From assembly GCA_019915015.1 (NCBI GenBank), contig JAHBBC010000023.1, positions 496,001 to 560,000 on the forward strand: a DNA stretch of 64,000 nt. Direction: 5' to 3'. The DNA is from Auriscalpium vulgare (lineage: Eukaryota; Basidiomycota; Agaricomycetes; Russulales; Auriscalpiaceae). Made by a program: the position numbers and the translations under genes. This document shows, in pieces, positions 1-64,000 of this stretch (its first letter is position 1; each line of letters starts with the position of its first letter). The notes under the pieces are model-generated. The model was not told where the DNA came from, did not search any database, and saw only the letters and a program-made list of their open reading frames with translations.

Positions 1-1134
1 AGGCGCTCCAGCTCGTCAAAGAAGTTGACAGTACCCTGGTCCATGTCGAACGGATGCTCGAGGACGCCGTAGATTTCTCTCATGGTCGGAAGGATGACGG
101 ATTCAAAGTGAGGCTTGATGAAGTCCGGTATGTTCTCTGCACTTGACGACTTGTCCTCGTTGACCGTGGTCTTGCTGCGGCGAGGCTTCTTGACTAACTC
201 CTGCGCAGGATCTGACTCGTCGGCATCGTGATCACTATCAGAATCAACTGCTACCATCTGCGCGGGCAAAGGTCAGTGTCCGCCACTGAGTCTAGACATA
301 TCATGCCCAACCACGCACCTCTCGATTGCCAGATCCCTTGGTCTGGACCATGTCCTCACGGCTTGTAGCGACATCCTCATCACGTAGCCCTCCAACAAGA
401 TCGTCGGTAGTCGGTGATTGACCCGCTCTTGCAGCTTTGCTGGGTCCTCTGGTGCTCCACCCTGGGTCGACACCTTGCAGGCTGTGCTTGACTTTCTTGA
501 ACCGAGATCTGGGCAGCGCATGGGGCCATATCAGCATCATGCTCACGATGTAGACCTGCACGACGTGGACTCACTCCGCTGGGTCAGGGGCAGGCCGCTT
601 CACTGGCGCTGCGGGCTGTTTTTTGCTACGTTCGACACGGTGGGAATCAATCTCGCTGCGGACAGCAAATGTGCGCAGTCTCTTTTTCTCGGATGTCGAG
701 GGCTGATGAAGGAGTATGTGGTAAACAACTCGGACGGTAGACGGAAAGGCAGTGTGAAGAATGCCCACCTTTTTGGGACGCGATGCCGGCACCTCTCCGT
801 CGTCCACGTCCATCTCCTCGCCTCCTTTCCATTCATCATCTTCACTCTCATCTGGTTCCTCTCCGTAGTCTTCGTCCTGCCGACTCTGCCTGGCATGATT
901 ATCCATCGCAGCTGCAATGGTTTTGGCACCGGTAAGCTCCTTTCGGGTCTTGGTCGCAGCGCAGGCTTCCTTATCTTTGGCCTTACGCTCTTTTTCGCTA
1001 CGCTTGACATTTGCGACCACTTGTATGTCTTCCTTAGTCTTTTTCTCTAACCCGACCTTCTTTGCAGGATTCTTCTCGTTGGATGGACGAGTTGCATAAC
1101 GGCGTGGAGTCGGCTGAGCAACAGTTGTGGCCAC
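1..1134 (-). CDS. Plavaka-associated hypothetical protein (partial, C-terminus off window)
   Basis: Spliced gene on the minus strand, starting at 1134 and running off the left edge. The first exon gives a basic, lysine-rich N-terminus followed by an acidic stretch (SRQDEDYGEEPDESEDDEW), ending near 770. Intron-like GT..AG segments follow at roughly 660-770, 510-590 and 245-310. The last visible exon reads IPDFIKPHFESVILPTMREI and then FDMDQGTVNFFDELERL. I recall proteins of this layout (charged low-complexity N-terminus, then an IPTMxE-type helical region) beside Plavaka transposases in mushrooms. No catalytic motif is seen and the function is unknown. It is divergent from the transposase at 1479, sharing about 345 bp of upstream DNA, so it is probably cargo of the same transposon. 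Exon edges are uncertain. Confidence 0.5.
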
Positions 1135-1478
1135 AGCAGGTGTGTCGTTGTCACCTGTGGAAAAAAAAATCAGCGACCACGGAGCACTGATTTCAGACGC
1201 GCAGGGAATATCGAACCGTTCAGCGATGCTTGGGGCAGTTGGCTAGTCTCGTCGACAACGGGGTTGACCTTGGACCGTGTCACTCGCCGCGGTTTCGGCG
1301 GCATCCTGGGATCTACCCGGACGTACGCTGGGGAGGGCAAGAGAGTGGCAAGAGACACGATAAGGGCAGTGTTGCGAGGGCGCGCCCTGGTGATGATATT
1401 TGTGAGTGTTTTGGTTGACTTTGCGAAATTTGCCTGACGCGGCGTCGGCGACAGACTGCCTATGCACCTACCGCCGTG
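1135..1478. promoter_or_regulatory. shared upstream region of divergent transposon genes
   Basis: This 344-bp gap separates two head-to-head genes (starts at 1134 minus and 1479 plus), so it should hold both promoters. An A-run lies near 1160-1168. I see no clear TATA box or repeated operator-like motif. Confidence 0.3.
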
Positions 1479-4400
1479 ATGGCCTTCTTCTGCGACTCTT
1501 GTAATACGTCCTTCCCCACCCGATCCTACCTTGCGGGTCATTACAACCGTGTCCATCGGCACCCCAAGCCACCGCATCGTCAATCCAAAATTCGCTATCA
1601 CCCGGACTTGAACGGTATGCAACTTGAGCGTCGTCATCGAGCTTCCTCTGACTTTCCTTGTTGCAGCCCTCCCGTGTGACGAACATGGGAACTTCCTCCC
1701 ACCCGGATCCCCACCTCTCCCGCGCAATGTAGATCAGGATTGGGCACCGTTTGAGGACCGCCCGTCATTTGAGTTTGCGGAGCTCACATTCGAGAAGTCT
1801 CAGTCATCTCAAGGTGATATCAACCAGCTTTTGAAGATCTGGGCTGCGAAGGCCATTCTCCACGGGCACACCGGCGAGTTCTTCCCCGACAACGACGCTG
1901 TCAAGGCCGCAATCGACGACATAACAGTTGGTGTCGCATCGTGGCAATCATTCAAGGTCAGGTACACTGGCCCCACCACTCCCGACTCTCCGTCGTGGCA
2001 CCATGATGAGTACACTGTTCATACGCGCAATATACGCGCGGTCCTGCACAACATGGCTGCCAGCCCGGATTTCAACGGCAAATGGGAAACGCGTCCATAC
2101 CAAGAGTTCCGCAATGGTGAACGACACTTTACAAATCTCATGTCCGGTAACTGGGCGTATCGTCAGGCTGTACGTACCTTCCCACTGCCCTGGCTACCGT
2201 CTAATTTGAGATTGTCACCGCAGTCAACCGTCGCTGTGGACCCCGACACACATGGCGCGATGCTCGTGCCCGTTATTCTTGGGGCCGACAAAACCACAGT
2301 CTCGGTTGCAACAGGCAACACGGAGTTCCACCCGCTCTATGTATCACCCGGCAACGTCACCAATGAGTTGCGACGTGCGCATCGCGACGCCGTCCTCCCT
2401 GTCGCTTTCTTGGCTATTCCTAAAGGTCTGTGTTGTTGTCACTTTTCAATCCGCCGCTAAACTAATCTGTACTGTAGCCCCGCGAGAAGAAGAGAACACA
2501 GCCGGTTTTCGACTCTTCAAGAAGCAAGTTTACCACGCCTCCATTGCTCGCATACTTCGCCCGATCGAGCGTTATATGTCCCGGCCCGACATCGTGTACT
2601 GCTCAGACCGCCACTATCGACGCGCAATATACGAGATCGGACCATTCATTGCCGATTATCCAGAGCAAGTACTACTCGCAGGTATTGTACAGGATTGGTG
2701 TCCTAAGTACGTCGGGCCGATCAGTTGTACCTCGATACCATCTAACTATGTTGCTACCAGATGTCTGGGACACCCGGATGACCTCGACAGCATGGGTTCC
2801 CTTCGATTTCGGGAGCAGACAGAGCATCTACAAGCGACGTACGACGCCGAGACGCTCTGGGACGTTTTTGGTGTGGCTAGCGGTGTCACAGTACGTTATC
2901 GTATACCTGAATATCCGTCGGCGCCAGCTCATCTGGGTTTGTAGCCTTACACACATCGATTTCCTCGCGCCGACATCCATGAGCTTCTCACGCCAGATCT
3001 TTTACACCAAGTGATCAAAGGAACATTCAAGGACCATCTTGTCACATGGGTGCAAGAGTATGTCGAGCAAAAGAACGGCAGGAAGGAGGCTAAGCAAATC
3101 ATGGATGATATCGACCGCCGGTAAGTGCTTCACGACATCCTGGCGCAACATATTTGTTGACCGACGCATATCCAATTAGCATCGCAGCAGTCCCCGCATT
3201 TCCGGGCCTTCGCCGTTTCCCTCAAGGACGCAACTTCAAGCAATGGACAGGAGATGATTCCAAGGCTCTGATGAAGGTCCGTATCAATCTCCACAAGCAC
3301 ACACAAAACTCACGCCAGATGTACAGGTGTTTGTCCCAGCGATCGTGGGTCATGTCCCCGATCGCATGGTTCAGGCAATAGTCGCGTTCCTCGACTTCTG
3401 TTACCTGGCACGACGATCATCGCATACACCCACATCCCTCGCATCCATGGAAAGAGCCTTGGAACGGTTCCATGCTCACCGGGAGGTCTTTCGGGAGGAA
3501 GGCATCCGCCCGGACGGTTTCTCTCTACCACGTCAGCACGCGCTTACCCACTACGTTCGCGCAATCAAGTTATTTGGCTGCCCGTATGGGCTGTGCTCTT
3601 CAATCACCGAGTCAAAACACATTCACGCCGTCAAGAAGCCCTGGCGTCGTTCCAGCAAGCATCGCCCGCTGGCGCAAATACTTCTTACCAACGAGCGCAT
3701 GGACAAGCTGGCGGCGGCGCGTGTCGAATTCGGAGCACGCGGCATGATCAAGGGCGACGTTCTTACCGCAGCATACCATGAGATTGGTGTCGACCTTGAA
3801 GGAATATTCCAGGACGACGACGAGGATACCGAGCCAGAGGAAGCGGCAGGTAGAGATGGCGGCGGCGAGGGCGACGTAGGGGATGTTGATGACGAAGCCG
3901 AGCCGCTCACTGTGAAAATGGGGAGATGTGCAGGTACGTCTACTCGTGCTTAACATGAGATACACGCTCTGATGAGTTCCTGCCAGCTGAGACGTGCTCT
4001 GTTCCCGCCATGGCTGCAACAGTCGGACAACCTGCCCTTCTCTCCATAATCAGGCGCTTTCTGTACAGCCAGATGTACCCCGACGAAGATCTTCCCCCCG
4101 ACGCCGTGCCAATCGATGAATGTCCTCAATTTTGCGGCAATCTTTCAGTCTTCTACAATGCTCGAGCAACGTATTACGCGCCCAGCGAGCTCGCAGGTCC
4201 TGGAGGGATGCATAGCGAGGTCATACGGAGTAATCCGCATTGGTATCAGCAGTACGAGCGCCGCGATACTGTCCTGGTACAGCATGGCAGCGACCACGAT
4301 CTCATGGGAGGTCTCCTAGTGGCCCGAGTGGTTCGATTCGTGATGCTCACGCATCGCGATACAGACTTCCCTTGTCGAGTGGTTCCTTCCTGTCGGTGGC

Positions 4401-4625
4401 ATGCCCGATCCTGTCACAGGGATGTGGATAGTCCGGCCGGAACGCGGCCGTCCTGTTGACCTCATTCATCTCGACACCGTCGTTCGGTCATGCCATTTGA
4501 TTGGTGTGTACGGAAATGCACCCATCCCTCGTCGCCTGCAGTTTTCTCAATCACATACGGCCTTTAAGGCCTTCTACCTTAACAGCTACGCAGATTACCA
4601 TATGCATGAGCTTATGTGCTCCTAG
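1479..4625 (+). CDS. Plavaka-family transposase 1, C-terminal frame lesion
   Basis: Transposase of the basidiomycete Plavaka family (described as CACTA-like DNA transposons). The N-terminus has a C2H2 finger (CDSCNTSFPTRSYLAGHYNRVH). After the first intron (1615-1666) come the blocks I know from this family: LLKIWAAKA, WQSFKVRYTGP, HGAMLVPVILGADKTTVSVA, HYRRAIYEIGPFIADYPEQ, DLLHQVIKGTFKDH, FPGLRRFPQG, QWTGDDSKALMK, GLCSSITESKHIHAVKKPWR. At least seven short introns are needed (for example 1615-1666 and 2170-2223), and joined exons stay in frame to about 4372. There the sense frame changes: one frame ends ...DTDFPC and the conserved tail (VEWFLPVG, PDPVTGMW, SYADYHMHE) continues in the next, ending at 4625. 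Without the shift, translation ends at 4459. The start is the first ATG before the finger. It may be inactive. Confidence 0.85.
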
Positions 4626-4639
4626 CTAGCAGTATGTAC

Positions 4640-4775
4640 AATATGTCGCCTCTGAGCGAGTAAGGCTCTGGACTCTTCTGACTGCCTCTGACGTCGCAAT
4701 GTCAGAGCTGTCGCAGAATCTCAGCGATGTCAGCGTGTGTCAGAGCAGGTCAGAGAAATCGGGAAGTACTGATGA
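4640..4775. repeat. TCAGAG/CTCTGA motif array, probable Plavaka 1 right subterminal region
   Basis: Just downstream of transposase 1 the motif TCAGAG/CTCTGA, often as GTCAGAG/CTCTGAC, recurs several times in both orientations between about 4650 and 4762. Such arrays are typical of subterminal transposase-binding regions in CACTA-like elements. The array stops where minus-strand coding sequence of the neighbouring gene resumes, so the transposon end is probably near 4765-4775. The other end lies outside the window, so no terminal repeat or target duplication can be checked. Confidence 0.4.
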
Positions 4776-5275
4776 GGTCACCCTGTGGTAGAGAACGTAA
4801 GAAGCTCGCCGAGATATATGCAGGAGATATAACGTACAGACAGATGCGGGTACATATCCTCATCATGAACAATCGCCAAATCACAGTCTGAGTTCTGGAA
4901 GCCAAATATGAGTACGATATAGGTCGGCTCGTGTCAGGTCGCACTTACGGCAAGGATGTAGTCTAGGAAAGGCGCATACAGTGTAGTCTGTTGTACGAGT
5001 GAGAAACTAGATGCGACTTGGACATCACTAGGTTTGCATACCTCGTCCGGATCGCTGGCACAGCCGGGTGAGTCATCGCTGTCCCCGTCGCCATCCCCGT
5101 AGGAGCCCATTGACCCATATGTCAAACTCTGTTAGACGAGCGATAAGCTGAAATCAGCTTCGACGCCAATGGTTGTACATACCTCAATCTGGCGTGGCGG
5201 CGAACGCAATGAATCGGTAAATTTGGTTGCATCGTCACTACCCTCGAGTCTCGATCGCCGCTTCATGTGGTAGCC

Positions 5276-5615
5276 GAGGGACTTCAGTTGAATGGATCGA
5301 TCTGAGGCGGCTTATAGCCGCGACGGATCAATCTGCGGCGGAGGGCCACCGCGGCGCGAATACAGCAGACGGCGGGCGTGCCGCAAAGATATCCGTCTTG
5401 GATATCTATGTGGGCGCCCCCGCACGGATATCTATACGGCGCCACCACAGGGATATCCGTGCGGCGCACCGCACGGATACCTGTCGTGCACAATACAAGA
5501 GGCGTTGGACGAGTCATCAAAATAATACAACAAGCGGGAATCGAACCAACCGCCGCAGATTGATCTGTTGCGGCTATAAGCCGCCTCAGATTGATCCGGG
5601 CAACTGAACATCTTG
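5276..5615. mobile_element. MITE-like element with long inverted repeats
   Basis: A 340-bp insertion flanked by the direct duplication GGTAGCC (5269-5275 and 5616-5622; an 8-bp version matches with one mismatch). Its ends are imperfect inverted repeats of about 55-60 bp: 5285-5342 pairs with 5552-5608, sharing the core GATCTGAGGCGGCTTATAGCC with few mismatches. The interior repeats GGATATC and CACGGATA motifs. No coding potential is evident. A 7-8-bp duplication would suit a hAT- or Mutator-like origin, but the terminal bases are not diagnostic. Confidence 0.8.
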
Positions 5616-6320
5616 GGTAGCCCCGCAAGAATATGCACTGATCCGCTACAGTGGTGTTTGCTGCGCCTTTCGGTTTCGGACCCCAGTTAAAATCTGCGTC
5701 TGGTGGGTGAATCCACATGGTACCGGACGCTGAGAGTCCGGCCGCTAACTGGGCAGCATGAGCCAAACTTGCTTCGCCCGCGTCATCGACGGATTCTGCG
5801 ACAACCCAGGACGGCGCAAGATCGCAACCGCCCACGAGAGCAAGGTCTACGTCTGCTACGCCCAAACCGATGCGTTTCTCCAGTGCCACCCAGTTGCCGA
5901 AGTGCTGTTCGATGTACTCCTTGTACTTCTCGCAGTTGTGGCAGTCGATGCGCCGCGCATCATCAGGAAGGAATAGAACTGCACCACGTTTCTGACTCAT
6001 CGAAAGTGATACGTCATCATTGGCTGAAGAGGTAGGCCTAAATGTCGATCTCAATGTCAACGAAATGGAAAGCAGGATCACGTTCAACTCACGTCGACAT
6101 CTGGACACCCGCGGCGGTAGCACGTACTGACTTCGAGAGATACTCCCCTCGCTGAAGGGTACTTTCAATGAGAGTGGAGTTATCCAGAGGCATCTGCTCG
6201 AAGTTCTCTGGCAAGTCACTCTGGTTTGGATCGTCCTCGGGGAGGTGGATGTTGAAGAGACGATAGAAACCGCCGTCGCACATATAGCCAACGTCTCCAA
6301 TCGACACAGGAGGCTGCTGC

Positions 6321-6370
6321 TTAGGTGGATCAGACCACTTAGGTGGATCAGACCACTTAGGTGGATCAGG
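6321..6370. repeat. 18-bp tandem repeat inside exon 1
   Basis: The unit TTAGGTGGATCAGACCAC occurs twice exactly and a third time in part. It is in frame, so on the minus strand it gives a repeated six-residue WSDPPK block. Confidence 0.9.
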
Positions 6371-6439
6371 CCTCCAAAGGGCATAACCAAAACAATGTCT
6401 GTGCATTTGGGTGGAGTATCGTTTGTACGAAGGAGCCAT

Positions 6440-6817
6440 CGGGTAGGGCTTGTTCCTGGCGAATTATTTAGTCTGTAGGCCACAGTGAATGCGAGTGACG
6501 CACCTGGTAGTGGTTGGAAACTGTCTGGAGGATCACGAACACAGGAGGAGAAGAGGCGAGAGTAGCGAAGATGGTCTCTGCCAATGCGCAAGCCTTATAT
6601 ACTGGCTGTGTGGCACTGCAGGTGTGCCACCGCTAGCGGCTGCGCTTGTATCCTGATCCGAGCAACGGAAATCACAATTGAAGCTGTGCAGCGCGTATAA
6701 CCTAACTTCGGGGGAATACGTTTCGAGCACAATAGAATAGCACTCACTCCGGTTCGGCATCGACGTAACGTAACCCGACAACGAACAAGACAGAGCGCAC
6801 AGAAGATACAAATGGAT
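6440..6817. other. intergenic region upstream of the split gene
   Basis: No gene is supported here. On the minus strand a TATA-like element (TATATAA, about 6595-6601) lies roughly 160 bp upstream of the start at 6439. The region ends at the copia target-site duplication. Confidence 0.4.
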
Positions 6818-6822
6818 CTGCG
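6818..6822. repeat. copia target-site duplication, left copy
   Basis: CTGCG directly precedes the low-coordinate LTR. The same five bases follow the far LTR at 20941-20945. Confidence 0.85.
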
Positions 6823-7055
6823 TATCAATTGACAGACTGGTGCGGAGCAAGCAAGGTTAATTAGATACTCGAGACATGAGAATACAATGAAATAGAGAGC
6901 ATACCTGGTGCGGAGCAAGCAAGGTTAAAGGGGCTTGTGCTCCGCCCCAGGATCTAAGTAAGACTTCAGCCACACAGCCTCCGGCCCTCTGCCTCAGTCC
7001 CTACGACTCACGTCCCTACGACTCACGTCCCTACGACGCTAGTCATCCTTCGACA
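6823..7055 (-). repeat. copia 3' LTR
   Basis: A 233-bp LTR matching the rejoined 5' LTR by eye. It contains two copies of TGGTGCGGAGCAAGCAAGG and three tandem CCCTACGACTCACGT-like units. On the minus strand a purine tract (AAGGGGGGG, 7056-7064) directly precedes it. The pol stop codon (7039-7041) lies inside the LTR. Confidence 0.9.
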
Positions 7056-10000
7056 CCCCCCCTTGACTAGCGTCCAGCCGCAACATCTGCACCCAGCGAG
7101 CATGAAGAACACGATGGAGGGGCTTGGTGAAAAGATCTGCAGTGTTCTCTTTGTTAGAGACATGCACGACGTCGATAAGTCGCTTCATGACGCAGTCTCG
7201 GATGAAGTGTTCGCGAATGGAGATATGCTTCATTCTTGAATGTGTGTGAGGATCATGAGTGCATGCGACGGTTCCTTGGTTGTCGCAGAACATCGTGGTT
7301 GGTTGGATCTGCGGGTATCCAAGCTCGGAGAAAAGATTTCTGAACCAAAGAACATCGCGTGCGCAATGTGTTGTGGCCAAATACTCAGCCTCGCATGATG
7401 AGAGAGCAACTACAGCCTGTTGTTTTGAGCTCCAGGACAACGGCGACTCATCCATGAGGATGATGAAGCCTGAGACGGACTTCCTCGTGTCTCCCATGCC
7501 CCAGTCTGAATCAGTCAGCGCCTTGAACATCACATGCGGGCTGTCGGATCCTCCAAGAGTGATACCGTGTGTGACAGTTCCCTTCAGATAGCGTAGAAGG
7601 TGCTTTGCGGCTGCGACGTGTGTCGATCCATAGTTAGACATGAATCTGGCAAGTTCCCGCACAGCGTACGCAATGTCCGGGCGCGTGCAGGTTGACAGAT
7701 ACATGCATTTGCCGACAATTGCAGGGTAGGGAAATTCCTTGGAACGTCCGGCTTCCTCAGCAGTCGCTGGTAATAGCCGCACACCTGGATCCATGGGAGT
7801 GGAGACAGAGTTGCAGTTCTCATACCCAAATTCTCGGAGGATTGACTCGATGTAAGACTCTTGATCCAGCCGAAGAGTTCCTCGAGCCTGATCTCGATTA
7901 ATCGAACAACCAAGGTGGAGCTTGGGTTCGCCGTTATCTGTGATCTCAAATCGAGATGCCAGAGCGGCGACCACAGCGTCAGACTCCACTGTCGAGCTCG
8001 ACGCGATTAGCATATCGTCGACGCTTGTGGTGATTACCGAGTGTTCGTCGCCTTGGGCACGTCTGTACACGCTCCAGTCCGACTTGGTCCTGGTGAACCC
8101 GATAGCCTCAAGCATGAGGTTGAGCTCCAGATACCATTGTCTGCCAGCTTGTTTCAAGCCATAGAGTCCCTTCAGCAAACGCCAAAATCCTTCGCCGAGG
8201 ATTGATGGCTTTCGCATATATATCTCCTCGTCCAGTGGGCCATTGAGAAAGGCTGTTTTGACATCTACCTGGCGAAGAACCATGTTGTGCTTGGCAACCA
8301 GAGTGAGGAGCAGACGAATGGACTCCCATCGAGCGACCGGTGCAAAAGTGTAATGAAAGTCTTGACCAGGAATTTGTGTAAATCCTTTGGCAACCAGACG
8401 CGCCTTGAATCGTGAAATAAGACCGTCACGGTCGCGTTTGATATGCAAGACCCACTTGGACTCCACAGCTTTTCGACCTGGTGGGAGCTCGGAGATTTCG
8501 TCGTATACTCCTTTCGCTTTGAGCGACTCCAATTCCTCGTAGATGGCAGCAAGCCAATAGGTCCAATAAGTCGAGGATTTTGCCTCTTGGATATTTTTGG
8601 GATCTTTCTCGGCTGGGTCATCGATAGGATCTGTGAGAGCAGCGCTCACAAAAGCGACTTCTGCCTGGATGAAGGCCTGTGCAAGTCCTGCAAAGTCGGA
8701 CTCATCACATTCGACTTCAAGCTCTCCGTCAACGGACTCCAGGATGGTGCGTAAGAGGTTGTCTTCCCCCCCTTCATCCTGGGTTGCGTTGACAAGGTAA
8801 CGCGCAGGGACACGTTTGACGCGAGGCGATCGACGCTGCGCAAGAGGGCGGTCATCGACCGGTTCCATCTCGACATCGCCATCACCATCACGCTCAGAAT
8901 ACGCTCGACGGCGGGGCAAAGTAGTAGTCTCAATGGACGGCCTGATAAAACAGGTGAGATAGGTTCAAAGACCAGAGTCGTGACTAGCACGTACTCAATA
9001 TGCTCAATGGCAGGGTTGCGCTCGAAGGCGGGGTTACGCCCGAAGGCGGGGTTACGCTCGATGGCGGGATTACGCTCAGAGGCGGGGGTGGGCATCGGCG
9101 GTTCCAAAATGACACGGCGATGTGCATCATGGAAACGCGGCTCCAGATCCATGGGAATGTCATCCCACAAAATGTCTGAAAGTGGAGGAGAAGGTAGGAA
9201 ATCAGGGAAGCCATGGAATTCCACATCGCGTCGTGACCGAATCACTCGAGCAGAGGGAAACCAGACCAAGTATCCCTTGGAGTCGCGCGCATAGCCAACG
9301 AACCGGCCTTCCTCTCCGCGCGGCGTAAGTTTCATGGCGTTGGTCGAGTCAGTTTTTCTGGCAGTGACCAAAGCGCCAAACGGACGAAGATGAGAGAGAT
9401 CTGGTTTGCGCTTGAACCAGCCTTCAAAGGGTGTGACGCCAGATGGAAGGGAAGCATGAGGCACACGATTCTTGATGTGCACCGCTGCCTGTGCAGCAAG
9501 AGGCCAGAACCAGACCGTCAGACCGGAGTCGACAAGCATCGCACGAGTCATGGACTCGATGATCTGGTTAGCGCGCTCCGACACACCATTTTGTTGATGA
9601 GCGTCAGGAACAGTACGCTCGTACGTGATGCCATGCTCTCGGCAGTAGTCAGCAAATTTGCCAGAGACCAACTCTGGAGCGTTGTCGACACGTAGGAACA
9701 GAACAGGATAGCCAAGATACTTTTCGGCAGCAATGCGAAATTCATGAAAGCACTTTAGCGCATCAGATTTGACTTTGAGGAAGAAAATTGTGATCCAGCG
9801 ACACGCATCATCGATGAAGGTGATGAAGTACGTGAAGCCGCCATAGCCAACAGGAAGCGGGCCGCAGACGTCACAGTGAATTCGGAAGAGGGGATGATCG
9901 GCACGTTGAGAAGCTTTTCTGGGAAATTTGAGCCGCTTGATATTGGCGAGAGCGCAGATGCGGCAGTGCTGGACGCGAATGTTGTCGATGGGAAGTCCAG

Positions 10001-11858
10001 TGGTGGAGCGCTCAAGCCCTTTAACGTCTATGTGGCCCATTAGACGATGGAAAATCCCAGACGCTTCGTTTCCTCGCTTTCAGCGCTCGGGCCAAAAAGC
10101 GACGTCACAGACGGTGTCAAAGCCGCAATCACATCCGCAGACGGACCTGGCGAGTCCGTTGGCTTCATGACGGCGACGTCCATCTTGTAAAGGTCACGAA
10201 CAATTCCGCCTGTAGCGAACGGCACGTCAGCCGCGTTAAGGTAGACAATTCTACCTTTGCCGGTTTGTGTATTGACGCCCTTGCGGTCGAGCCGCGACCC
10301 AGATATGAGGTTGCACCGCGCAGACGGGATGTGCAGCACATTGGAGATGGAAAAGGTCCGCGGGGTACCATCATACGTGGCCTGCATGACAATCTTCCCT
10401 TTTCCGACCGCTTGGGCGCATAGACTGGTTCCGAAACCATGGACGTCAAGTGGGGAGTCAAACGTGGTGTAATCATGGAAGATGTCGGCGTTGTGGAAAA
10501 TGTGACGAGACGCCCCGGTATCATGGTTCACCGAGTCGTCCTGATCTGCATGGGCGTTGAGTGCAATCGCATTGACGCGGATCTCTTCATCGAGGTGAAT
10601 TTCGTCATCCAGATCGTCGTCTTCTGGCAAAGCCAACATAAACGCAAAACCATCGCCCAAACCTCCGACGATGTCCTCGACCTCTTCATCGCCATCCTGA
10701 GTGCAGTCGGCTAAGCCAGCAAAGCGCACCCCAGCATTAGATCCACCCTTAGCATGGCGTTCCAGAGCCTGCTTTCGGCGTGCAGCAACGCGAGCCTCCG
10801 GCGCAAGATGGATGTCGCGTCTACCTTTGTAGATCTCTGGGTACTGTCCGGCTTTCCCTCCACCGTAAGAAAAACAGTCGGACTTGCTGTGACCCACCGG
10901 CATCTCGCAATGCGTGTTCTCGCAGATGACGCGCACGTTTGAGCGTTGCTGCGCATTGTAGGGAGCGGGACGTCTGTTGCTGCGTTGCGCACTCCTGTCA
11001 GCACGGCGATCACCTGAATTGCTGGAACCTCCAGCAGCATAAGCTCCAGGGACCGCTTCACCGCGGTCATGGCTGACCCGGGCCTTGCCTTTCGCAACAA
11101 GCGCATTGATCGACACGACAGATGGAGCGATCTTCTGCTCAACTTCCTCCTGCTTGATGCGCTGGAGAACAGCAGCAGACGTCACCGGGCGATTCATTGC
11201 ATCGCCCTGCCGAACCTTCTCCCGAAGAGAATCACGACAGTAGCGCCAGTTGTCGGCCTCGGTCATGAGAGTGACGAGATGCTTGGCAAATTCTGTGTCC
11301 GGCATCATGAGGGGATCGGCCTCGCGAAGCTTCTGGTGCAACTGAACCATGATCTGTCGCCACAGAACCGGATCGTCGTGAATGCCGCACTGGTTCGCAA
11401 TGATCTGTTGTTTGATGCTGATCGCAGTGAGTGCATTTGCTGGTTCGTACTCCGTCGTGAGCAGAGGCGCATCCACGGACAATGTAGAGCTTGTCGCTGG
11501 GAACGGCACGGACAATGACAGCTAGAGCCTTTTTGTCGGCAAGGAACCAGCTCTCAGCTTTCTTCTTGGCAGCATTGACTTCGTCCTCGTTGCCGGGGAT
11601 CGTGATACTAGCGGGCGCACCAGCGGCATCTACACCGTCGACCAGCATACTCGAGCGGAGCACCGGGATGGCAGGAGGCCTATAGTCCGGTCCGTCGACA
11701 TAAGGCCAGTACCCAGCAGCGTCGAGATCAAGAATAGGCTTCTGCTTGAACTCGCTGTAGTTGTTCGAGCCATCTTCCTCCTCTTTGATAGGAGTAAGTG
11801 AGATCTTCTTCCAGTCCGTCGTCTCCTTGTCTGTCGAATTGTTCTGATTGCTCGACAT
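7039..11858 (-). CDS. copia Gag-Pol polyprotein, intron-like segment and two frame lesions
   Basis: Gag starts at the ATG at 11858 and continues past a frame change near 11470-11490, where family-conserved residues between AHD and TEYEP seem deleted. Next come Gag (ANALTAISIKQQI), a basic knuckle-like region, protease (HDTGASRHI, about 10530), then a second frame change near 10045 in a T-run (one base seems missing) leading into integrase: HRLMGHID..CRIC zinc site, HCDVCGPLP, RVDNAPELV, NGVSERANQ. A 53-nt GT..AG segment at 8942-8994, with length not divisible by 3, separates integrase from RT; splicing restores the frame (HIE to PSIETTTLPRRR). RT shows VDVKTAFLNGPLDEEIYM and SVDDML (usually YVDDM); RNase H shows LTDSDWGMGDTRKSVSG and SSCEAEYLA. 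Probably not translatable as one protein. Confidence 0.85.
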
Positions 11859-12006
11859 GTGTGCTGTGAACTGAGAAGACGTAGACAAAGGAGAGATATG
11901 GAGGAATGGGATAGAATGAGGTGGAAAACAGGCGATACGACGGCTGGGAGATGTGTATGTCAAGAGTTGTTGCAAAGTCGATTTCTGGTGGGGCTTTAAG
12001 TCGCAA

Positions 12007-12020
12007 CAGGGCCCATAACC
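12007..12020 (-). promoter_or_regulatory. copia primer-binding site (initiator tRNA-Met half molecule)
   Basis: The plus strand reads CAGGGCCCATAACC directly against the LTR boundary at 12021. This matches the anticodon stem-loop of eukaryotic initiator tRNA-Met (GGGCCCAUAACC). Priming by a 5' tRNA half cut in the anticodon stem is established for Drosophila copia. The position next to the LTR supports the same mechanism here. Confidence 0.75.
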
Positions 12021-12034
12021 TATCAATTGACAGA
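12021..12034 (-). repeat. copia 5' LTR, inner fragment
   Basis: These 14 bases (TATCAATTGACAGA) equal the first 14 of the intact LTR at 6823. The LTR then stops abruptly at the Plavaka terminus and resumes at 20722. Confidence 0.9.
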
Positions 12035-12077
12035 CATCAGGAAAACCGCCCGCGCGGTCAAGAGAAGTAACGAACGA

Positions 12078-12226
12078 CAAGCGCTCTCAAGAGCTCTCAA
12101 GCGCTTGGCGTGTCTCGAGAGTCGCGTCAAGAGCGCATCATTGACAGCGCGTATTTGTGCCCTCTTGAGTGCTCTTGAGTGCTCTCGAGCCAGCTCATAG
12201 CAGCTCATATGATAATGAGGAGTGTA
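12078..12226. repeat. left subterminal block, copy 1
   Basis: This block, rich in CTCAAG/CTTGAG and ending ATGATAATGAGGAGTGTAC, recurs at 12694-12941. Here the 10-bp unit GAGTGCTCTT (or a CTC-ended variant) is present only about twice. A second CATCAGGAAAA follows at 12233. Confidence 0.85.
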
Positions 12227-12306
12227 CGTACATCAGGAAAAACTCATATCCCTGTAGTATGTGAGGGCTATACATATGGCTACGTCGTTGTCCCCTGACA
12301 CTCACA

Positions 12307-12503
12307 TGTTGCCGTCGCCATGACCAAATATGGCCATAGGCAACAAACGCTCGCGCACGGACCTTCGGGGGATTACGGCCATCGAGGTAGCGCACTTTCG
12401 AAAGTGCGCTACCTCAATGGCTGTAAAGTTCCGAAGGTCCGTGCGCTGGCGTTTGTTGCCGTGGCCACAACCATATATGGTGATGACGACGGCAACAAAC
12501 GAC
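12307..12503. repeat. long near-perfect palindrome
   Basis: Inverted arms of about 95 nt meet at TTCGAA (12397-12402). The inner 70 nt match closely, including AGCGCACTTTCGAAAGTGCGCT and GGTCCGTGCGC blocks. The outer part repeats GTTGCCGTCG..ATATGG with more mismatches. Transcribed from either strand it would fold into a strong hairpin. It may be two head-to-head copies of a short repeat. Confidence 0.85.
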
Positions 12504-12517
12504 GCGAAATCCCATCT

Positions 12518-12696
12518 TCATCACGCCGCCTCCGGGCCTTCTTGCAGCAGCTCAGGCTGGTTAATTGTTCCGTTCAGACATTCCCTTCGAGCTAATCTTT
12601 TAAAGATCGTGATCAACCTATCATCCTCGTAGCTTATTTCGGTGTTGATAATTTCGTCGTGCTGTCATTTCTACCATCCCCACTCTCTTTCTGAGC
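12518..12696. repeat. direct repeat A (179 bp)
   Basis: This segment is repeated at 20150-20323 in the same orientation with only a handful of differences. It begins TCATCACGCCGCCTCCGGGC and ends near CCACTCTCTTTCTGAGC. The two copies bracket the three transposon genes. Confidence 0.9.
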
Positions 12697-12941
12697 GCTC
12701 TCAAGAGCTCTCAAGCGCTTAGCGTGTCTCGAGAGTCGCGTCAAGAGCGCATCATTGACAGCGCGTATTTGTGCCGTCTTGAGTGCTCTTGAGTGCTCTT
12801 GAGTGCTCTTGAGTGCTCTTGAGTGCTCTTGAGTGCTCTTGAGTGCTCTTGAGTGCTCTTGAGTGCTCTTGAGTGCTCTTGAGTGCTCTTGAGTGCTCTC
12901 GAGCCAGCTGATATCAGCTCATATGATAATGAGGAGTGTAC
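12694..12941. repeat. left subterminal block, copy 2, with expanded 10-bp minisatellite
   Basis: Nearly the same sequence as 12078-12226, but the unit GAGTGCTCTT is expanded to about 12 tandem copies (12781-12900). Each unit boundary forms a CTTGAG motif, so the expansion multiplies the candidate transposase-binding motif. Confidence 0.9.
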
Positions 12942-13127
12942 ACCATGCCGCGAGGGAAGCGGAGGGTACTTAGCAGCACAGCGCAAGGCTTTGTATGGGA
13001 TATAAAATCTGGGATACGGGAGATAAAATCTGGGATCGTGCTGAGCGCCTCACAGATAATATCTCCCGACACATGAGAAGCAACTGTTTGTACTGCGGGT
13101 TAAATAACGAGCTACTAGTAGAACTCC
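12942..13127. other. spacer inside the transposon, no gene
   Basis: Short AT-rich spacer with a roughly duplicated GGGATATAAAATCTGGGATACGGG-type block near 12998-13040. Nothing coding is supported. Confidence 0.4.
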
Positions 13128-13842
13128 CTACACCTCTTCACTGGCCCATCTAACGGGCGATAGGCCGTCACTGATGTAGTCCTCCGTGTCGATGTCAGAC
13201 TGATCGTCAGAACTGTCTTCGAGGTCCTCAGTATGCGGCGTTTCGACTGATTTGGAAAAGCCGGGCTTGTAGCGCTGCAAGCTCTGTCAGGTGGCGAGCA
13301 CAATATACACCACAAGTGACTCACCTTGTACGGATCAGAGAACATCCCAACGTCGACTCCGAGACCGCTGGCCCGCACTTGGTAGCGCGCCTGCCCAACT
13401 GTGAGCTCCGCCCGCGAAAGCTGCGTGGATGCCTGGATGGCCGCGGCTTCGTACAAGGCGACTTTCATGCGGGCTTGAGTGAGCTTCAACTGAGTGAAGT
13501 TGTTCTCCGCAAGGCAGAGATCCCGCGTAGCGCGGGCGATGTCGAGAGCAATTTGGGCATCATCTGCGGTGCGAAAGACCCTTTTCGTCTACAATGGCAG
13601 ACCTGTCAGCAACAGGTTAAGACAGAGATAAGCAGTGTACTTACCAAACGCCCACTGACAGGAAACTCCCTCTCTGAGAGGACATCCAACAGCGCACTCC
13701 TCGACGATCGGACATATGGTGTGCGTTGCGTGCGAATGGCGCCCCGGTGAGTACGAGCAGGGCGCAGTTTGAAGGGGGTAGCGTCCTGCGGCGGCGTCGG
13801 CTGCTGAGCAGCGGGTGGTGGAGTGAGCTCAGGGTGGTCCAT
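13128..13842 (-). CDS. Plavaka cargo protein, divergent from the transposase, unknown function
   Basis: Three exons on the minus strand. Exon 1 (start 13842) gives a proline-rich N-terminus (MDHPELTPPPAAQQPTPPQD) and a basic stretch ending GRLV. A GT..AG intron near 13590-13645 leads to a helical, Ala/Leu/Arg-rich exon (ALDIARATRDLCLAENN, ARMKVALYEAAAIQA). After a second intron near 13282-13324 comes an acidic tail (EDLEDSSDDQSDIDTEDY) ending WASEEV at 13128. The product is about 200 residues, could form a coiled coil, and has no enzyme motif. It lies head-to-head with the transposase, 156 bp apart. It is probably a transposon accessory or DNA-binding partner; this is inference from position only. 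Confidence 0.65.
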
Positions 13843-13998
13843 GCTGAGGGTAGATCGGCGGAAGGCAGGCTGTCATAGGAGGCTGGGGCCTGGTGGTAGA
13901 AGAGACGACTCGGAAGCAAGCCAACTAGTAAGCGCTGGTGACACGCGTTCGTCGCGCGTTGACTTGACTGTAAGTACACGTCTACCACCACGCGCACA

Positions 13999-16900
13999 AT
14001 GGGCTCTCAATATCTCCCCCTGGCCGCTCGTCGCAAGAAGCGTCTTCTGTCCACGACGCCCACGCGTGGTCGTTGCATGGTCGCATGTCCAAGCTGTCGC
14101 CGATTATTCGCCAGTCAAACTTGCCTGTCGCTTCACATGAGCCATCGGTTCTCGAAGTGCGCCGGCTGGATTCCGGCCCAGATTGCCTCTGTTACTCTGC
14201 AGCAACAAGGACAGGACGCGTCGCGTGAATCAGTTCCGCTTGACCCCGACTTTGGCATGGCACTTGGGACACTGGACGACACTTACGACTGTAACATTGG
14301 ACCCGATCCTCTCCTCGCACACCCATCGATACCAACCCCTCCCAGCTCCAACACAACCTCCGTGTCGTCTTCTGCACCCGCTCCCAGTTCCGAATACCAT
14401 CCCAATTGCCCTCAAACATGCGGACGCGGGCAAACATTCATCGACAATTTCAACAACGATTGCTTCTCCGACGAGCGCGCTACAAATCATTTCTACCCCT
14501 TCTCGTGCAAGTCGGACTGGGAGCTGGCTTCATTCCTTGCCAGGTCAGCACTCAGTAATGAAGAGATCAATGCTTTCCTGCGATTACCTATTGTATGTAT
14601 ACTGAATTGTCCGTCTCGCAAGTCTATGCTGATCTCCTTGTGTAAACAGATCTTGAATCTTTCCATATCCTTCCGAACGGCCAAGCAGCTTCGCGGCAAG
14701 ATTGAGCTCTTGCCGGGCGGGCCCGTATGGAGATCACAGACTGTCGTGATCGAAGGGTTTCCAACGAAGCAGCCTATCAAGCTCTTCTTTCGCGACAGTC
14801 TAGAGTGCCTGGAGTATCTGTTTGGAAACCCTCTATTTGCTGGCCACATGGATTTGCAACCGAAGCGCCTGTACACAACAGCAGAGCGTGCGGTTCGCGT
14901 ATTCAGCGAGTGGATGACCGGTGACTACGCCTGGCAGGTGCAGGTACGTCTGACGTTGTTTGTATTATCCGCGTGGCTGATTTGGTCAACCCAGAGCGCA
15001 ATTCCGGATGGTGCTACTGTTGTTGGGGCCGTTCTTTCGTCGGACAAGACCAATTTGACGTCGGGCACTGGGAATCGCGTCGCACACCCCCTCCTCTTAT
15101 CGCTCGCTAATTTGCATATGGATTTCCGTATGAAATCATCTCGCAATGCCATCATGCTCGTTGCCCTACTGCCGTGTCCCCGTTTTCTATGTCCGAAGAA
15201 ATTCCACGGTGTCCTCGATAGCCGGGTTGCCCACTACTGCCTCGACATTATCTGCAAACCGTTGAAGGCCGCCGCGAGAGCTGGCCGCATGATGGCCGAT
15301 CCCCTCGGCTACAGCCGCTTCTGCTTCACGCCCCTTGCTGCCTACATTGTCGACAACCCCAAAGCCCAAATGCTGGCCTGCGTGGGCGGCAAGAGCTCAC
15401 CTGTCACCACCGCAATGCACAAGCAGTTCGGTGACGCGTATCAGCACGAGCCACGCACGGCTTCAGTGACGCTTGCGCAGCTTCAGGCACTCCTTCACTC
15501 ATCGCCGGACCCTTGGGACCTTCCGAAATATGTCACGGATGCGAAATCGCGTCGCCTCAACGGGGTGCATCAGCCGTTCTGGGCTGATTGGCCTCTTTCG
15601 GATCCATCAAATTTCCTGACACCGGAGCCGCTTCATCAGTGGCACAAGCAGTGCTGGGATCACGATGTGCGCTGGTGCCGGAATATCTTAGGCGACAACG
15701 AGATCGACTTTCGCTTCTCCGTGCTTCCACCTCGTGTTGGTTTTCGACGTTTTCGGGAGGGTATATCACAGCTCAAACAGGTGACGGGCCGCGAACACCG
15801 TGACATTCAGCGCTACCTCGTTGCATGCATCGCTGGTGGCACGGATCCATTATTCGTGACTTGCATCCGTGCGCTCATGGATTTCCGGTATCTCGCCCAG
15901 TCTCCGGAAATTGATGAACACACCTTTGCGCGGGCGCAGGCTTCTCTTGCCGAGTTCCATCAGCACAAGCAGGTGATCCTTGATGTTCGTGCTCGCCTCG
16001 GGAAAGGTGGCAAGACCTTGGACAACTGGCACATCCCCAAGCTCGAGCTCATGCAGAGTGTCGCCCCTAGCATCCGGCGGATGGGCGCTCCTATACAGTG
16101 GACTGCCGATGTCACCGAGCGCAGTCATATTACGCTCGTCAAGGATCCATTCCGTGCTAGTAATCGTCGGGATTTCGACTCGCAGATATGTCGGCACTTG
16201 GATCGTGACGAGAAGTGCCGCGCCTTTGACACAGCATTGTCAATTCTCTCGTCACCGCATCTCGACGCACCTCCAAATAACACTGGCCATGATGATCCCA
16301 TTGAAGATGTCGATGTTGATGCGGACGTGCCTGGCTGCGGACGCCGTAATCGAACAGCCGTTCGGGATTTCTTTGCGGAGTCTCGCACATGCACACCATC
16401 CACGCGCACGTTTTGCACGTCATCCACTGCATTCCACCTGACCTCTGACCCGTCACTGGAGAATGTTCCTGTTGACACGGCCGCGGCGATGTTTCACCTC
16501 GACGACTTGCGTCCTGCGCTTGCTGACTACATTGCACGAGGTCGCGCCAGTACCGATGCACCGAATATCCGCACGATTGGTGGGCGAAGGACTGCACAAG
16601 CTGGCATTGCCCTGCCTTTCCACGCTCTGGACATCTGGTATAGTGTGCGCGTTCAAACACGATCGTTCTATGGCAACAAGGGTGCATTGCCTTCTCAGAA
16701 CATATTTGCTGCGCCTCCGTCGCCGTCTTGGACCTACGGACGGCGCGACAACGCTCTTGTGATCCAAGATTCGTCGGTTGCCTGGCCGGGGTGTGGGATC
16801 ACAGGTGCGTAACATCCATATGTTGATTTCCCAAATTGACGGCTTTGTTTGTAGGCCACGTTGTTTCACAGCTCTGCGTGATCTTTCGGCCCGTGCTCGC

Positions 16901-17216
16901 TGGCTCCGACTCTCCATACCTCGTATACATGCGCCGCTTCGACATTACACTACAAGCTCAGTCAGCGGGGTCTCCACCGACACTCGGGCCTGATCGAGCA
17001 ACAGGGATGTACGTCTTGAAGCGGGCTATCCGTTCAGATAATTCGCAGATCGGCGATGTCATTCCACTTTCGCAAATTCGGCTGCCGATCCACCTCGTTC
17101 CACGCTTTGGCGAAAAGGCCGACTCTCGGTTGACCGCAGAGAACAGCATGGCACTGAGTTATGACTTTTATTTGAATAAGTACTTTGACAAGGAGACATT
17201 CGCCACTGTGTTTTAA
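13999..17216 (+). CDS. Plavaka-family transposase 2, apparently intact
   Basis: The first ATG gives a C2H2-like finger (CPSCRRLFASQTCLSLHMSH). The body carries long conserved blocks: DWELASFLARSALS, GAVLSSDKTNLTSGTGNRVAHPLLLSLANLH, HGVLDSRVAHYCLDIICKPL, DPLGYSRFCFTPLAAYIVD, LHQWHKQCWDHDVRW, GREHRDIQRYLVACIAG, WTADVTERSHITLVKDP and QICRHLDRDEKCRAFD. Two in-frame introns of 57 nt (14593-14649) and 51 nt (from 14944) and a third near 16804-16853 lead to the last exon ending YDFYLNKYFDKETFATVF. The VLSSDKT...TGN and VTERSHI blocks parallel the ILGADKTTVSVATGN and SITESKHI blocks of transposase 1, so both belong to one superfamily but different lineages. No stop or frame break is seen. The length of about 1,000 residues suits an autonomous element. 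Confidence 0.85.
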
Positions 17217-17554
17217 TTACCTACTAGTTATCTGCAGAATAAACGTGTTATTGGCGTGTTAGCTCGCGTGTGAAATTCGAGATACTGTAGTACAAGCGCG
17301 CGGGCCATGCAGCATCAGAGCATGCCACGTCTCACGAGTACAATCGAGTCGGACGATTTCGTGCTCGACCTACCATTGCCTGTCCTCCAAGTCGAACGTA
17401 TAAATTCATCTGCTATCAGCTCAAACATGGTCAGTCTAGTCACCCTCTCCTTTTTCCTTCTCTCATTCTTCTACCGCGCTGTGCTGTCGCCGTTATTGTC
17501 GGTTGACCTGGAGTGATACCTCCTTGCCATCCTTCAAGTTCACCACGGTTAGAA
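17217..17554. promoter_or_regulatory. promoter region of the DUF6532 gene
   Basis: Spacer between transposase stop and next start. A good TATA box (TATAAAT, 17399-17405) lies about 155 bp upstream of the ATG at 17555. A 69-codon open frame at 17307 has no supporting feature. Confidence 0.45.
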
Positions 17555-20092
17555 ATGGCCCGTGGCAGATCAAAGCCAACGGCTGCACGGCAGAGTGAGT
17601 ACTAGCTTGACTCAACACCGTGAAATTTTGCTTATTGTTTCCTTGTTATAGCCCCCGCAAAGGCAGCTCCCAAACGCCCCGTTCGATCCACTCGTGGCTT
17701 AGGCGGCGCTGCTGTGCAGCTTGAGAAAGCTGGCGAGGCAGTCACGCAGGCTCCGCCGAAGCGTGGTCGAGAGCTGTTCCAGTCAACGACACCTTCACAA
17801 GCTTCTGGCCAGCAGCCTGTTGCTGCCAGCGTTAACCCCATGGCACCAGTCGCTCGAGCTCCTGTTCGTGCTCGTAGAGTTGTATGTGATATAACAAACT
17901 CACCCATACGGATAACTTACTGATCTTTAGCAGAAGCCTGCCCAAGCTGTTCCGAACGCGGCTGCACCTCCTCCAGCTCAGGCCTTTCTGACTGCGACTG
18001 CACCTCCTTCCGCCAATTTGGCCGTCCCAAACGCAGCTGCACCCACTTTCACTTTCCCGACTGCACCTCCTCCCGCCAATTTGACCGTCCCGAACGCAGC
18101 TGCACCCACTTTCACTTTCCCGTCTTTTGAATCCGACTTTGCGTACCCTGCTCAGCAACAGCTCGATCCCCGTTTTGGCTTCCATGGTGCGCCTCAGCCG
18201 CAGCCCATCCCTGACGTGTTCATTCCGGCTCCTCCCATTTCCGGTGCCAGCATGCCTTCCTATAACCCGTACTATCCGTCTATTGATCCTACGTTGACGG
18301 CCGCCTTGGCCCACGTTCCTCATGCCGTCTCTACTCCTCACCATTCGCCTGCCTCCGTCACTGCTTCCTTCGTCCCTGCCGGCCTGCCAACCATTCCGGC
18401 AAAGCGGTATGCCCCAACGCAGGATGCGGCAGACAGCGGATCAGAGTTTGATACCGGCGAAGTTGATGCGGACGAAGGCGAAGATGCAGTGGAAGACGAC
18501 AACGCAGGCTACGTGGGTGACGGCAACGATGACGAGCCTGCCAGTGATGCGGACGTAGTCAACGGTGCGCTGAATGACCAGACCCGCACGAACAGTGAGC
18601 TGACTAGTTTGATTTACAAGGATCTGTGCCTGCGCAGCAGCAGTACAGTGCAACTGCTGCCGCCAATGGAAGTTATTCTGTTCCCGGACTCCATCGCGAC
18701 GACGACGTCACGCGCGGTGCTATCAAACGCCTCAGGGTAAGTAACCGCTGCACACATTTTTGTGATTCAAGATAGGTGACAATGGATATCCCTGACCGCA
18801 GACTCACTCCCAGCCAACGGATATCCTGGCCGAACACTGGGCAAAGAACCGCGCCCCGAAGGCCCCAACGCCTGCCGCCCTTCGTGCGTCGCAAGAGGGT
18901 CTCGTGCCGGGACATCATGGCCACCAACGTGCGGTCTCTGACAGCACCGCAACCCATAAGCGACAGCGGCGGTCTCGGGCAGAGGTTCGTGCGGATTCGT
19001 CCGGAAAGGGTCACACCATGGCCGATCTTGACGAACCATGGCAATCTGTTGTCCGTCTTGCAAAAACGTACTACGACTTCAACCTTATCACGAAGAACTT
19101 CATGCCAGATCTTGAAAGCTCGATGACAAGTGCGACTGAGGCGGTCTATGAAGCTCTGGCTGTTCACGCCCAGAACACCGGAGTTCAGCTCGTCCGAGAC
19201 GGTGAGTGACGTATCGGATGCCGCGCCAACACATTCTGACGCATGTGCGACCCCACACATAGATCAGGAGGTGGACATCGAAGTCGTTCGTATGGTACGT
19301 ACAATAGATTTGTTTCGCCATCTGGGCTGCATTGACCGCGCATATAGGTACACAGGGACAGCACTACTTTTCGCGCCTCCTTGAAGGCCCACATCACGGG
19401 CTTGGTCACCGCCATCGTCCTCAACTCTTCCGAACAAGGAGAAGTTGATCCGACCATGTCGCCGTGCGATCGTGTGCAGCTGGTCATACGTGGTCTGCTC
19501 TCCCAGGGCAAGTTCCTGCACGATCATCAAGCCAACGTACGTGTCTTAATGTCGTGGTTCCTGACTGTCATTGATCTTGTTCAAGGGGACAAAAATCTAT
19601 TTCGGAAGCACATTGCTCCGTGACGCTTGCATCCAGGCGCTTTTCAATAACAACAACGGACTCGCACACCTGTTCCCTGCCGCGTTCGACAAAGGGATCC
19701 CTCCTCGAGGCATTGCTGCGGTAGGAGCAATTGTAAGTTGTCCTCGACGCGATTGTTATCTGCCAGCTCACCGCGTGACCATCACAGCTCAGGAATTGCC
19801 TGGATGAGTACAAGGACAAGGGCTACAGAATCTCGAAATCATTCACATTACAGGACTACCAGGAGGTCTACGTCACTCTACTCCAGAACATCGAGGAGAA
19901 GGTTCTCCATAGTGACAAGCATGGCCCGCCCTTCGTCGTCATGCAGAAAGATTGGGTCAAGCTTGGCAGGTATGGTGATTGATCACTGTGATGTCCCGAC
20001 GTTGGCTGATCTGAGTCTCCAGGCTTCGAACGAAGCCGGAATACAAAGACAGTGACGACGCACAAGACCTCGATTTTGGCGTCGACATTTGA
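17555..20092 (+). CDS. DUF6532-domain protein carried by the Plavaka transposon
   Basis: Multi-exon gene. The N-terminus is basic (MARGRSKPTAARQ, KAAPKRPVRSTRG). A Pro/Ala-rich linker follows with a tandem repeat (ANLxVPNAAAPTFTFP, 17950-18125), then an acidic segment around 18460-18560. The C-terminal half matches the DUF6532 pattern as I know it: a helical lead (PWQSVVRLAKTYYDFNLITK), TLLRDACIQALFNN, LFPAAFDKGIPPRGIAAVGAI and DYQEVYVTLLQNIEEKV, ending DSDDAQDLDFGVDI. About nine GT..AG introns are needed, including 18597-18640. DUF6532 proteins are abundant in mushrooms and have no known role. This copy sits inside the transposon and reads intact, so it is cargo or a second mobility protein. 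Confidence 0.75.
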
Positions 20093-20149
20093 TAAGGACA
20101 GCATATCGCGCTCATTCTACTCGCAAGACTCTTACCCCTCGACAACTAC

Positions 20150-20323
20150 TCATCACGCCGCCTCCGGGCCTTCTTGCAGCAGGCTGGTTAATTGTTCCGT
20201 TCAGACATTCCCTTCGAGCTAATCTTTTAATGATCGTGATCAACCTATCATCCTCGTAGCTTATTTCGGTGTTGATAATTTCGTCGTCCTGTCATTTCTA
20301 CCATCCCCACTCCCTTTCCGAGC
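20150..20323. repeat. direct repeat B (174 bp)
   Basis: Same-strand copy of 12518-12696, differing by a small deletion (GCTCAG) and a few substitutions. It starts 57 bp after the DUF6532 stop, so it may be that gene's 3' untranslated region, later duplicated to the left end. Confidence 0.9.
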
Positions 20324-20476
20324 TTCGGTCCTTACTCTCGGGTCCCCGGTGGTGTGCCGGTGGTACCCATGATATATGCACTCGTTTCGCGCTCGTTTAG
20401 CGTATCCATGATAAGCCCGAGGTGAATTTCAGCAAGAAATAAACAAATTAGTTATCTAAGATAACAATGATAACAA

Positions 20477-20548
20477 GGCTGTGTGCTTGAGATCGGCTGT
20501 GTGCTTGAGATCGGCTGTGTGCTTGAGATCGGCTGCGTGCTTGAGATC
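20477..20548. repeat. 18-bp tandem repeat with CTTGAG motif
   Basis: Four tandem copies of GGCTGTGTGCTTGAGATC, the last with one change. They form the inner edge of the right subterminal zone. Confidence 0.9.
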
Positions 20549-20719
20549 GCTTGGGAGCAAACGAAGCGGTTGCGAGCCGAACGCTTGAGCCTGCTTGAGG
20601 GTGCTCGAGAGCATGACTCAAGCGCTTGAGCCGTCTCTCAAGACACCCTACTCCTTGACCGCGCTTGAGCTCTTGAGGCGCTCTCAAGGGGCCTCAAGCA
20701 GCTGCCGGGTTTCCTGATG
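20549..20719. repeat. right subterminal zone and terminus of Plavaka 2
   Basis: CTTGAG/CTCAAG occurs about every 10-25 bp in both orientations up to the terminal GGTTTCCTGATG. This mirrors the left end and supports one transposase acting at both. Confidence 0.8.
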
Positions 20720-20721
20720 GA

Positions 20722-20940
20722 CTGGTGCGGAGCAAGCAAGGTTAATTAGATACTCGAGACATGAGAATACAATGAAATAGAGAGCATACCTGGTGCGGAG
20801 CAAGCAAGGTTAAAGGGGCTTGTGCTCCGCCCCAGGATCTAAGTAAGACTTCAGCCACACAGCCTCCGGCCCTCTGCCTCAGTCCCTACGACTCACGTCC
20901 CTACGACTCACGTCCCTACGACGCTAGTCATCCTTCGACA
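20722..20940 (-). repeat. copia 5' LTR, outer fragment
   Basis: These 219 bases continue the LTR from its 15th base and match 6837-7055 without visible difference. Followed by the target duplication CTGCG at 20941-20945. Confidence 0.9.
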
Positions 20941-20945
20941 CTGCG

Positions 20946-21376
20946 GCACGCAGGCAGAATGTTCAATGAAGCTTTGAGTAGGATCAGTGCCGCACGAAAA
21001 GTTAGACGAATGCGATGCACGACAAGTGGGTCACGGTGGTGAGCAACACTGGTGGCAAGTGGCAGCTATGCGAGCGTGGGACACCTCGGTCGGCCGACGC
21101 AGGCCGACGTGCATGCCGCCTGCGGCTGCTGCTTCCCAATATCTTGCTGTGACTTGAAAAGACTTACACCCCTTATCGGCCAATGCCAACGTTGTTTTGA
21201 ATGTTGTAGCGTTAGAAGTGACATGACGCTCTCCAGAGAGCGCCGTCGAGGCCACTGAACGAAGCCATGCAAAGAAAAACGTTGGTTGCAGCCGCAAGGT
21301 GCGTTTCCTTCCTCAACGCTATATTCCTGGAAGCCTGAGTGTATTGATTCTGCATCGGCCAGATCTTTACACCACC
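20946..21376. other. upstream region of the first HAMP gene
   Basis: Original chromosomal DNA beyond the copia element. No gene is supported. It presumably holds the promoter of the gene starting at 21377. Confidence 0.35.
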
Positions 21377-22543
21377 ATGTCCACGACCTCTCAGTCCGAC
21401 CCTCCGACCCCCCTAGAGGCTCACCTCCTCGCGGTGCTGGCCCTCTATGAACACGGGCCCATCCCCGAATCCATCCCGGTCTACATCGGCCCCGCCTCTT
21501 CCCAAGCCACCGAGATCTTGCGCGCAATCGATGCCATCGCACGCCGCACGCCGCCCGCCGGCACCACTGCACCAACTACAGCTCCCGAAGACCTTCAGCA
21601 TGCGGCCCCGCCCCCGCCTTCGCAAGCGGAAGAGCAGCTTGCGCTAATGAAGGCGCAGGTTCGGGATGTCGCCCTCGTGTGCAACGAGATTTCGTGCGGA
21701 AACCTGAGCCAGCGCACGACAGCACCCGCGCAGTTCTTGGAGATGGTAGAGCTCAAGTACGTGGTCAACAGGATGGCGGACAACCTAGAGTCCTTCGTGT
21801 CGGTGATGATGGGCGTGGCAGAGGCGGCAGGAGACAATGGGTGCGTTTTACTGGTCACTGCACACTTCGCATGAGTGCCGCTGCTTACGGGTACATGTGA
21901 TGAGATCACTCGGCGGGCTCTGGGGATTCCATACGGCAATGGACGGCAGCTGGTATGCCCTGTCGAACGCGGTGAATAGACTCTCCGTAGCGCTCACCAA
22001 CGAGGTGCGCGCGGTTGCGCGCGTCGCGGCCGCCGTCGCCGGCGGCGACCTATCGCAGCAGATCGACCATGATGCGCGGGGAGAGGTGGTGGACATGCAT
22101 GCTTCTGTGAACGCGATGGTCGAGCTGCTGCGCGCGGTCGCTTCTGATTCGGTGAGGTTGGCCGGGGAGTATGGGTGGGAGGGGCGGGTCGGGGGGCAGA
22201 TGCAAGTGCAGGCGGCGCAGGGGGTTTGGGCGGAGATGGTGAAAGAGTTGAATTCTGTGACAGCCTACGTGAGTATTTACCCGTGTTCTTTTTTGGGGGC
22301 TTTTCTGACAGACTCTACTTAGTACACTGTCTTGATGCGCGAGCTCATCAGGGTCACGGTACGTCAGATTGTCCGCGTACACGGCGATCATACGAGCAAA
22401 TCATTTTTGTGCAGACGGAACTGTCAGAGGGAAAGACCACCGAAACGATCACGGTCAACGAAGCATCGGGGGACGTACTGGAACTTGTTACCGCAGTGAA
22501 TCAACTTGTTAACAGACTCGCGGCGTCTCCGCCGGGTGCGTAG
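21377..22543 (+). CDS. HAMP-repeat protein 1, truncated Nik1-type kinase relative
   Basis: The N-terminus (LEAHLLAVLALYEHGPIPES, then GPASSQATEILRAIDAIARR) matches the start of basidiomycete group III hybrid histidine kinases (Nik1/Os-1 type). HAMP-like repeats follow: VCNEISCGNLSQRTT..VVNRMADNL; NAVNRLSVALTNEVRAVA..VAGGDLSQQID with VNAMVELLRAVASDSVRLA and GQMQVQAAQGVW; then ELSEGKTTETITV..VTAVNQLVNRL. Introns lie near 21841-21904, 22269-22321 and 22359-22414. The frame stops at 22543 after about three HAMP units. There is no HisKA, HATPase or receiver domain, which in true Nik1 proteins follow five or more HAMP units. It may dimerise with, and modulate, the full osmosensing kinase, or be a decaying duplicate; the sequence does not decide. 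Confidence 0.75.
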
Positions 22544-22914
22544 GGTATGTCAGTCTTGTCCGGTGTTATGCCAGTCGACGTGTTTCAGATCATACCTTGG
22601 GAGGGACATCAGGCTGAGTGAATGACCAGAAGTGCCCGAAAACGATGAAGTGCTCTATCTCTTTACGTCCACCGCGGTCTGGGTCGTTCACTCTGGGTCG
22701 CAAGATTCGAAATGCCCCTTCGTCGAAGACCTTGGAAGATTCTTTGACTCATACCCACTGAAAGAGGCGAAGTTGTCCATCTAGAGTACGACCGCCGTCG
22801 CCTCGAGGTGTGCTTTTCTTGTTTCCGTTCATGTGGTCAATCTCTTGAACTATCGTGGCCATCGGATAAAAGCCCTTCCCAGAGTCGCCTCCATCGACGT
22901 CCTTTCTCCCCACC
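22544..22914. other. spacer between HAMP genes
   Basis: The first 130 bp resemble the sequence after the second HAMP gene (shared AGTGCCC..GA.GAAGTGCT blocks, near 22629-22655 and 24165-24192). So the duplication covered the 3' flank, or a further unrecognised exon lies there. Confidence 0.4.
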
Positions 22915-24079
22915 ATGTCCACGACCGCGCAGACCAACACACCGAGCCCCCTCGAGACGCACCTCGTTGCGGTGCTGGCTGTCTACGAACATGGGCCTAT
23001 TCCTAAGTCCATCCCACCCTACACTGGACCCGCCTCTCCCGAAGTCACTGAGATCCTGCGCGCCATCGACACCATCGCGCGCCGCACGCAGCCCGCCGTC
23101 ACGACTGCTCTCACCACCTCCGCTCCAGGTCAAGAAGGCGGGATCCCCCTCCAGTCTGCCGCGCCGCTCTCAGAGGCGGCAGAGGAGCTCCAGCTGTTGA
23201 CGGCGCAGGTTCAGGACGTCGCCCGCGTGTGCACCGCAATCACGGAGGGCGACTTGAGCCAGCGCATGACGGTGCCCGTGCAGGGCGGGGCGACTGAGAC
23301 GGTCAAGGACGTAGTCAACAATATGGCGGACCGACTCGCCTCCTTCGCGAAGTCGACGCTGCGCGTGACGCTCGATGCCAACAATGGGTATGTCCGTGGG
23401 TCACTGTATGCTTAGCACATGTGCTGACTTTGCGTAGGGCGCTTGGCGGCGTCGGGCTCTCGTTCGATCTCAACGGCGTCTGGCGGGAGCTGTCGGACTC
23501 GGTCAACAGCCTCTCTGCTCTGCTTACGAGCGAAGTGCGCTTGGGCGCGCAGGTTTCCGCGGCCATCATTCGTGGCGACCTATCGCGGCAGATGACTCTC
23601 GATGTGCCGCAGGGGGAGATTCTCGACAGGCATGCCTCTGTGAACGCGGTGGTCGAGCTGCTGCGCACGATTACGGCCAATACGGTGAGGCTGGCTGAGG
23701 GTTTCACGCGGGGGCAGGTCGGCGGGCAGATGCAAGTGCAGGCGGTGCAGGGGGTCTGGGCGGAGACGGTGAAAGCGTTGGATACGGTGACAGCCTACGT
23801 GAGGATCTAGTCGGGCTCTTTTTCTCTTTGGGCTGTTCTGACAGAGATTCAACTCTAGTACACCGTCTTGGTGCGCGAGCTCATCAGGGTCACGGTAAGT
23901 CGGATTATCCTATTGTGCGGCGATCATATTGACACTTTATATTTCCTTCGCAGACGGAATTGTCAAAGGGAAAGATCACCAAAAAGATTAAGGTCGACGA
24001 CACGTCTGGAGACCTGCTGGAGCTTGTCACCGCCGTGAACCAACTCGTCGACAAAGTCGGTGTCCGCGTCTGCTGCTAG
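22915..24079 (+). CDS. HAMP-repeat protein 2, tandem paralogue
   Basis: Same layout as its neighbour: LETHLVAVLAVYEHGPIPKS, GPASPEVTEILRAIDTIARR, then HAMP units VCTAITEGDLSQRMTVPVQG..VVNNMADRLASFAKS, VSAAIIRGDLSRQMTLDV..VNAVVELLRTITANTVRLA, GQMQVQAVQGVWAE, and ELSKGKITKKIKVDD..VTAVNQLVDKV. Introns near 23389-23436, 23801-23858 and 23895-23953 sit at the same sites as in paralogue 1. It stops at 24079 without kinase or receiver domains. It keeps more canonical HAMP spacing than paralogue 1 (GDLSQRMTV), so it is probably the less diverged copy. It was produced by tandem duplication, since intron positions are shared. Confidence 0.75.
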
Positions 24080-24306
24080 GGTATGTCGGCCAGTCGTGCC
24101 CGGTATCATTTGAGTTGACGTACTCCAGATCGTAAAGGGCATAAGGCTTAGCGAATGATAAAAAGTGCCCAACGAGGACGAAGTGCTTCATTTGTACGCG
24201 AAGGTATCGAGACATATCAATGAAAGCTTGGATTTGTGTCTTTCTCATTTCATGATTCCTACGATCTCTTCCGCCACTAAAACTATTCCGCGGTGGGAGC
24301 CACCTG

Positions 24307-25646
24307 TTACGACGTAAACACTGATAGTGGCATCATCATGCCCACCTTGCGCACAACTCATCAGCCGACACCCCCAGTTTCTAACGGAGAGCAACGCACC
24401 ACGTAATTCGGCATATCTACCTGCTCGACAATCAACCCCATCTTTGCTGGCGGAGGTAAGGTACGGAGCTCACCACTTCATGCAGCCGCAGATCACCCGC
24501 GACGCTGCACAGCATGTACGCGTCGACGCGCGAGAGGCCCTTCTCTGCGACGAGAAACTCGATCATGTGGCGCACGGCAGCGCGTGTGGCTTCCTTCAAG
24601 TCTGTTGAAAATGTGAGGGCCTGCTCTGGGCTAGAATGGACGAGCGATGAGCGTACCGGGGTCGACACCGGTGGTGGTATAGTATTCACTCTCGGTAGGA
24701 AGGTTGCGCGCGTGGAAGTGGGGTGTTTTGGTGTACGGTTTGTTCTTCAGGACTGTGAAGCGGAGCGATACTTTGACCGGCGTCTCGATGGCCGTGCCTT
24801 GGGGATATCATGACGATGGATGTGCCGGGAAGGATGTGTCAGAGGTGAGGCTTACCGCATACCTCTGTCTCGATGCGATGAAGCTCGTTATTCACGCTGC
24901 AAAAACAAGATGGACTAACCTCCGTCTCCTTGCGCCGCGTGCCCGTCCTACAGACACCATCACCAACTCAACAAGCTCACAGATTACCAGACGGACTCAC
25001 CCCGCAGGAGAATAGCGCCCCTTCTACCTCCACGGGCAGGTACAGCGTCGAGCCCGCGGTGAGATACCTCGTGTCCACGTTCCCGCCCGTGTTGTACGGC
25101 GGAATAGTCGACCACTTGCCCTCCAGACCCCTCGCTACCCCCATCTCCCCGCAGAACGGCCGCACCGTGACCTTCAGCGCCGTCCCGCCGCCCTCGCCGC
25201 CCTCCCACACCGCCAAACCGCTCTCGCGATCGATCTTCCATATCCGCAGCGCCGGCGTGTCGCTGGCGAACTCGTCCTGCAGCAAACCGAATCCAGGGAA
25301 CAGCCCCGTCCAGCCCCACTCCGCCGTCTCGATGGACAGCACGTCGACCTGCAGCGTGTCGCCCGGGAGCGCGGAGGCGATGTGGACGGGCCCGGAGACC
25401 TGGTCGAGCGTGGTGAAGTCGAGCGTGGCGAGAGACGCGGGAAGCGAGGTCGGCGTGATCTGGCCGTTCGACGCGTCGAGGCAGTCGAAGGTGACGGTTT
25501 CGCCCGGCTGGATGTGTAGTATTGGTGCGAGCCTGAGAAACGGTTTGTGAGCCTGAATATATAACTTTCTAGGAGGGCGGGAAGGGCTCGTACGTTTTGT
25601 CCCAGGCGAGATGGTTCTGCGAGCGGTGGACAGTATGTATTGACAT
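24307..25646 (-). CDS. acetamidase/formamidase family protein
   Basis: Amide hydrolase of the FmdA/AmdA family (releases ammonia from formamide or acetamide). The start at 25646 gives MSIHTVHRSQNHLAWDKT; after a small intron the text runs LRLAPILHIQPGETVTFDCLD, VSGPVHIASALPGDTLQVDV, WGWTGLFPGFGLLQDEF, RPFCGEMGVA, WSTIPPYNTGGNVDTRYL and LPVEVEGALFSCG. After further introns come PHFHARNLP, FSTDLKEATRAAVRHMIEFL and LSRVDAYMLCSVAGDLRLHEV. Two small terminal exons give VDMPNYV and VGMMMPLSVFTS, ending at 24307. All parts typical of fungal members are present and in order, so it looks functional. The family is cytosolic; no signal peptide is seen. Confidence 0.85.
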
Positions 25647-26791
25647 GGCTGTGTGTCTGAAAGAAATGCACTCGACGGCTGTGTCCTTATGTATGTGGGG
25701 GGTGCGTGAGATCAGACCCGGAAGCCCGCGTGTCCGGGGAAGATAAGCATTTGGCACATGGGCACATAGCTCGGGATGGTAAGTAGATTCTCACTGATTT
25801 TGCGAGTGATATCCATTGTTGTATTGGGTGCACGCCTAGAGTCGTTTGGACGGTCAGTCAGGACGGCTAGATGGCTCGGGTCATGCATGCGTAGGTTGTC
25901 TCAGTTGTGATTTTTTTTATTTGCATGAAGGATACTAATTTTAGCGCTCATATTCAGTATGATTGCTTTGAAGTGGCCCCTATCCCCACAGAACGCGCCG
26001 ATATCCCTTCGACGTACGTTTGACGCGTTCCCTCGTTCAATCACCTGACACGCACCTAGACACCACGTGATATCCCCGGCCGGGCCGAACATTCGAGCTG
26101 TCGACAACGGTTTCCTTGTTCTCTTCCTTTCTCTTCCTCTACTCTCCACTGCCGCCGCCACACAGGGCGGTGGCATATCTTTGCGACTTGCTTGCCAATG
26201 CCTGACCTCAGAGGCTCAGCAACTCGCTTTACGTGCTAGAAATCAATGGTGGCGTGCTTCTTCGGGCCAGTTCGACTCGGCCGGGAGGCTAGCGTACTCG
26301 TGGCGATGATACCCGGTCGTCATCTCTACAGTGTCTCGTATCCCCAAGAGCCTGCATCGTAAGATAACGGGTTTTGATTATGCTGTGGTCGCAGGTGATC
26401 ACCCCCACCCCCAACGCCGATCCGCACTTCCCCCGCTTGCGCCTCTTCCGCCGACGTCGGTCCTGCAGACATGCCCAGATCCTAACAATGTTCCTGCTTC
26501 GTTCCTCCTACCTGTATGACCCATTGATGGGCGCCCATAAGTACGTTCCCCTTTGTCCGCAGCATCACACCTCACTGTGATCAATTGATTTCCGCCCGGA
26601 GTCCGCTGCGCCGTGCCCTCGATGCAGAGATTGAGCGCCCGCCCAATTATCACCGCCGCTTCTGTTGGGGTGCTCGGCTCCGCTGGGGTACTTAGTCTGC
26701 CAAGGTCTGCTCGCCGCGCGCGTTCCGGTAGCCTCCTTTTCCTCGCCTTTCTCCTCTGGTTACCACCTCCATCAGATTCCTGGGGGATATA
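25647..26791. other. intergenic, no supported gene
   Basis: About 1.1 kb between divergent genes. Open frames here are short and lack any recognised motif. It presumably contains the promoters of the amidase and the thioesterase. Confidence 0.4.
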
Positions 26792-28097
26792 ATGACGGCG
26801 ATATTCGATGATCTGGCGCACCTGCCGCACAGGCTGTTTTCCATGTTGGGCGTGACAGGCTCGTGGATTGTGCTCATCCTTTTCCTTATCAATATGCGGT
26901 CGTGGCCCTTTGGCTGGCATGGTACGCACCTCCTTCGTATACCACTCGCGCTATGGCTGATGTATAATTCTAGCGCGGCTCTTCAATCGCGCCTTTCGTC
27001 TCCTCCTGCAATCTATGTGGTTCGACCTCACGCACTTCCTGCAACCCGCCGAGCAGCGCCGCGCGCTGAAGCAGGCGTGGTGGGAGAGCATGTCGCCGAT
27101 CGGGGTGAACCCCTTGGATGAGGTGTCGGTGTACAAGACTTGGGCAGGTACGCCTCCTGATTGCGACATGGCAGCGTGGGCCCCGAAGCTAACCGTTGTC
27201 CGGCTGCTTAGGACCTGACGACTGCGATTACAATCTGCATCTAAGCAACTCGTCTTATGCGAAGGTGAGCTAGGATCTTGATTACTATGTGTTGGACCTG
27301 ACATCGTGCAGTCCTTCGACGTCGCGCGCGTGGGCGCTGCGATAAAGTACTTTCCTACGTACGTCCGTACGGGCGGCTTCTTGGTCGTAGGGGGTAAGCA
27401 ATCACATGCATTGTATGGTGCCCATTGATCGAGGCGTCTACGTATAGCTACACACTTCAGCTTCCTCCGCGAGATCCCGGCACTCAGCAAGTACGAAGTG
27501 CACGTCAGCATTGCAACCTGGGACGAGAAATGGGTACGCTTTTGGCTATTCTTATCCTGTTGGTCGCCCAAGCCAATTCCGTGACTCTAGCTCTACCTCG
27601 TCGCGCGCTTCGTCACCTTCCCGAAGAACGGAAAGAGTAAAGCCGGAAAGCGTGCCCGCCCTCCACCCATCGGCACAGTCACCACACCGCTCTCCTCAGA
27701 CGCCGAATCCGGTGCGCATCCTCCACCCGCCGCGCTGCTAGCTGCGCTCGCCGCCGAGTCCGCGCCGCACAACGCCGTCCTGCACTGCGTCGGCATCGCG
27801 CACATCGTGCTGAAGCAGGGCCGCGTGACGGTTCCGCCTGCACTCGGCCTTGCGTGCGAGGGCTTCAGCGGCGACGGGCGCACGGTGCACATGCAGCATG
27901 TGCGGGAGATCGTTGGGAAGAAGGGCGGGCTGGGGGAGCTCCGAAAGTTCATGCGTGGTGGCTGGAGAGAGGTGGACGAGAATAAGCGCTGGTGGGAAGA
28001 TGCCCTGGGCGGCGCGGTGGAGGAGAGACGGGTGAAGAATTTGGAGGTTATTGGGCTTGTGAGGAAGGGCTTGGAGGGTGCGCGGTTCATGAAGTGA
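26792..28097 (+). CDS. THEM6-like acyl-thioesterase fold protein (4HBT_2)
   Basis: The first exon encodes an N-terminal membrane segment (VTGSWIVLILFLINMRSWPF). After an intron at about 26923-26973 come RLFNRAFRLL and VYKTWAGPDDCDYNLHLSNSSYAKSFDVARV, with the hot-dog-fold Asp and the NLHLSNSSY signature of the THEM6 / 4-hydroxybenzoyl-CoA thioesterase-like family. Then TGGFLVVGATHFSFLREIP, KYEVHVSIATWDEKW and LYLVARFVTFPKNGK. The C-terminus is helical (MQHVREIVGKKGGLGELRKF) and ends ARFMK at 28097. About six short introns are needed. It is probably a membrane-anchored thioesterase-like protein; the substrate is unknown. Confidence 0.8.
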
Positions 28098-28453
28098 CGT
28101 AGGGCTTAGAGTTTCGCCTCGGTGCGTGTCCTGGTGTGCCCTGTGGCTTGCAGGTTATTCACTGACTTGGACGACAGTCGTTTCTACTTACTGTATCGAT
28201 ATTACTTAGAAGTCCTCTACTGGAGCCTCGTCTTTCTCCTTACCGAAACGGAGGGCCGTCCCGGCCATCCCGGAAATGCCATCGGCAACTTGCTCTCGGC
28301 AGCACAAGTATTTCCTGGCGCTCAATCGAACGCTCTAGCTCTGCACCCGCCACTGATGCGCTCATATCGGACTGCCTGTGATGCATGATGGTCCAGGGTC
28401 GGGAGTCTGACCGTTGGCCGCACGCCAGCGGTTCTCTACCTCGACGCACCAAC
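28098..28453. other. intergenic, no supported gene
   Basis: A 356-bp gap between two genes in the same orientation. It should hold the thioesterase 3' end and the promoter of the reductase. No clear elements are seen. Confidence 0.4.
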
Positions 28454-29730
28454 ATGTCCTCAGGTAGCACAGACGACCGCAAGAGCGTTCTCATCACGGG
28501 CTGCAGCGCAGGTGGAATCGGACACGCGTTGGCCACAGAGTTCCACGCCGAAGGTATGCGAAGCCTCCGTTTACGTTGCTGGCTCACCATGCAATAACAA
28601 CATTCAATTGCGCATCTTGCAGGCCTACGCGTGTTCGCCACATCGCGGACCCTCACGTCGATGCAGGACCTCGCCAACATGGGTATCGAGACGCTCGCGC
28701 TCGACGTCACTGACGCGGACGCAATCCAGGATGTGCGGAATCGCGTCTCCGTGCTTACCGGCGGGAAGCTGCACGTGCTCGTAAACAATGCGTACGTTCG
28801 CGTCATACTCTCTTTCATGCGCTGAGCTTGACACTACAATCTGCGTTCAGCGGACAAGGTGCGGACATGCGTACAGACCTTCACATATCACCCACTAAGC
28901 ACGGGCCCCCGCAGGCTCCCCCTCTGCCATCACCGATGTCTCCCTCCCCGCCGCCCGCGCGCTCTTCGAGGTCAACTTCTTCGCACCCATCGCCGTGACG
29001 CAGGCCTTCGTGCCGCTCCTCATCGCGGCAAACGGTGCGCGCGTGGTGCAGATCGGCAGCATAGCAGCCGTGCTGCCCCTCCCATTCGGGGCGGTGTACA
29101 GTAGCAGCAAAGCGGCGCTGCATGTATTGAACGACGTGATGCGCGTGGAACTGGCGCCTTTCGGGTGCGTGTCATACCGGAAGTATAAACGCCGGCGCTG
29201 ATGATGGTCTTGCGGTTAGGATTAAGGTGATCAATGTACGCGAGAGTGTTCTGGCGGTTGTGGGACGCCATCGCTGATAGGCGCTTGCAGATCTGCTCTG
29301 GCTCCGTGCAGACCAACATCTCGCGAGCCCCCAGCCTACCTGCAGACTCACTTTACAAGCCCATGGAAGACCTCTACATCGAGCGCCGCATGAACGTCAC
29401 ACAAAGTCGCTTTTCCCGTACTCCGTCTTCATCCCGCTGCTGACCCATCGCTTCTTTATACACAGAAAATGCGGCGCCACTTCCAGAGTACGCCCGCCGC
29501 GTTGTTGCGGAGACGCTCAAGGCGAACCCGACGGCGTGGCTGTGGATTGGCCAGCACGTGTGGTTAGCGTGGTTCCTGGATACATTCTTGTGGAGGACGG
29601 CGAAGGTGAGGCTAGCTTTTTTCGACGATGTCGTCCGCCGTGCTGATGGGGGCTGTGGTAGAGCTGGTTTGTATCCTGGAGGTTTGGTCTGAATGTGCTT
29701 GCGCAGCGGCTGGCAGCGGGGCGGAGGTAG
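28454..29730 (+). CDS. short-chain dehydrogenase/reductase, AYR1-like
   Basis: Classical SDR. The Rossmann motif is VLITGCSAGGIGHALA (TGxxxGxG), then LRVFATSRT, LALDVTDAD and LHVLVNNA with the NNAG-like turn. The catalytic Ser lies in VVQIGSIAAVLP and the YxxxK pair in AVYSSSKAALHVL. After NDVMRVELAPFG two small introns give IKVIN and SVQTNIS. The C-terminus, ANPTAWLWIGQHVWLAWFLDTFLW and SWFVSWRFGLNVL, is a hydrophobic tail as in 1-acyldihydroxyacetone-phosphate reductases (Ayr1), which act on lipid droplets and ER in ether-lipid and phosphatidate synthesis. About seven introns; it ends at 29730. The exact substrate cannot be read from sequence. Confidence 0.85.
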
Positions 29731-29978
29731 CTTCGTGTCTTAGCTTTCAATCAAGCACCTTGTACCGCCCTCGGAAATTTTTGGCGGCTTGAATTCTGCG
29801 TCCTGGAAGATCTGCCAACTTGGACTACAACAGCAGCAGCTTCGATAGAATATTGGTGGTGAGCATGAAGAAAGCAAATATTTTGGAGCTGTGATTACAG
29901 AATTAGGCTCATATACCAGTAAACGCGGCAAAATAACCATCGTGTCTACGAGAGACACCTCCACGTTCCCTAAGTCAA

Positions 29979-32205
29979 CTATTGCAGGACCAAGACCAAG
30001 TCGCATGTCTGTCCCTCTGCGAGCTCATTGACGGAGTCCGACAGGCGGCGTGCGGTATATTTCTGGTCTGCGCCCTGCTTCTGGAACTCTGACGCTTTCA
30101 GCGTCCTGTCAGACTCCGCGGCATCGAGTGCCTTGGATACATGCCACCGAACGGCCCTCAGCCTGGTGTTGCCAAGGACGCTCACTTTATGGGGCATGAG
30201 CACACGGTAGCACGTAAAGGACAGAATTACGCACGCGTTGTCTCTTTGATGAGCCGCCCAGTTGACGTCCGGTCGTGCACTTTGACGTTAACTTGGATGA
30301 GCCCGGCGGTGTCATTCGGATCGCGGATGGGCCGCTTCGCGTGGAATGAGCAAAGTGTCAAATAAGAAACATGAGAATCTGGCTTACAGCTGTGATCTTA
30401 TTGTTGAGTTGAATGAGGCGATCCTTGTCTTGCTTGATGGCTGCCGTCAGTCTGGTCGCGTTCGCAGCCCACAGGTCGGATAGCTGATACAAACAGACGT
30501 TGGCTGAGAAATATCAAAAGAAAATATGTAGCACGCACGCCAAACTGTTCGAAGCAATTCTCGAGGCTTGCCGCGGCATCGTCGAACGCGGTCTTGGCTT
30601 CATTGCTTTCGAAAATGGAGAGATCGTAAAATTTGAGTTCTTTGACCGCCTCTACGGCGGCCTCGAGAGCAGCGAGCGTGTCGTAGAAGGCACTGTGAAA
30701 AGCGTTACGAATGCTCCCTCCTGGATATCGGAAGTTGACGTACTCTTCAAGAGGCCAGATGTTCTTAGTGACCTTGTAAGTCGTGTCTTCAAACTTCGTC
30801 GCCAAAACACGGCAGATGGATACGAGCGCAAGGGCTTGAGAGATATATGGGCGACGGATCTTGCCGGCGTAATTCATGAGCTCCGTGTAAGATTCGGGAA
30901 GTTCGACGCCAGGAATTGCCTAGGAGTAACGCCGTCAGCGAAGGTCAAAGTACGAAGCAGTACTATTACCCTCAGCTTGGTGATGAACTCGTCGAATTCT
31001 TTCTGGACGAGCGCTAGGTTTTCCGACCCTTCCAGCTCGGTGCTCGCCTCGTGCAAGTGGGTGATGAGACTGTGTTCCAATTGTAGGAAGGTTATACGTA
31101 TCCCAGATGGCGTAAAACGTACCTGGAGGCTGCCTGCCATACCAGCTCAGATTTGAGATGCCATGCCCAGTCTTCGTCAGTCGCTGCATCGCTGTACACT
31201 TCCATCACGCCGTGGATGAGGATGGCAGTCTTGATGGTCAAGACCACGACCAACTAGGAGCACGAAGAGTTCAAAGGACGAAAATCAGAAAATGAGCGCA
31301 AACTGACATCAGTTGGCTGTCCATCCATTATCACCGTGTACATGTTCTGCAAGCCGCGATGTGTGTCTCCGATAATTGTGGGGACAGTCCTGAACGGCAA
31401 CGCCCGTATTTCAGATATGCGATCGATAGTGAACAAAATCTACGAACCCTCTGGTTTTGGCGGCGGCCTCGACACGATGCTTGTCGATGAATTCGATCAG
31501 CTCGCCGAGGAAGGAAGCGTCGTCCAGCTTGCCCGCCTCTGCCGTTCGCGCGATGTCTGCGGATGCATCACCGTCGGCTAGTAGCTCCTGCGGCGCGCAT
31601 CAGTCTTTCGAAGATAAAGGTACAGCTTCGTCCAATGCATACCTTAATCCCCTTGGTTCCCTGGAGGCCGGTCAGGGCAGAGCGCAAGCCTTCACGATTG
31701 GTCTCCCAATTCACTGTGGACGTTATGCACTTGTCCACGGAGCCGCCGTCCGCAAGATAACGCTGTGTTTCATCTTCGGAGATGATGTTCAATGCGAAAA
31801 GAAGGCTATAGGGTGTAGCGTCATTGTGCAGGCCTGAGACGCGCACTGAAAATAGGCATACTCTTCGAGCGGGTCGATGGCGGCGGTGAACTTCTCGTAG
31901 CTGTCCCAGCTATCCTCTTCGTCGACCTTCTGGATGTGCGCATTGATCTCATTGCAGATATCCCGTATGCGATCAACGAGACGGTACGAGACATGCGCGT
32001 TGCGACGGAAAGCAGAGACGTCTTGCCCGATCGCTTCGATGAGGTACCGAATAAGCTCCGTAGCGGGGAAACCGCCACTACGCACAGAGGCGAGATTGAT
32101 GAAGAGCGAATACGACATGTCACTGGTGCTGGCTTCCGATATCGCGTAGCTCGATGGTATATCGAGTGAAGAGGATGCGGGGGATGGAGAATCGATCGAC
32201 ATCAC
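29979..32205 (-). CDS. helix-rich protein of unknown function
   Basis: Minus-strand multi-exon gene with start at 32205 or 32202 (MSIDSPSPASSSLDIPSSYA). The first exon gives a Ser-rich lead and then helices (TELIRYLIEAIGQDVSAFRR, VDRIRDICNEINAHIQKV). Later exons include REGLRSALTGLQGTKGIK, ADIARTAEAGKLDDASFLGE, HSLITHLHEASTELEG, FDEFITKL, FYDTLAALEAAVEAVKEL and a final helical exon ending EGQTCDLVLVLQ at 29979. The first exon faintly recalls the four-helix bundles at the start of fungal MLKL/STAND-type proteins, but no nucleotide-binding or kinase motif follows. It is divergent from the gene at 33.4 kb. Exon edges are tentative. Confidence 0.45.
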
Positions 32206-33426
32206 GATATCTTATATGATTTATGGCAGGGCACGGGATAGGAGGACAGTGTTGCGGAGTTGCTATCTGTTAGACAGCGTCAGCGTGTGCACCGAGTAAA
32301 CAATGCGCTATATCTTGATTGAGAGTGCTCACCAGCACCTGTGCCATGGTCTGCTTGGCTTTGGTCGAAACTGGAAACGCCGTGTCAAATTCCTCATGAA
32401 TACCGAGCAACATGTGCATGCCATGCTCACGATTGACCCCTGTGCGCTCACAGCAATGTTAACGCGGTTCTGTTGAGCGTGATACTCAGCTTGGAGTATG
32501 TCAATCATGCCGCGTGCATGCTATGCGATGCATGGCCGCAGACTCTCCAGCTAAGATCGATAGTAAAGAACGAACTAAGTGTCGAAACGAGCAGGGACGG
32601 ATCTAAAATTGCTCGTGATCGTGACTAGTGCCTACGAGGCGTAGTTGAAAAGGGCACGCACCAGGAGGCATTTGATTGACGGAGGCAGCGGGGGAATTAG
32701 AGATGGGACAACCTCGAGGAGCGACATGCGTAGGCCGCATGCTATCAACACGAGGAATGCAGCAACTGTGACGTTACACAGAAGCTATCAGCCTCGAGCA
32801 GACTCGGAGCAGTCCTGCGATAGGACTGTTGCGCGCAGCTCAAGAGATAGATGTGTCCAAAAAAGCGATGGTGGATGAATTGAAAACACAATGTTCGCTT
32901 GTCCGGAGAGCTACGGCCGCTCAACGACTGCACTGACAAAGCGCCTGGACGGTGTTGACGGCGTGGCAGTGATGCTATGTAGGACGGAACATGGACATGA
33001 ACCGCCGCGGGGGCGTGGTGACCTCGTTGATGACTTTGATAAGGTTTTCTGAGCAAAATAAGTGAACAGCGCTCGAAGTTGAGATCTGAGGCTGCGCCTC
33101 GCTGTCTCAAGGCCGGGGCAAGCCGAGCGGCCACAACGTGTTTCGAGATAAAGAAAAGAGAACACATTGCTCGAACCTTCCTGCCCCAAAGAGTACATTC
33201 AGCCAGAGAAATCTGAAAGCTTGTGTCGACACATTCGCGCGGGAATGAGGTAGTAGTAAAGCACTGGACAGTGGACAGTGGAAGTTGCTGCAGAGGCGAA
33301 ATAAGTACTGGTCCGAGATGGGAAAATGTTTTCGGCTTTCGCCGACACCCGCTGACCGTCGACCGTAACGACACAGCAAACATGGCAAACATGATCTTCG
33401 CACAATTCTTTGCTAAATGTCGCATT
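32206..33426. other. long intergenic region between divergent unknown genes
   Basis: About 1.2 kb. Open frames on both strands are short, mutually overlapping and without recognised motifs. It probably contains two promoters. Confidence 0.35.
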
Positions 33427-36054
33427 GCCACGGATGTTTTGGATGAACAGCGGGCCACGCTGGCAGCACGCCCCGGAATATCATACCGGGGCCGAGGCCC
33501 TTCTCCAACTTACGTCGATGCTCAGGCTGGCAACGACTGACATGGTACTCTTTCCTCCTCATCCCGTCCACCCGACAAGCTCATACCCCCTCATGATTTT
33601 ATGCCGTTTTCTGTGACATCAGCAGACGCTCTTGCCTTCAGAAGAATTGTCAAAGACATCGGGCGAGCGTACCATACACAGTCAACCGAGATGATACGCA
33701 TCTGCCGTTTGCTGACCGAGTTCTCATCCGGGAAGCATCATGAGAGCGAAGAATTATTCAAGTAAGGCTAGGACTTCCGCTCGCTAGTGAGGCACTACTA
33801 ATCTCGATCGGCCGTTTGGCGTCCCGACCTAGGGTGCTACAGGTTGCACACACTGCCCTCAGCCTGGCGGCCAATGCCGGCAAAGATGAGAGCATGGATG
33901 CGACAAAAGCTTTCATGGAGGCAAAGGAGAAGATTGCCGAGTATCAGAATCTGTACAAGCTGTAAGTTGTGTCTCGTCAGCGCCGGCCCAGCGCATTCTG
34001 ACAACTCTGCGACTGCGTGGCAGCCAGGCTCTAGCCGACGTCCGCAAAATACTGACTGACGCCAAAGTCAAAGATGCCGGTATGATGAAGTGGAGCAAGA
34101 GGGTGATGGCACGCTTTGGAGCTAAAGTGAGTATTCACGAATGTCAGTCTTCTGCATACGTTGTTAACGCGCACGCGTAGCCTGGGGCACCATTCTCTGG
34201 TCCTCTCATTCGCCGTGAATTCGTTCTTCTCCGGGGTCTAATCTCGGATCCTGCCCCTGCCCCTCCCCCTATCATCGTATCTCGTGAGTAACTTTCAAGT
34301 CAACCAGGACTTGTCAACTGACTTTCGTTTTGAATCAGAGGAGCTCGATATCAACACGGATATTCCGGCAGTTCTCTGGATATTCAGTCGCTTCTCCAAG
34401 ACAGACAACAGGCGCATCACCCTTAAGAATAACCCTCATTTCTATGTCGAAATGCCCAAAGCGCCTTCGTCCTTTAATGCGACCTTCAGACTAGAACCCC
34501 TGAAGGCTCTCAATCTGAACCAGTCGAACACTATTTATGTCATCATCGACAGGACATCTCGCATCTTCCTTGAATACGGAAAAATTAATCGAACGTTTGG
34601 CAATATCTGGCGACCGGATAAGACCGTAATATTAAAGGGTGGGTTTCTGTGGCCGTTTGAGCAAGTATCACTCACCTTTCGAGTTCTAGATATCGCCGGG
34701 CTGCTGGAAGCGGCTGATGTCATTGCGAGCGACACAGTGAAGGATAAGCCCGCGGAGATCTGGCAGCGCTCGAAAGAGCGAGCGCAGACTTCGGTCAAGG
34801 TTACGAACGACTGGAAGGACGTCCTCGAGCAGGCCTTGGTTTCAGATGGCGTTGACTGGCTCATCCGCCCCGAACGCTTGCGTGTTGAGCCGCCGACAGA
34901 GGATTGGGTACGCTCGGCGTTGTATAAGCCGCCCCCGGATACAACTGAGCGTTTGCTAGGTACCTTGCTCGCCCGTCAGGGAACGTACTGGTACGACTGC
35001 TTTCGGAAGCACGTATAGCGTCGACGGCACGGCGAGCCGTAGCGGCCATTCCTCCAAGAGGACGCGCTCCCGGCATCATGGCGCAGGAGCGTCGACTACC
35101 ACCCTCTCCTCTGCGCACTCGAACTCGCAAGCGAGTCGCAGTACGCACCCCGACGCGTCTCGTTATGGCTCGACCGCAGCAAGCAGTGTTACTTTGTTGG
35201 CTGTCGACGAGCCACAGACGGACACAGCGACTCTGGCGTCAAGCAACGGACCTATGACTTCCACGACATCGTTGGCACCCCCGAAGCCTTCCCTGGTACC
35301 GCGGGACAGTGGGATTGATTTACCTGATACGCCGTTTGTGCGTGGCAATATACGCGATGCAGGCACCCCTGTCGCGAACGTGAGCGGTCCTGCCGCTTCA
35401 GGAGCGCCACCTGCTGGGCGCGATGCTGTTAATGCCGCACGATCGATCCCCGGTTCTTATCCTGGCGATCATCGAGCCCGAGCCGCAGACGGTCTCGCTG
35501 ATCGTGCGGGCCAAGCCACGCGCTCGAGCAACGCCGCTCCAGCTCCTGCAACCCCCGCACCGTTGCCTGCCAGTGCTACGCCGTCGAGGTCAGAGTCGGC
35601 GCCCATTGATAAAGCGAAGGCTGTTCAGGCCCAGCAGCAGCGCGCTGCCTCGACACCATTCGCATCTTCCAGACCGGCACCAGCACCTACTCCGTCTGCT
35701 AAACTACCTCCGGTACCACAGTTTCCCAATCGTCAGCCAACTGCGTTTAAACAGGAGCCTCCCTCGCGACCGACGACGGCGCCGGCGATGCCTCCCCCGC
35801 GCACAATGCCCACACAAGCCCCACTCGCACCGCAGGCGAAAAGTGCGCCGCGAGCTACAGACGTGCCACAATTTCGGTCCATACCACCCGTTCATCCTCC
35901 CCCTCCTCCCCCTCCTTCACCTCGACCCACACCAACCGCTAGCGTAGCGCCGCCTCCGCGAGCACAGCCTGCCCCTCCACCTCCTCCGCAAAAATCATGG
36001 TGGCGGAGACATGTCGTGGATCCATTGGCCAATGCTTTGAATCAGAACCAGTAG
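33427..36054 (+). CDS. unknown protein: helical N-terminus, beta-rich centre, proline-rich tail
   Basis: The 5' end is uncertain. From about 33620 exons encode helices (ADALAFRRIVKDIGRAYHTQ, RICRLLTEFSSG, VLQVAHTALSLAANAG, FMEAKEKIAEYQNLYKL, VRKILTDAKVKDAGMMKW). A GT..AG intron (about 34284-34339) opens a beta-rich segment: ELDINTDIPAVLWIFSRFSK, RRITLKNNPHFYVEM, NQSNTIYVIIDRTSRIFLEY and LTFRVLDIAGLLEAADVI. An intron or frame change near 34960-35020 leads to a Ser/Thr/Pro/Ala-rich disordered tail with a proline run (PPPPPPPSPRP) ending NALNQNQ at 36054. No catalytic motif. With its divergent helical neighbour it could form an uncharacterised pair; this is inference from position only. Confidence 0.45.
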
Positions 36055-37696
36055 GTGGCCGATTCTGCCTAGTATCGCTCTGTATGTATCTGTGTAAGCA
36101 CACGTCGCAGTACCATCATCCTGTCTGTGAACCAGTGAAGAGGCGTATATCACAGAGCCCACAATATTTGCGGAATGTACTTACTCCGCCTCCGGAGTCC
36201 TTCACTTGCTACTTCATTCACATGATACCACGCGGCCGCTTCGGTAATTCTCGGCCCGACGTCGCACGCCTGACTTGTGCCAGAAAATCTCATTCTTCCT
36301 TCTGACTTCCTGGGACCTGAATAGCGCACTCCAGCTTACCCGTTTGCTCACCCTTGGACGTCTACATCTCAAGACGACGCCGGCGCAACACATACATGCC
36401 TCTGAATTTCTGAGTACTGGCGCAGGCTCAAGGTACATCCCGCTGGCACTGACAGCGGCGACTTGTCTGTCCGTGTTCGAATTGAAGCCTTCTTGGTGAG
36501 CTGGAATTAATGGGCGTCTCTGGAGATATGGAGGTCAGTCAGCCTTATCGCTACTGGCTAGATGACTGCCGTGCAGTTGAAATTTTCGGTGGCGACGCGT
36601 GGTCACTTCGCCTGTTTTCATGAGCGAGTCATGCGCATCCTGATGCCCCCTGATGCCCGGGCCTCGCTGGTCGCTTCTCCGTCGCTTTTATGGTCCCCTT
36701 TTCGGACCCTTCTCTATCCCTCTTGTCTGGAGCGTTCTGGCCGAACACTGGATGCTTGTTCGGACCTAAATTGATGAAAAAAACGTTCGTGTTTACCGCA
36801 CCTTCGCTTGCAACACACAGTTACAGTATGCCCCGACTTGTCTATGGCGCTCCGTCTGGCGTCCCCTTGAACCGCTGATCCAGCGCTTTCACCCTTGTTT
36901 CATTGATATCCTCTCGCCGAGATGAGAGCCCCCGAAATGTACTCTCGTACGTTCTGGCCTCGTACAGCCCGTACAACTGTCGCGGATCAAGAGACTGTAA
37001 TTTCAACGCTCATACAGCGCTGCTGCCGGCCGCGAAGTTGCGCGCATGTCACCCTTCCGGGGACCACGCCGATATGGCGCCTCAAAGGTAACCGTCATGA
37101 GCAATATGCACGTTGGCCATGCTCTAGCTCTAGGCACCGCTTAAATGCTGTCGAACGGTTTAAGCCCTTCGGCGCACTGCCTCGACAGTGCGCACTCCTC
37201 CTCGCGTCCGCGCGGTATGCCTTCATTTGACCGCAGCAGATGTGCTATCCATCGCATCTTACAAGGTCCTTCAACAACGGAGTGTGATAGGTATGGAGGT
37301 TGTGTATACCACGTCCCGAGCACCAGGCTACCGAATTTTCTTTGCCTTGTCTGGTAGGAATGGAAGATGGTAAGCGCGCCAACACTCGATTTTGATGTGA
37401 CAGAAACCTCAAGGCGCCTTGGTGTGGTGCCCAGACCGCCCGGTTCTTTGCACCCTCAATGCTGCCTCCTGCCACTGCACGTCTCCGTCAAGGTGAAGGC
37501 GGTGCGTTTGTGGGCACATGTGGACTCCGCGACGACTCCTCCCCGGTAAGATTCAGTGGAGCAGGTCTACATAAGACCTCGAGCCCCGAGCTAATCTTCA
37601 CCAGCACCTGACCTCCACATACACATCCACACACACAACGCCTGCAGGCAGCGCACCCATACCGTTTCTATACACATCCCGAACGATATATAGAGC
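36055..37696. other. intergenic, no supported gene
   Basis: About 1.6 kb with only short unsupported open frames. TATATA lies at about 37687-37692, just upstream of the next ATG, but that is too close for a conventional TATA box. Confidence 0.35.
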
Positions 37697-38488
37697 ATGA
37701 GCACGAAGACCAACATTGCATGTACGTCGTCTGTCTGCTATTTCCCGAACCAAAGTGCTGAGCAACGTACCTAGATGAGCTCCCCGCGACCGTCAAGTCG
37801 CTGAATGCTGGCTGGCTTGCAACATGCCAGAGCGCCGCGACAGTCGTAAGTTTCTCCTTTCTTCTTGTTCAACAAACTCCTAACCTTCACCCCTCCTACG
37901 CCCAGTCCGGCCTCCTCGCCGTCGTCGAATCGCAGCTCATCGCCTTCATCAAGTCGCCATCCTCCTACCCCCACGCCGCCTCCACCGCACAGATGAATGC
38001 ACTGCTCATCTTCACCTACGCGGCGTTCTTCTTCAGCCTGAGCGCGATGATCAGCTCGCTCGTGCTGACGGACGAGTTCGGCGAGCTGCCCGTGCGCGCG
38101 TCACGGCGCTCGAACCCCATCAGGCAGGGCCTATACGACAGCAGTGCGGCGAGCCTGCTCGAGAGCTACGGTGCACGCAAGTCGTGGCGATGGGTGATGT
38201 GGCATTGTGAGTGACTTTGGATGTCCGGTGTGCCGTGCTAAAAGGCTGTGGGTAGGGCTCTTCACCCTCGTTGCGTCGGTGGTCTCGGTCACTGTGCAGG
38301 TCCTGCTGTACGTCTGGCTCCAGGAGACAGTCGCGGTGAAGGTCGTCGGCCTATGCATTGGCGTGTTCGGGCTGCTCCCGCTGTTGCGTTTCATCCCGCA
38401 CGGCATCATGGCGACAAGGCGCCCGACGAGCGCAGTCGTTGTCACGCCCGTCAGTCCCGTGCACCTGCGAGGCCCGATGGGACCGTGA
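37697..38488 (+). CDS. small multi-pass membrane protein, basidiomycete hypothetical
   Basis: Exon 1 (MSTKTNIA) joins across an intron to YELPATVKSLNAGWLATCQS. After a second intron the text gives SGLLAVVESQLIAFIKS, then membrane helices NALLIFTYAAFFFSLSAMIS and WLFTLVASVVSVTVQVLLYV and VKVVGLCIGVFGLLPLLRF, ending HLRGPMGP at 38488. Short, three or four helices, no catalytic residues. I recall similar small integral proteins in mushrooms (AAFFFS..AM.S followed by DEFGELP), with no assigned role. Confidence 0.7.
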
Positions 38489-39096
38489 CCGACAGGACAG
38501 GCAACATGGCACAAGGGAATTTGTTCTGGGCGCTGGCCGCTCAAACGGATTCACGGGTTTCTATATTTCGTTGGCGCAGAGACTGTCAGACATCTCTGCG
38601 CCGAGACTCACGCTCCTTTACTGATCTCATCGCCCAACGCGATCGCATCCAGCTTGCTCTGACGGCGACCAGAGTTGAGGGAGAGGCTGCTGCTCGGCCG
38701 ATGGGCCGGACGGCAGCTGTACTTCCTGCTCTCTTGTCGCCGATAGACGTGCACGCGTGCGGACTACCAGATTGATTTACGTCTGTCCTTACGAGTACTC
38801 TACTATTGCGAACCTACATCGTTTAACGGACTACTACAAGAAATATCAGACATATGTCACATACCAATCACACCATCCAAAATGCTAGCACATGTATATT
38901 GATCGAATGTGTCCATCGTTGCAGCTGTCGACATGTGCGTACATTGAGCTGTCTATGAATATGAAAAGCGTATACACTATGCAGGTAAGTGCCAAAGATG
39001 ATAACTTATGCAAGACAAGATCGCGCGATACAACACAGGAGATAGCATTCCCTGGTAGATTTTCGTGGTAGCGACACCCGCACCGCACGCAGAGCA
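38489..39096. other. intergenic between convergent genes
   Basis: About 600 bp holding the 3' ends of two converging genes. No gene is supported. Confidence 0.4.
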
Positions 39097-40737
39097 TCAT
39101 GACGAGTCCACAAATTTCTCCCATCGGTTCAAGCACGAGTAGCCATCATAATCTGCCAGTCGACAGCGAGGATCAGCACACATGACGGCGAAGCGGAAAG
39201 GAGGGGCGCACCGAAGCTCCGCGCGGGGTCGCATGAGCAGCGCCCGCGCTCCCACAGGTCCTCCTCCTTCGGGCAGTGCGTGTACGGATTGTGTTCGTAT
39301 CCCACCTCGCGGAAGAACTGGATCTGGCTCCGGCTCGTGAGCAGCGCGGCGCCGATGGAATGTACCGGCGCATCGCCCCAGCGCTAGGTCTGATATTAGT
39401 ACAGAGCGAGACATGCATGGGAGGTCGTGACGGAGATGTTTAGAGTCAAAGACACACCTCGTAGTAGAACCCGCCCTTGGAGTCGAGGTAATTGAAGAAG
39501 GCTGAGTACGCCTCGCCCCGCCAGAAGTCCATGTCTGCGATCTCGAAGTTGCTCCAGACTGGCCGCGGGTCAAATTAGTGCGTGCCCAGTCCATGAAATG
39601 CAGGCAGACGCACAGTGGCAGCCGTTGTACTTGGTCCCGCCGTCGTCGGACATGAAGCCGATGCTGTTGTCGCGCGCGACGTATTGGGGGTTGAGCGCAG
39701 CGAATTCTGGGCCGCGTCAGCATACTAGCACACGGAAAAGGGATAAACATACCCCGGACAGCGGACCACAGTGTCGGAATAGTGGCCTGGAACTCATACA
39801 TTGTAATCGTAAATCCTGCGATAAGCACGTGAGCACCGTCCGTCAGCAAGAAGGACAAGATACTCACCATACGTTTTGTTGTTGTCCTGCATATACACGA
39901 ACGGATCGATGTTCATGTTACAGTGGAAATGTACATCGGGCCTGCGAGGCCGTCAGCAAGAGGCAGCACAAACAGGAGCCACCACGCACTCGACGCGCCA
40001 GTAGTACCGATACGGCTGCAGCAGTTCATGGCGATAGAAGAACTAGGCGGGATGTTAATTCGGATCGGCGAGTTGGGTTATTAACACGCACGCCAGAATT
40101 GAAGCGGCACATATTGCGGTAAGACAGGCTGCCGCCATAGATGATGTTATCGTCGACCATCTTCTGGCGCGCCGCGGTCGCGCGTGCCTCGTCAATCCAC
40201 GGCGGCTGATGCCACATGTCCTTGGGGATGACGCCAAACGAGACGGGCGCGGTCGTCAGGACGCTCACACGCCTAGCATCGCCGCATCAGCCGCGCTCCA
40301 CAGACGGCAAGGACACGAACGAGGACACCCACTTCTTAAAATTATCATCGAACGGCTCGTCGTTGAGGAAGACCCACGGGTACTGGAAGTTGCGGTTGAA
40401 GCGGTCCTCGAGGTCGCGCATGCTGCGCACTGCGCCGTCCGCGTCTGAGTTGCGCGCGAGCATGAGGAGGGTCGCGTTTGCGCGGCGCACAAGGGGCGAG
40501 GTGTCGGTGGCATTTGGGAGAGGGGGGGACTCAAACTCGGTGTGGTAGTACTCCTCCGGGATGCGAGAGGGCTTGGTCGAGCGGAAGAGCTTCGACACGG
40601 GTGTGGATGGGTGCAGGGTGAGCAGTGCGAGAGATGATAACGCGAGCTGTGAAAGTTTAGCTCCTGACGACTGCATGATTCAGATTACTCACCACAACAA
40701 TGAACAGGATCCCTACAGGACGAGATATCCGTGACAT
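39097..40737 (-). CDS. GT15 alpha-1,2-mannosyltransferase (KRE2/MNT1 family)
   Basis: Golgi glycosyltransferase that adds alpha-1,2-mannose to O- and N-linked glycans. The start at 40737 gives a type II signal anchor across the first intron (SRISRPVGILFIVV, LALSSLALLTL). Then a stem, and the catalytic domain: RNFQYPWVFLNDEPF, YGGSLSYRNMCRFNSG, YYWRVEPDVHFHCNMNIDPF, DNNKTYGFTITMYEFQ, LNPQYVARDNSIGFMSDDGG, FWSNFEIADMDFWRGEAYSA, YERWGDAPVHSIGAALL, and a Cys-containing end (HCPKEED, DYDGYSCLNRW). About eight short introns. All family blocks are present in order, so full length and probably functional. Confidence 0.9.
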
Positions 40738-41500
40738 GGCAGAGGGGAGAGAGAAAATGATAACGGAGACTCAAGCGAGGGAAGGCTAGTGGTCGATTAT
40801 TGAGGCTGAGACCGCTGGTCAAGGCGCACCAGGCGAGATCCAATGCGAGCTGTTCGTCCTCTTCGACGTCGACGTCGACCGCGCTGCTGGGAGTTGTTGA
40901 GCAACAACAAGTCAACGCTTCCGCTGGGGCTGATCATGATGATGCGCAGCCGTTGACGGTTGTGGCGGGCCGGCGGCAACCGCCTACTGGCATAGCAACG
41001 GGTGCTTCGGCAGACATGTCATGTTCAACAAACAGGGCGATGCAAGTACAGAAAGAGTCGGTCGCATTTTGAGTCGGCTGCATCTCATCTTCATCACCGC
41101 ATAGACTTGACTTCTACAGCGTCCGACTTGAGAAGCAGCTGCTGTATGTAGCCTCCCACGTCTTAACTTGGGTTCGTGCACGTGACGGCCAGCCTGGCTA
41201 GCGCGCTTACGAGGCTCGAGAGTCGTTTGACACACTCAGCAGTACTTAAATTCTCCTCGATGCAGCACTCTCGAGTCTCGCCATCTTATCTGCCTTGCCA
41301 CGGCCCAGGTAGAGCTGCATGATCGAGCACAGTGTGACTATATCTGGAGTTGCTTCGAGTCTTGGATTCCAACTTGCTTTTTGGTCATAATTGACGCCTG
41401 TTTGGGTCCCCGCATCGTTGCCGCAACGGAAATGAAACCGGCGGCCACTATACCTCTCCTTGTCTCTTCCCCTTCCTTGTCAACCTGTACTGTCGCCGAC
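40738..41500. other. intergenic, no supported gene
   Basis: Contains the mannosyltransferase promoter. CTCGAGAGTC-like motifs recur around 41215-41275. No gene is supported. Confidence 0.35.
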
Positions 41501-41830
41501 AATGCCATCGGTGACGGGTCGCCAGTCAGGCGAAATTCCGTTGCCGAGACTGCCCAAGGCTCAGCTTGAAGCAGTCGAAGACGACATCATGGACGGGGAC
41601 CTCACCGAGCTCGAGCACACGTCGTCGTCATCGTCCGAGAGCGAGAGCGAGTGTGAAAGTGAAGATGATTTTGCAGAAGAGAGCGACGGCTCAGAGTTCG
41701 ACGGAGATGGTACGTGTGGCTTTTCTATCATGCCATCCGGACGCGTTCTGACAGCGCACAGACAAACGCCCCACCAAGCGGGGGGCTCCTTGAACCGCTA
41801 CCACCACCATGGTCGGTTTTCCCACGCTCT
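41501..41830 (+). pseudogene. acidic nuclear-type protein fragment (possible pseudogene)
   Basis: An ATG at 41501 opens MPSVTGRQSGEIPLPRLPKA and a long Ser/Glu/Asp tract (DGDLTELEHTSSSSSESES). A plausible GT..AG intron (41709-41760) leads to DKRPTKRGAP and then an in-frame TGA. The acidic tract followed by KRPTK suggests the start of a nuclear protein cut short, possibly by LINE insertion downstream. No family is recognised. Confidence 0.3.
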
Positions 41831-42512
41831 GCCGTGGGGAGGATCCGACTTCTACCTGCTCTCTGAGGTGACTAGTGCACCCAGGACAGCAGCGACGAAG
41901 CCGACAGACGACCATCTGGCCCCCCGTGCAAAGGTAGCTGTCTGATGTTACGGACACCGCGACAAGACAGTCCATCCACCGCATACGTGGCACACACAAC
42001 TCGCCCCCTCGATACGAGACCACACCCTCACTCCGACACCCGCACCCCCCACCCTGAGACCGACCTCTGGACGTCCCATCCCCAGTAGACAGACAGTCTT
42101 CCCATGTAACCCCCCACCACGATTCCAATCCGATGACCTATTGAGCCACTGAGCCACTGAGACACCAAATGAGATCACGTGAGCCCTAAGCGCGAAAACA
42201 AGGCGCCGGCAAAGACGGTCGAAAAACAAAGCAACGCCTCGCCACCCGAGACGACAACCACCCCCTTTCACCACCCCCTTTCACCAAAAAACAACACGTC
42301 GCCACCGATCGACGAACAAAGGAACACAGGAGACAACGAAACCACAAGCGGAAAACAAGAAATCCCACCACCATAAAAGACACCCAGCATGGAGCGAGCA
42401 CCAGCCAGAACGCGCACACACAGCTAACGCGACACAAATTCACCACACGCGCTCCAGCCCTCTCACAACTACCCTCTCATCCTACATCTCCCCCCAATCC
42501 ACCGTCATCACA
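41831..42512. other. probable 5' region of the LINE
   Basis: C- and A-rich sequence without supported genes, leading into the LINE ORF1 start at 42513. The exact LINE 5' end cannot be fixed from the sequence alone. Confidence 0.35.
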
Positions 42513-44543
42513 ATGGCCAACGGCAAAAGACCCGTGCGCAAGTCAAACAGCGTGAACATACCTACCGGGACCAAGGCCACGAAGGGCACGCAACCAACGG
42601 ACAACAATAGTAAGCCGCCTTACCCGCGACACACCGCAGAGCAACGCGTAACCCAAAGTAACAGATAGCGACTCCGCGAACGCGCAAGGACACACGGCCC
42701 CTGGGGAGGCAACGACCACGTCCGCCCCACCGCCCCAGAACCCACCGCTCTCACCGCTCACGGAGCCCGAGGACATGGAGGTAGACCCCAAAGGCGCCAC
42801 TGGCGACACCGTAGGGGACGACCCCGAAATCATCGAGGATGACGATCTCTACACGTCAGGTATGCACCCACACAGACATGATTCCCATCCCACGTCACTG
42901 ACGCGACGACAACGCTAGCCTACGCGACGAAAAACCCCTTCGAAGCCCTTGACGGCGGCAACACGAGAACTAAGTCCACCTCCACAACCAGCAACCAACA
43001 CGCTGGACCATCCCCCGTCCCCACGTCCTCGACTCCATCCGAGGCCCCACGCGAACCCGCGCAGAGAACTACCGCCACGCCTGGCGTAGCAGACACCACA
43101 GCTACCCCCACACCCCCCTCCCACCCCATGCCCCAGGAACCGGTCATCTCTTTCGGCGGGGTAGACTCGTCCAAATGGGCCGAGGGAGCGCGCGAGCATT
43201 TCGAAGAACGACAGAAAGCCAAGTTCACTTTCAATCGCACGGAGCACTTCCGGAACGCTGCCAGCGTAGGAATCACCCCCGACGGGGACGTCCGCTTCGT
43301 CTCGGAAACAGTAGGGGGCGACGAGTCTGGCCGAGAGAACCTGCGCCCGAAGAAGCGCGCCCGCCCGGCCCCCGAGCCTGAGAGGCCATCGAGCCCACCC
43401 ACTGCCCCCGACACCCCGACTCCCTCGACGCGACGGAGGGCAGCCCCCACGCAGACCAACAACGCCACGCAGAACCCGCCGACGAAGATAGCCACGGCGC
43501 GAGACTTCATCGACCAGGTCTCGTTCTCGAAATCGCGCGCTCCTCTCAAAGTCCAGAGCCGCGCTCCCGAACCCCAAGTCGAGATCTTTACCAGCGGCCC
43601 CTTCCCCGCTATCTATGACGCCCACGCCGCCGCACCCCTCGATAACATCGACAAGGACCAAGTCGCGGAATGGTGGTCGACTCCGGGATTCAAGGTCCTC
43701 CTTCGAGTACTCGGCAAAGCCGCCTGGGACCCGAAAGCACTAGCCACCCTGGCCGCCAAGATGGCAGCAATGGTCGCCGAAGGATTCGGAGAAGAAGACC
43801 CGCTCATCGCGGCGCCGATCCCCGCGGTTGAAGGCGACTCGAGAGCGCACGCCCCATCCACCTTCCTTCTACACGGCATCTCCGAGGAGACGGCGACGGC
43901 AGCCCTCAGCATGGAAATCCTGGACACGAAGGAGATCTCGGTCCAGGTACTGCCATTCAAAGTACGCAACCCGGCCCTCGTCCTCCTCATCGAAGGATTC
44001 TCCACGACGAGAACGGAGCTCATCCGCCAAGTAATCGACAAAACGTGGCGCAGCGACGCCTCAAGCGCACGCCTCACTGGATTCATCAAAGAATCCGAAT
44101 CCGAAGATGACTCCCCCCTCACCGTCCAACAAGTGTCGGACTTCCTAGCGACGCTCCGGATCATACGCATTGACATGAAGGGCACCGGATCGTTCCTGGT
44201 CCCGCACTTCGCGGCCATCGCCGACGGAGACACCATCCCCTCCCTCACGCACTGGGTCACGCTCCGCGACCACTTTGCGGAGCTCACCTACCGTTCCAAC
44301 CTGGTAGGAACAGGATCTGTAATCCCCTTCCTCGATTGCGCAATTTGCCACGGGTGCGACCACCCTCGAGGACTATGCCCTTTCCCCGCAGTCCCGGGCT
44401 GGCAGGGCCCAGGAAGCAAGGCAGACACCGCTCAGAAGGCGTCTAGGGGACGCGGAGGCTTGCGAGGGGGCTCGAGGGGACGAGCCAAACACTCTCCCTA
44501 CGACGACTCGCGAGACAGCTACCGCCGAGGCCACCGCCAGTAA
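42513..44543 (+). CDS. LINE ORF1, Gag-like protein, two intron-like segments
   Basis: The start at 42513 gives a basic lead (MANGKRPVRKSNSVN). Two GT..AG segments, 42610-42664 (55 nt) and 42860-42918 (59 nt), must be removed to join the open frame. The second exon is acidic (TEPEDMEVDP, EIIEDDDLYTS). The main exon encodes a Pro/Thr-rich linker, a conserved block typical of basidiomycete LINE ORF1 (FPAIYDAHAAAPLDNIDKDQ, HGISEETATAALSME, PVLV-like strands) and a zinc knuckle-like CAICHGCDHPRGLCPF, then a Gly/Arg-rich tail (RGRGGLRGGSRGRA). It is expected to bind element RNA. No stop is seen in the main exon. Confidence 0.8.
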
Positions 44544-45259
44544 GACCGTACTAAACCGCATATCCGCACGTAACAGTATCATTGTACATACACACCCGCG
44601 TTTCACTTCAACAGTGCCGCAGTAATGACAGTTATATGAGCCCCTCTCTCATAAAAAAAAGCGAGAACCTTAAGAAGAGTACGCACCGCTGCTCACGCCC
44701 GGACGTAAGTCAAGCGGACTACACGCAGACTCAGGAAAACCTCACGGTCGGGGGACCACAGGGAAAAAAACCGGACCGTAAAAATCGTGAACTGCCCACA
44801 TACACTGACCGCGTGCGGGACAGGAAAGCGGAACACGAGCTCACCCTGTTGACTGGCAAAGAGCCAAAAGAACACGGAGACCTATTCAGGTCGTGGACCA
44901 GCCGTGCCGAGAGGCTCAAGTCGAAGAAGTACTGCCTACGGTAGCCGAGGGACCGCAGGCAAGGAAAATCGACATACGTCCACCCGCGTCGGCCGGGTCA
45001 CGCCGAACACGCCCGCGAATAGTCGTACGCGGAGCGTCTGAGTCCGACTGCTGCACAATCTTCACATTTTTCTGTCAATACCGGGTTTTTGTCGTCGAAC
45101 GGTCAGTACCTCTCCGGAAGCGGAGGGAGGTCGTCCATAGCCGCCGGGACACCCCCAGATGATGCGACCGGAGCGAGCGCAGGTGGATATGCAACACCAG
45201 CATCACAGGCGAACTACGCCCAGGAGGCCCAACAGCCCTCATCCCCGAACAACCGGGAA
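44544..45259 (+). other. spacer between LINE ORFs
   Basis: About 0.7 kb. A 120-codon open frame (44582-44944) and an in-frame 5' extension of ORF2 back to 45089 without an ATG are present. ORF2 may therefore start at the ATG at 45260 or be reached by another mechanism, such as reinitiation. Confidence 0.4.
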
Positions 45260-47401
45260 ATGACACAAGGAGAAATACCGCACACGCCAGAACCAGAGCA
45301 ATCGCGAACCCCACCGCAGCCGCGACGGGAGGCGCGCACAGGCAAAAAATTTAAAGCCAACATGAAACTAGCCTCCCAAAACATGAACGGGCGCACCTTC
45401 CGCACAAAAAAGGGGGCGGTACAGAGCCGTTGGCCAGAGATCGCAAGAGCGATCAGAGAACATAAAATAGGAATTCTCGCCCTACAAGAAACGCACCTCG
45501 CTGAAAGCGAAACGAACGACCTGAGACGCCGCTACGACAAAAAGATGGTGATAATGAACTCCCCACTCCCGGAAAACCCAACAGGATCGGCAGGAGTAGG
45601 CTTTGTCCTAAACAAAGCAATGATTAAAACGGACCAATGTACCCTGATTGAACTCATACCGGGCAGAGCTGCCCTCCTCACAATCAAATGGAATGCAGAA
45701 CAGACACTGAATATACTCAACATCTATGCCCCGAACCACGCAAACGAACACCCGGACTTCTGGAAACGACTCGATGAGGAGCTGGTAGAGCATGGAATCC
45801 ACCACATCGATTACAAACTAGGAGATATGAATCTCGTCGAAGACGCGCTTGATCGAGCCCCTCAACACGCGGACGACGAAAATGCCGTAGAAGCTCTCCG
45901 AGACTTCAGGCATAAATACGGCCTACGGGACGCCTGGAGAGAGGCCTTCCCCAGAACAAGAGCATTCACGTACCGACATAACCGAGGCATGATAAAATCA
46001 AGGCTTGACAGAATATACGTCGCAGGGCAACATATACCGCACACGTACGAATGGTCCTTCAGCCCCAAAGCGATACCCTCAGATCACGACATGATCTCAG
46101 TGAGACACACTTCGGACCAAGCGCCTGAAATAGGAGAAGGGCGATGGACCTGGCCCCTCCATCTCGTAAACGACAAAGCCCTGCTAGAAGAAGTCATCAG
46201 CACGGGCATGAGATATGCGGAAAAAATACATGCACCTGACCTGGACCGCGAGGAAGCCACCCCACAAAAACTATGGGCGCAGCTCAAAATGATAATCATA
46301 ACAAAAGCCAAAGCAGCAGGCAAGAAGGCAAAGAGCCGTATCCAAAATAAAATCGACTCGCTCCAGAAAGGAAGACGCCAACTCACGAGGCAGAAAGAGT
46401 TCGACACAGACGAAGATCTCCGGATGACTGAGTCCCTAATAGTGGAAGAAATCGATCACCTGCAACAGAAGCAACGCTCCACAGCACAAAGGGCGACACA
46501 GGCCCGATGGCAAGTCAAGACCGAACAAATAGGCAAATACTGGTCGGTATCGAATAAAGAAGCAAAGCCCAGAGATATAATCTGCCGCCTCAGGAAGCCA
46601 GAGACACAGGGCGACCGAGGTAACCAGGCCCCAGGACTAAGAAGAGCGGAACCGGCGCCCAGTTATGAAACCAGATCAACCGAGATGGCCCAGATCGCCG
46701 CAAGGTACCATAAGGAACTGCAGAATGCGCCCTCGGAACGACAGCAAACAGACGAACAAGCGCGGTTAAATGAGGACGCGGTCATAAACTCCATCCCCCC
46801 GGAACAGCAACTACCGAACCCAGAAACCTCCGCATTGAAAGGACTAGTATCCTACGGAGACGTCCTGGAAGCACTGAAGAAGTCGAAATCCGGCTCCGCC
46901 ACAGGACTTGATGGATGCCCCTATGAGCTCTGGAAAAAGCTCCATGAAATCCACATAGAACGAGAAAAGAACGACAAACCTAGCTTCGACGTGGTAGGCA
47001 CGCTCACAACGGTCTTCCAAGACATCCAAAGCCACGGGGTCGACCCGGCATCTGACTTTGCTGAGGGATGGATGTGCCCGATCTATAAGAAAGGGGAACG
47101 CGCGGACATCGCAAATTATCGCCCTATTACGCTCCTGAATACGGACTACAAAATGCTCACCAAAGCCCTGGCAATCAATCTCGGCCGAGAAGTGAGTCCG
47201 ATGGTGCACAAAGACCAGGCCGGTTTTGTACCGGGACGCTCGATCTTCAACCACATTAGGTTAGCCCAAACCATGATACACTATGCGGAAGCAGAAAGTC
47301 AGAACGGCGCAATTGTGGCGCTCGATCAGGAGAAAGCGTACGACAAAATCAAACATGAATACCTCTGGAAGGTCCTCGAGAAATTCCGGCTACCAGAAAC
47401 T
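45260..47401 (+). pseudogene. LINE ORF2, 5' part: endonuclease and first half of RT
   Basis: Encodes an apurinic-type endonuclease (SQNMNG, ILALQETHL, SAGVGFVLNK, NIYAPN, YKLGDMNLV, SRLDRIYV, SDHDMI), a coiled linker, and the RT start (KSGSATGLDGCPYELWK, GWMCPIYKKGERADIANYRP, LLNTDYKMLTKALA, DQAGFVPGRSI, LDQEKAYDKIKHEYLW). The frame ends soon after the insertion point at 47401 (stop at 47408-47410). Up to that point it is open. Residues usual for the endonuclease and for RT motifs 1 to A are present, so it looks functional before the insertion. Confidence 0.85.
47397..47401. repeat. target-site duplication AAACT, left copy
   Basis: Matches 60261-60265 across the large insertion. Confidence 0.8.
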
Positions 47402-48289
47402 AGCTCTTAGAGAGCCATTGCTGAACATGGCGGTACGATTCCTGAAATTCTTCAGGTATACAAGGCAAGTGCAGGCAGCCATGAGGCCCGCATACCCCTA
47501 TCACAAACTGACCGTCCTCTGCCACAAGATCAGCCACGGATGATAGGTTGCCCCCGAGTCCCGGAGACGACAGCTCTCTATGGGTAGGCAACTTGACTGG
47601 GCATCGGCACATCAAAGACAGAGCATATTGAATGGCCGGCGGGTGCAGTTGGAGCCCCAGTCATGTGAGTAGGGACGTGCAGCCTGCCGCCACTGCACAT
47701 TCAGACTCGAACTTCGGACGGATGACGGGCAGGGGCAGAAACACCAGTGCAGAGTGATATAAGTATCTCAACAGAAATGTACGTTTGAAATGAGTTACAC
47801 ACGAGCAATGGCAAACACGACAAACAAAAAAAAACAGACCCAGATCGCAATCCCTACGCTCGTAGCGCTTGTGGGATGAGCATGGCGCCAGTGTGCAGCA
47901 CCGGGCAGGCGGCTGGAATGAATGACGGCACCGGGATTGTCATGGTGTAGGCGCGGTGGCCGGGTGTGTGCGTGAATGATGTTCGTACGCTGTGTGTCGT
48001 CATGCCCATCGTGCGTTACCATCGCTCTCGTGCTTGCATTCTGAATCCAAGCCAGAATCGTACACTGAGACCCTTTGCCAGTGTACATTGTCGACACAGG
48101 GTGTGCCGTACACGCCGCTGACTATTTTTCTTTCAGACCGCTGCCCGCCGTTGGCGGTTGAAGAGCTGCGCTGTCGCTCTGCGCGTCCCAAGGCTGTCAT
48201 TGTAGTCAGGGGTCAGTCCTGTGCTCGCCATATATGTGTGTGGCTCACCTTGTATTAAATTCCCAGCCGCCTTCATGTCAAAGCCACCA
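47402..48289. other. left end of the fragment-bearing insertion, nothing recognised
   Basis: No supported coding sequence. An A-run (47827-47835) is present. It may contain non-coding ends of the element. Confidence 0.35.
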
Positions 48290-48840
48290 CGCACGCTCCC
48301 CAACCCACAGGCGCAGCGGCGCGTTCCCGTGCACGGAGCCGAGCGGCGCCTTCGCGGTCGGCGCACCGAGCCCTGCGGCAAGCTGCTCCGTGGTGCCGAG
48401 CACGACAAGCGCGTGGTCCGCCGCGGTGTGCACGTAGTGTGCGCCAACAAGCGCGAGCACGAGTGCGCGCAGGTGGTTCGCCTGCGCCTGCGTCGCAAGG
48501 CCCAGCGGGCGCTTCAGGTGCTGCCTGTACACGCGTGTGGTCAGCGCTGTGTTGCGGAGGGGAGGCGATGCGATGCGTACTTGGACTTGAGGATCTCGGG
48601 CGCGAGGCACGCCGCGAGCACCGTGCCAACGGCCTCGAGCGTGCCGGCCATGCCCGTGCACACCGCCGCTGCGTCGCGCGCGAGCGCCTCCACCTCCGCC
48701 CGCTCACGCAGATTGCTGCCGCACAGCCCAATGCGCAGCGCTGCCTCGCCCGCGGCGCGCGGGTCCCCTGCCCGAGCGCGTGGGCCAGGTGCGCATTGTG
48801 CAGCGTGATACGCGGCGCGTAGAGCGGGAAGAGCTGCGTG
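48290..48840 (-). pseudogene. MAU2/Scc4-like cohesin-loader fragment with retained intron
   Basis: Minus-strand remnants in two frames: LFPLYAPRITLHNAHLAHAL, then (after a shift) AAGEAALRIGLCG and GMAGTLEAVGTVLAACLAPE ending ILKSK. A clean 56-nt intron-like segment (48525-48580, GT..AG) follows, then QHLKRPLGLATQAQANHLRA, LVLALVGAHYVHTAADHALV, EQLAAGLGAP and NAPLRLWVGER. This pattern (ALRIGL.., GTL.AVG..I.AC, ILK.KQHLK.AL..AT.AQ.NHLRALVLAL...HY) is that of the TPR-like protein MAU2 that loads cohesin, as I recall it from mushrooms. Both ends are missing and the frame is broken. The identification rests on memory of the family. Confidence 0.55.
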
Positions 48841-48869
48841 CAGCGTGTATGCGTGATCAGCTGCGCGAG

Positions 48870-49350
48870 TGTCGCCCGAGACGCGGTTGTCCAGGTGCAG
48901 GTTGATTCAGGTCGAGAGCTCCTCGCGGAGGCGCGTAGCGCTGACGCCGAACGTGCAGATGCCGCGGCTCGCGGACGCGTGCTGAAGCGAGCTCGTGCTG
49001 AGCTCGTCGACATCCTAGGAGTTGATTGCCTGGTCGTCGCGGCGAATTTGGAGCAGGCGGTCGCGGATCTAGCCGCGCAGGAAGTTGTCCGTGCTGAAGG
49101 CGTTGAGGCTGATTGTAGCAACTCATGGAGCCTACGAGCTGTGGGCGGAGAGATTGTCGAGCGTGAGATCCTTGTCGAAGAGCTTCGCCACGTTGACGAT
49201 GTCCTGCGTCAAGGGCGACACGCCCGTCGAGTGCACCTTGCGGAAGAATTCCTTGGACGAATCCCAGCCGACGATGTGCGCGTTCGCCTTGAGGCCCGAC
49301 TCGTGCAGCATGTCCTGCAAGAACTTTGCCATCTCGAGGCGCACGCGCAT
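48870..49350 (-). pseudogene. LETM1/Mdm38 ribosome-binding-domain fragment
   Basis: Reads RLEMAKFLQDMLHESGLKAN, GWDSSKEFFRKVHSTG, DIVNVAKLFDKDLTLDNLS, then after a frameshift NAFSTDNFLRG, a TAG, DRLLQIRRDDQAINS, a second TAG, DVDELSTSSLQHASASRGI, GVSATRLREELST, a TGA and INLHLDNRVSG. This is the soluble domain of the mitochondrial inner-membrane protein LETM1/Mdm38 (proton-cation exchange, ribosome binding). One frameshift and three stops mark it as dead. The N-terminal membrane part is absent. It abuts the MAU2-like fragment with no spacer beyond about 30 bp. Confidence 0.75.
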
Positions 49351-50041
49351 GGAACGCCGTCGCCCAAGGAGCTGCCAGCAGCATCATCAGAGCCCGCAAA
49401 GGCATATAACAGAAAACACGCACCAATAGTTTAATCAGGATTGCGGCGGCGGGCCAGCCCTCGTGGGCGTGTGGGGGCAGCTGTCGCCCAAGGACCTGCG
49501 GACGTCGTCAGAGCCTGCAGAAGAAAGATCACAAAGCAACACGCATAGAACTATCATCCGCTGCGAGTCGCTCGTGTGCTGCGCTAGCTCGGAGAGACGG
49601 TGGGTGGACGCGGATGGGAGGCGCGTGCACGCGGGGTCCTTGGGAGATCGCATCAGCTGCACCGACACTGCCGTGGGCTCCGGGACGCGGCCGGCGCCGC
49701 AATCAATCTGCGCGATGATTTTGGCCGCATGCCTCCGCATGCCCAGCGACGAAGCTCGTCGCGCGCGCACCATGGAATGCCTGCGCACCGGCCGCACCTG
49801 CTGACCATTGCTGCGCGCCACAATCGCAACCCGGCGTCGAACCTGCTGGCCGTCGACGACGCTGGCATCACCCGGAGGAGTGTCGACGCGCGGTGCACGC
49901 GACCACCAGCCTCACGGGAGATTGCGCAGCGCCACGTCAAGGGCTGGCACACGGCGCGCTGTAGAGCTCGCGGCACGGAGGATGAACATTAGGGCCTGCA
50001 GCTACGTGCCTGCGTCGGCTGACAGGAAATGGGCCATGCGC
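49351..50041. other. degenerate GC-rich sequence beside the LETM1 fragment
   Basis: Contains two related blocks about 110 bp apart on the minus strand (GGCTCTGATGATG..CTCCTTGGGCGACGG near 49365-49405 and GGCTCTGACGACG..GTCCTTGGGCGACAG near 49485-49520), suggesting an old local duplication. No intact gene. Confidence 0.35.
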
Positions 50042-51219
50042 TGATGACCTATCTCGGCGCACAGGCGGTCAGATGGCAAAACAAACCACAAAACCAACTC
50101 CTGCTGGCTCGAGCGGTGCTAGTAACAGGTTGGGGGCGCGTCCCAGGACCTACAGATGACTCGGGGAGAGGCGTGAACGCTGGGGGGAAGTCGCTAGGTG
50201 ACTTGGAGGGCGATAGGACAATGGACAAGGTGATCTGGGATGGAAGTCGACACTGCTGGTGCGGAACAGGACGTTGCGATGTGTAGCGAGCTTGAGAATA
50301 CCTTGCTGGAGGGCTGAGACGATGGGGGAACAAAGGCGAGGACGAGGGGACAAGGGGACAAGGTGATACGAAGGTCGCGACGTAACACGATAACGCTGGA
50401 CGAGGTGAAAACAATGTGCTCTGCGAAGTTGAAGGCTTGTAAACGTGGGCTCTGCGAAGGTGAAGGCTATAATCTTGGGCGCTGCGAAGTTGAAGGTCGA
50501 GGTCGATGTTGAACGCGATAAAACGATGTTGCAAAGGTTTGAGACGTTGACTCTGGAGGGGAGAAGTTGTCTGATATTCAGTGGCCTAGCTACCAACAGA
50601 TATACACGGGAAACATGGATCTGTGGCTACTGTGAGTCATCTGGTAAGTATGGGGATAGTGAGACATTCTAGAAGGCGTATCCAATCAGAAACAAGCATC
50701 GCGACGTATCGGAACAGCAAGGCTGTGCTATCTCCATGTGAAACTCCGAGATATGCGGATCGCGACGTATCGGAAACCATCAAACCGGAACATTGCTCTG
50801 AGACACTGCATCTAGACCGGACCCTGGGACCTGTGGGTGACGTGTCGAGGGGCTGCGCAACGCTAGGACGCTCTGGGAACGAGGTGGGAGGCGAGTGCAA
50901 CATGTGTAGAGCTGAGGGCAACAAGGGGATGTATGCGCGAGACATTGCGACGTGCGCACAGAATGCTAATGGCTGGCTCAGAATGTCTTGGTGACTTGGG
51001 GGGCGTGTACACATGACTTGGGGACTTGTGCAATCGTCCTGCGTGGCCTGGATGGTAGAGAATCGATGGAGACGTCAAGGAGTATAGGCCTGTGTTGCTA
51101 CAAGTGTGCTAGCGTCTTGGCTGGAACTGCGAGCGCGATGTGTTGCGATAGTCGATGTTGAGGCAATAGAACGTGCCAAAAATGCGAAAACAGAAGCCAC
51201 CCGCGCTGGGGGCGTATCA
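50042..51219 (-). repeat. gypsy 3' LTR
   Basis: 1,178 bp. On the minus strand it follows the purine tract AGTAAGGAGGAGG (51220-51232). It contains three related TCTGCGAAG(G/T)TGAAGG-type units near 50426-50500 and repeated CGACGTATCGGAA. Confidence 0.95.
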
Positions 51220-51467
51220 CCTCCTCCTTACTGAAGATCTGACCGTCCTCGGTCAGCGCGTGCGTTGAATACGGGTCGGCAAAGGAGTGCTGGGGGCTGC
51301 GGTGGGTGGGAACGAAAGGATACAGAAATGGAAGAGTGAAGCATATAGCGAACTTGAATGTCCCTTCTTGGTCTCTGTAAATGGCATGGGCAAAAGGGAA
51401 ACAAAACTTAAACAAACACAAGGGAAACCATGTGTAGCATGCTGGAAAGAGAAACAAAACAAAGGAG

Positions 51468-52676
51468 TCAGGAGCCATCTGGGGGACCATCCATGTCGTC
51501 TTCATCGGCTATTGGCATGTCTTCTAAGCTGTCATCGTCTCCTAAGGACTGGGAAGCTTCTAGTTCGCGAAGTCGAGTAGTGTCAATATCAATGGCATCT
51601 AAGTCCACTTCAATTCGCTTTCGCGCGAAGAAGGGGATAACTCTGAAGGCGGCAATGGGTCGATCAAAAATGGAACCATCTAGTTCTGCAACAAGGTAGG
51701 CGCCTCCGCGGTTTCGCGATACAACAACAAGGGGGCCTAGATAGCGAGGGCGCATCTTGCGGTTTAGCGACTTCTCGATAGCGGTGTGGCGGATCAATAC
51801 AAGGTCTCCACGCTTGAAATCAAAGTCGCGAATGGTCGCTGCGTGGTCACGCTCAAAGCGCTCTGCTGCTGCTAGACGATGTGCAAAAACCTTGGAACGC
51901 AGGTGTGAAATGTGCTCGTGTCGCTTCTGGAGGGCTATGGCGCGTCGTGCAATGAGGTCTGTGGTCGAAAGAATGGACGTGGGCGGCGGCAAGAGGTACG
52001 TTGCTTCGGATATGTCAAGGGGAATGAGCGGATGACAACCTGTGACTGCAAAGTAGGGCGAGCAACCCATGCGGCGTCTTGTAGTAAGGCGCTCGGACCA
52101 AAAGACTGTGTGCGCAGACATAGACCAGCGACTCTGTTCTCCATCGCAGGCCTTGAACAATGCTTGACGAACGTCAAAGTGTGCACGCTCAACGATGCCG
52201 TTGGCTCGCGAATTGTAACCACTGATGCGAATATGGCGAATGTTGTACTTCTTGGACAGATAGTCAAGTGCCTTGACAAATGGGCCTCCGTTGTCTGTGA
52301 CGATTTCGCTTAATGAACCCCAACGACAAAGGATATCTTCAAAGACCCAATCTGCAATGGCCTTGGCTGTCTCACGGCGTAGGAGTCGAAACTCGGGGTA
52401 CTGGGTGAGTGAACAGCGTCCTTGAACAATATAGCGAAAGCCGTTGGAGACTGGCATATGCATTGTGTCAACGTAGATCTTCGCGAAGAGCGCAGCGGGT
52501 GTCGCAACAACCGGGGGGATGAGAACTTGACGCTGCTGACAGATGAGACAGCTGCGGACATACCACATGGCATCCGCTTCGGAAGCTGGCCACCAAAAAC
52601 GCTCTTGAATAAGCGATCTTGTAGCAAAAACTCCGCGATGTCCAACACGATCATGACATCCTGCAAGAACTTGAAG
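51468..52676 (-). CDS. gypsy integrase region, separated from RT by an in-frame TGA
   Basis: Same frame as the RT-RNase H part, but after the stop at 52677-52679. It begins LQVLAGCHDRVGHRGVFAT and continues RFWWP, CLICQQRQ (HHCC zinc site), the catalytic triad contexts IYVDTMHMPV, VTDNGGPFVKAL and NGIVERAHFDVRQ, and a C-terminal beta domain (FKRGDLVLIRHTAI, RYLGPLVVVSRNRGGAYLVA) ending at 51468. Domains look complete. The first ATG in this stretch (52568) lies after the zinc-site histidines, so translation from it would lose half the zinc site. Read-through of the UGA or trans-complementation would be needed. Confidence 0.85.
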   Translation of the reverse strand, partial: LQVLAGCHDRVGHRGVFATRSLIQERFWWPASEADAMWYVRSCLICQQRQVLIPPVVATPAALFAKIYVDTMHMPVSNGFRYIVQGRCSLTQYPEFRLLRRETAKAIADWVFEDILCRWGSLSEIVTDNGGPFVKALDYLSKKYNIRHIRISGYNSRANGIVERAHFDVRQALFKACDGEQSRWSMSAHTVFWSERLTTRRRMGCSPYFAVTGCHPLIPLDISEATYLLPPPTSILSTTDLIARRAIALQKRHEHISHLRSKVFAHRLAAAERFERDHAATIRDFDFKRGDLVLIRHTAIEKSLNRKMRPRYLGPLVVVSRNRGGAYLVAELDGSIFDRPIAAFRVIPFFARKRIEVDLDAIDIDTTRLRELEASQSLGDDDSLEDMPIADEDDMDGPPDGS

Positions 52677-55277
52677 TCATTGAGCTGGTTGTATCACAAG
52701 CTTGTGTGCGCCATCAAGACTGCGTCGCCAAAGTCTTGTCTTGTTGATAAAGAAGCGCGTCGCATAGCGGACAAAGGTCGCGAACTCAGAATCTGACAAG
52801 TCTTCTGGGCGTTCTGGTTTCCTTAACCAATTGTGGACTGCTTGAATGCGAAGGTCGTGGGTTCTAGCTGAGTCGGAACGTGGCACATCGTCATAACAGA
52901 GCTTGGGCTCCTCCTCCTCCTTACTGAAGTCTTGACCGTCCTCGGTCAGGGCATAGGTCGCGAAGCAGGGAGGGTGGGTGGGCACAGCTAGGATGTGGGA
53001 ACGAAACGCCGAAGGCGAAGGGTAGACAATGTGAAGGAATCCATGCATGTTATCAAGCCAATCGTCATAACTGTCATCTTGTTCTGTCTCTGCTGGGGTA
53101 TCTTCACCTTCTTGTCTATGTCGCGAAAGTCCGTCTGGTCCATGGCGAACTCCTGGAACGTGGCGAAGCTTGAAATGGAAGATGAGGATGCCTAGAATCC
53201 ATCGATTGATACTTGCACTAGGGACGAGATCCGGGTTCTTGAGCATTCCTTTGATAGCGCTAGCGTCTACTTCAACAACTAGGTTGCGAACACCAAGTAG
53301 ATAGATGCGGAGTGTGCGTAGTGCACGGAAAAGGCCGTAAATCTCAAGCTTAGGCTGGGAGAAGCGTCGTTCGCGGTCGTTGAGCGTGATAGAACCAAAG
53401 CGATTGATATAGCGGAGCGTCTTCTTGGGGGTCGCGACGTCTTGCGCTAAGATATAGCCTATTGCAATGTACGAGGAGTCAACAGCTAAGACAACTGGGT
53501 CGGGTGATTCATAGTTGATGGCACGTAGCGCTGGCGAGGCGAGCAAGGCTACTTTAAGGTCTTCTTGAGCGGCAATATGTTCTGGTCCAAACTCGAATGG
53601 GACACCTTTGCGGGTAAGCTGTGTCAAGACGTGGGCACGTTTCGCGAACGAGTCGATGAAAATGCGGCAGACTCCAATGGTACCAAGGAATGCACGAACG
53701 TCAGAGACATCTTTGCAGGGGCCCCAGTTGCGGATAACTGAGACAGTGGACTCGTCAGGACGTCGACCTTCTGGGGTGCAACGATGGCCAAGAACGGTGA
53801 ACTCGCGACTGATAATGATAGACTTGGTGCCAGAGAATGTGCCACCACAATACTTCATGCGCTGCAAGATACGGTTGACATTCTGGAAGTGCTCCCAGAC
53901 AAAACGGCGGATGTTGCGATTGTTTGCGATGTGCTCGGGCTTGCCATATTCGTCAAGATACTCGGATGCGGGACCTTTGAGTGGGACATCGTCGATGTAG
54001 GGGACTGTAATCGCTGGTATCTCAGGCTGGAGGATGTACGTGACGTCGTCATGGAAGATAGGAACTGAGTTCGTCCATCCCATGGGTAGGGTGACAAGGC
54101 GCTTGGCTCCAAAGGGCGTCTGGAACGTAGTGAGATCTCGCGAGTGTTCGTCAATGAGGCGTTCGTCATAGCCAACGTAGAGATCGAGTATTCCACCGCA
54201 TGCGCGGCCTCCGAACTGTTCTGCAAGGTGCTCTGGCGTGGGTGTGACTCCGGAATGTGCGATAGTGACGGCGTTGAGGGGCTCAAGACTGTGAACAATG
54301 CGTAGCGACTTGCCATCTTTCTTCGCGACGCAGAACCAACGCGAACGATACGATGAATTCGAGTCTTCATATGTGCCTGCATGAATCTTGCGACGAATGA
54401 GATCTGTGACTTCTTTGTAAAGACCTGGTGGGATCGGAATATTGCGCTGTACCCAAGGTATATGCGGAACGACAGGGATTTGGACTGGAGGAAAGAACTC
54501 GCGCTTGAAACTGCCTCGCTCTGAGTCATTCCAAGCGAAAGCGTCGTTGTGAACTGAAATGACGTGGTGCAATAGGTCTCGTTCGGCTGGCTGAAGGAAA
54601 TTGTAGCACTCTTGGCTATCAACAGTGTCTTTGCGTTCTTGCGTGTAGCGTCCGGTGGGTACAAAGGGCGGGGGATGCGTAGGGAGCATAGGGAGCGATG
54701 CAAGGGGATCTCCCTGTATGTTGCGAACTATGCGGAACTGTTCTGGGACTGAGCCTAGCACAGGCTTGACTTTCTGGGCAACGGGCTTGTACTTGCGCTT
54801 CGCAAACGTTTCGCGAACTGGGGGTATCTGATTCTCTGGCAAAGGCAATGGACGAAGGTCTGAGGCAAAGGTAGAAAAGAGTGTGGATTGCGTTGAGGCG
54901 GGATTTGGAGCGAACGTTGAAGTCAAAACTGTAAAAGCTGCTGGAGCGGCGTGGTTGGGAAGCAAAGAACGAGCGTCGGAGGCGGTTAAATAAGCAAACT
55001 GGAGCGAGGATTCGTCTGAAGGGTCAAGAGGGGTATAAGCAAGTGCGCGAACACTCGCGCCGTTGCCTTCCAAGATGAGGGCGACTTCTTCACCATCTTC
55101 TAGATAATCAAGCAGCGAAAGTTGTCTCCTGTGAGACTCGAAACCGATGATGCCCTCTAGGGAACGTAGGCACTGTGACAACAGCTGTCGAGTTGGGATT
55201 GCGAAGCGTAACAGTCTGGTCTTCGTTCTTGAAGTTGCGCACAACACTCTCTGTGATAACGTCGAAGGGGCGTCCAA
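52677..55277 (-). CDS. gypsy reverse transcriptase - RNase H
   Basis: Open frame overlapping the Gag-protease frame by 170 nt in the +1 register. After a divergent lead it shows the RT core: SSYRSRWFCVAKKDGKSLRI, GGILDLYVGYDERLI, TTFQTPFGAKRLVTLPMGWT, VPYIDDVPLKG (YIDD catalytic motif) and VLGHRCTPEGRRPDESTV, then RNase H (DPVVLAVDSSYIAIGYILAQ, LEIYGLFRALRTLRIYLLG, HVPGVRHGPDGLSRHRQEGE). After RNase H the linker contains VPTHPPCFATYALTEDGQ, which resembles a segment next to the 3' LTR. It ends at a TGA (52677-52679) where the family frame continues into integrase. Confidence 0.9.
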   Translation of the reverse strand: MDAPSTLSQRVLCATSRTKTRLLRFAIPTRQLLSQCLRSLEGIIGFESHRRQLSLLDYLEDGEEVALILEGNGASVRALAYTPLDPSDESSLQFAYLTASDARSLLPNHAAPAAFTVLTSTFAPNPASTQSTLFSTFASDLRPLPLPENQIPPVRETFAKRKYKPVAQKVKPVLGSVPEQFRIVRNIQGDPLASLPMLPTHPPPFVPTGRYTQERKDTVDSQECYNFLQPAERDLLHHVISVHNDAFAWNDSERGSFKREFFPPVQIPVVPHIPWVQRNIPIPPGLYKEVTDLIRRKIHAGTYEDSNSSYRSRWFCVAKKDGKSLRIVHSLEPLNAVTIAHSGVTPTPEHLAEQFGGRACGGILDLYVGYDERLIDEHSRDLTTFQTPFGAKRLVTLPMGWTNSVPIFHDDVTYILQPEIPAITVPYIDDVPLKGPASEYLDEYGKPEHIANNRNIRRFVWEHFQNVNRILQRMKYCGGTFSGTKSIIISREFTVLGHRCTPEGRRPDESTVSVIRNWGPCKDVSDVRAFLGTIGVCRIFIDSFAKRAHVLTQLTRKGVPFEFGPEHIAAQEDLKVALLASPALRAINYESPDPVVLAVDSSYIAIGYILAQDVATPKKTLRYINRFGSITLNDRERRFSQPKLEIYGLFRALRTLRIYLLGVRNLVVEVDASAIKGMLKNPDLVPSASINRWILGILIFHFKLRHVPGVRHGPDGLSRHRQEGEDTPAETEQDDSYDDWLDNMHGFLHIVYPSPSAFRSHILAVPTHPPCFATYALTEDGQDFSKEEEEPKLCYDDVPRSDSARTHDLRIQAVHNWLRKPERPEDLSDSEFATFVRYATRFFINKTRLWRRSLDGAHKLVIQPAQ
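52911..53006 (-). repeat. internal copy of the purine-tract segment
   Basis: Similar to 51220-51317: both start at the same purine tract (AAGGAGGAGG on the minus strand) followed inward by CTGACCGAGGACGGTCA, and both end with TTTCGTTCCC after about 95 nt. The middle is diverged. This places a second purine tract inside pol. Confidence 0.75.
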
Positions 55278-57789
55278 GTAGAATGTCGTACGCGACGTTG
55301 CGAATGACGTGGATCTGCAAGTAGATGGTAATATTCGCGATCTTGACGGGGACGTTGCGAGCTAATCCAAGCGAGCTGTCATAGTGTGTGTTGGCACTCT
55401 GAACACGAATGCGGATCGAAGGGTCGTATGCAAGGCCAAGATGGTGACAAATCTCTTCTGACATCGAGATAATCTGTGACCCGGGATCCAAAAGGCATTC
55501 AACTGTGTCTTTGTTGTCAATGATAGCGTCGATGGAGCGGAGCGCATGTGATTCGCGGGCGACAGTCAAGACTTTAGGCTCTTCTTCAGGGGCTAAGTCC
55601 ATCAGGTACGTCTCATATGGATCATCAATGACTAGGACGCCGGGCGGAGGGTTATTGCGATCTGGCGCGATAACACGAGGGGCAGGGACATAGTTTGCAA
55701 ACGTCTTGGCTTCAGCTTCTGCAATTGCCGCGGCGGGCGAGACTATGTCTTCTGGGACCTCTTCAACAGTGGGGAAACTGGAAATGACTTGCTCATTGAC
55801 TGCACGACGAGGTGTGACAACATCGCGATACTTCGCGCGGACCTCTGGCGAGAGTGAAAGGAGTTCCTCAGGTGTGAGCGTGATCGAGTTCGCTTTCATC
55901 GAGCGAGCAAACACTGTGTCTGCTATCTCTGTCTTGTGGACTGGAGCATTTGTCTTGTAAGCGGTGTCTCGCGCATTCGAAGGCCTGGGCGGGTCTGCAG
56001 GGACAAAGCGTGTCTGCTTGACTGGGGCGGAAGTAGCGTCACGAGCTTTGGCAAAGGGGTGCGAAGGTGTGCGAGGTGCTGATGACTGTGCTGGACTAGG
56101 AGCGGGAGCTTGCGCTGGAGCTGGAGCTTGAACTGGTGGGGCATCTTGAGTCGGCTTCACGTTCGCGGTTCGACGAGGGGGCACTTCTACGCCGTCGAAG
56201 ACCAACTTGAACGAATCGCGAGCCTGTGGGCCTTTCAGTGCTGCTAGCTCAGCTTCAAGTGCGGCGATGCGATCTGTCGCGGAAAGCGTGAATGTCGAGA
56301 GCAGCTCAACTGCGAGCATCATCTGGGCTTGTGCGCGCTGGCCTGGGTTGCGTCGATGCCACTCCATCATGCGATCACGAAGGGTGTTGCCTGTAATAAA
56401 GCGAGGAACAAATCCTCCACCAGGTAGTATGACTCGTCCTTCATGGTTTCGCTTGACGTAGCCAGTGCGGATGTCTTCTTCGACTGCAGGACAGTTCGCG
56501 ATGTGATGATCTGGAGCGCCATCATATAGGCAACGATTCTCCGAGCGAATGGTGTCAACTGGAGCAGGTGTGGGCGTGGACAAGGCTGCTGGGACTGCGC
56601 TATTGCCTTGAATTGCTTGGGTGAGCGAACGAACGAGGGTGACAAGGAGTTCTTCTGTCTTGATCGCTGGGGCTGGCGTTAATGATGAGCTGGGTGCTAA
56701 AGCGGTGTCGTTGCGAAAGGAAGAGGCTGCTGTGCCATGTAGAACATAGTTCGTTGCGTCCTTGACGTCAGAAACAAGATAGGGGTCTTCTGGCTCCTGG
56801 TCTGGCAATTTGATCTGAAGGCGAGCATGGACACGCTGCCAAAGCTCAGCTGGGATGCCTCGAACGAATTCTCGTTGTTGCTGGAGGTCTGAGAGGCGCT
56901 TGTGCTTGATAAGATAGCTGGAGAGCGTCAAGAAGTCGCGATGGAATGTTGCGAACTCTTCCAGTGTCGAGATTCCGTTGGCGCGACGTTCCGCGACGAG
57001 GTGCTCAAGGTCTGCAACTGAATATGCTTTGTCTTCGCTAGCACCTGGGTAGAGCTTCGCGACAGCTTCCTTGAACTCTTTGTATGACTTGGAGGCGTCG
57101 GTGAACTCTGTCATGGCGTCGAAAAGATCGGCTACTTCGATAGGGACATAACTCTGTGCCCAAGTCTTCTTCTCTTCATCCTTGGTGATTGAGCAACGAA
57201 GGAATAGGATTTCAAGGTCTGCAAAGAACCTGCGGATTGAACGAGGCTGTTCTGGGGTAAATATAGGGGCGGTGCGATCACCACGAGCTGGCATAAGCGT
57301 AGTCATCGCGATAAAAGGTTGGGGATTGGTGATAGGGACTTGAACGGTGTGTGTGCGACGGTTCGCGATATAAACGGCGGGCGATGGAAGACGACTGGTG
57401 ATGGCTGGAGGTGTGGAAATAGGCTGGGGCGATGGCGAAGGCAGAGTGCGCGATGTGACGGGATGTAACAAGGGGAGAGGCGACGATGGGAAGCTTCCTG
57501 GAAACGGTGGAGAGTCTTCTAATGGATCTAGGAGGTTGATATCACTGAGAAGGTCGGAAGGAAGGTTGTTGTGTGTCGCAAATGGACTAGGGACTGAGGA
57601 AAAGAGTTCTCCTGGACTGGGGGGCCAAACGACAAACGATTCGCGAAGTTCTGCGGCTAGGGAGGAGACTCGAGTAGGATAGCGATGTCGATGTGTAGGG
57701 GGTGTGGAAGATGAACGAGAGTGATCTGAAGCAATCCTGGTAGTGCCCCTCGCGGTGGGCTCCACAAATGATGACCTATCTCGGCGCAC
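55108..57789 (-). CDS. gypsy Gag-protease polyprotein
   Basis: 893 codons. The frame's first ATG (57789) lies 20 bp inside the 5' LTR, and the reading then crosses the primer-binding site; a later ATG could be used instead. It includes a Ser/Pro-rich lead, the Gag core (RSIRRFFADLEILFLRCS, KKTWAQSYVPIEVADLF, FHRDFLTLSSYLIKHKRLSD, QREFVRGIPAELWQRV), a CCHC-like knuckle (CLYDGAPDHHIANCPA), a Pro/Ala-rich linker, and a C-terminal retropepsin (TVECLLDPGSQIISMSEEIC, NVAYDILLGRPFDVI). Unlike most retropepsins the active site reads DPGS rather than DTGA/DSGA, a variant I recall in basidiomycete gypsy elements. It ends FPRGHHRFRVSQETTFAA. Confidence 0.9.
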   Translation of the reverse strand: MRRDRSSFVEPTARGTTRIASDHSRSSSTPPTHRHRYPTRVSSLAAELRESFVVWPPSPGELFSSVPSPFATHNNLPSDLLSDINLLDPLEDSPPFPGSFPSSPLPLLHPVTSRTLPSPSPQPISTPPAITSRLPSPAVYIANRRTHTVQVPITNPQPFIAMTTLMPARGDRTAPIFTPEQPRSIRRFFADLEILFLRCSITKDEEKKTWAQSYVPIEVADLFDAMTEFTDASKSYKEFKEAVAKLYPGASEDKAYSVADLEHLVAERRANGISTLEEFATFHRDFLTLSSYLIKHKRLSDLQQQREFVRGIPAELWQRVHARLQIKLPDQEPEDPYLVSDVKDATNYVLHGTAASSFRNDTALAPSSSLTPAPAIKTEELLVTLVRSLTQAIQGNSAVPAALSTPTPAPVDTIRSENRCLYDGAPDHHIANCPAVEEDIRTGYVKRNHEGRVILPGGGFVPRFITGNTLRDRMMEWHRRNPGQRAQAQMMLAVELLSTFTLSATDRIAALEAELAALKGPQARDSFKLVFDGVEVPPRRTANVKPTQDAPPVQAPAPAQAPAPSPAQSSAPRTPSHPFAKARDATSAPVKQTRFVPADPPRPSNARDTAYKTNAPVHKTEIADTVFARSMKANSITLTPEELLSLSPEVRAKYRDVVTPRRAVNEQVISSFPTVEEVPEDIVSPAAAIAEAEAKTFANYVPAPRVIAPDRNNPPPGVLVIDDPYETYLMDLAPEEEPKVLTVARESHALRSIDAIIDNKDTVECLLDPGSQIISMSEEICHHLGLAYDPSIRIRVQSANTHYDSSLGLARNVPVKIANITIYLQIHVIRNVAYDILLGRPFDVITESVVRNFKNEDQTVTLRNPNSTAVVTVPTFPRGHHRFRVSQETTFAA
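57746..57764 (-). promoter_or_regulatory. gypsy primer-binding site
   Basis: The minus strand reads TGGAGCCCACCGCGAGGGG four bases after the LTR. It is complementary to a tRNA 3' end terminating in CCA with U as the discriminator base. The tRNA identity is not determined. Confidence 0.7.
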
Positions 57790-58946
57790 AGGCGGTCAGA
57801 TGGCAAAACAAACCACAAAACCAACTCCTGCTGGCTCGAGCGGTGCTAGTAACAGGTTGGGGGCGCGTCCCAGGACCTACAGATGACTCGGGGAGAGGCG
57901 TGAACGCTGGGGGGAAGTCGCTAGGTGACTTGGAGGGCGATAGGACAATGGACAAGGTGATCTGGGATGGAAGTCGACACTGCTGGTGCGGAACAGGACG
58001 TTGCGATGTGTAGCGAGCTTGAGAATACCTTGCTGGAGGGCTGAGACGATGGGGGAACAAAGGCGAGGACGAGGGGACAAGGGGACAAGGTGATACGAAG
58101 GTCGCGACGTAACACGATAACGCTGGACGAGGTGAAAACAATGTGCTCTGCGAAGTTGAAGGCTTGTAAACGTGGGCTCTGCGAAGGTGAAGGCTATAAT
58201 CTTGGGCGCTGCGAAGTTGAAGGTCGAGGTCGATGTTGAACGCGATAAAACGATGTTGCAAAGGTTTGAGACGTTGACTCTGGAGGGGAGAAGTTGTCTG
58301 ATATTCAGTGGCCTAGCTACCAACAGATATACACGGGAAACATGGATCTGTGGCTACTGTGAGTCATCTGGTAAGTATGGGGATAGTGAGACATTCTAGA
58401 AGGCGTATCCAATCAGAAACAAGCATCGCGACGTATCGGAACAGCAAGGCTGTGCTATCTCCATGTGAAACTCCGAGATATGCGGATCGCGACGTATCGG
58501 AAACCATCAAACCGGAACATTGCTCTGAGACACTGCATCTAGACCGGACCCTGGGACCTGTGGGTGACGTGTCGAGGGGCTGCGCAACGCTAGGACGCTC
58601 TGGGAACGAGGTGGGAGGCGAGTGCAACATGTGTAGAGCTGAGGGCAACAAGGGGATGTATGCGCGAGACATTGCGACGTGCGCACAGAATGCTAATGGC
58701 TGGCTCAGAATGTCTTGGTGACTTGGGGGGCGTGTACACATGACTTGGGGACTTGTGCAATCGTCCTGCGTGGCCTGGATGGTAGAGAATCGATGGAGAC
58801 GTCAAGGAGTATAGGCCTGTGTTGCTACAAGTGTGCTAGCGTCTTGGCTGGAACTGCGAGCGCGATGTGTTGCGATAGTCGATGTTGAGGCAATAGAACG
58901 TGCCAAAAATGCGAAAACAGAAGCCACCCGCGCTGGGGGCGTATCA
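57769..58946 (-). repeat. gypsy 5' LTR
   Basis: 1,178 bp, matching 50042-51219 throughout by eye: every open frame in one copy recurs with the same residues in the other. It is flanked outward by GCGC, as is the partner. Confidence 0.95.
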
Positions 58947-60260
58947 GCGCGCAAGACGTCGTGCCGCCGGCCCGCGGATATCTGCAACGGCACGGTCCCA
59001 TTAGCATGCATGGATGGCGGAGATCAGGAAGATGGACTTACCTGGAGTGCTCCCCGCATGCAATGCGACGAGAGGCGCTGCGCTTCGCGACGCGGCACTG
59101 CGCGCGGAATAGGGCGCGCACCCCGATCTCGCACTCGCAATGTGCACCCGGCCGTCCGCACCGTCCTGACCCTCGCTTGGCATAGCGCCCGCTGCCTGGT
59201 CGTCGCGCCGGCCAATTGCGCAATCGGCGGCGGTAGCTGCGTGTCAAGTGGACGTTGCACGCGAGCATACACGCCTGTCGCCATGGTGACAGGTTGAGCA
59301 CAGGGGCGCAAGATGAGGGCTGGTGAAGTTGGGAGGGCGGGACAGAGGCTGCGGGCTTAGAGGGGGCTCTTCGGTTGGCAAGGCGGCGCGCTGTTTGCAG
59401 GACGTGCGAGGGAGGGGTGAGTAAGAAGGCGACGAGAGCGGGAAGAGATGCCACGCACCATCGCAGTCTCTGGCGCGCCTCGCCGCTGCCACCCGTCTCC
59501 CCAAAGCGTCACCACAGGCGACCGTTTGATGAGGGCGAATGTTTGGCGAGGTTGAGTTGGCGCGGGCGATTGGGTTGGCACGGGTGGTTGAGTGGCAGCT
59601 GGCGGGCGGGCATGAAGATGGTGGCGAGGGAGTGCGGGTGAGGAGCGTGCGGGGCATTGGATGGCGGGGTTGTGCGCCTTGTGCGAGGGGTGTAGTTAGT
59701 GGGAACATCACCCGCTCTGCCCATCCTGTCAGCTGTTGCTCAAGCTCAAAGCGAAGAACACGTACCCGTGAAACTCATGCATACAGCCTCGTCGAACCGC
59801 TTCGACTCCACTCACTCCAACACTTCGTCTACAGTCCAATCAATTGGATGCACGTGTTTCGCTTTGCTGAGCTTTGAGATCAGAGGGTGCGGAGGGTGTG
59901 GCAGCGGCGGTGGTTGAGCTGGAGCGGTGCAGGCAAGCTGGGGCGGCGGCGGACGAGCTGGGGGGAACGAGGTGGTGCTGCGGGCGCGGTTAGAGGCAGT
60001 GCAATCTCGTAGTAGAAGCTGTACACAAACTCACCTTACCTGGGTGCGCGTTGACGGGCGTGACGAGGAGGGAATGCGACGCACAATGACGGAGGACAGT
60101 GAGTGTGGGCAGGACAACGTGAGCCCTGGGTGCGAGGTCGGGCCGGCCGGACGACCGAAACCGGATATCAAACCGGCGATCAAACCGGCACTCGGCGACC
60201 ATGACCGAATAGATGCAGGCACAACCCCGAAAAACCCCCTAGTAAACGATTCAACTTCGT
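58947..60260 (-). pseudogene. right part of the fragment-bearing insertion, SAM-like fragment
   Basis: On the minus strand around 59775-59880 the text IDWTVDEVLEWVESKRFDE and AVCMSFTG resembles the start of a SAM domain as in Boi-type polarity proteins. A plausible GT..AG intron follows. A second intron-like segment (GTAAGT.. TGCTAAT.. TTGCAG) lies at about 58982-59041. The rest is GC-rich and frame-broken. The SAM assignment is weak; the presence of intron signals suggests capture of genomic DNA rather than cDNA. Confidence 0.35.
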
Positions 60261-60265
60261 AAACT
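60261..60265. repeat. target-site duplication AAACT, right copy
   Basis: Second copy of the 5-bp duplication flanking the insertion in the LINE. Confidence 0.8.
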
Positions 60266-63010
60266 CAGGGAATCGTAACTTTCATCAAAACAGTAAAATC
60301 CCTGTATGAACATGCCTATACAACCGTCAACATAAACGGATACTTCAGCGACAACATACACATAACCAGAGGGGTCCGACAAGGCGACCCACTGTCGTGC
60401 CTGCTATTCAACCTCGCTATAGAGCCGCTCGCATGCATGTTCCGACAAGCACCGAACGTGAAGGGATTCAAAATCCCGGGCCTAATGGACAAAGTCGTCA
60501 TCAATCTCTTCGCAGACGATACACTGCTGTACCTGTCGGCAGAAGATAAGTACGAGGACGTCACGGAGATCCTCTCGCGCTGGTGCGCCGCATCGGGAGC
60601 AAAGTTCAATATCCTAAAGACGGAGATCATACCGATTGGTACCCCAGAACACCGAGCTACCGTAACTGCCACAAGAAAACTGAACGTGGACGACGCACCC
60701 ATTGAAGAAGCAATAAAAATTACCGAAGACGGACACTCCGCACGGTATCTGGGCACATGGATAGGAAATGATGCCGACGATGCCATCCCATGGGGCCCAG
60801 TACTGGACAAAATAAATACATACCTGACACGGTGGAAGCAAACATTCCCGTCAATCATGGCTAAGAAACATATAGTTCAGATGTTCGCAGGAGGGTGCTC
60901 ACAATTCCTAGCGAAAGCGCAGGGGATGCCGAAACACATCGAGGAGGCACTGATCAAACTGATAAAGAACTTTGTCTGGTCAGAAGACACGAGGACGGCG
61001 CCGATTGACCTGACACACCTCTACCGCCCGAAAGAACAAGGAGGGATCGACCTCCTGGATATCAAAGCCCGAAACGAAGCCATCGAACTTATGTGGCTGA
61101 AGGACTACCTGGACCTGACAGAATCACGACCGGCGTGGGCGTATCTGACAGACACCCTGATTAAACGCACGCTCAAAGATGTACACACAGTGGCGCACCT
61201 GAACACTTTCCTGCAAACATGGACCCCCCCGCTGCGAGGACGGACGGATGAAACAAAACTACCAAGAGAAATTGTAAGAATGCTGAGCACAGCGAAGACA
61301 TACAACGCACAATTCGCAGTCCTTAAAATGTCCAAGGAGCTGAAGAGACAACTCCCGGCATGGTACCACCTTGGAACCACTAAACCCAAGCCGATAGCCG
61401 TCAAATCGAAATGCCTGATCTACACACATAAGGTTAAATATGTGGACGACCTAGAAAAGATGGCAGAAAGACTGTTACCCAATAGACCAAGACGACCCCA
61501 TTACCCCATCGCGCGATGCGCGTGCGCGCCATGTAAGGAAGACGCACGAAGAGGCTGCCCAAACCCACACAAATGCGCCCAAGAAGCGAAGGAAATTCTG
61601 CGCAGAATGGATCCGAAGACAAACTTAGCGACGGAGTCGCCAAAGGACGGACTGACGCTCACCAAGAGACGCCGTGATAAGAACCTCAGAGCAATGGAAA
61701 ACAAAACGGCTGCCGTCCTGTTTAACCCGACAGTAACGGCAACGAAATCTTTCGCGGACTGCTTCCGGGTCTTCACAGAACCAGACGTGATAACGCCCAT
61801 CCCAGCACACCGACTGACGCAAGCCCCGCGCGGCCTGAACCACCAAGACGAACCCCTGGTGGTATACACCGACGGTTCGTGCATGAATAACGGAAAGATG
61901 AACTCAAGATGCGGCAGCGGCATATGGGTTAGTGAGAATAACCCACTGAATATGGCCGCCCGCATCGGAGGGACAGCGAAGACAAACCAGACCGGAGAAC
62001 TCGCGGCAGTAATCCTGGCACTCACGCGCCTAGACAATTTCAGGCCAATACACTTCAAAACGGACTCGGAGTACGTCAAAAAAGGACTCACCGAACGCTT
62101 CCAGAACTGGGAAGATAATGGCTGGATCAAAATGAGTAACAAGGACCTATTCAAAAAGGCTTTGGACTTACTGAGGAGACGCTCCGCACCCACCTGGTTC
62201 GAGTGGGTAAAGGGACACAGCGGTGATCCCGGAAACGAGGGAGCAGACGAGCTCGCCGACGAAGGAGCAAACAAAGATGCCCCGACTGAACTGGACCTTA
62301 GCATTAAACCGGAGTGGAACCTCACAGGAGCAAAACTGTCCACACTCACGCAAGCGACCGCCTATCACGGCATACGTGAACGAGCCAGCCGAGACAAAAG
62401 GACGGGCCCACAAGCGCAACTGAACCTTGCGCGCGACGCTTTGGAAGCTTTCACGGGACACTTAGAAACAGATCCTTCTCTTTGGAAAGGCATAACGCAC
62501 CAAGATATCAGACGGCCGATACGAACCTTCCTATTCCGCGCGTACCACAACAGCTACAAGCTGGGAGACTTCTGGGCCAAAATCCAAGACTATGAAAAAG
62601 CACGATGCGAAGCATGCGATGACCCAGAAGAGTCACTAACGCACATACTTTTCGAATGCGAAGACGGAGCACAAAACACTATCTGGAAATTAGCGAAAGA
62701 CCTCTGGCCACATGGAGACGAAACATGGCCGCACCTCTCAATGGGAATAATCCTGGCGTGCGGAAACCTTGAAGTCAGGAAACCCCGTAACGGGAGGGAA
62801 GAGGAAGAAGAACAAGAAAACAAACGGGACCCGGGCGCAACGCGCCTGCTGAAAATTATCATATCCGAATCGGCCCACCTAATCTGGCGGCTCCGGTGCG
62901 AAAGACGAATCGGGGGCCGCACACACACTGCCACCTCAATCACGAGACGATGGCATCAAGCGATCAATGACAGACTCGTAACCGACCAGATTGCGGCAGG
63001 ACCCCCGTAA
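60266..63010 (+). pseudogene. LINE ORF2, 3' part: RT core, RNase H, zinc-binding end
   Basis: Continues in phase from 47401. RT motifs: HITRGVRQGDPLSCLLFNLA, VVINLFADDTLLYLSA (FADD catalytic motif), ILKTEIIPIG, ARYLGTWIG. RNase H: LVVYTDGSCMNNGKMNSRCG, TNQTGELAAVILALTRL, FKTDSEYVKKGL, WVKGHSGDPGNEGADELAD. The C-terminal region has CEACDDPEESLTHILFEC, the zinc-knuckle-like block common in Tad1-type LINEs. No stop until 63010. The part is intact but cut off from the endonuclease. Confidence 0.85.
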
Positions 63011-63236
63011 CTCATGCCAGGGGTATGATCCGCCAAACGGGGTCAACTACCATTTTTTTTTGCGGCTCGCGACCCCTTCCAGCTACCATTCGCCCCTCAG
63101 ACCTCCGTTTGGGGTCCGTAGCTACCACGGATAGGATCATAGCTTCAAAAAAATCGTAGTTTATTGTAAAAAGCTCCGCTTTGCGTGCAGGCAGGAGGGG
63201 ATGTACTACGGATGCGCAGAGGCCTGTCAAACTGAC
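63011..63236. other. LINE 3' region and gap to the next gene
   Basis: Short 3' untranslated sequence with a T-run (63053-63060), an inverted pair built on CCAAACGGGGTC (63032-63043) and GACCTCCGTTTGGGGTCC (63100-63117), and an A-run at 63147-63153, the possible 3' end of the LINE. Confidence 0.4.
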
Positions 63237-64000
63237 CTATTCATCTGGTTCATCGTCACCCGCCTGTTCAAGACCCGCCTTGACCCTCCCACTAAGCTCC
63301 TTGATAGCACGAGCGATATTCGCGACGTTCTGCTTGAGGGCGACATAGCACGCGCCATCAGATTTTACCAAAGCTAGTGTTGAGCCCGAGGTTTGGAGGG
63401 GATGGTCGAGGGCATACAGGAAGTAGGACGGTTTCAGGAAGGCGAACCGAGGGATCTTGCTAGGATCGGCGAGGGAGAATTGGTTGTGTCGGACCGGCTT
63501 GAACAGTCTCACAGCGATGTAAGAAAGAGCGGTGATGCGAGACGTGTCCGAAGCCCAACCATGTTTGCCGTTCTTACCGGCCGACTTCTCGTACATGGTC
63601 AGGACTAACCAGCCATCAGCGCATGCCGAGTCATGTTGAAGATTACGACGCACCTTCTGCAAGGCAGATTGCCTCATCAACAAGAACCAAGCCATAAGAA
63701 GGCGGCATGCCAGTGTGAGCAGCGTAGAGGTGTTTGAGCGGCGTGACATTGGCCGAGTGTGCGACCTTGGGGACGTGATGCTTTGCGAAGATCGCTGCTC
63801 GCCTCCGTTCAGCCTGGCGGACGTCAATACCATGTATGTGCACTCATACAACACTAGCAGACGCACCTGATACGATGCATTTGCAGCGACCTCAGCCGCG
63901 TTTGCAGCCGTCCCTGGTGCAGGAGCAACAGCTTCTTCGCCGTTGATTGCTCCGTCTCGACCGCCCGCAGCTGGCTGCCGCCAGCGCATCGACCGACCCG
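63237..64000 (-). CDS. hypothetical protein, partial, with a probable frameshift
   Basis: Minus-strand gene entering from the right edge. The first visible exon is Ala-rich (APGTAANAAEVAANASYQ). A GT..AG intron at about 63822-63875 leads to AERRRAAIFAKHHVPKVAHS and PPSYGLVLVDEA. Near 63650-63660 the sense frame shifts by one base, continuing KVRRNLQHDSACADGWLVLT, GKHGWASDTSRITALSYIAV and FKPVRHNQFSLADPSK. The end is KELSGRVKAGLEQAGDDEPDE. I recall similar mushroom proteins of unknown function but cannot name a domain. The frameshift suggests a pseudogene or a sequence error. Confidence 0.5.
   Translation of the reverse strand, partial: GRSMRWRQPAAGGRDGAINGEEAVAPAPGTAANAAEVAANASYQVRLLVLYECTYMVLTSARLNGGEQRSSQSITSPRSHTRPMSRRSNTSTLLTLACRLLMAWFLLMRQSALQKVRRNLQHDSACADGWLVLTMYEKSAGKNGKHGWASDTSRITALSYIAVRLFKPVRHNQFSLADPSKIPRFAFLKPSYFLYALDHPLQTSGSTLALVKSDGACYVALKQNVANIARAIKELSGRVKAGLEQAGDDEPDE

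Follow-up and report, generated by a model that had tools for sequence, protein, structure and literature searches.

The window, that is, the whole 64,000-nt stretch of Auriscalpium vulgare DNA analysed here, very probably carries a DNA transposon of the Plavaka group that is complete, contains genes, was inserted recently and has ends of the PlavakaB type; it is lodged in the 5′ LTR of a copia element (Table 1). Its boundaries were read directly from the sequence: the first 14 bases of the LTR (TATCAATTGACAGA) are followed by the insert, after which the LTR resumes with its last two bases, GA, repeated. The second copia LTR is uninterrupted and identical to the broken one over a further 222 of 222 bases, and the copia element's own 5-bp duplication flanks the whole nest, indicating that the copia pieces to the left and right of the insert stem from one insertion. 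The cut after base 14, the repeated GA and the exact ends of the insert, as given in the preliminary description, were thereby borne out at both junctions. The empty site was likewise recovered, since nine of nine LTR loci are uninterrupted, with 0–2 substitutions in the first 30 bases (ten other LTR places were listed, with loci for nine; the window's second LTR is counted among the nine). The terminal inverted repeat is short, with 13 of its first 14 bases matching. It is scarcely conceivable that the junctions are an artefact of assembly or chance, given that the copia LTR, the CTGCG duplication and the copia internal sequence are coherent on both sides and that identical ends recur at other genomic sites.

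Other features surround the nest. To its right, 21372–22654 and 22910–24187 form a 1.3-kb direct duplication (71% identity) whose frames read like pieces of a HAMP-repeat kinase. Farther on, identical 1,178-bp direct repeats (50042–51219 and 57769–58946) enclose minus-strand RNase H and protease frames, as in a young LTR retrotransposon. This LTR element (50042–58946) apparently splits a LINE-like reverse transcriptase into a left piece (45089–47410; endonuclease and the first part of RVT_1) and a right piece (60437–63010; the last part of RVT_1 and RNase H).

Table 1 Coordinates of the element, its genes and its insertion site in the window.
Feature	Position	Strand	Details
Whole Plavaka element	12035..20719	+	8,685 bp
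Left terminal inverted repeat, CATCAGGAAAACCG	12035..12048	+	
Right terminal inverted repeat	20706..20719	-	reads CGGGTTTCCTGATG on +
GA target duplication, left	12033..12034	.	
GA target duplication, right	20720..20721	.	
copia 5′ LTR, first piece, host of the insertion	12021..12034	-	
copia 5′ LTR, second piece	20720..20940	-	
copia 3′ LTR, intact empty-site copy	6823..7055	-	
copia target duplication CTGCG, left	6818..6822	.	
copia target duplication CTGCG, right	20941..20945	.	
Transposase gene	13999..17216	+	3 introns (14593-14649, 14944-14994, 16805-16854), 1,019 aa; PF18759 + PF20722
Transposase part with a product equivalent to the BAH-like C-terminus modelled for a homolog	16423..17174	+	includes intron 16805-16854
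DUF6532 gene	17555..20092	+	9 introns (modelled), 656 aa; PF20149
Small divergent gene	13128..13842	-	202 aa, two introns (modelled), no Pfam match
Left subterminal CTTGAG/CTCAAG sites	12086..12893	.	18 sites, 12 in one 10-bp tandem array at 12777-12903
Right subterminal CTTGAG/CTCAAG sites	20486..20698	.	13 sites
Hairpin-like inverted repeat in left end	12307..12497	.	arms 81% identical
Direct repeat R5	12518..12696	+	179 bp
Direct repeat R3	20150..20323	+	95% identical to R5

Further copies were sought in the assembly (51.6 Mb, 96 contigs). At least the first 265 bases of the left end were found in six places, window included, at 99–100% identity, and the five matches outside the window start at the boundary or 1–2 bases outside it. 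Among the right ends listed, six others end exactly at the boundary; the right end on C31 continues 2 bases past it (GA again), the match in a diverged copy on C7 stops 4 bases short of it, and one match on C20 is interrupted by another insertion. Identical 2-bp flanks were present in five of the six copies with both ends (binomial P ~5e-6), namely GA/GA in the window and on C31, CT/CT on C1, CA/CA on C20 (where an insertion flanked by CTTGA has split off the right tip) and TC/TC in the diverged C7 copy; another C7 copy has mismatched flanks, AG/TG. Copies of which one end is lost or was not recovered (C14, C11, C17, C8 and a truncated third C7 copy) do not count among the six pairs. The shared termini and duplications anticipated for other copies were therefore found, and none of the copies compared had ends that were longer and different. 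Insertion at GA only is ruled out by the duplications GA, GA, CT, CA and TC. Over about 8.6 kb, the window copy is separated from that on C31 by 10 substitutions, two indels of repeat units and two of single bases, and the C31 copy is itself interrupted by a 4,987-bp copia element with identical 290-bp LTRs, which together point to recent movement. A megablast of the element against plasmids gave no match, nor did an Rfam search over the window. The short sequence CATCAGGAAAACC occurs 14 times in the 51.6 Mb, against once for its reversed control, some of the 14 belonging to other families. The repeats L060, L061, L062 and L065 also start with CATCAGGAAAACC and then differ (TTCCCATGG.. or CTCCCATGC..); judged from their starts, they are probably other PlavakaB-type families, and their right ends were not found in the stretches examined.

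Inside the element, 31 of the 33 CTTGAG/CTCAAG sites fall within 860 bp of the left end or 240 bp of the right end, a count inflated by a single tandem array of 12 sites. A second CATCAGGAAA stands at 12231–12240, 196 bp inside the left end and just ahead of the hairpin-like repeat; the other copies have it too, and it may be what is left of an earlier terminus. Short copies on C1 (1,040 bp), C7 (888 bp), C20 and C11 consist of the outer parts joined at one 179-bp repeat, which is part R5 and part R3 in C1 and R5-like nearly throughout in C7 and C20, so that at least two deletions are likely. Alternatively, the element could be a composite instead of a standard Plavaka, in which a short gene-less element, the source of the outer ends, took up a block of genes that by chance had the 179-bp repeats on either side. 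The four short copies, with one repeat and no genes, would fit such an origin, as would the block 12694–12941, which repeats the left subterminal region 12080–12227 at 97% identity; however, the entire structure is found again on C31, at a separate site between GA/GA flanks, and the R5/R3 mosaic in C1 is what deletion of the long form is expected to leave. We consider a composite origin improbable, and, composite or not, the unit now moves whole.

Splice models of the element's genes were built from GT..AG sites and open frames. The transposase frame splices without a stop, and its start is uncertain because a single-base indel between the window and C31 copies lies near the first ATG. In Pfam, its product matches the Plavaka transposase PF18759 over the full profile length (E 9.9e-97), the domain by which PMC8290104 defines Plavaka, and PF20722/DUF6830 (E 4.7e-43). 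The nearest named relatives come from Auriscalpium, Dentipellis and Heterobasidion (49–56% identity; four best of 120 listed), and viral contigs scanned with the transposase alignment held no relative. With two further genes and the same ends in other copies, these matches uphold the Plavaka identity and gene content first proposed. The subterminal repeats resemble those of CACTA elements and could be taken to indicate an EnSpm/CACTA transposon. The transposases of Plavaka and EnSpm are also related, according to PMC12730594. Such an assignment is nevertheless very improbable, since the element ends in CATCA..TGATG with a 2-bp duplication and not in CAC..GTG with 3 bp, and the PF18759 match spans the entire profile. 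At 1882–3052 the window holds another, older Plavaka transposase, reduced to a remnant of two PF18759 pieces, of which one has a stop.

In a Foldseek search with the predicted structure of a homolog (49% identical), 15 of 15 matches at E ≤ 0.001 were to RAG1, the enzyme by which antibody genes are cut, suggesting a RAG1/Transib-like DDE core. The transposase alignment comprises 35 of the 120 proteins listed (224 passed). Of its 36 unpicked rows, 22 have D at position D416, one has N and 13 are gapped, and the second D is followed by histidines (H510 in 36/36, H513 in 33/36 and H519 in 35/36) at a spacing that is not exactly H(3-4)H. Between the second D and the last E, C..C, the C(2)C motif that has been reported for the CMCT clade, was found in 0 of the 24 rows with letters there, the other 12 of 36 being gapped. 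Among other families of the same genome, by comparison, six of the seven stretches shown have CPKC, CPCC or CPRC and one has CPKGC; these rows were chosen by a pattern requiring the second D, which places D416 there by construction. We assign the transposase to the CMCT clade on the grounds of its catalytic residues and its fold, and make no use of C(2)C.

Judged from predicted structures, the C-terminal region of the transposase may resemble a BAH domain, a type that reads chromatin. The isolated domain gave a best Foldseek E of 0.011, with none at E ≤ 0.001. At the sequence level, Pfam at E ≤ 1 returned DUF6830 and no other profile, BAH included, for 16 of 16 members (16 of the 30 pieces listed form the alignment), PDB sequences at E ≤ 10 gave no match to the region, and a literature search did not name DUF6830. 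The likeness might come from a widespread beta-barrel arrangement instead of a reader domain; we regard this as somewhat unlikely, because 50 of 50 listed matches are proteins with a BAH domain, and at least ten kinds are represented (the contents of some taken from general knowledge), two models from two proteins agree, and the pLDDT is 87.8.

Pfam found no TET/JBP domain in the three gene models. The small divergent gene lies upstream of the transposase, and its relatives adjoin related transposases on C12, C19 and C35. The ten-exon DUF6532 gene, whose modelled third intron is one choice among several, lies downstream of the transposase on the same strand and matches PF20149/DUF6532 (E 8.6e-25), a family that one of the papers searched, PMC8955403, mentions in a list of domains; no homologs were found in a large protein collection at E ≤ 0.001. 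Exon-level matches in this genome, clustered at 3 kb, gave 48 DUF6532 clusters (the window's own exons standing outside them), 80 Plavaka, 90 copia RVT_2 and 49 Helitron clusters; 92 of 108 RVT_2 and 49 of 50 Helitron matches were entered, the omitted ones being further pieces beside entered ones. Of the 48 DUF6532 clusters, 28, 34 and 41 are no more than 5, 10 and 20 kb, respectively, from a Plavaka match, in regions that make up 1.6, 3.0 and 5.6% of the genome, compared with 7, 10 and 13 of the 90 copia and 0, 3 and 5 of the 49 Helitron clusters. At 10 kb the Fisher P is ~1e-12 against copia and ~1e-11 against Helitron, with same-family copies not being independent; in groups set approximately, by hand, from best bit scores, 28 of 36 have a copy within 10 kb. 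Of the 34 DUF6532 clusters within 10 kb, 30 are divergent to the transposase and four are tandem, two of the latter (C12 and C19) in the window's lineage. Moreover, the C11 copy has a member of another Plavaka family nested in it (CATCAGGAAAC..GATTTCCTGATG, 6,418 bp, TA/TA flanks), and the DUF6532 and transposase genes of this nested element both lie between its measured ends. DUF6532 might still be a passenger or host gene and no working part of Plavaka: seven of the 48 clusters either have no Plavaka match on their contig or are more than 20 kb away from it, and the linkage figures come from one genome. Against this stand the excess over copia and Helitron at 10 kb, the fixed divergent arrangement and the presence of DUF6532 inside the ends of two different families, and we judge a passenger role unlikely.

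These observations allow us to suggest how the element moves. It would transpose by cut-and-paste, with the RAG1-like DDE core (candidate residues D313, D416 and E671) cutting at CATCAGG..CCTGATG and the element being joined to its target with a 2-bp stagger. TnpA of CACTA elements recognises subterminal arrays and pairs the ends; by analogy, the N-terminal Cys/His stretch of the transposase, the DUF6532 protein, or both may recognise the CTTGAG arrays near the termini and bring the two ends together. The BAH-like C-terminal domain seen in the predicted model could dock the complex on chromatin, and short gene-less copies would arise by deletion between the 179-bp repeats and then move in trans. 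More generally, we tentatively propose, as a possibility, that Plavaka transposases are RAG1-fold recombinases with a built-in chromatin reader (the BAH-like region with DUF6830), paralleling RAG1/RAG2, in which a recombinase is paired with a PHD reader, that DUF6532 is an end-binding second protein, and that one widespread mushroom lineage lacks the C(2)C part of a zinc site regarded as universal across the clade. Three features are surprising here: the second gene, a RAG1-like core that carries a BAH-like tail, and the absence of C(2)C. Plavaka is an abundant but little-studied fungal group, for which the analysis offers two candidate identities: DUF6532 may be its second gene, and the region of DUF6830 may be a domain of BAH type. 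Were that domain to bind histones, chromatin targeting would have arisen at least twice among RAG-fold recombinases, each time by way of another domain. Because the same host element preserves its empty site, this recently moved Plavaka, with both boundaries fixed, also provides a clean start for a transposition assay.

The closest known system is PlavakaB, whose CATCA..TGATG termini and 2–3-bp duplication were published in December 2025 (Kojima 2025, PMC12730594, section 3.2.2), so that the ends of the window element are no discovery. As described in that section, PlavakaB shares with it the PF18759 transposase, the termini and a 2-bp duplication; the published 2- or 3-bp length agrees with GA in the window and with five of the six paired copies, AG/TG being the mismatch. 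The window element differs from the PlavakaB of that description in having no TET/JBP gene, in carrying a tandem DUF6532 gene and a small divergent gene, and in the absence of the C(2)C motif; the term BAH occurs 0 times in the description (PMC12730594). Compared with the BAH domains of ORC1, BAHCC1, TNRC18 and DNMT1, the C-terminal region has no detectable sequence similarity, and the likeness is structural only. CACTA/EnSpm elements have short inverted ends, dense short subterminal repeats and a second protein beside the transposase, features that the window element resembles, whereas its termini are different, its duplication is 2 bp and DUF6532 stands in place of TnpA. Transib duplicates 5 bp, in contrast to the 2 bp found here, and whereas RAG1 works beside RAG2, a separate protein with a PHD reader, the window transposase has its BAH-like domain in the same chain.
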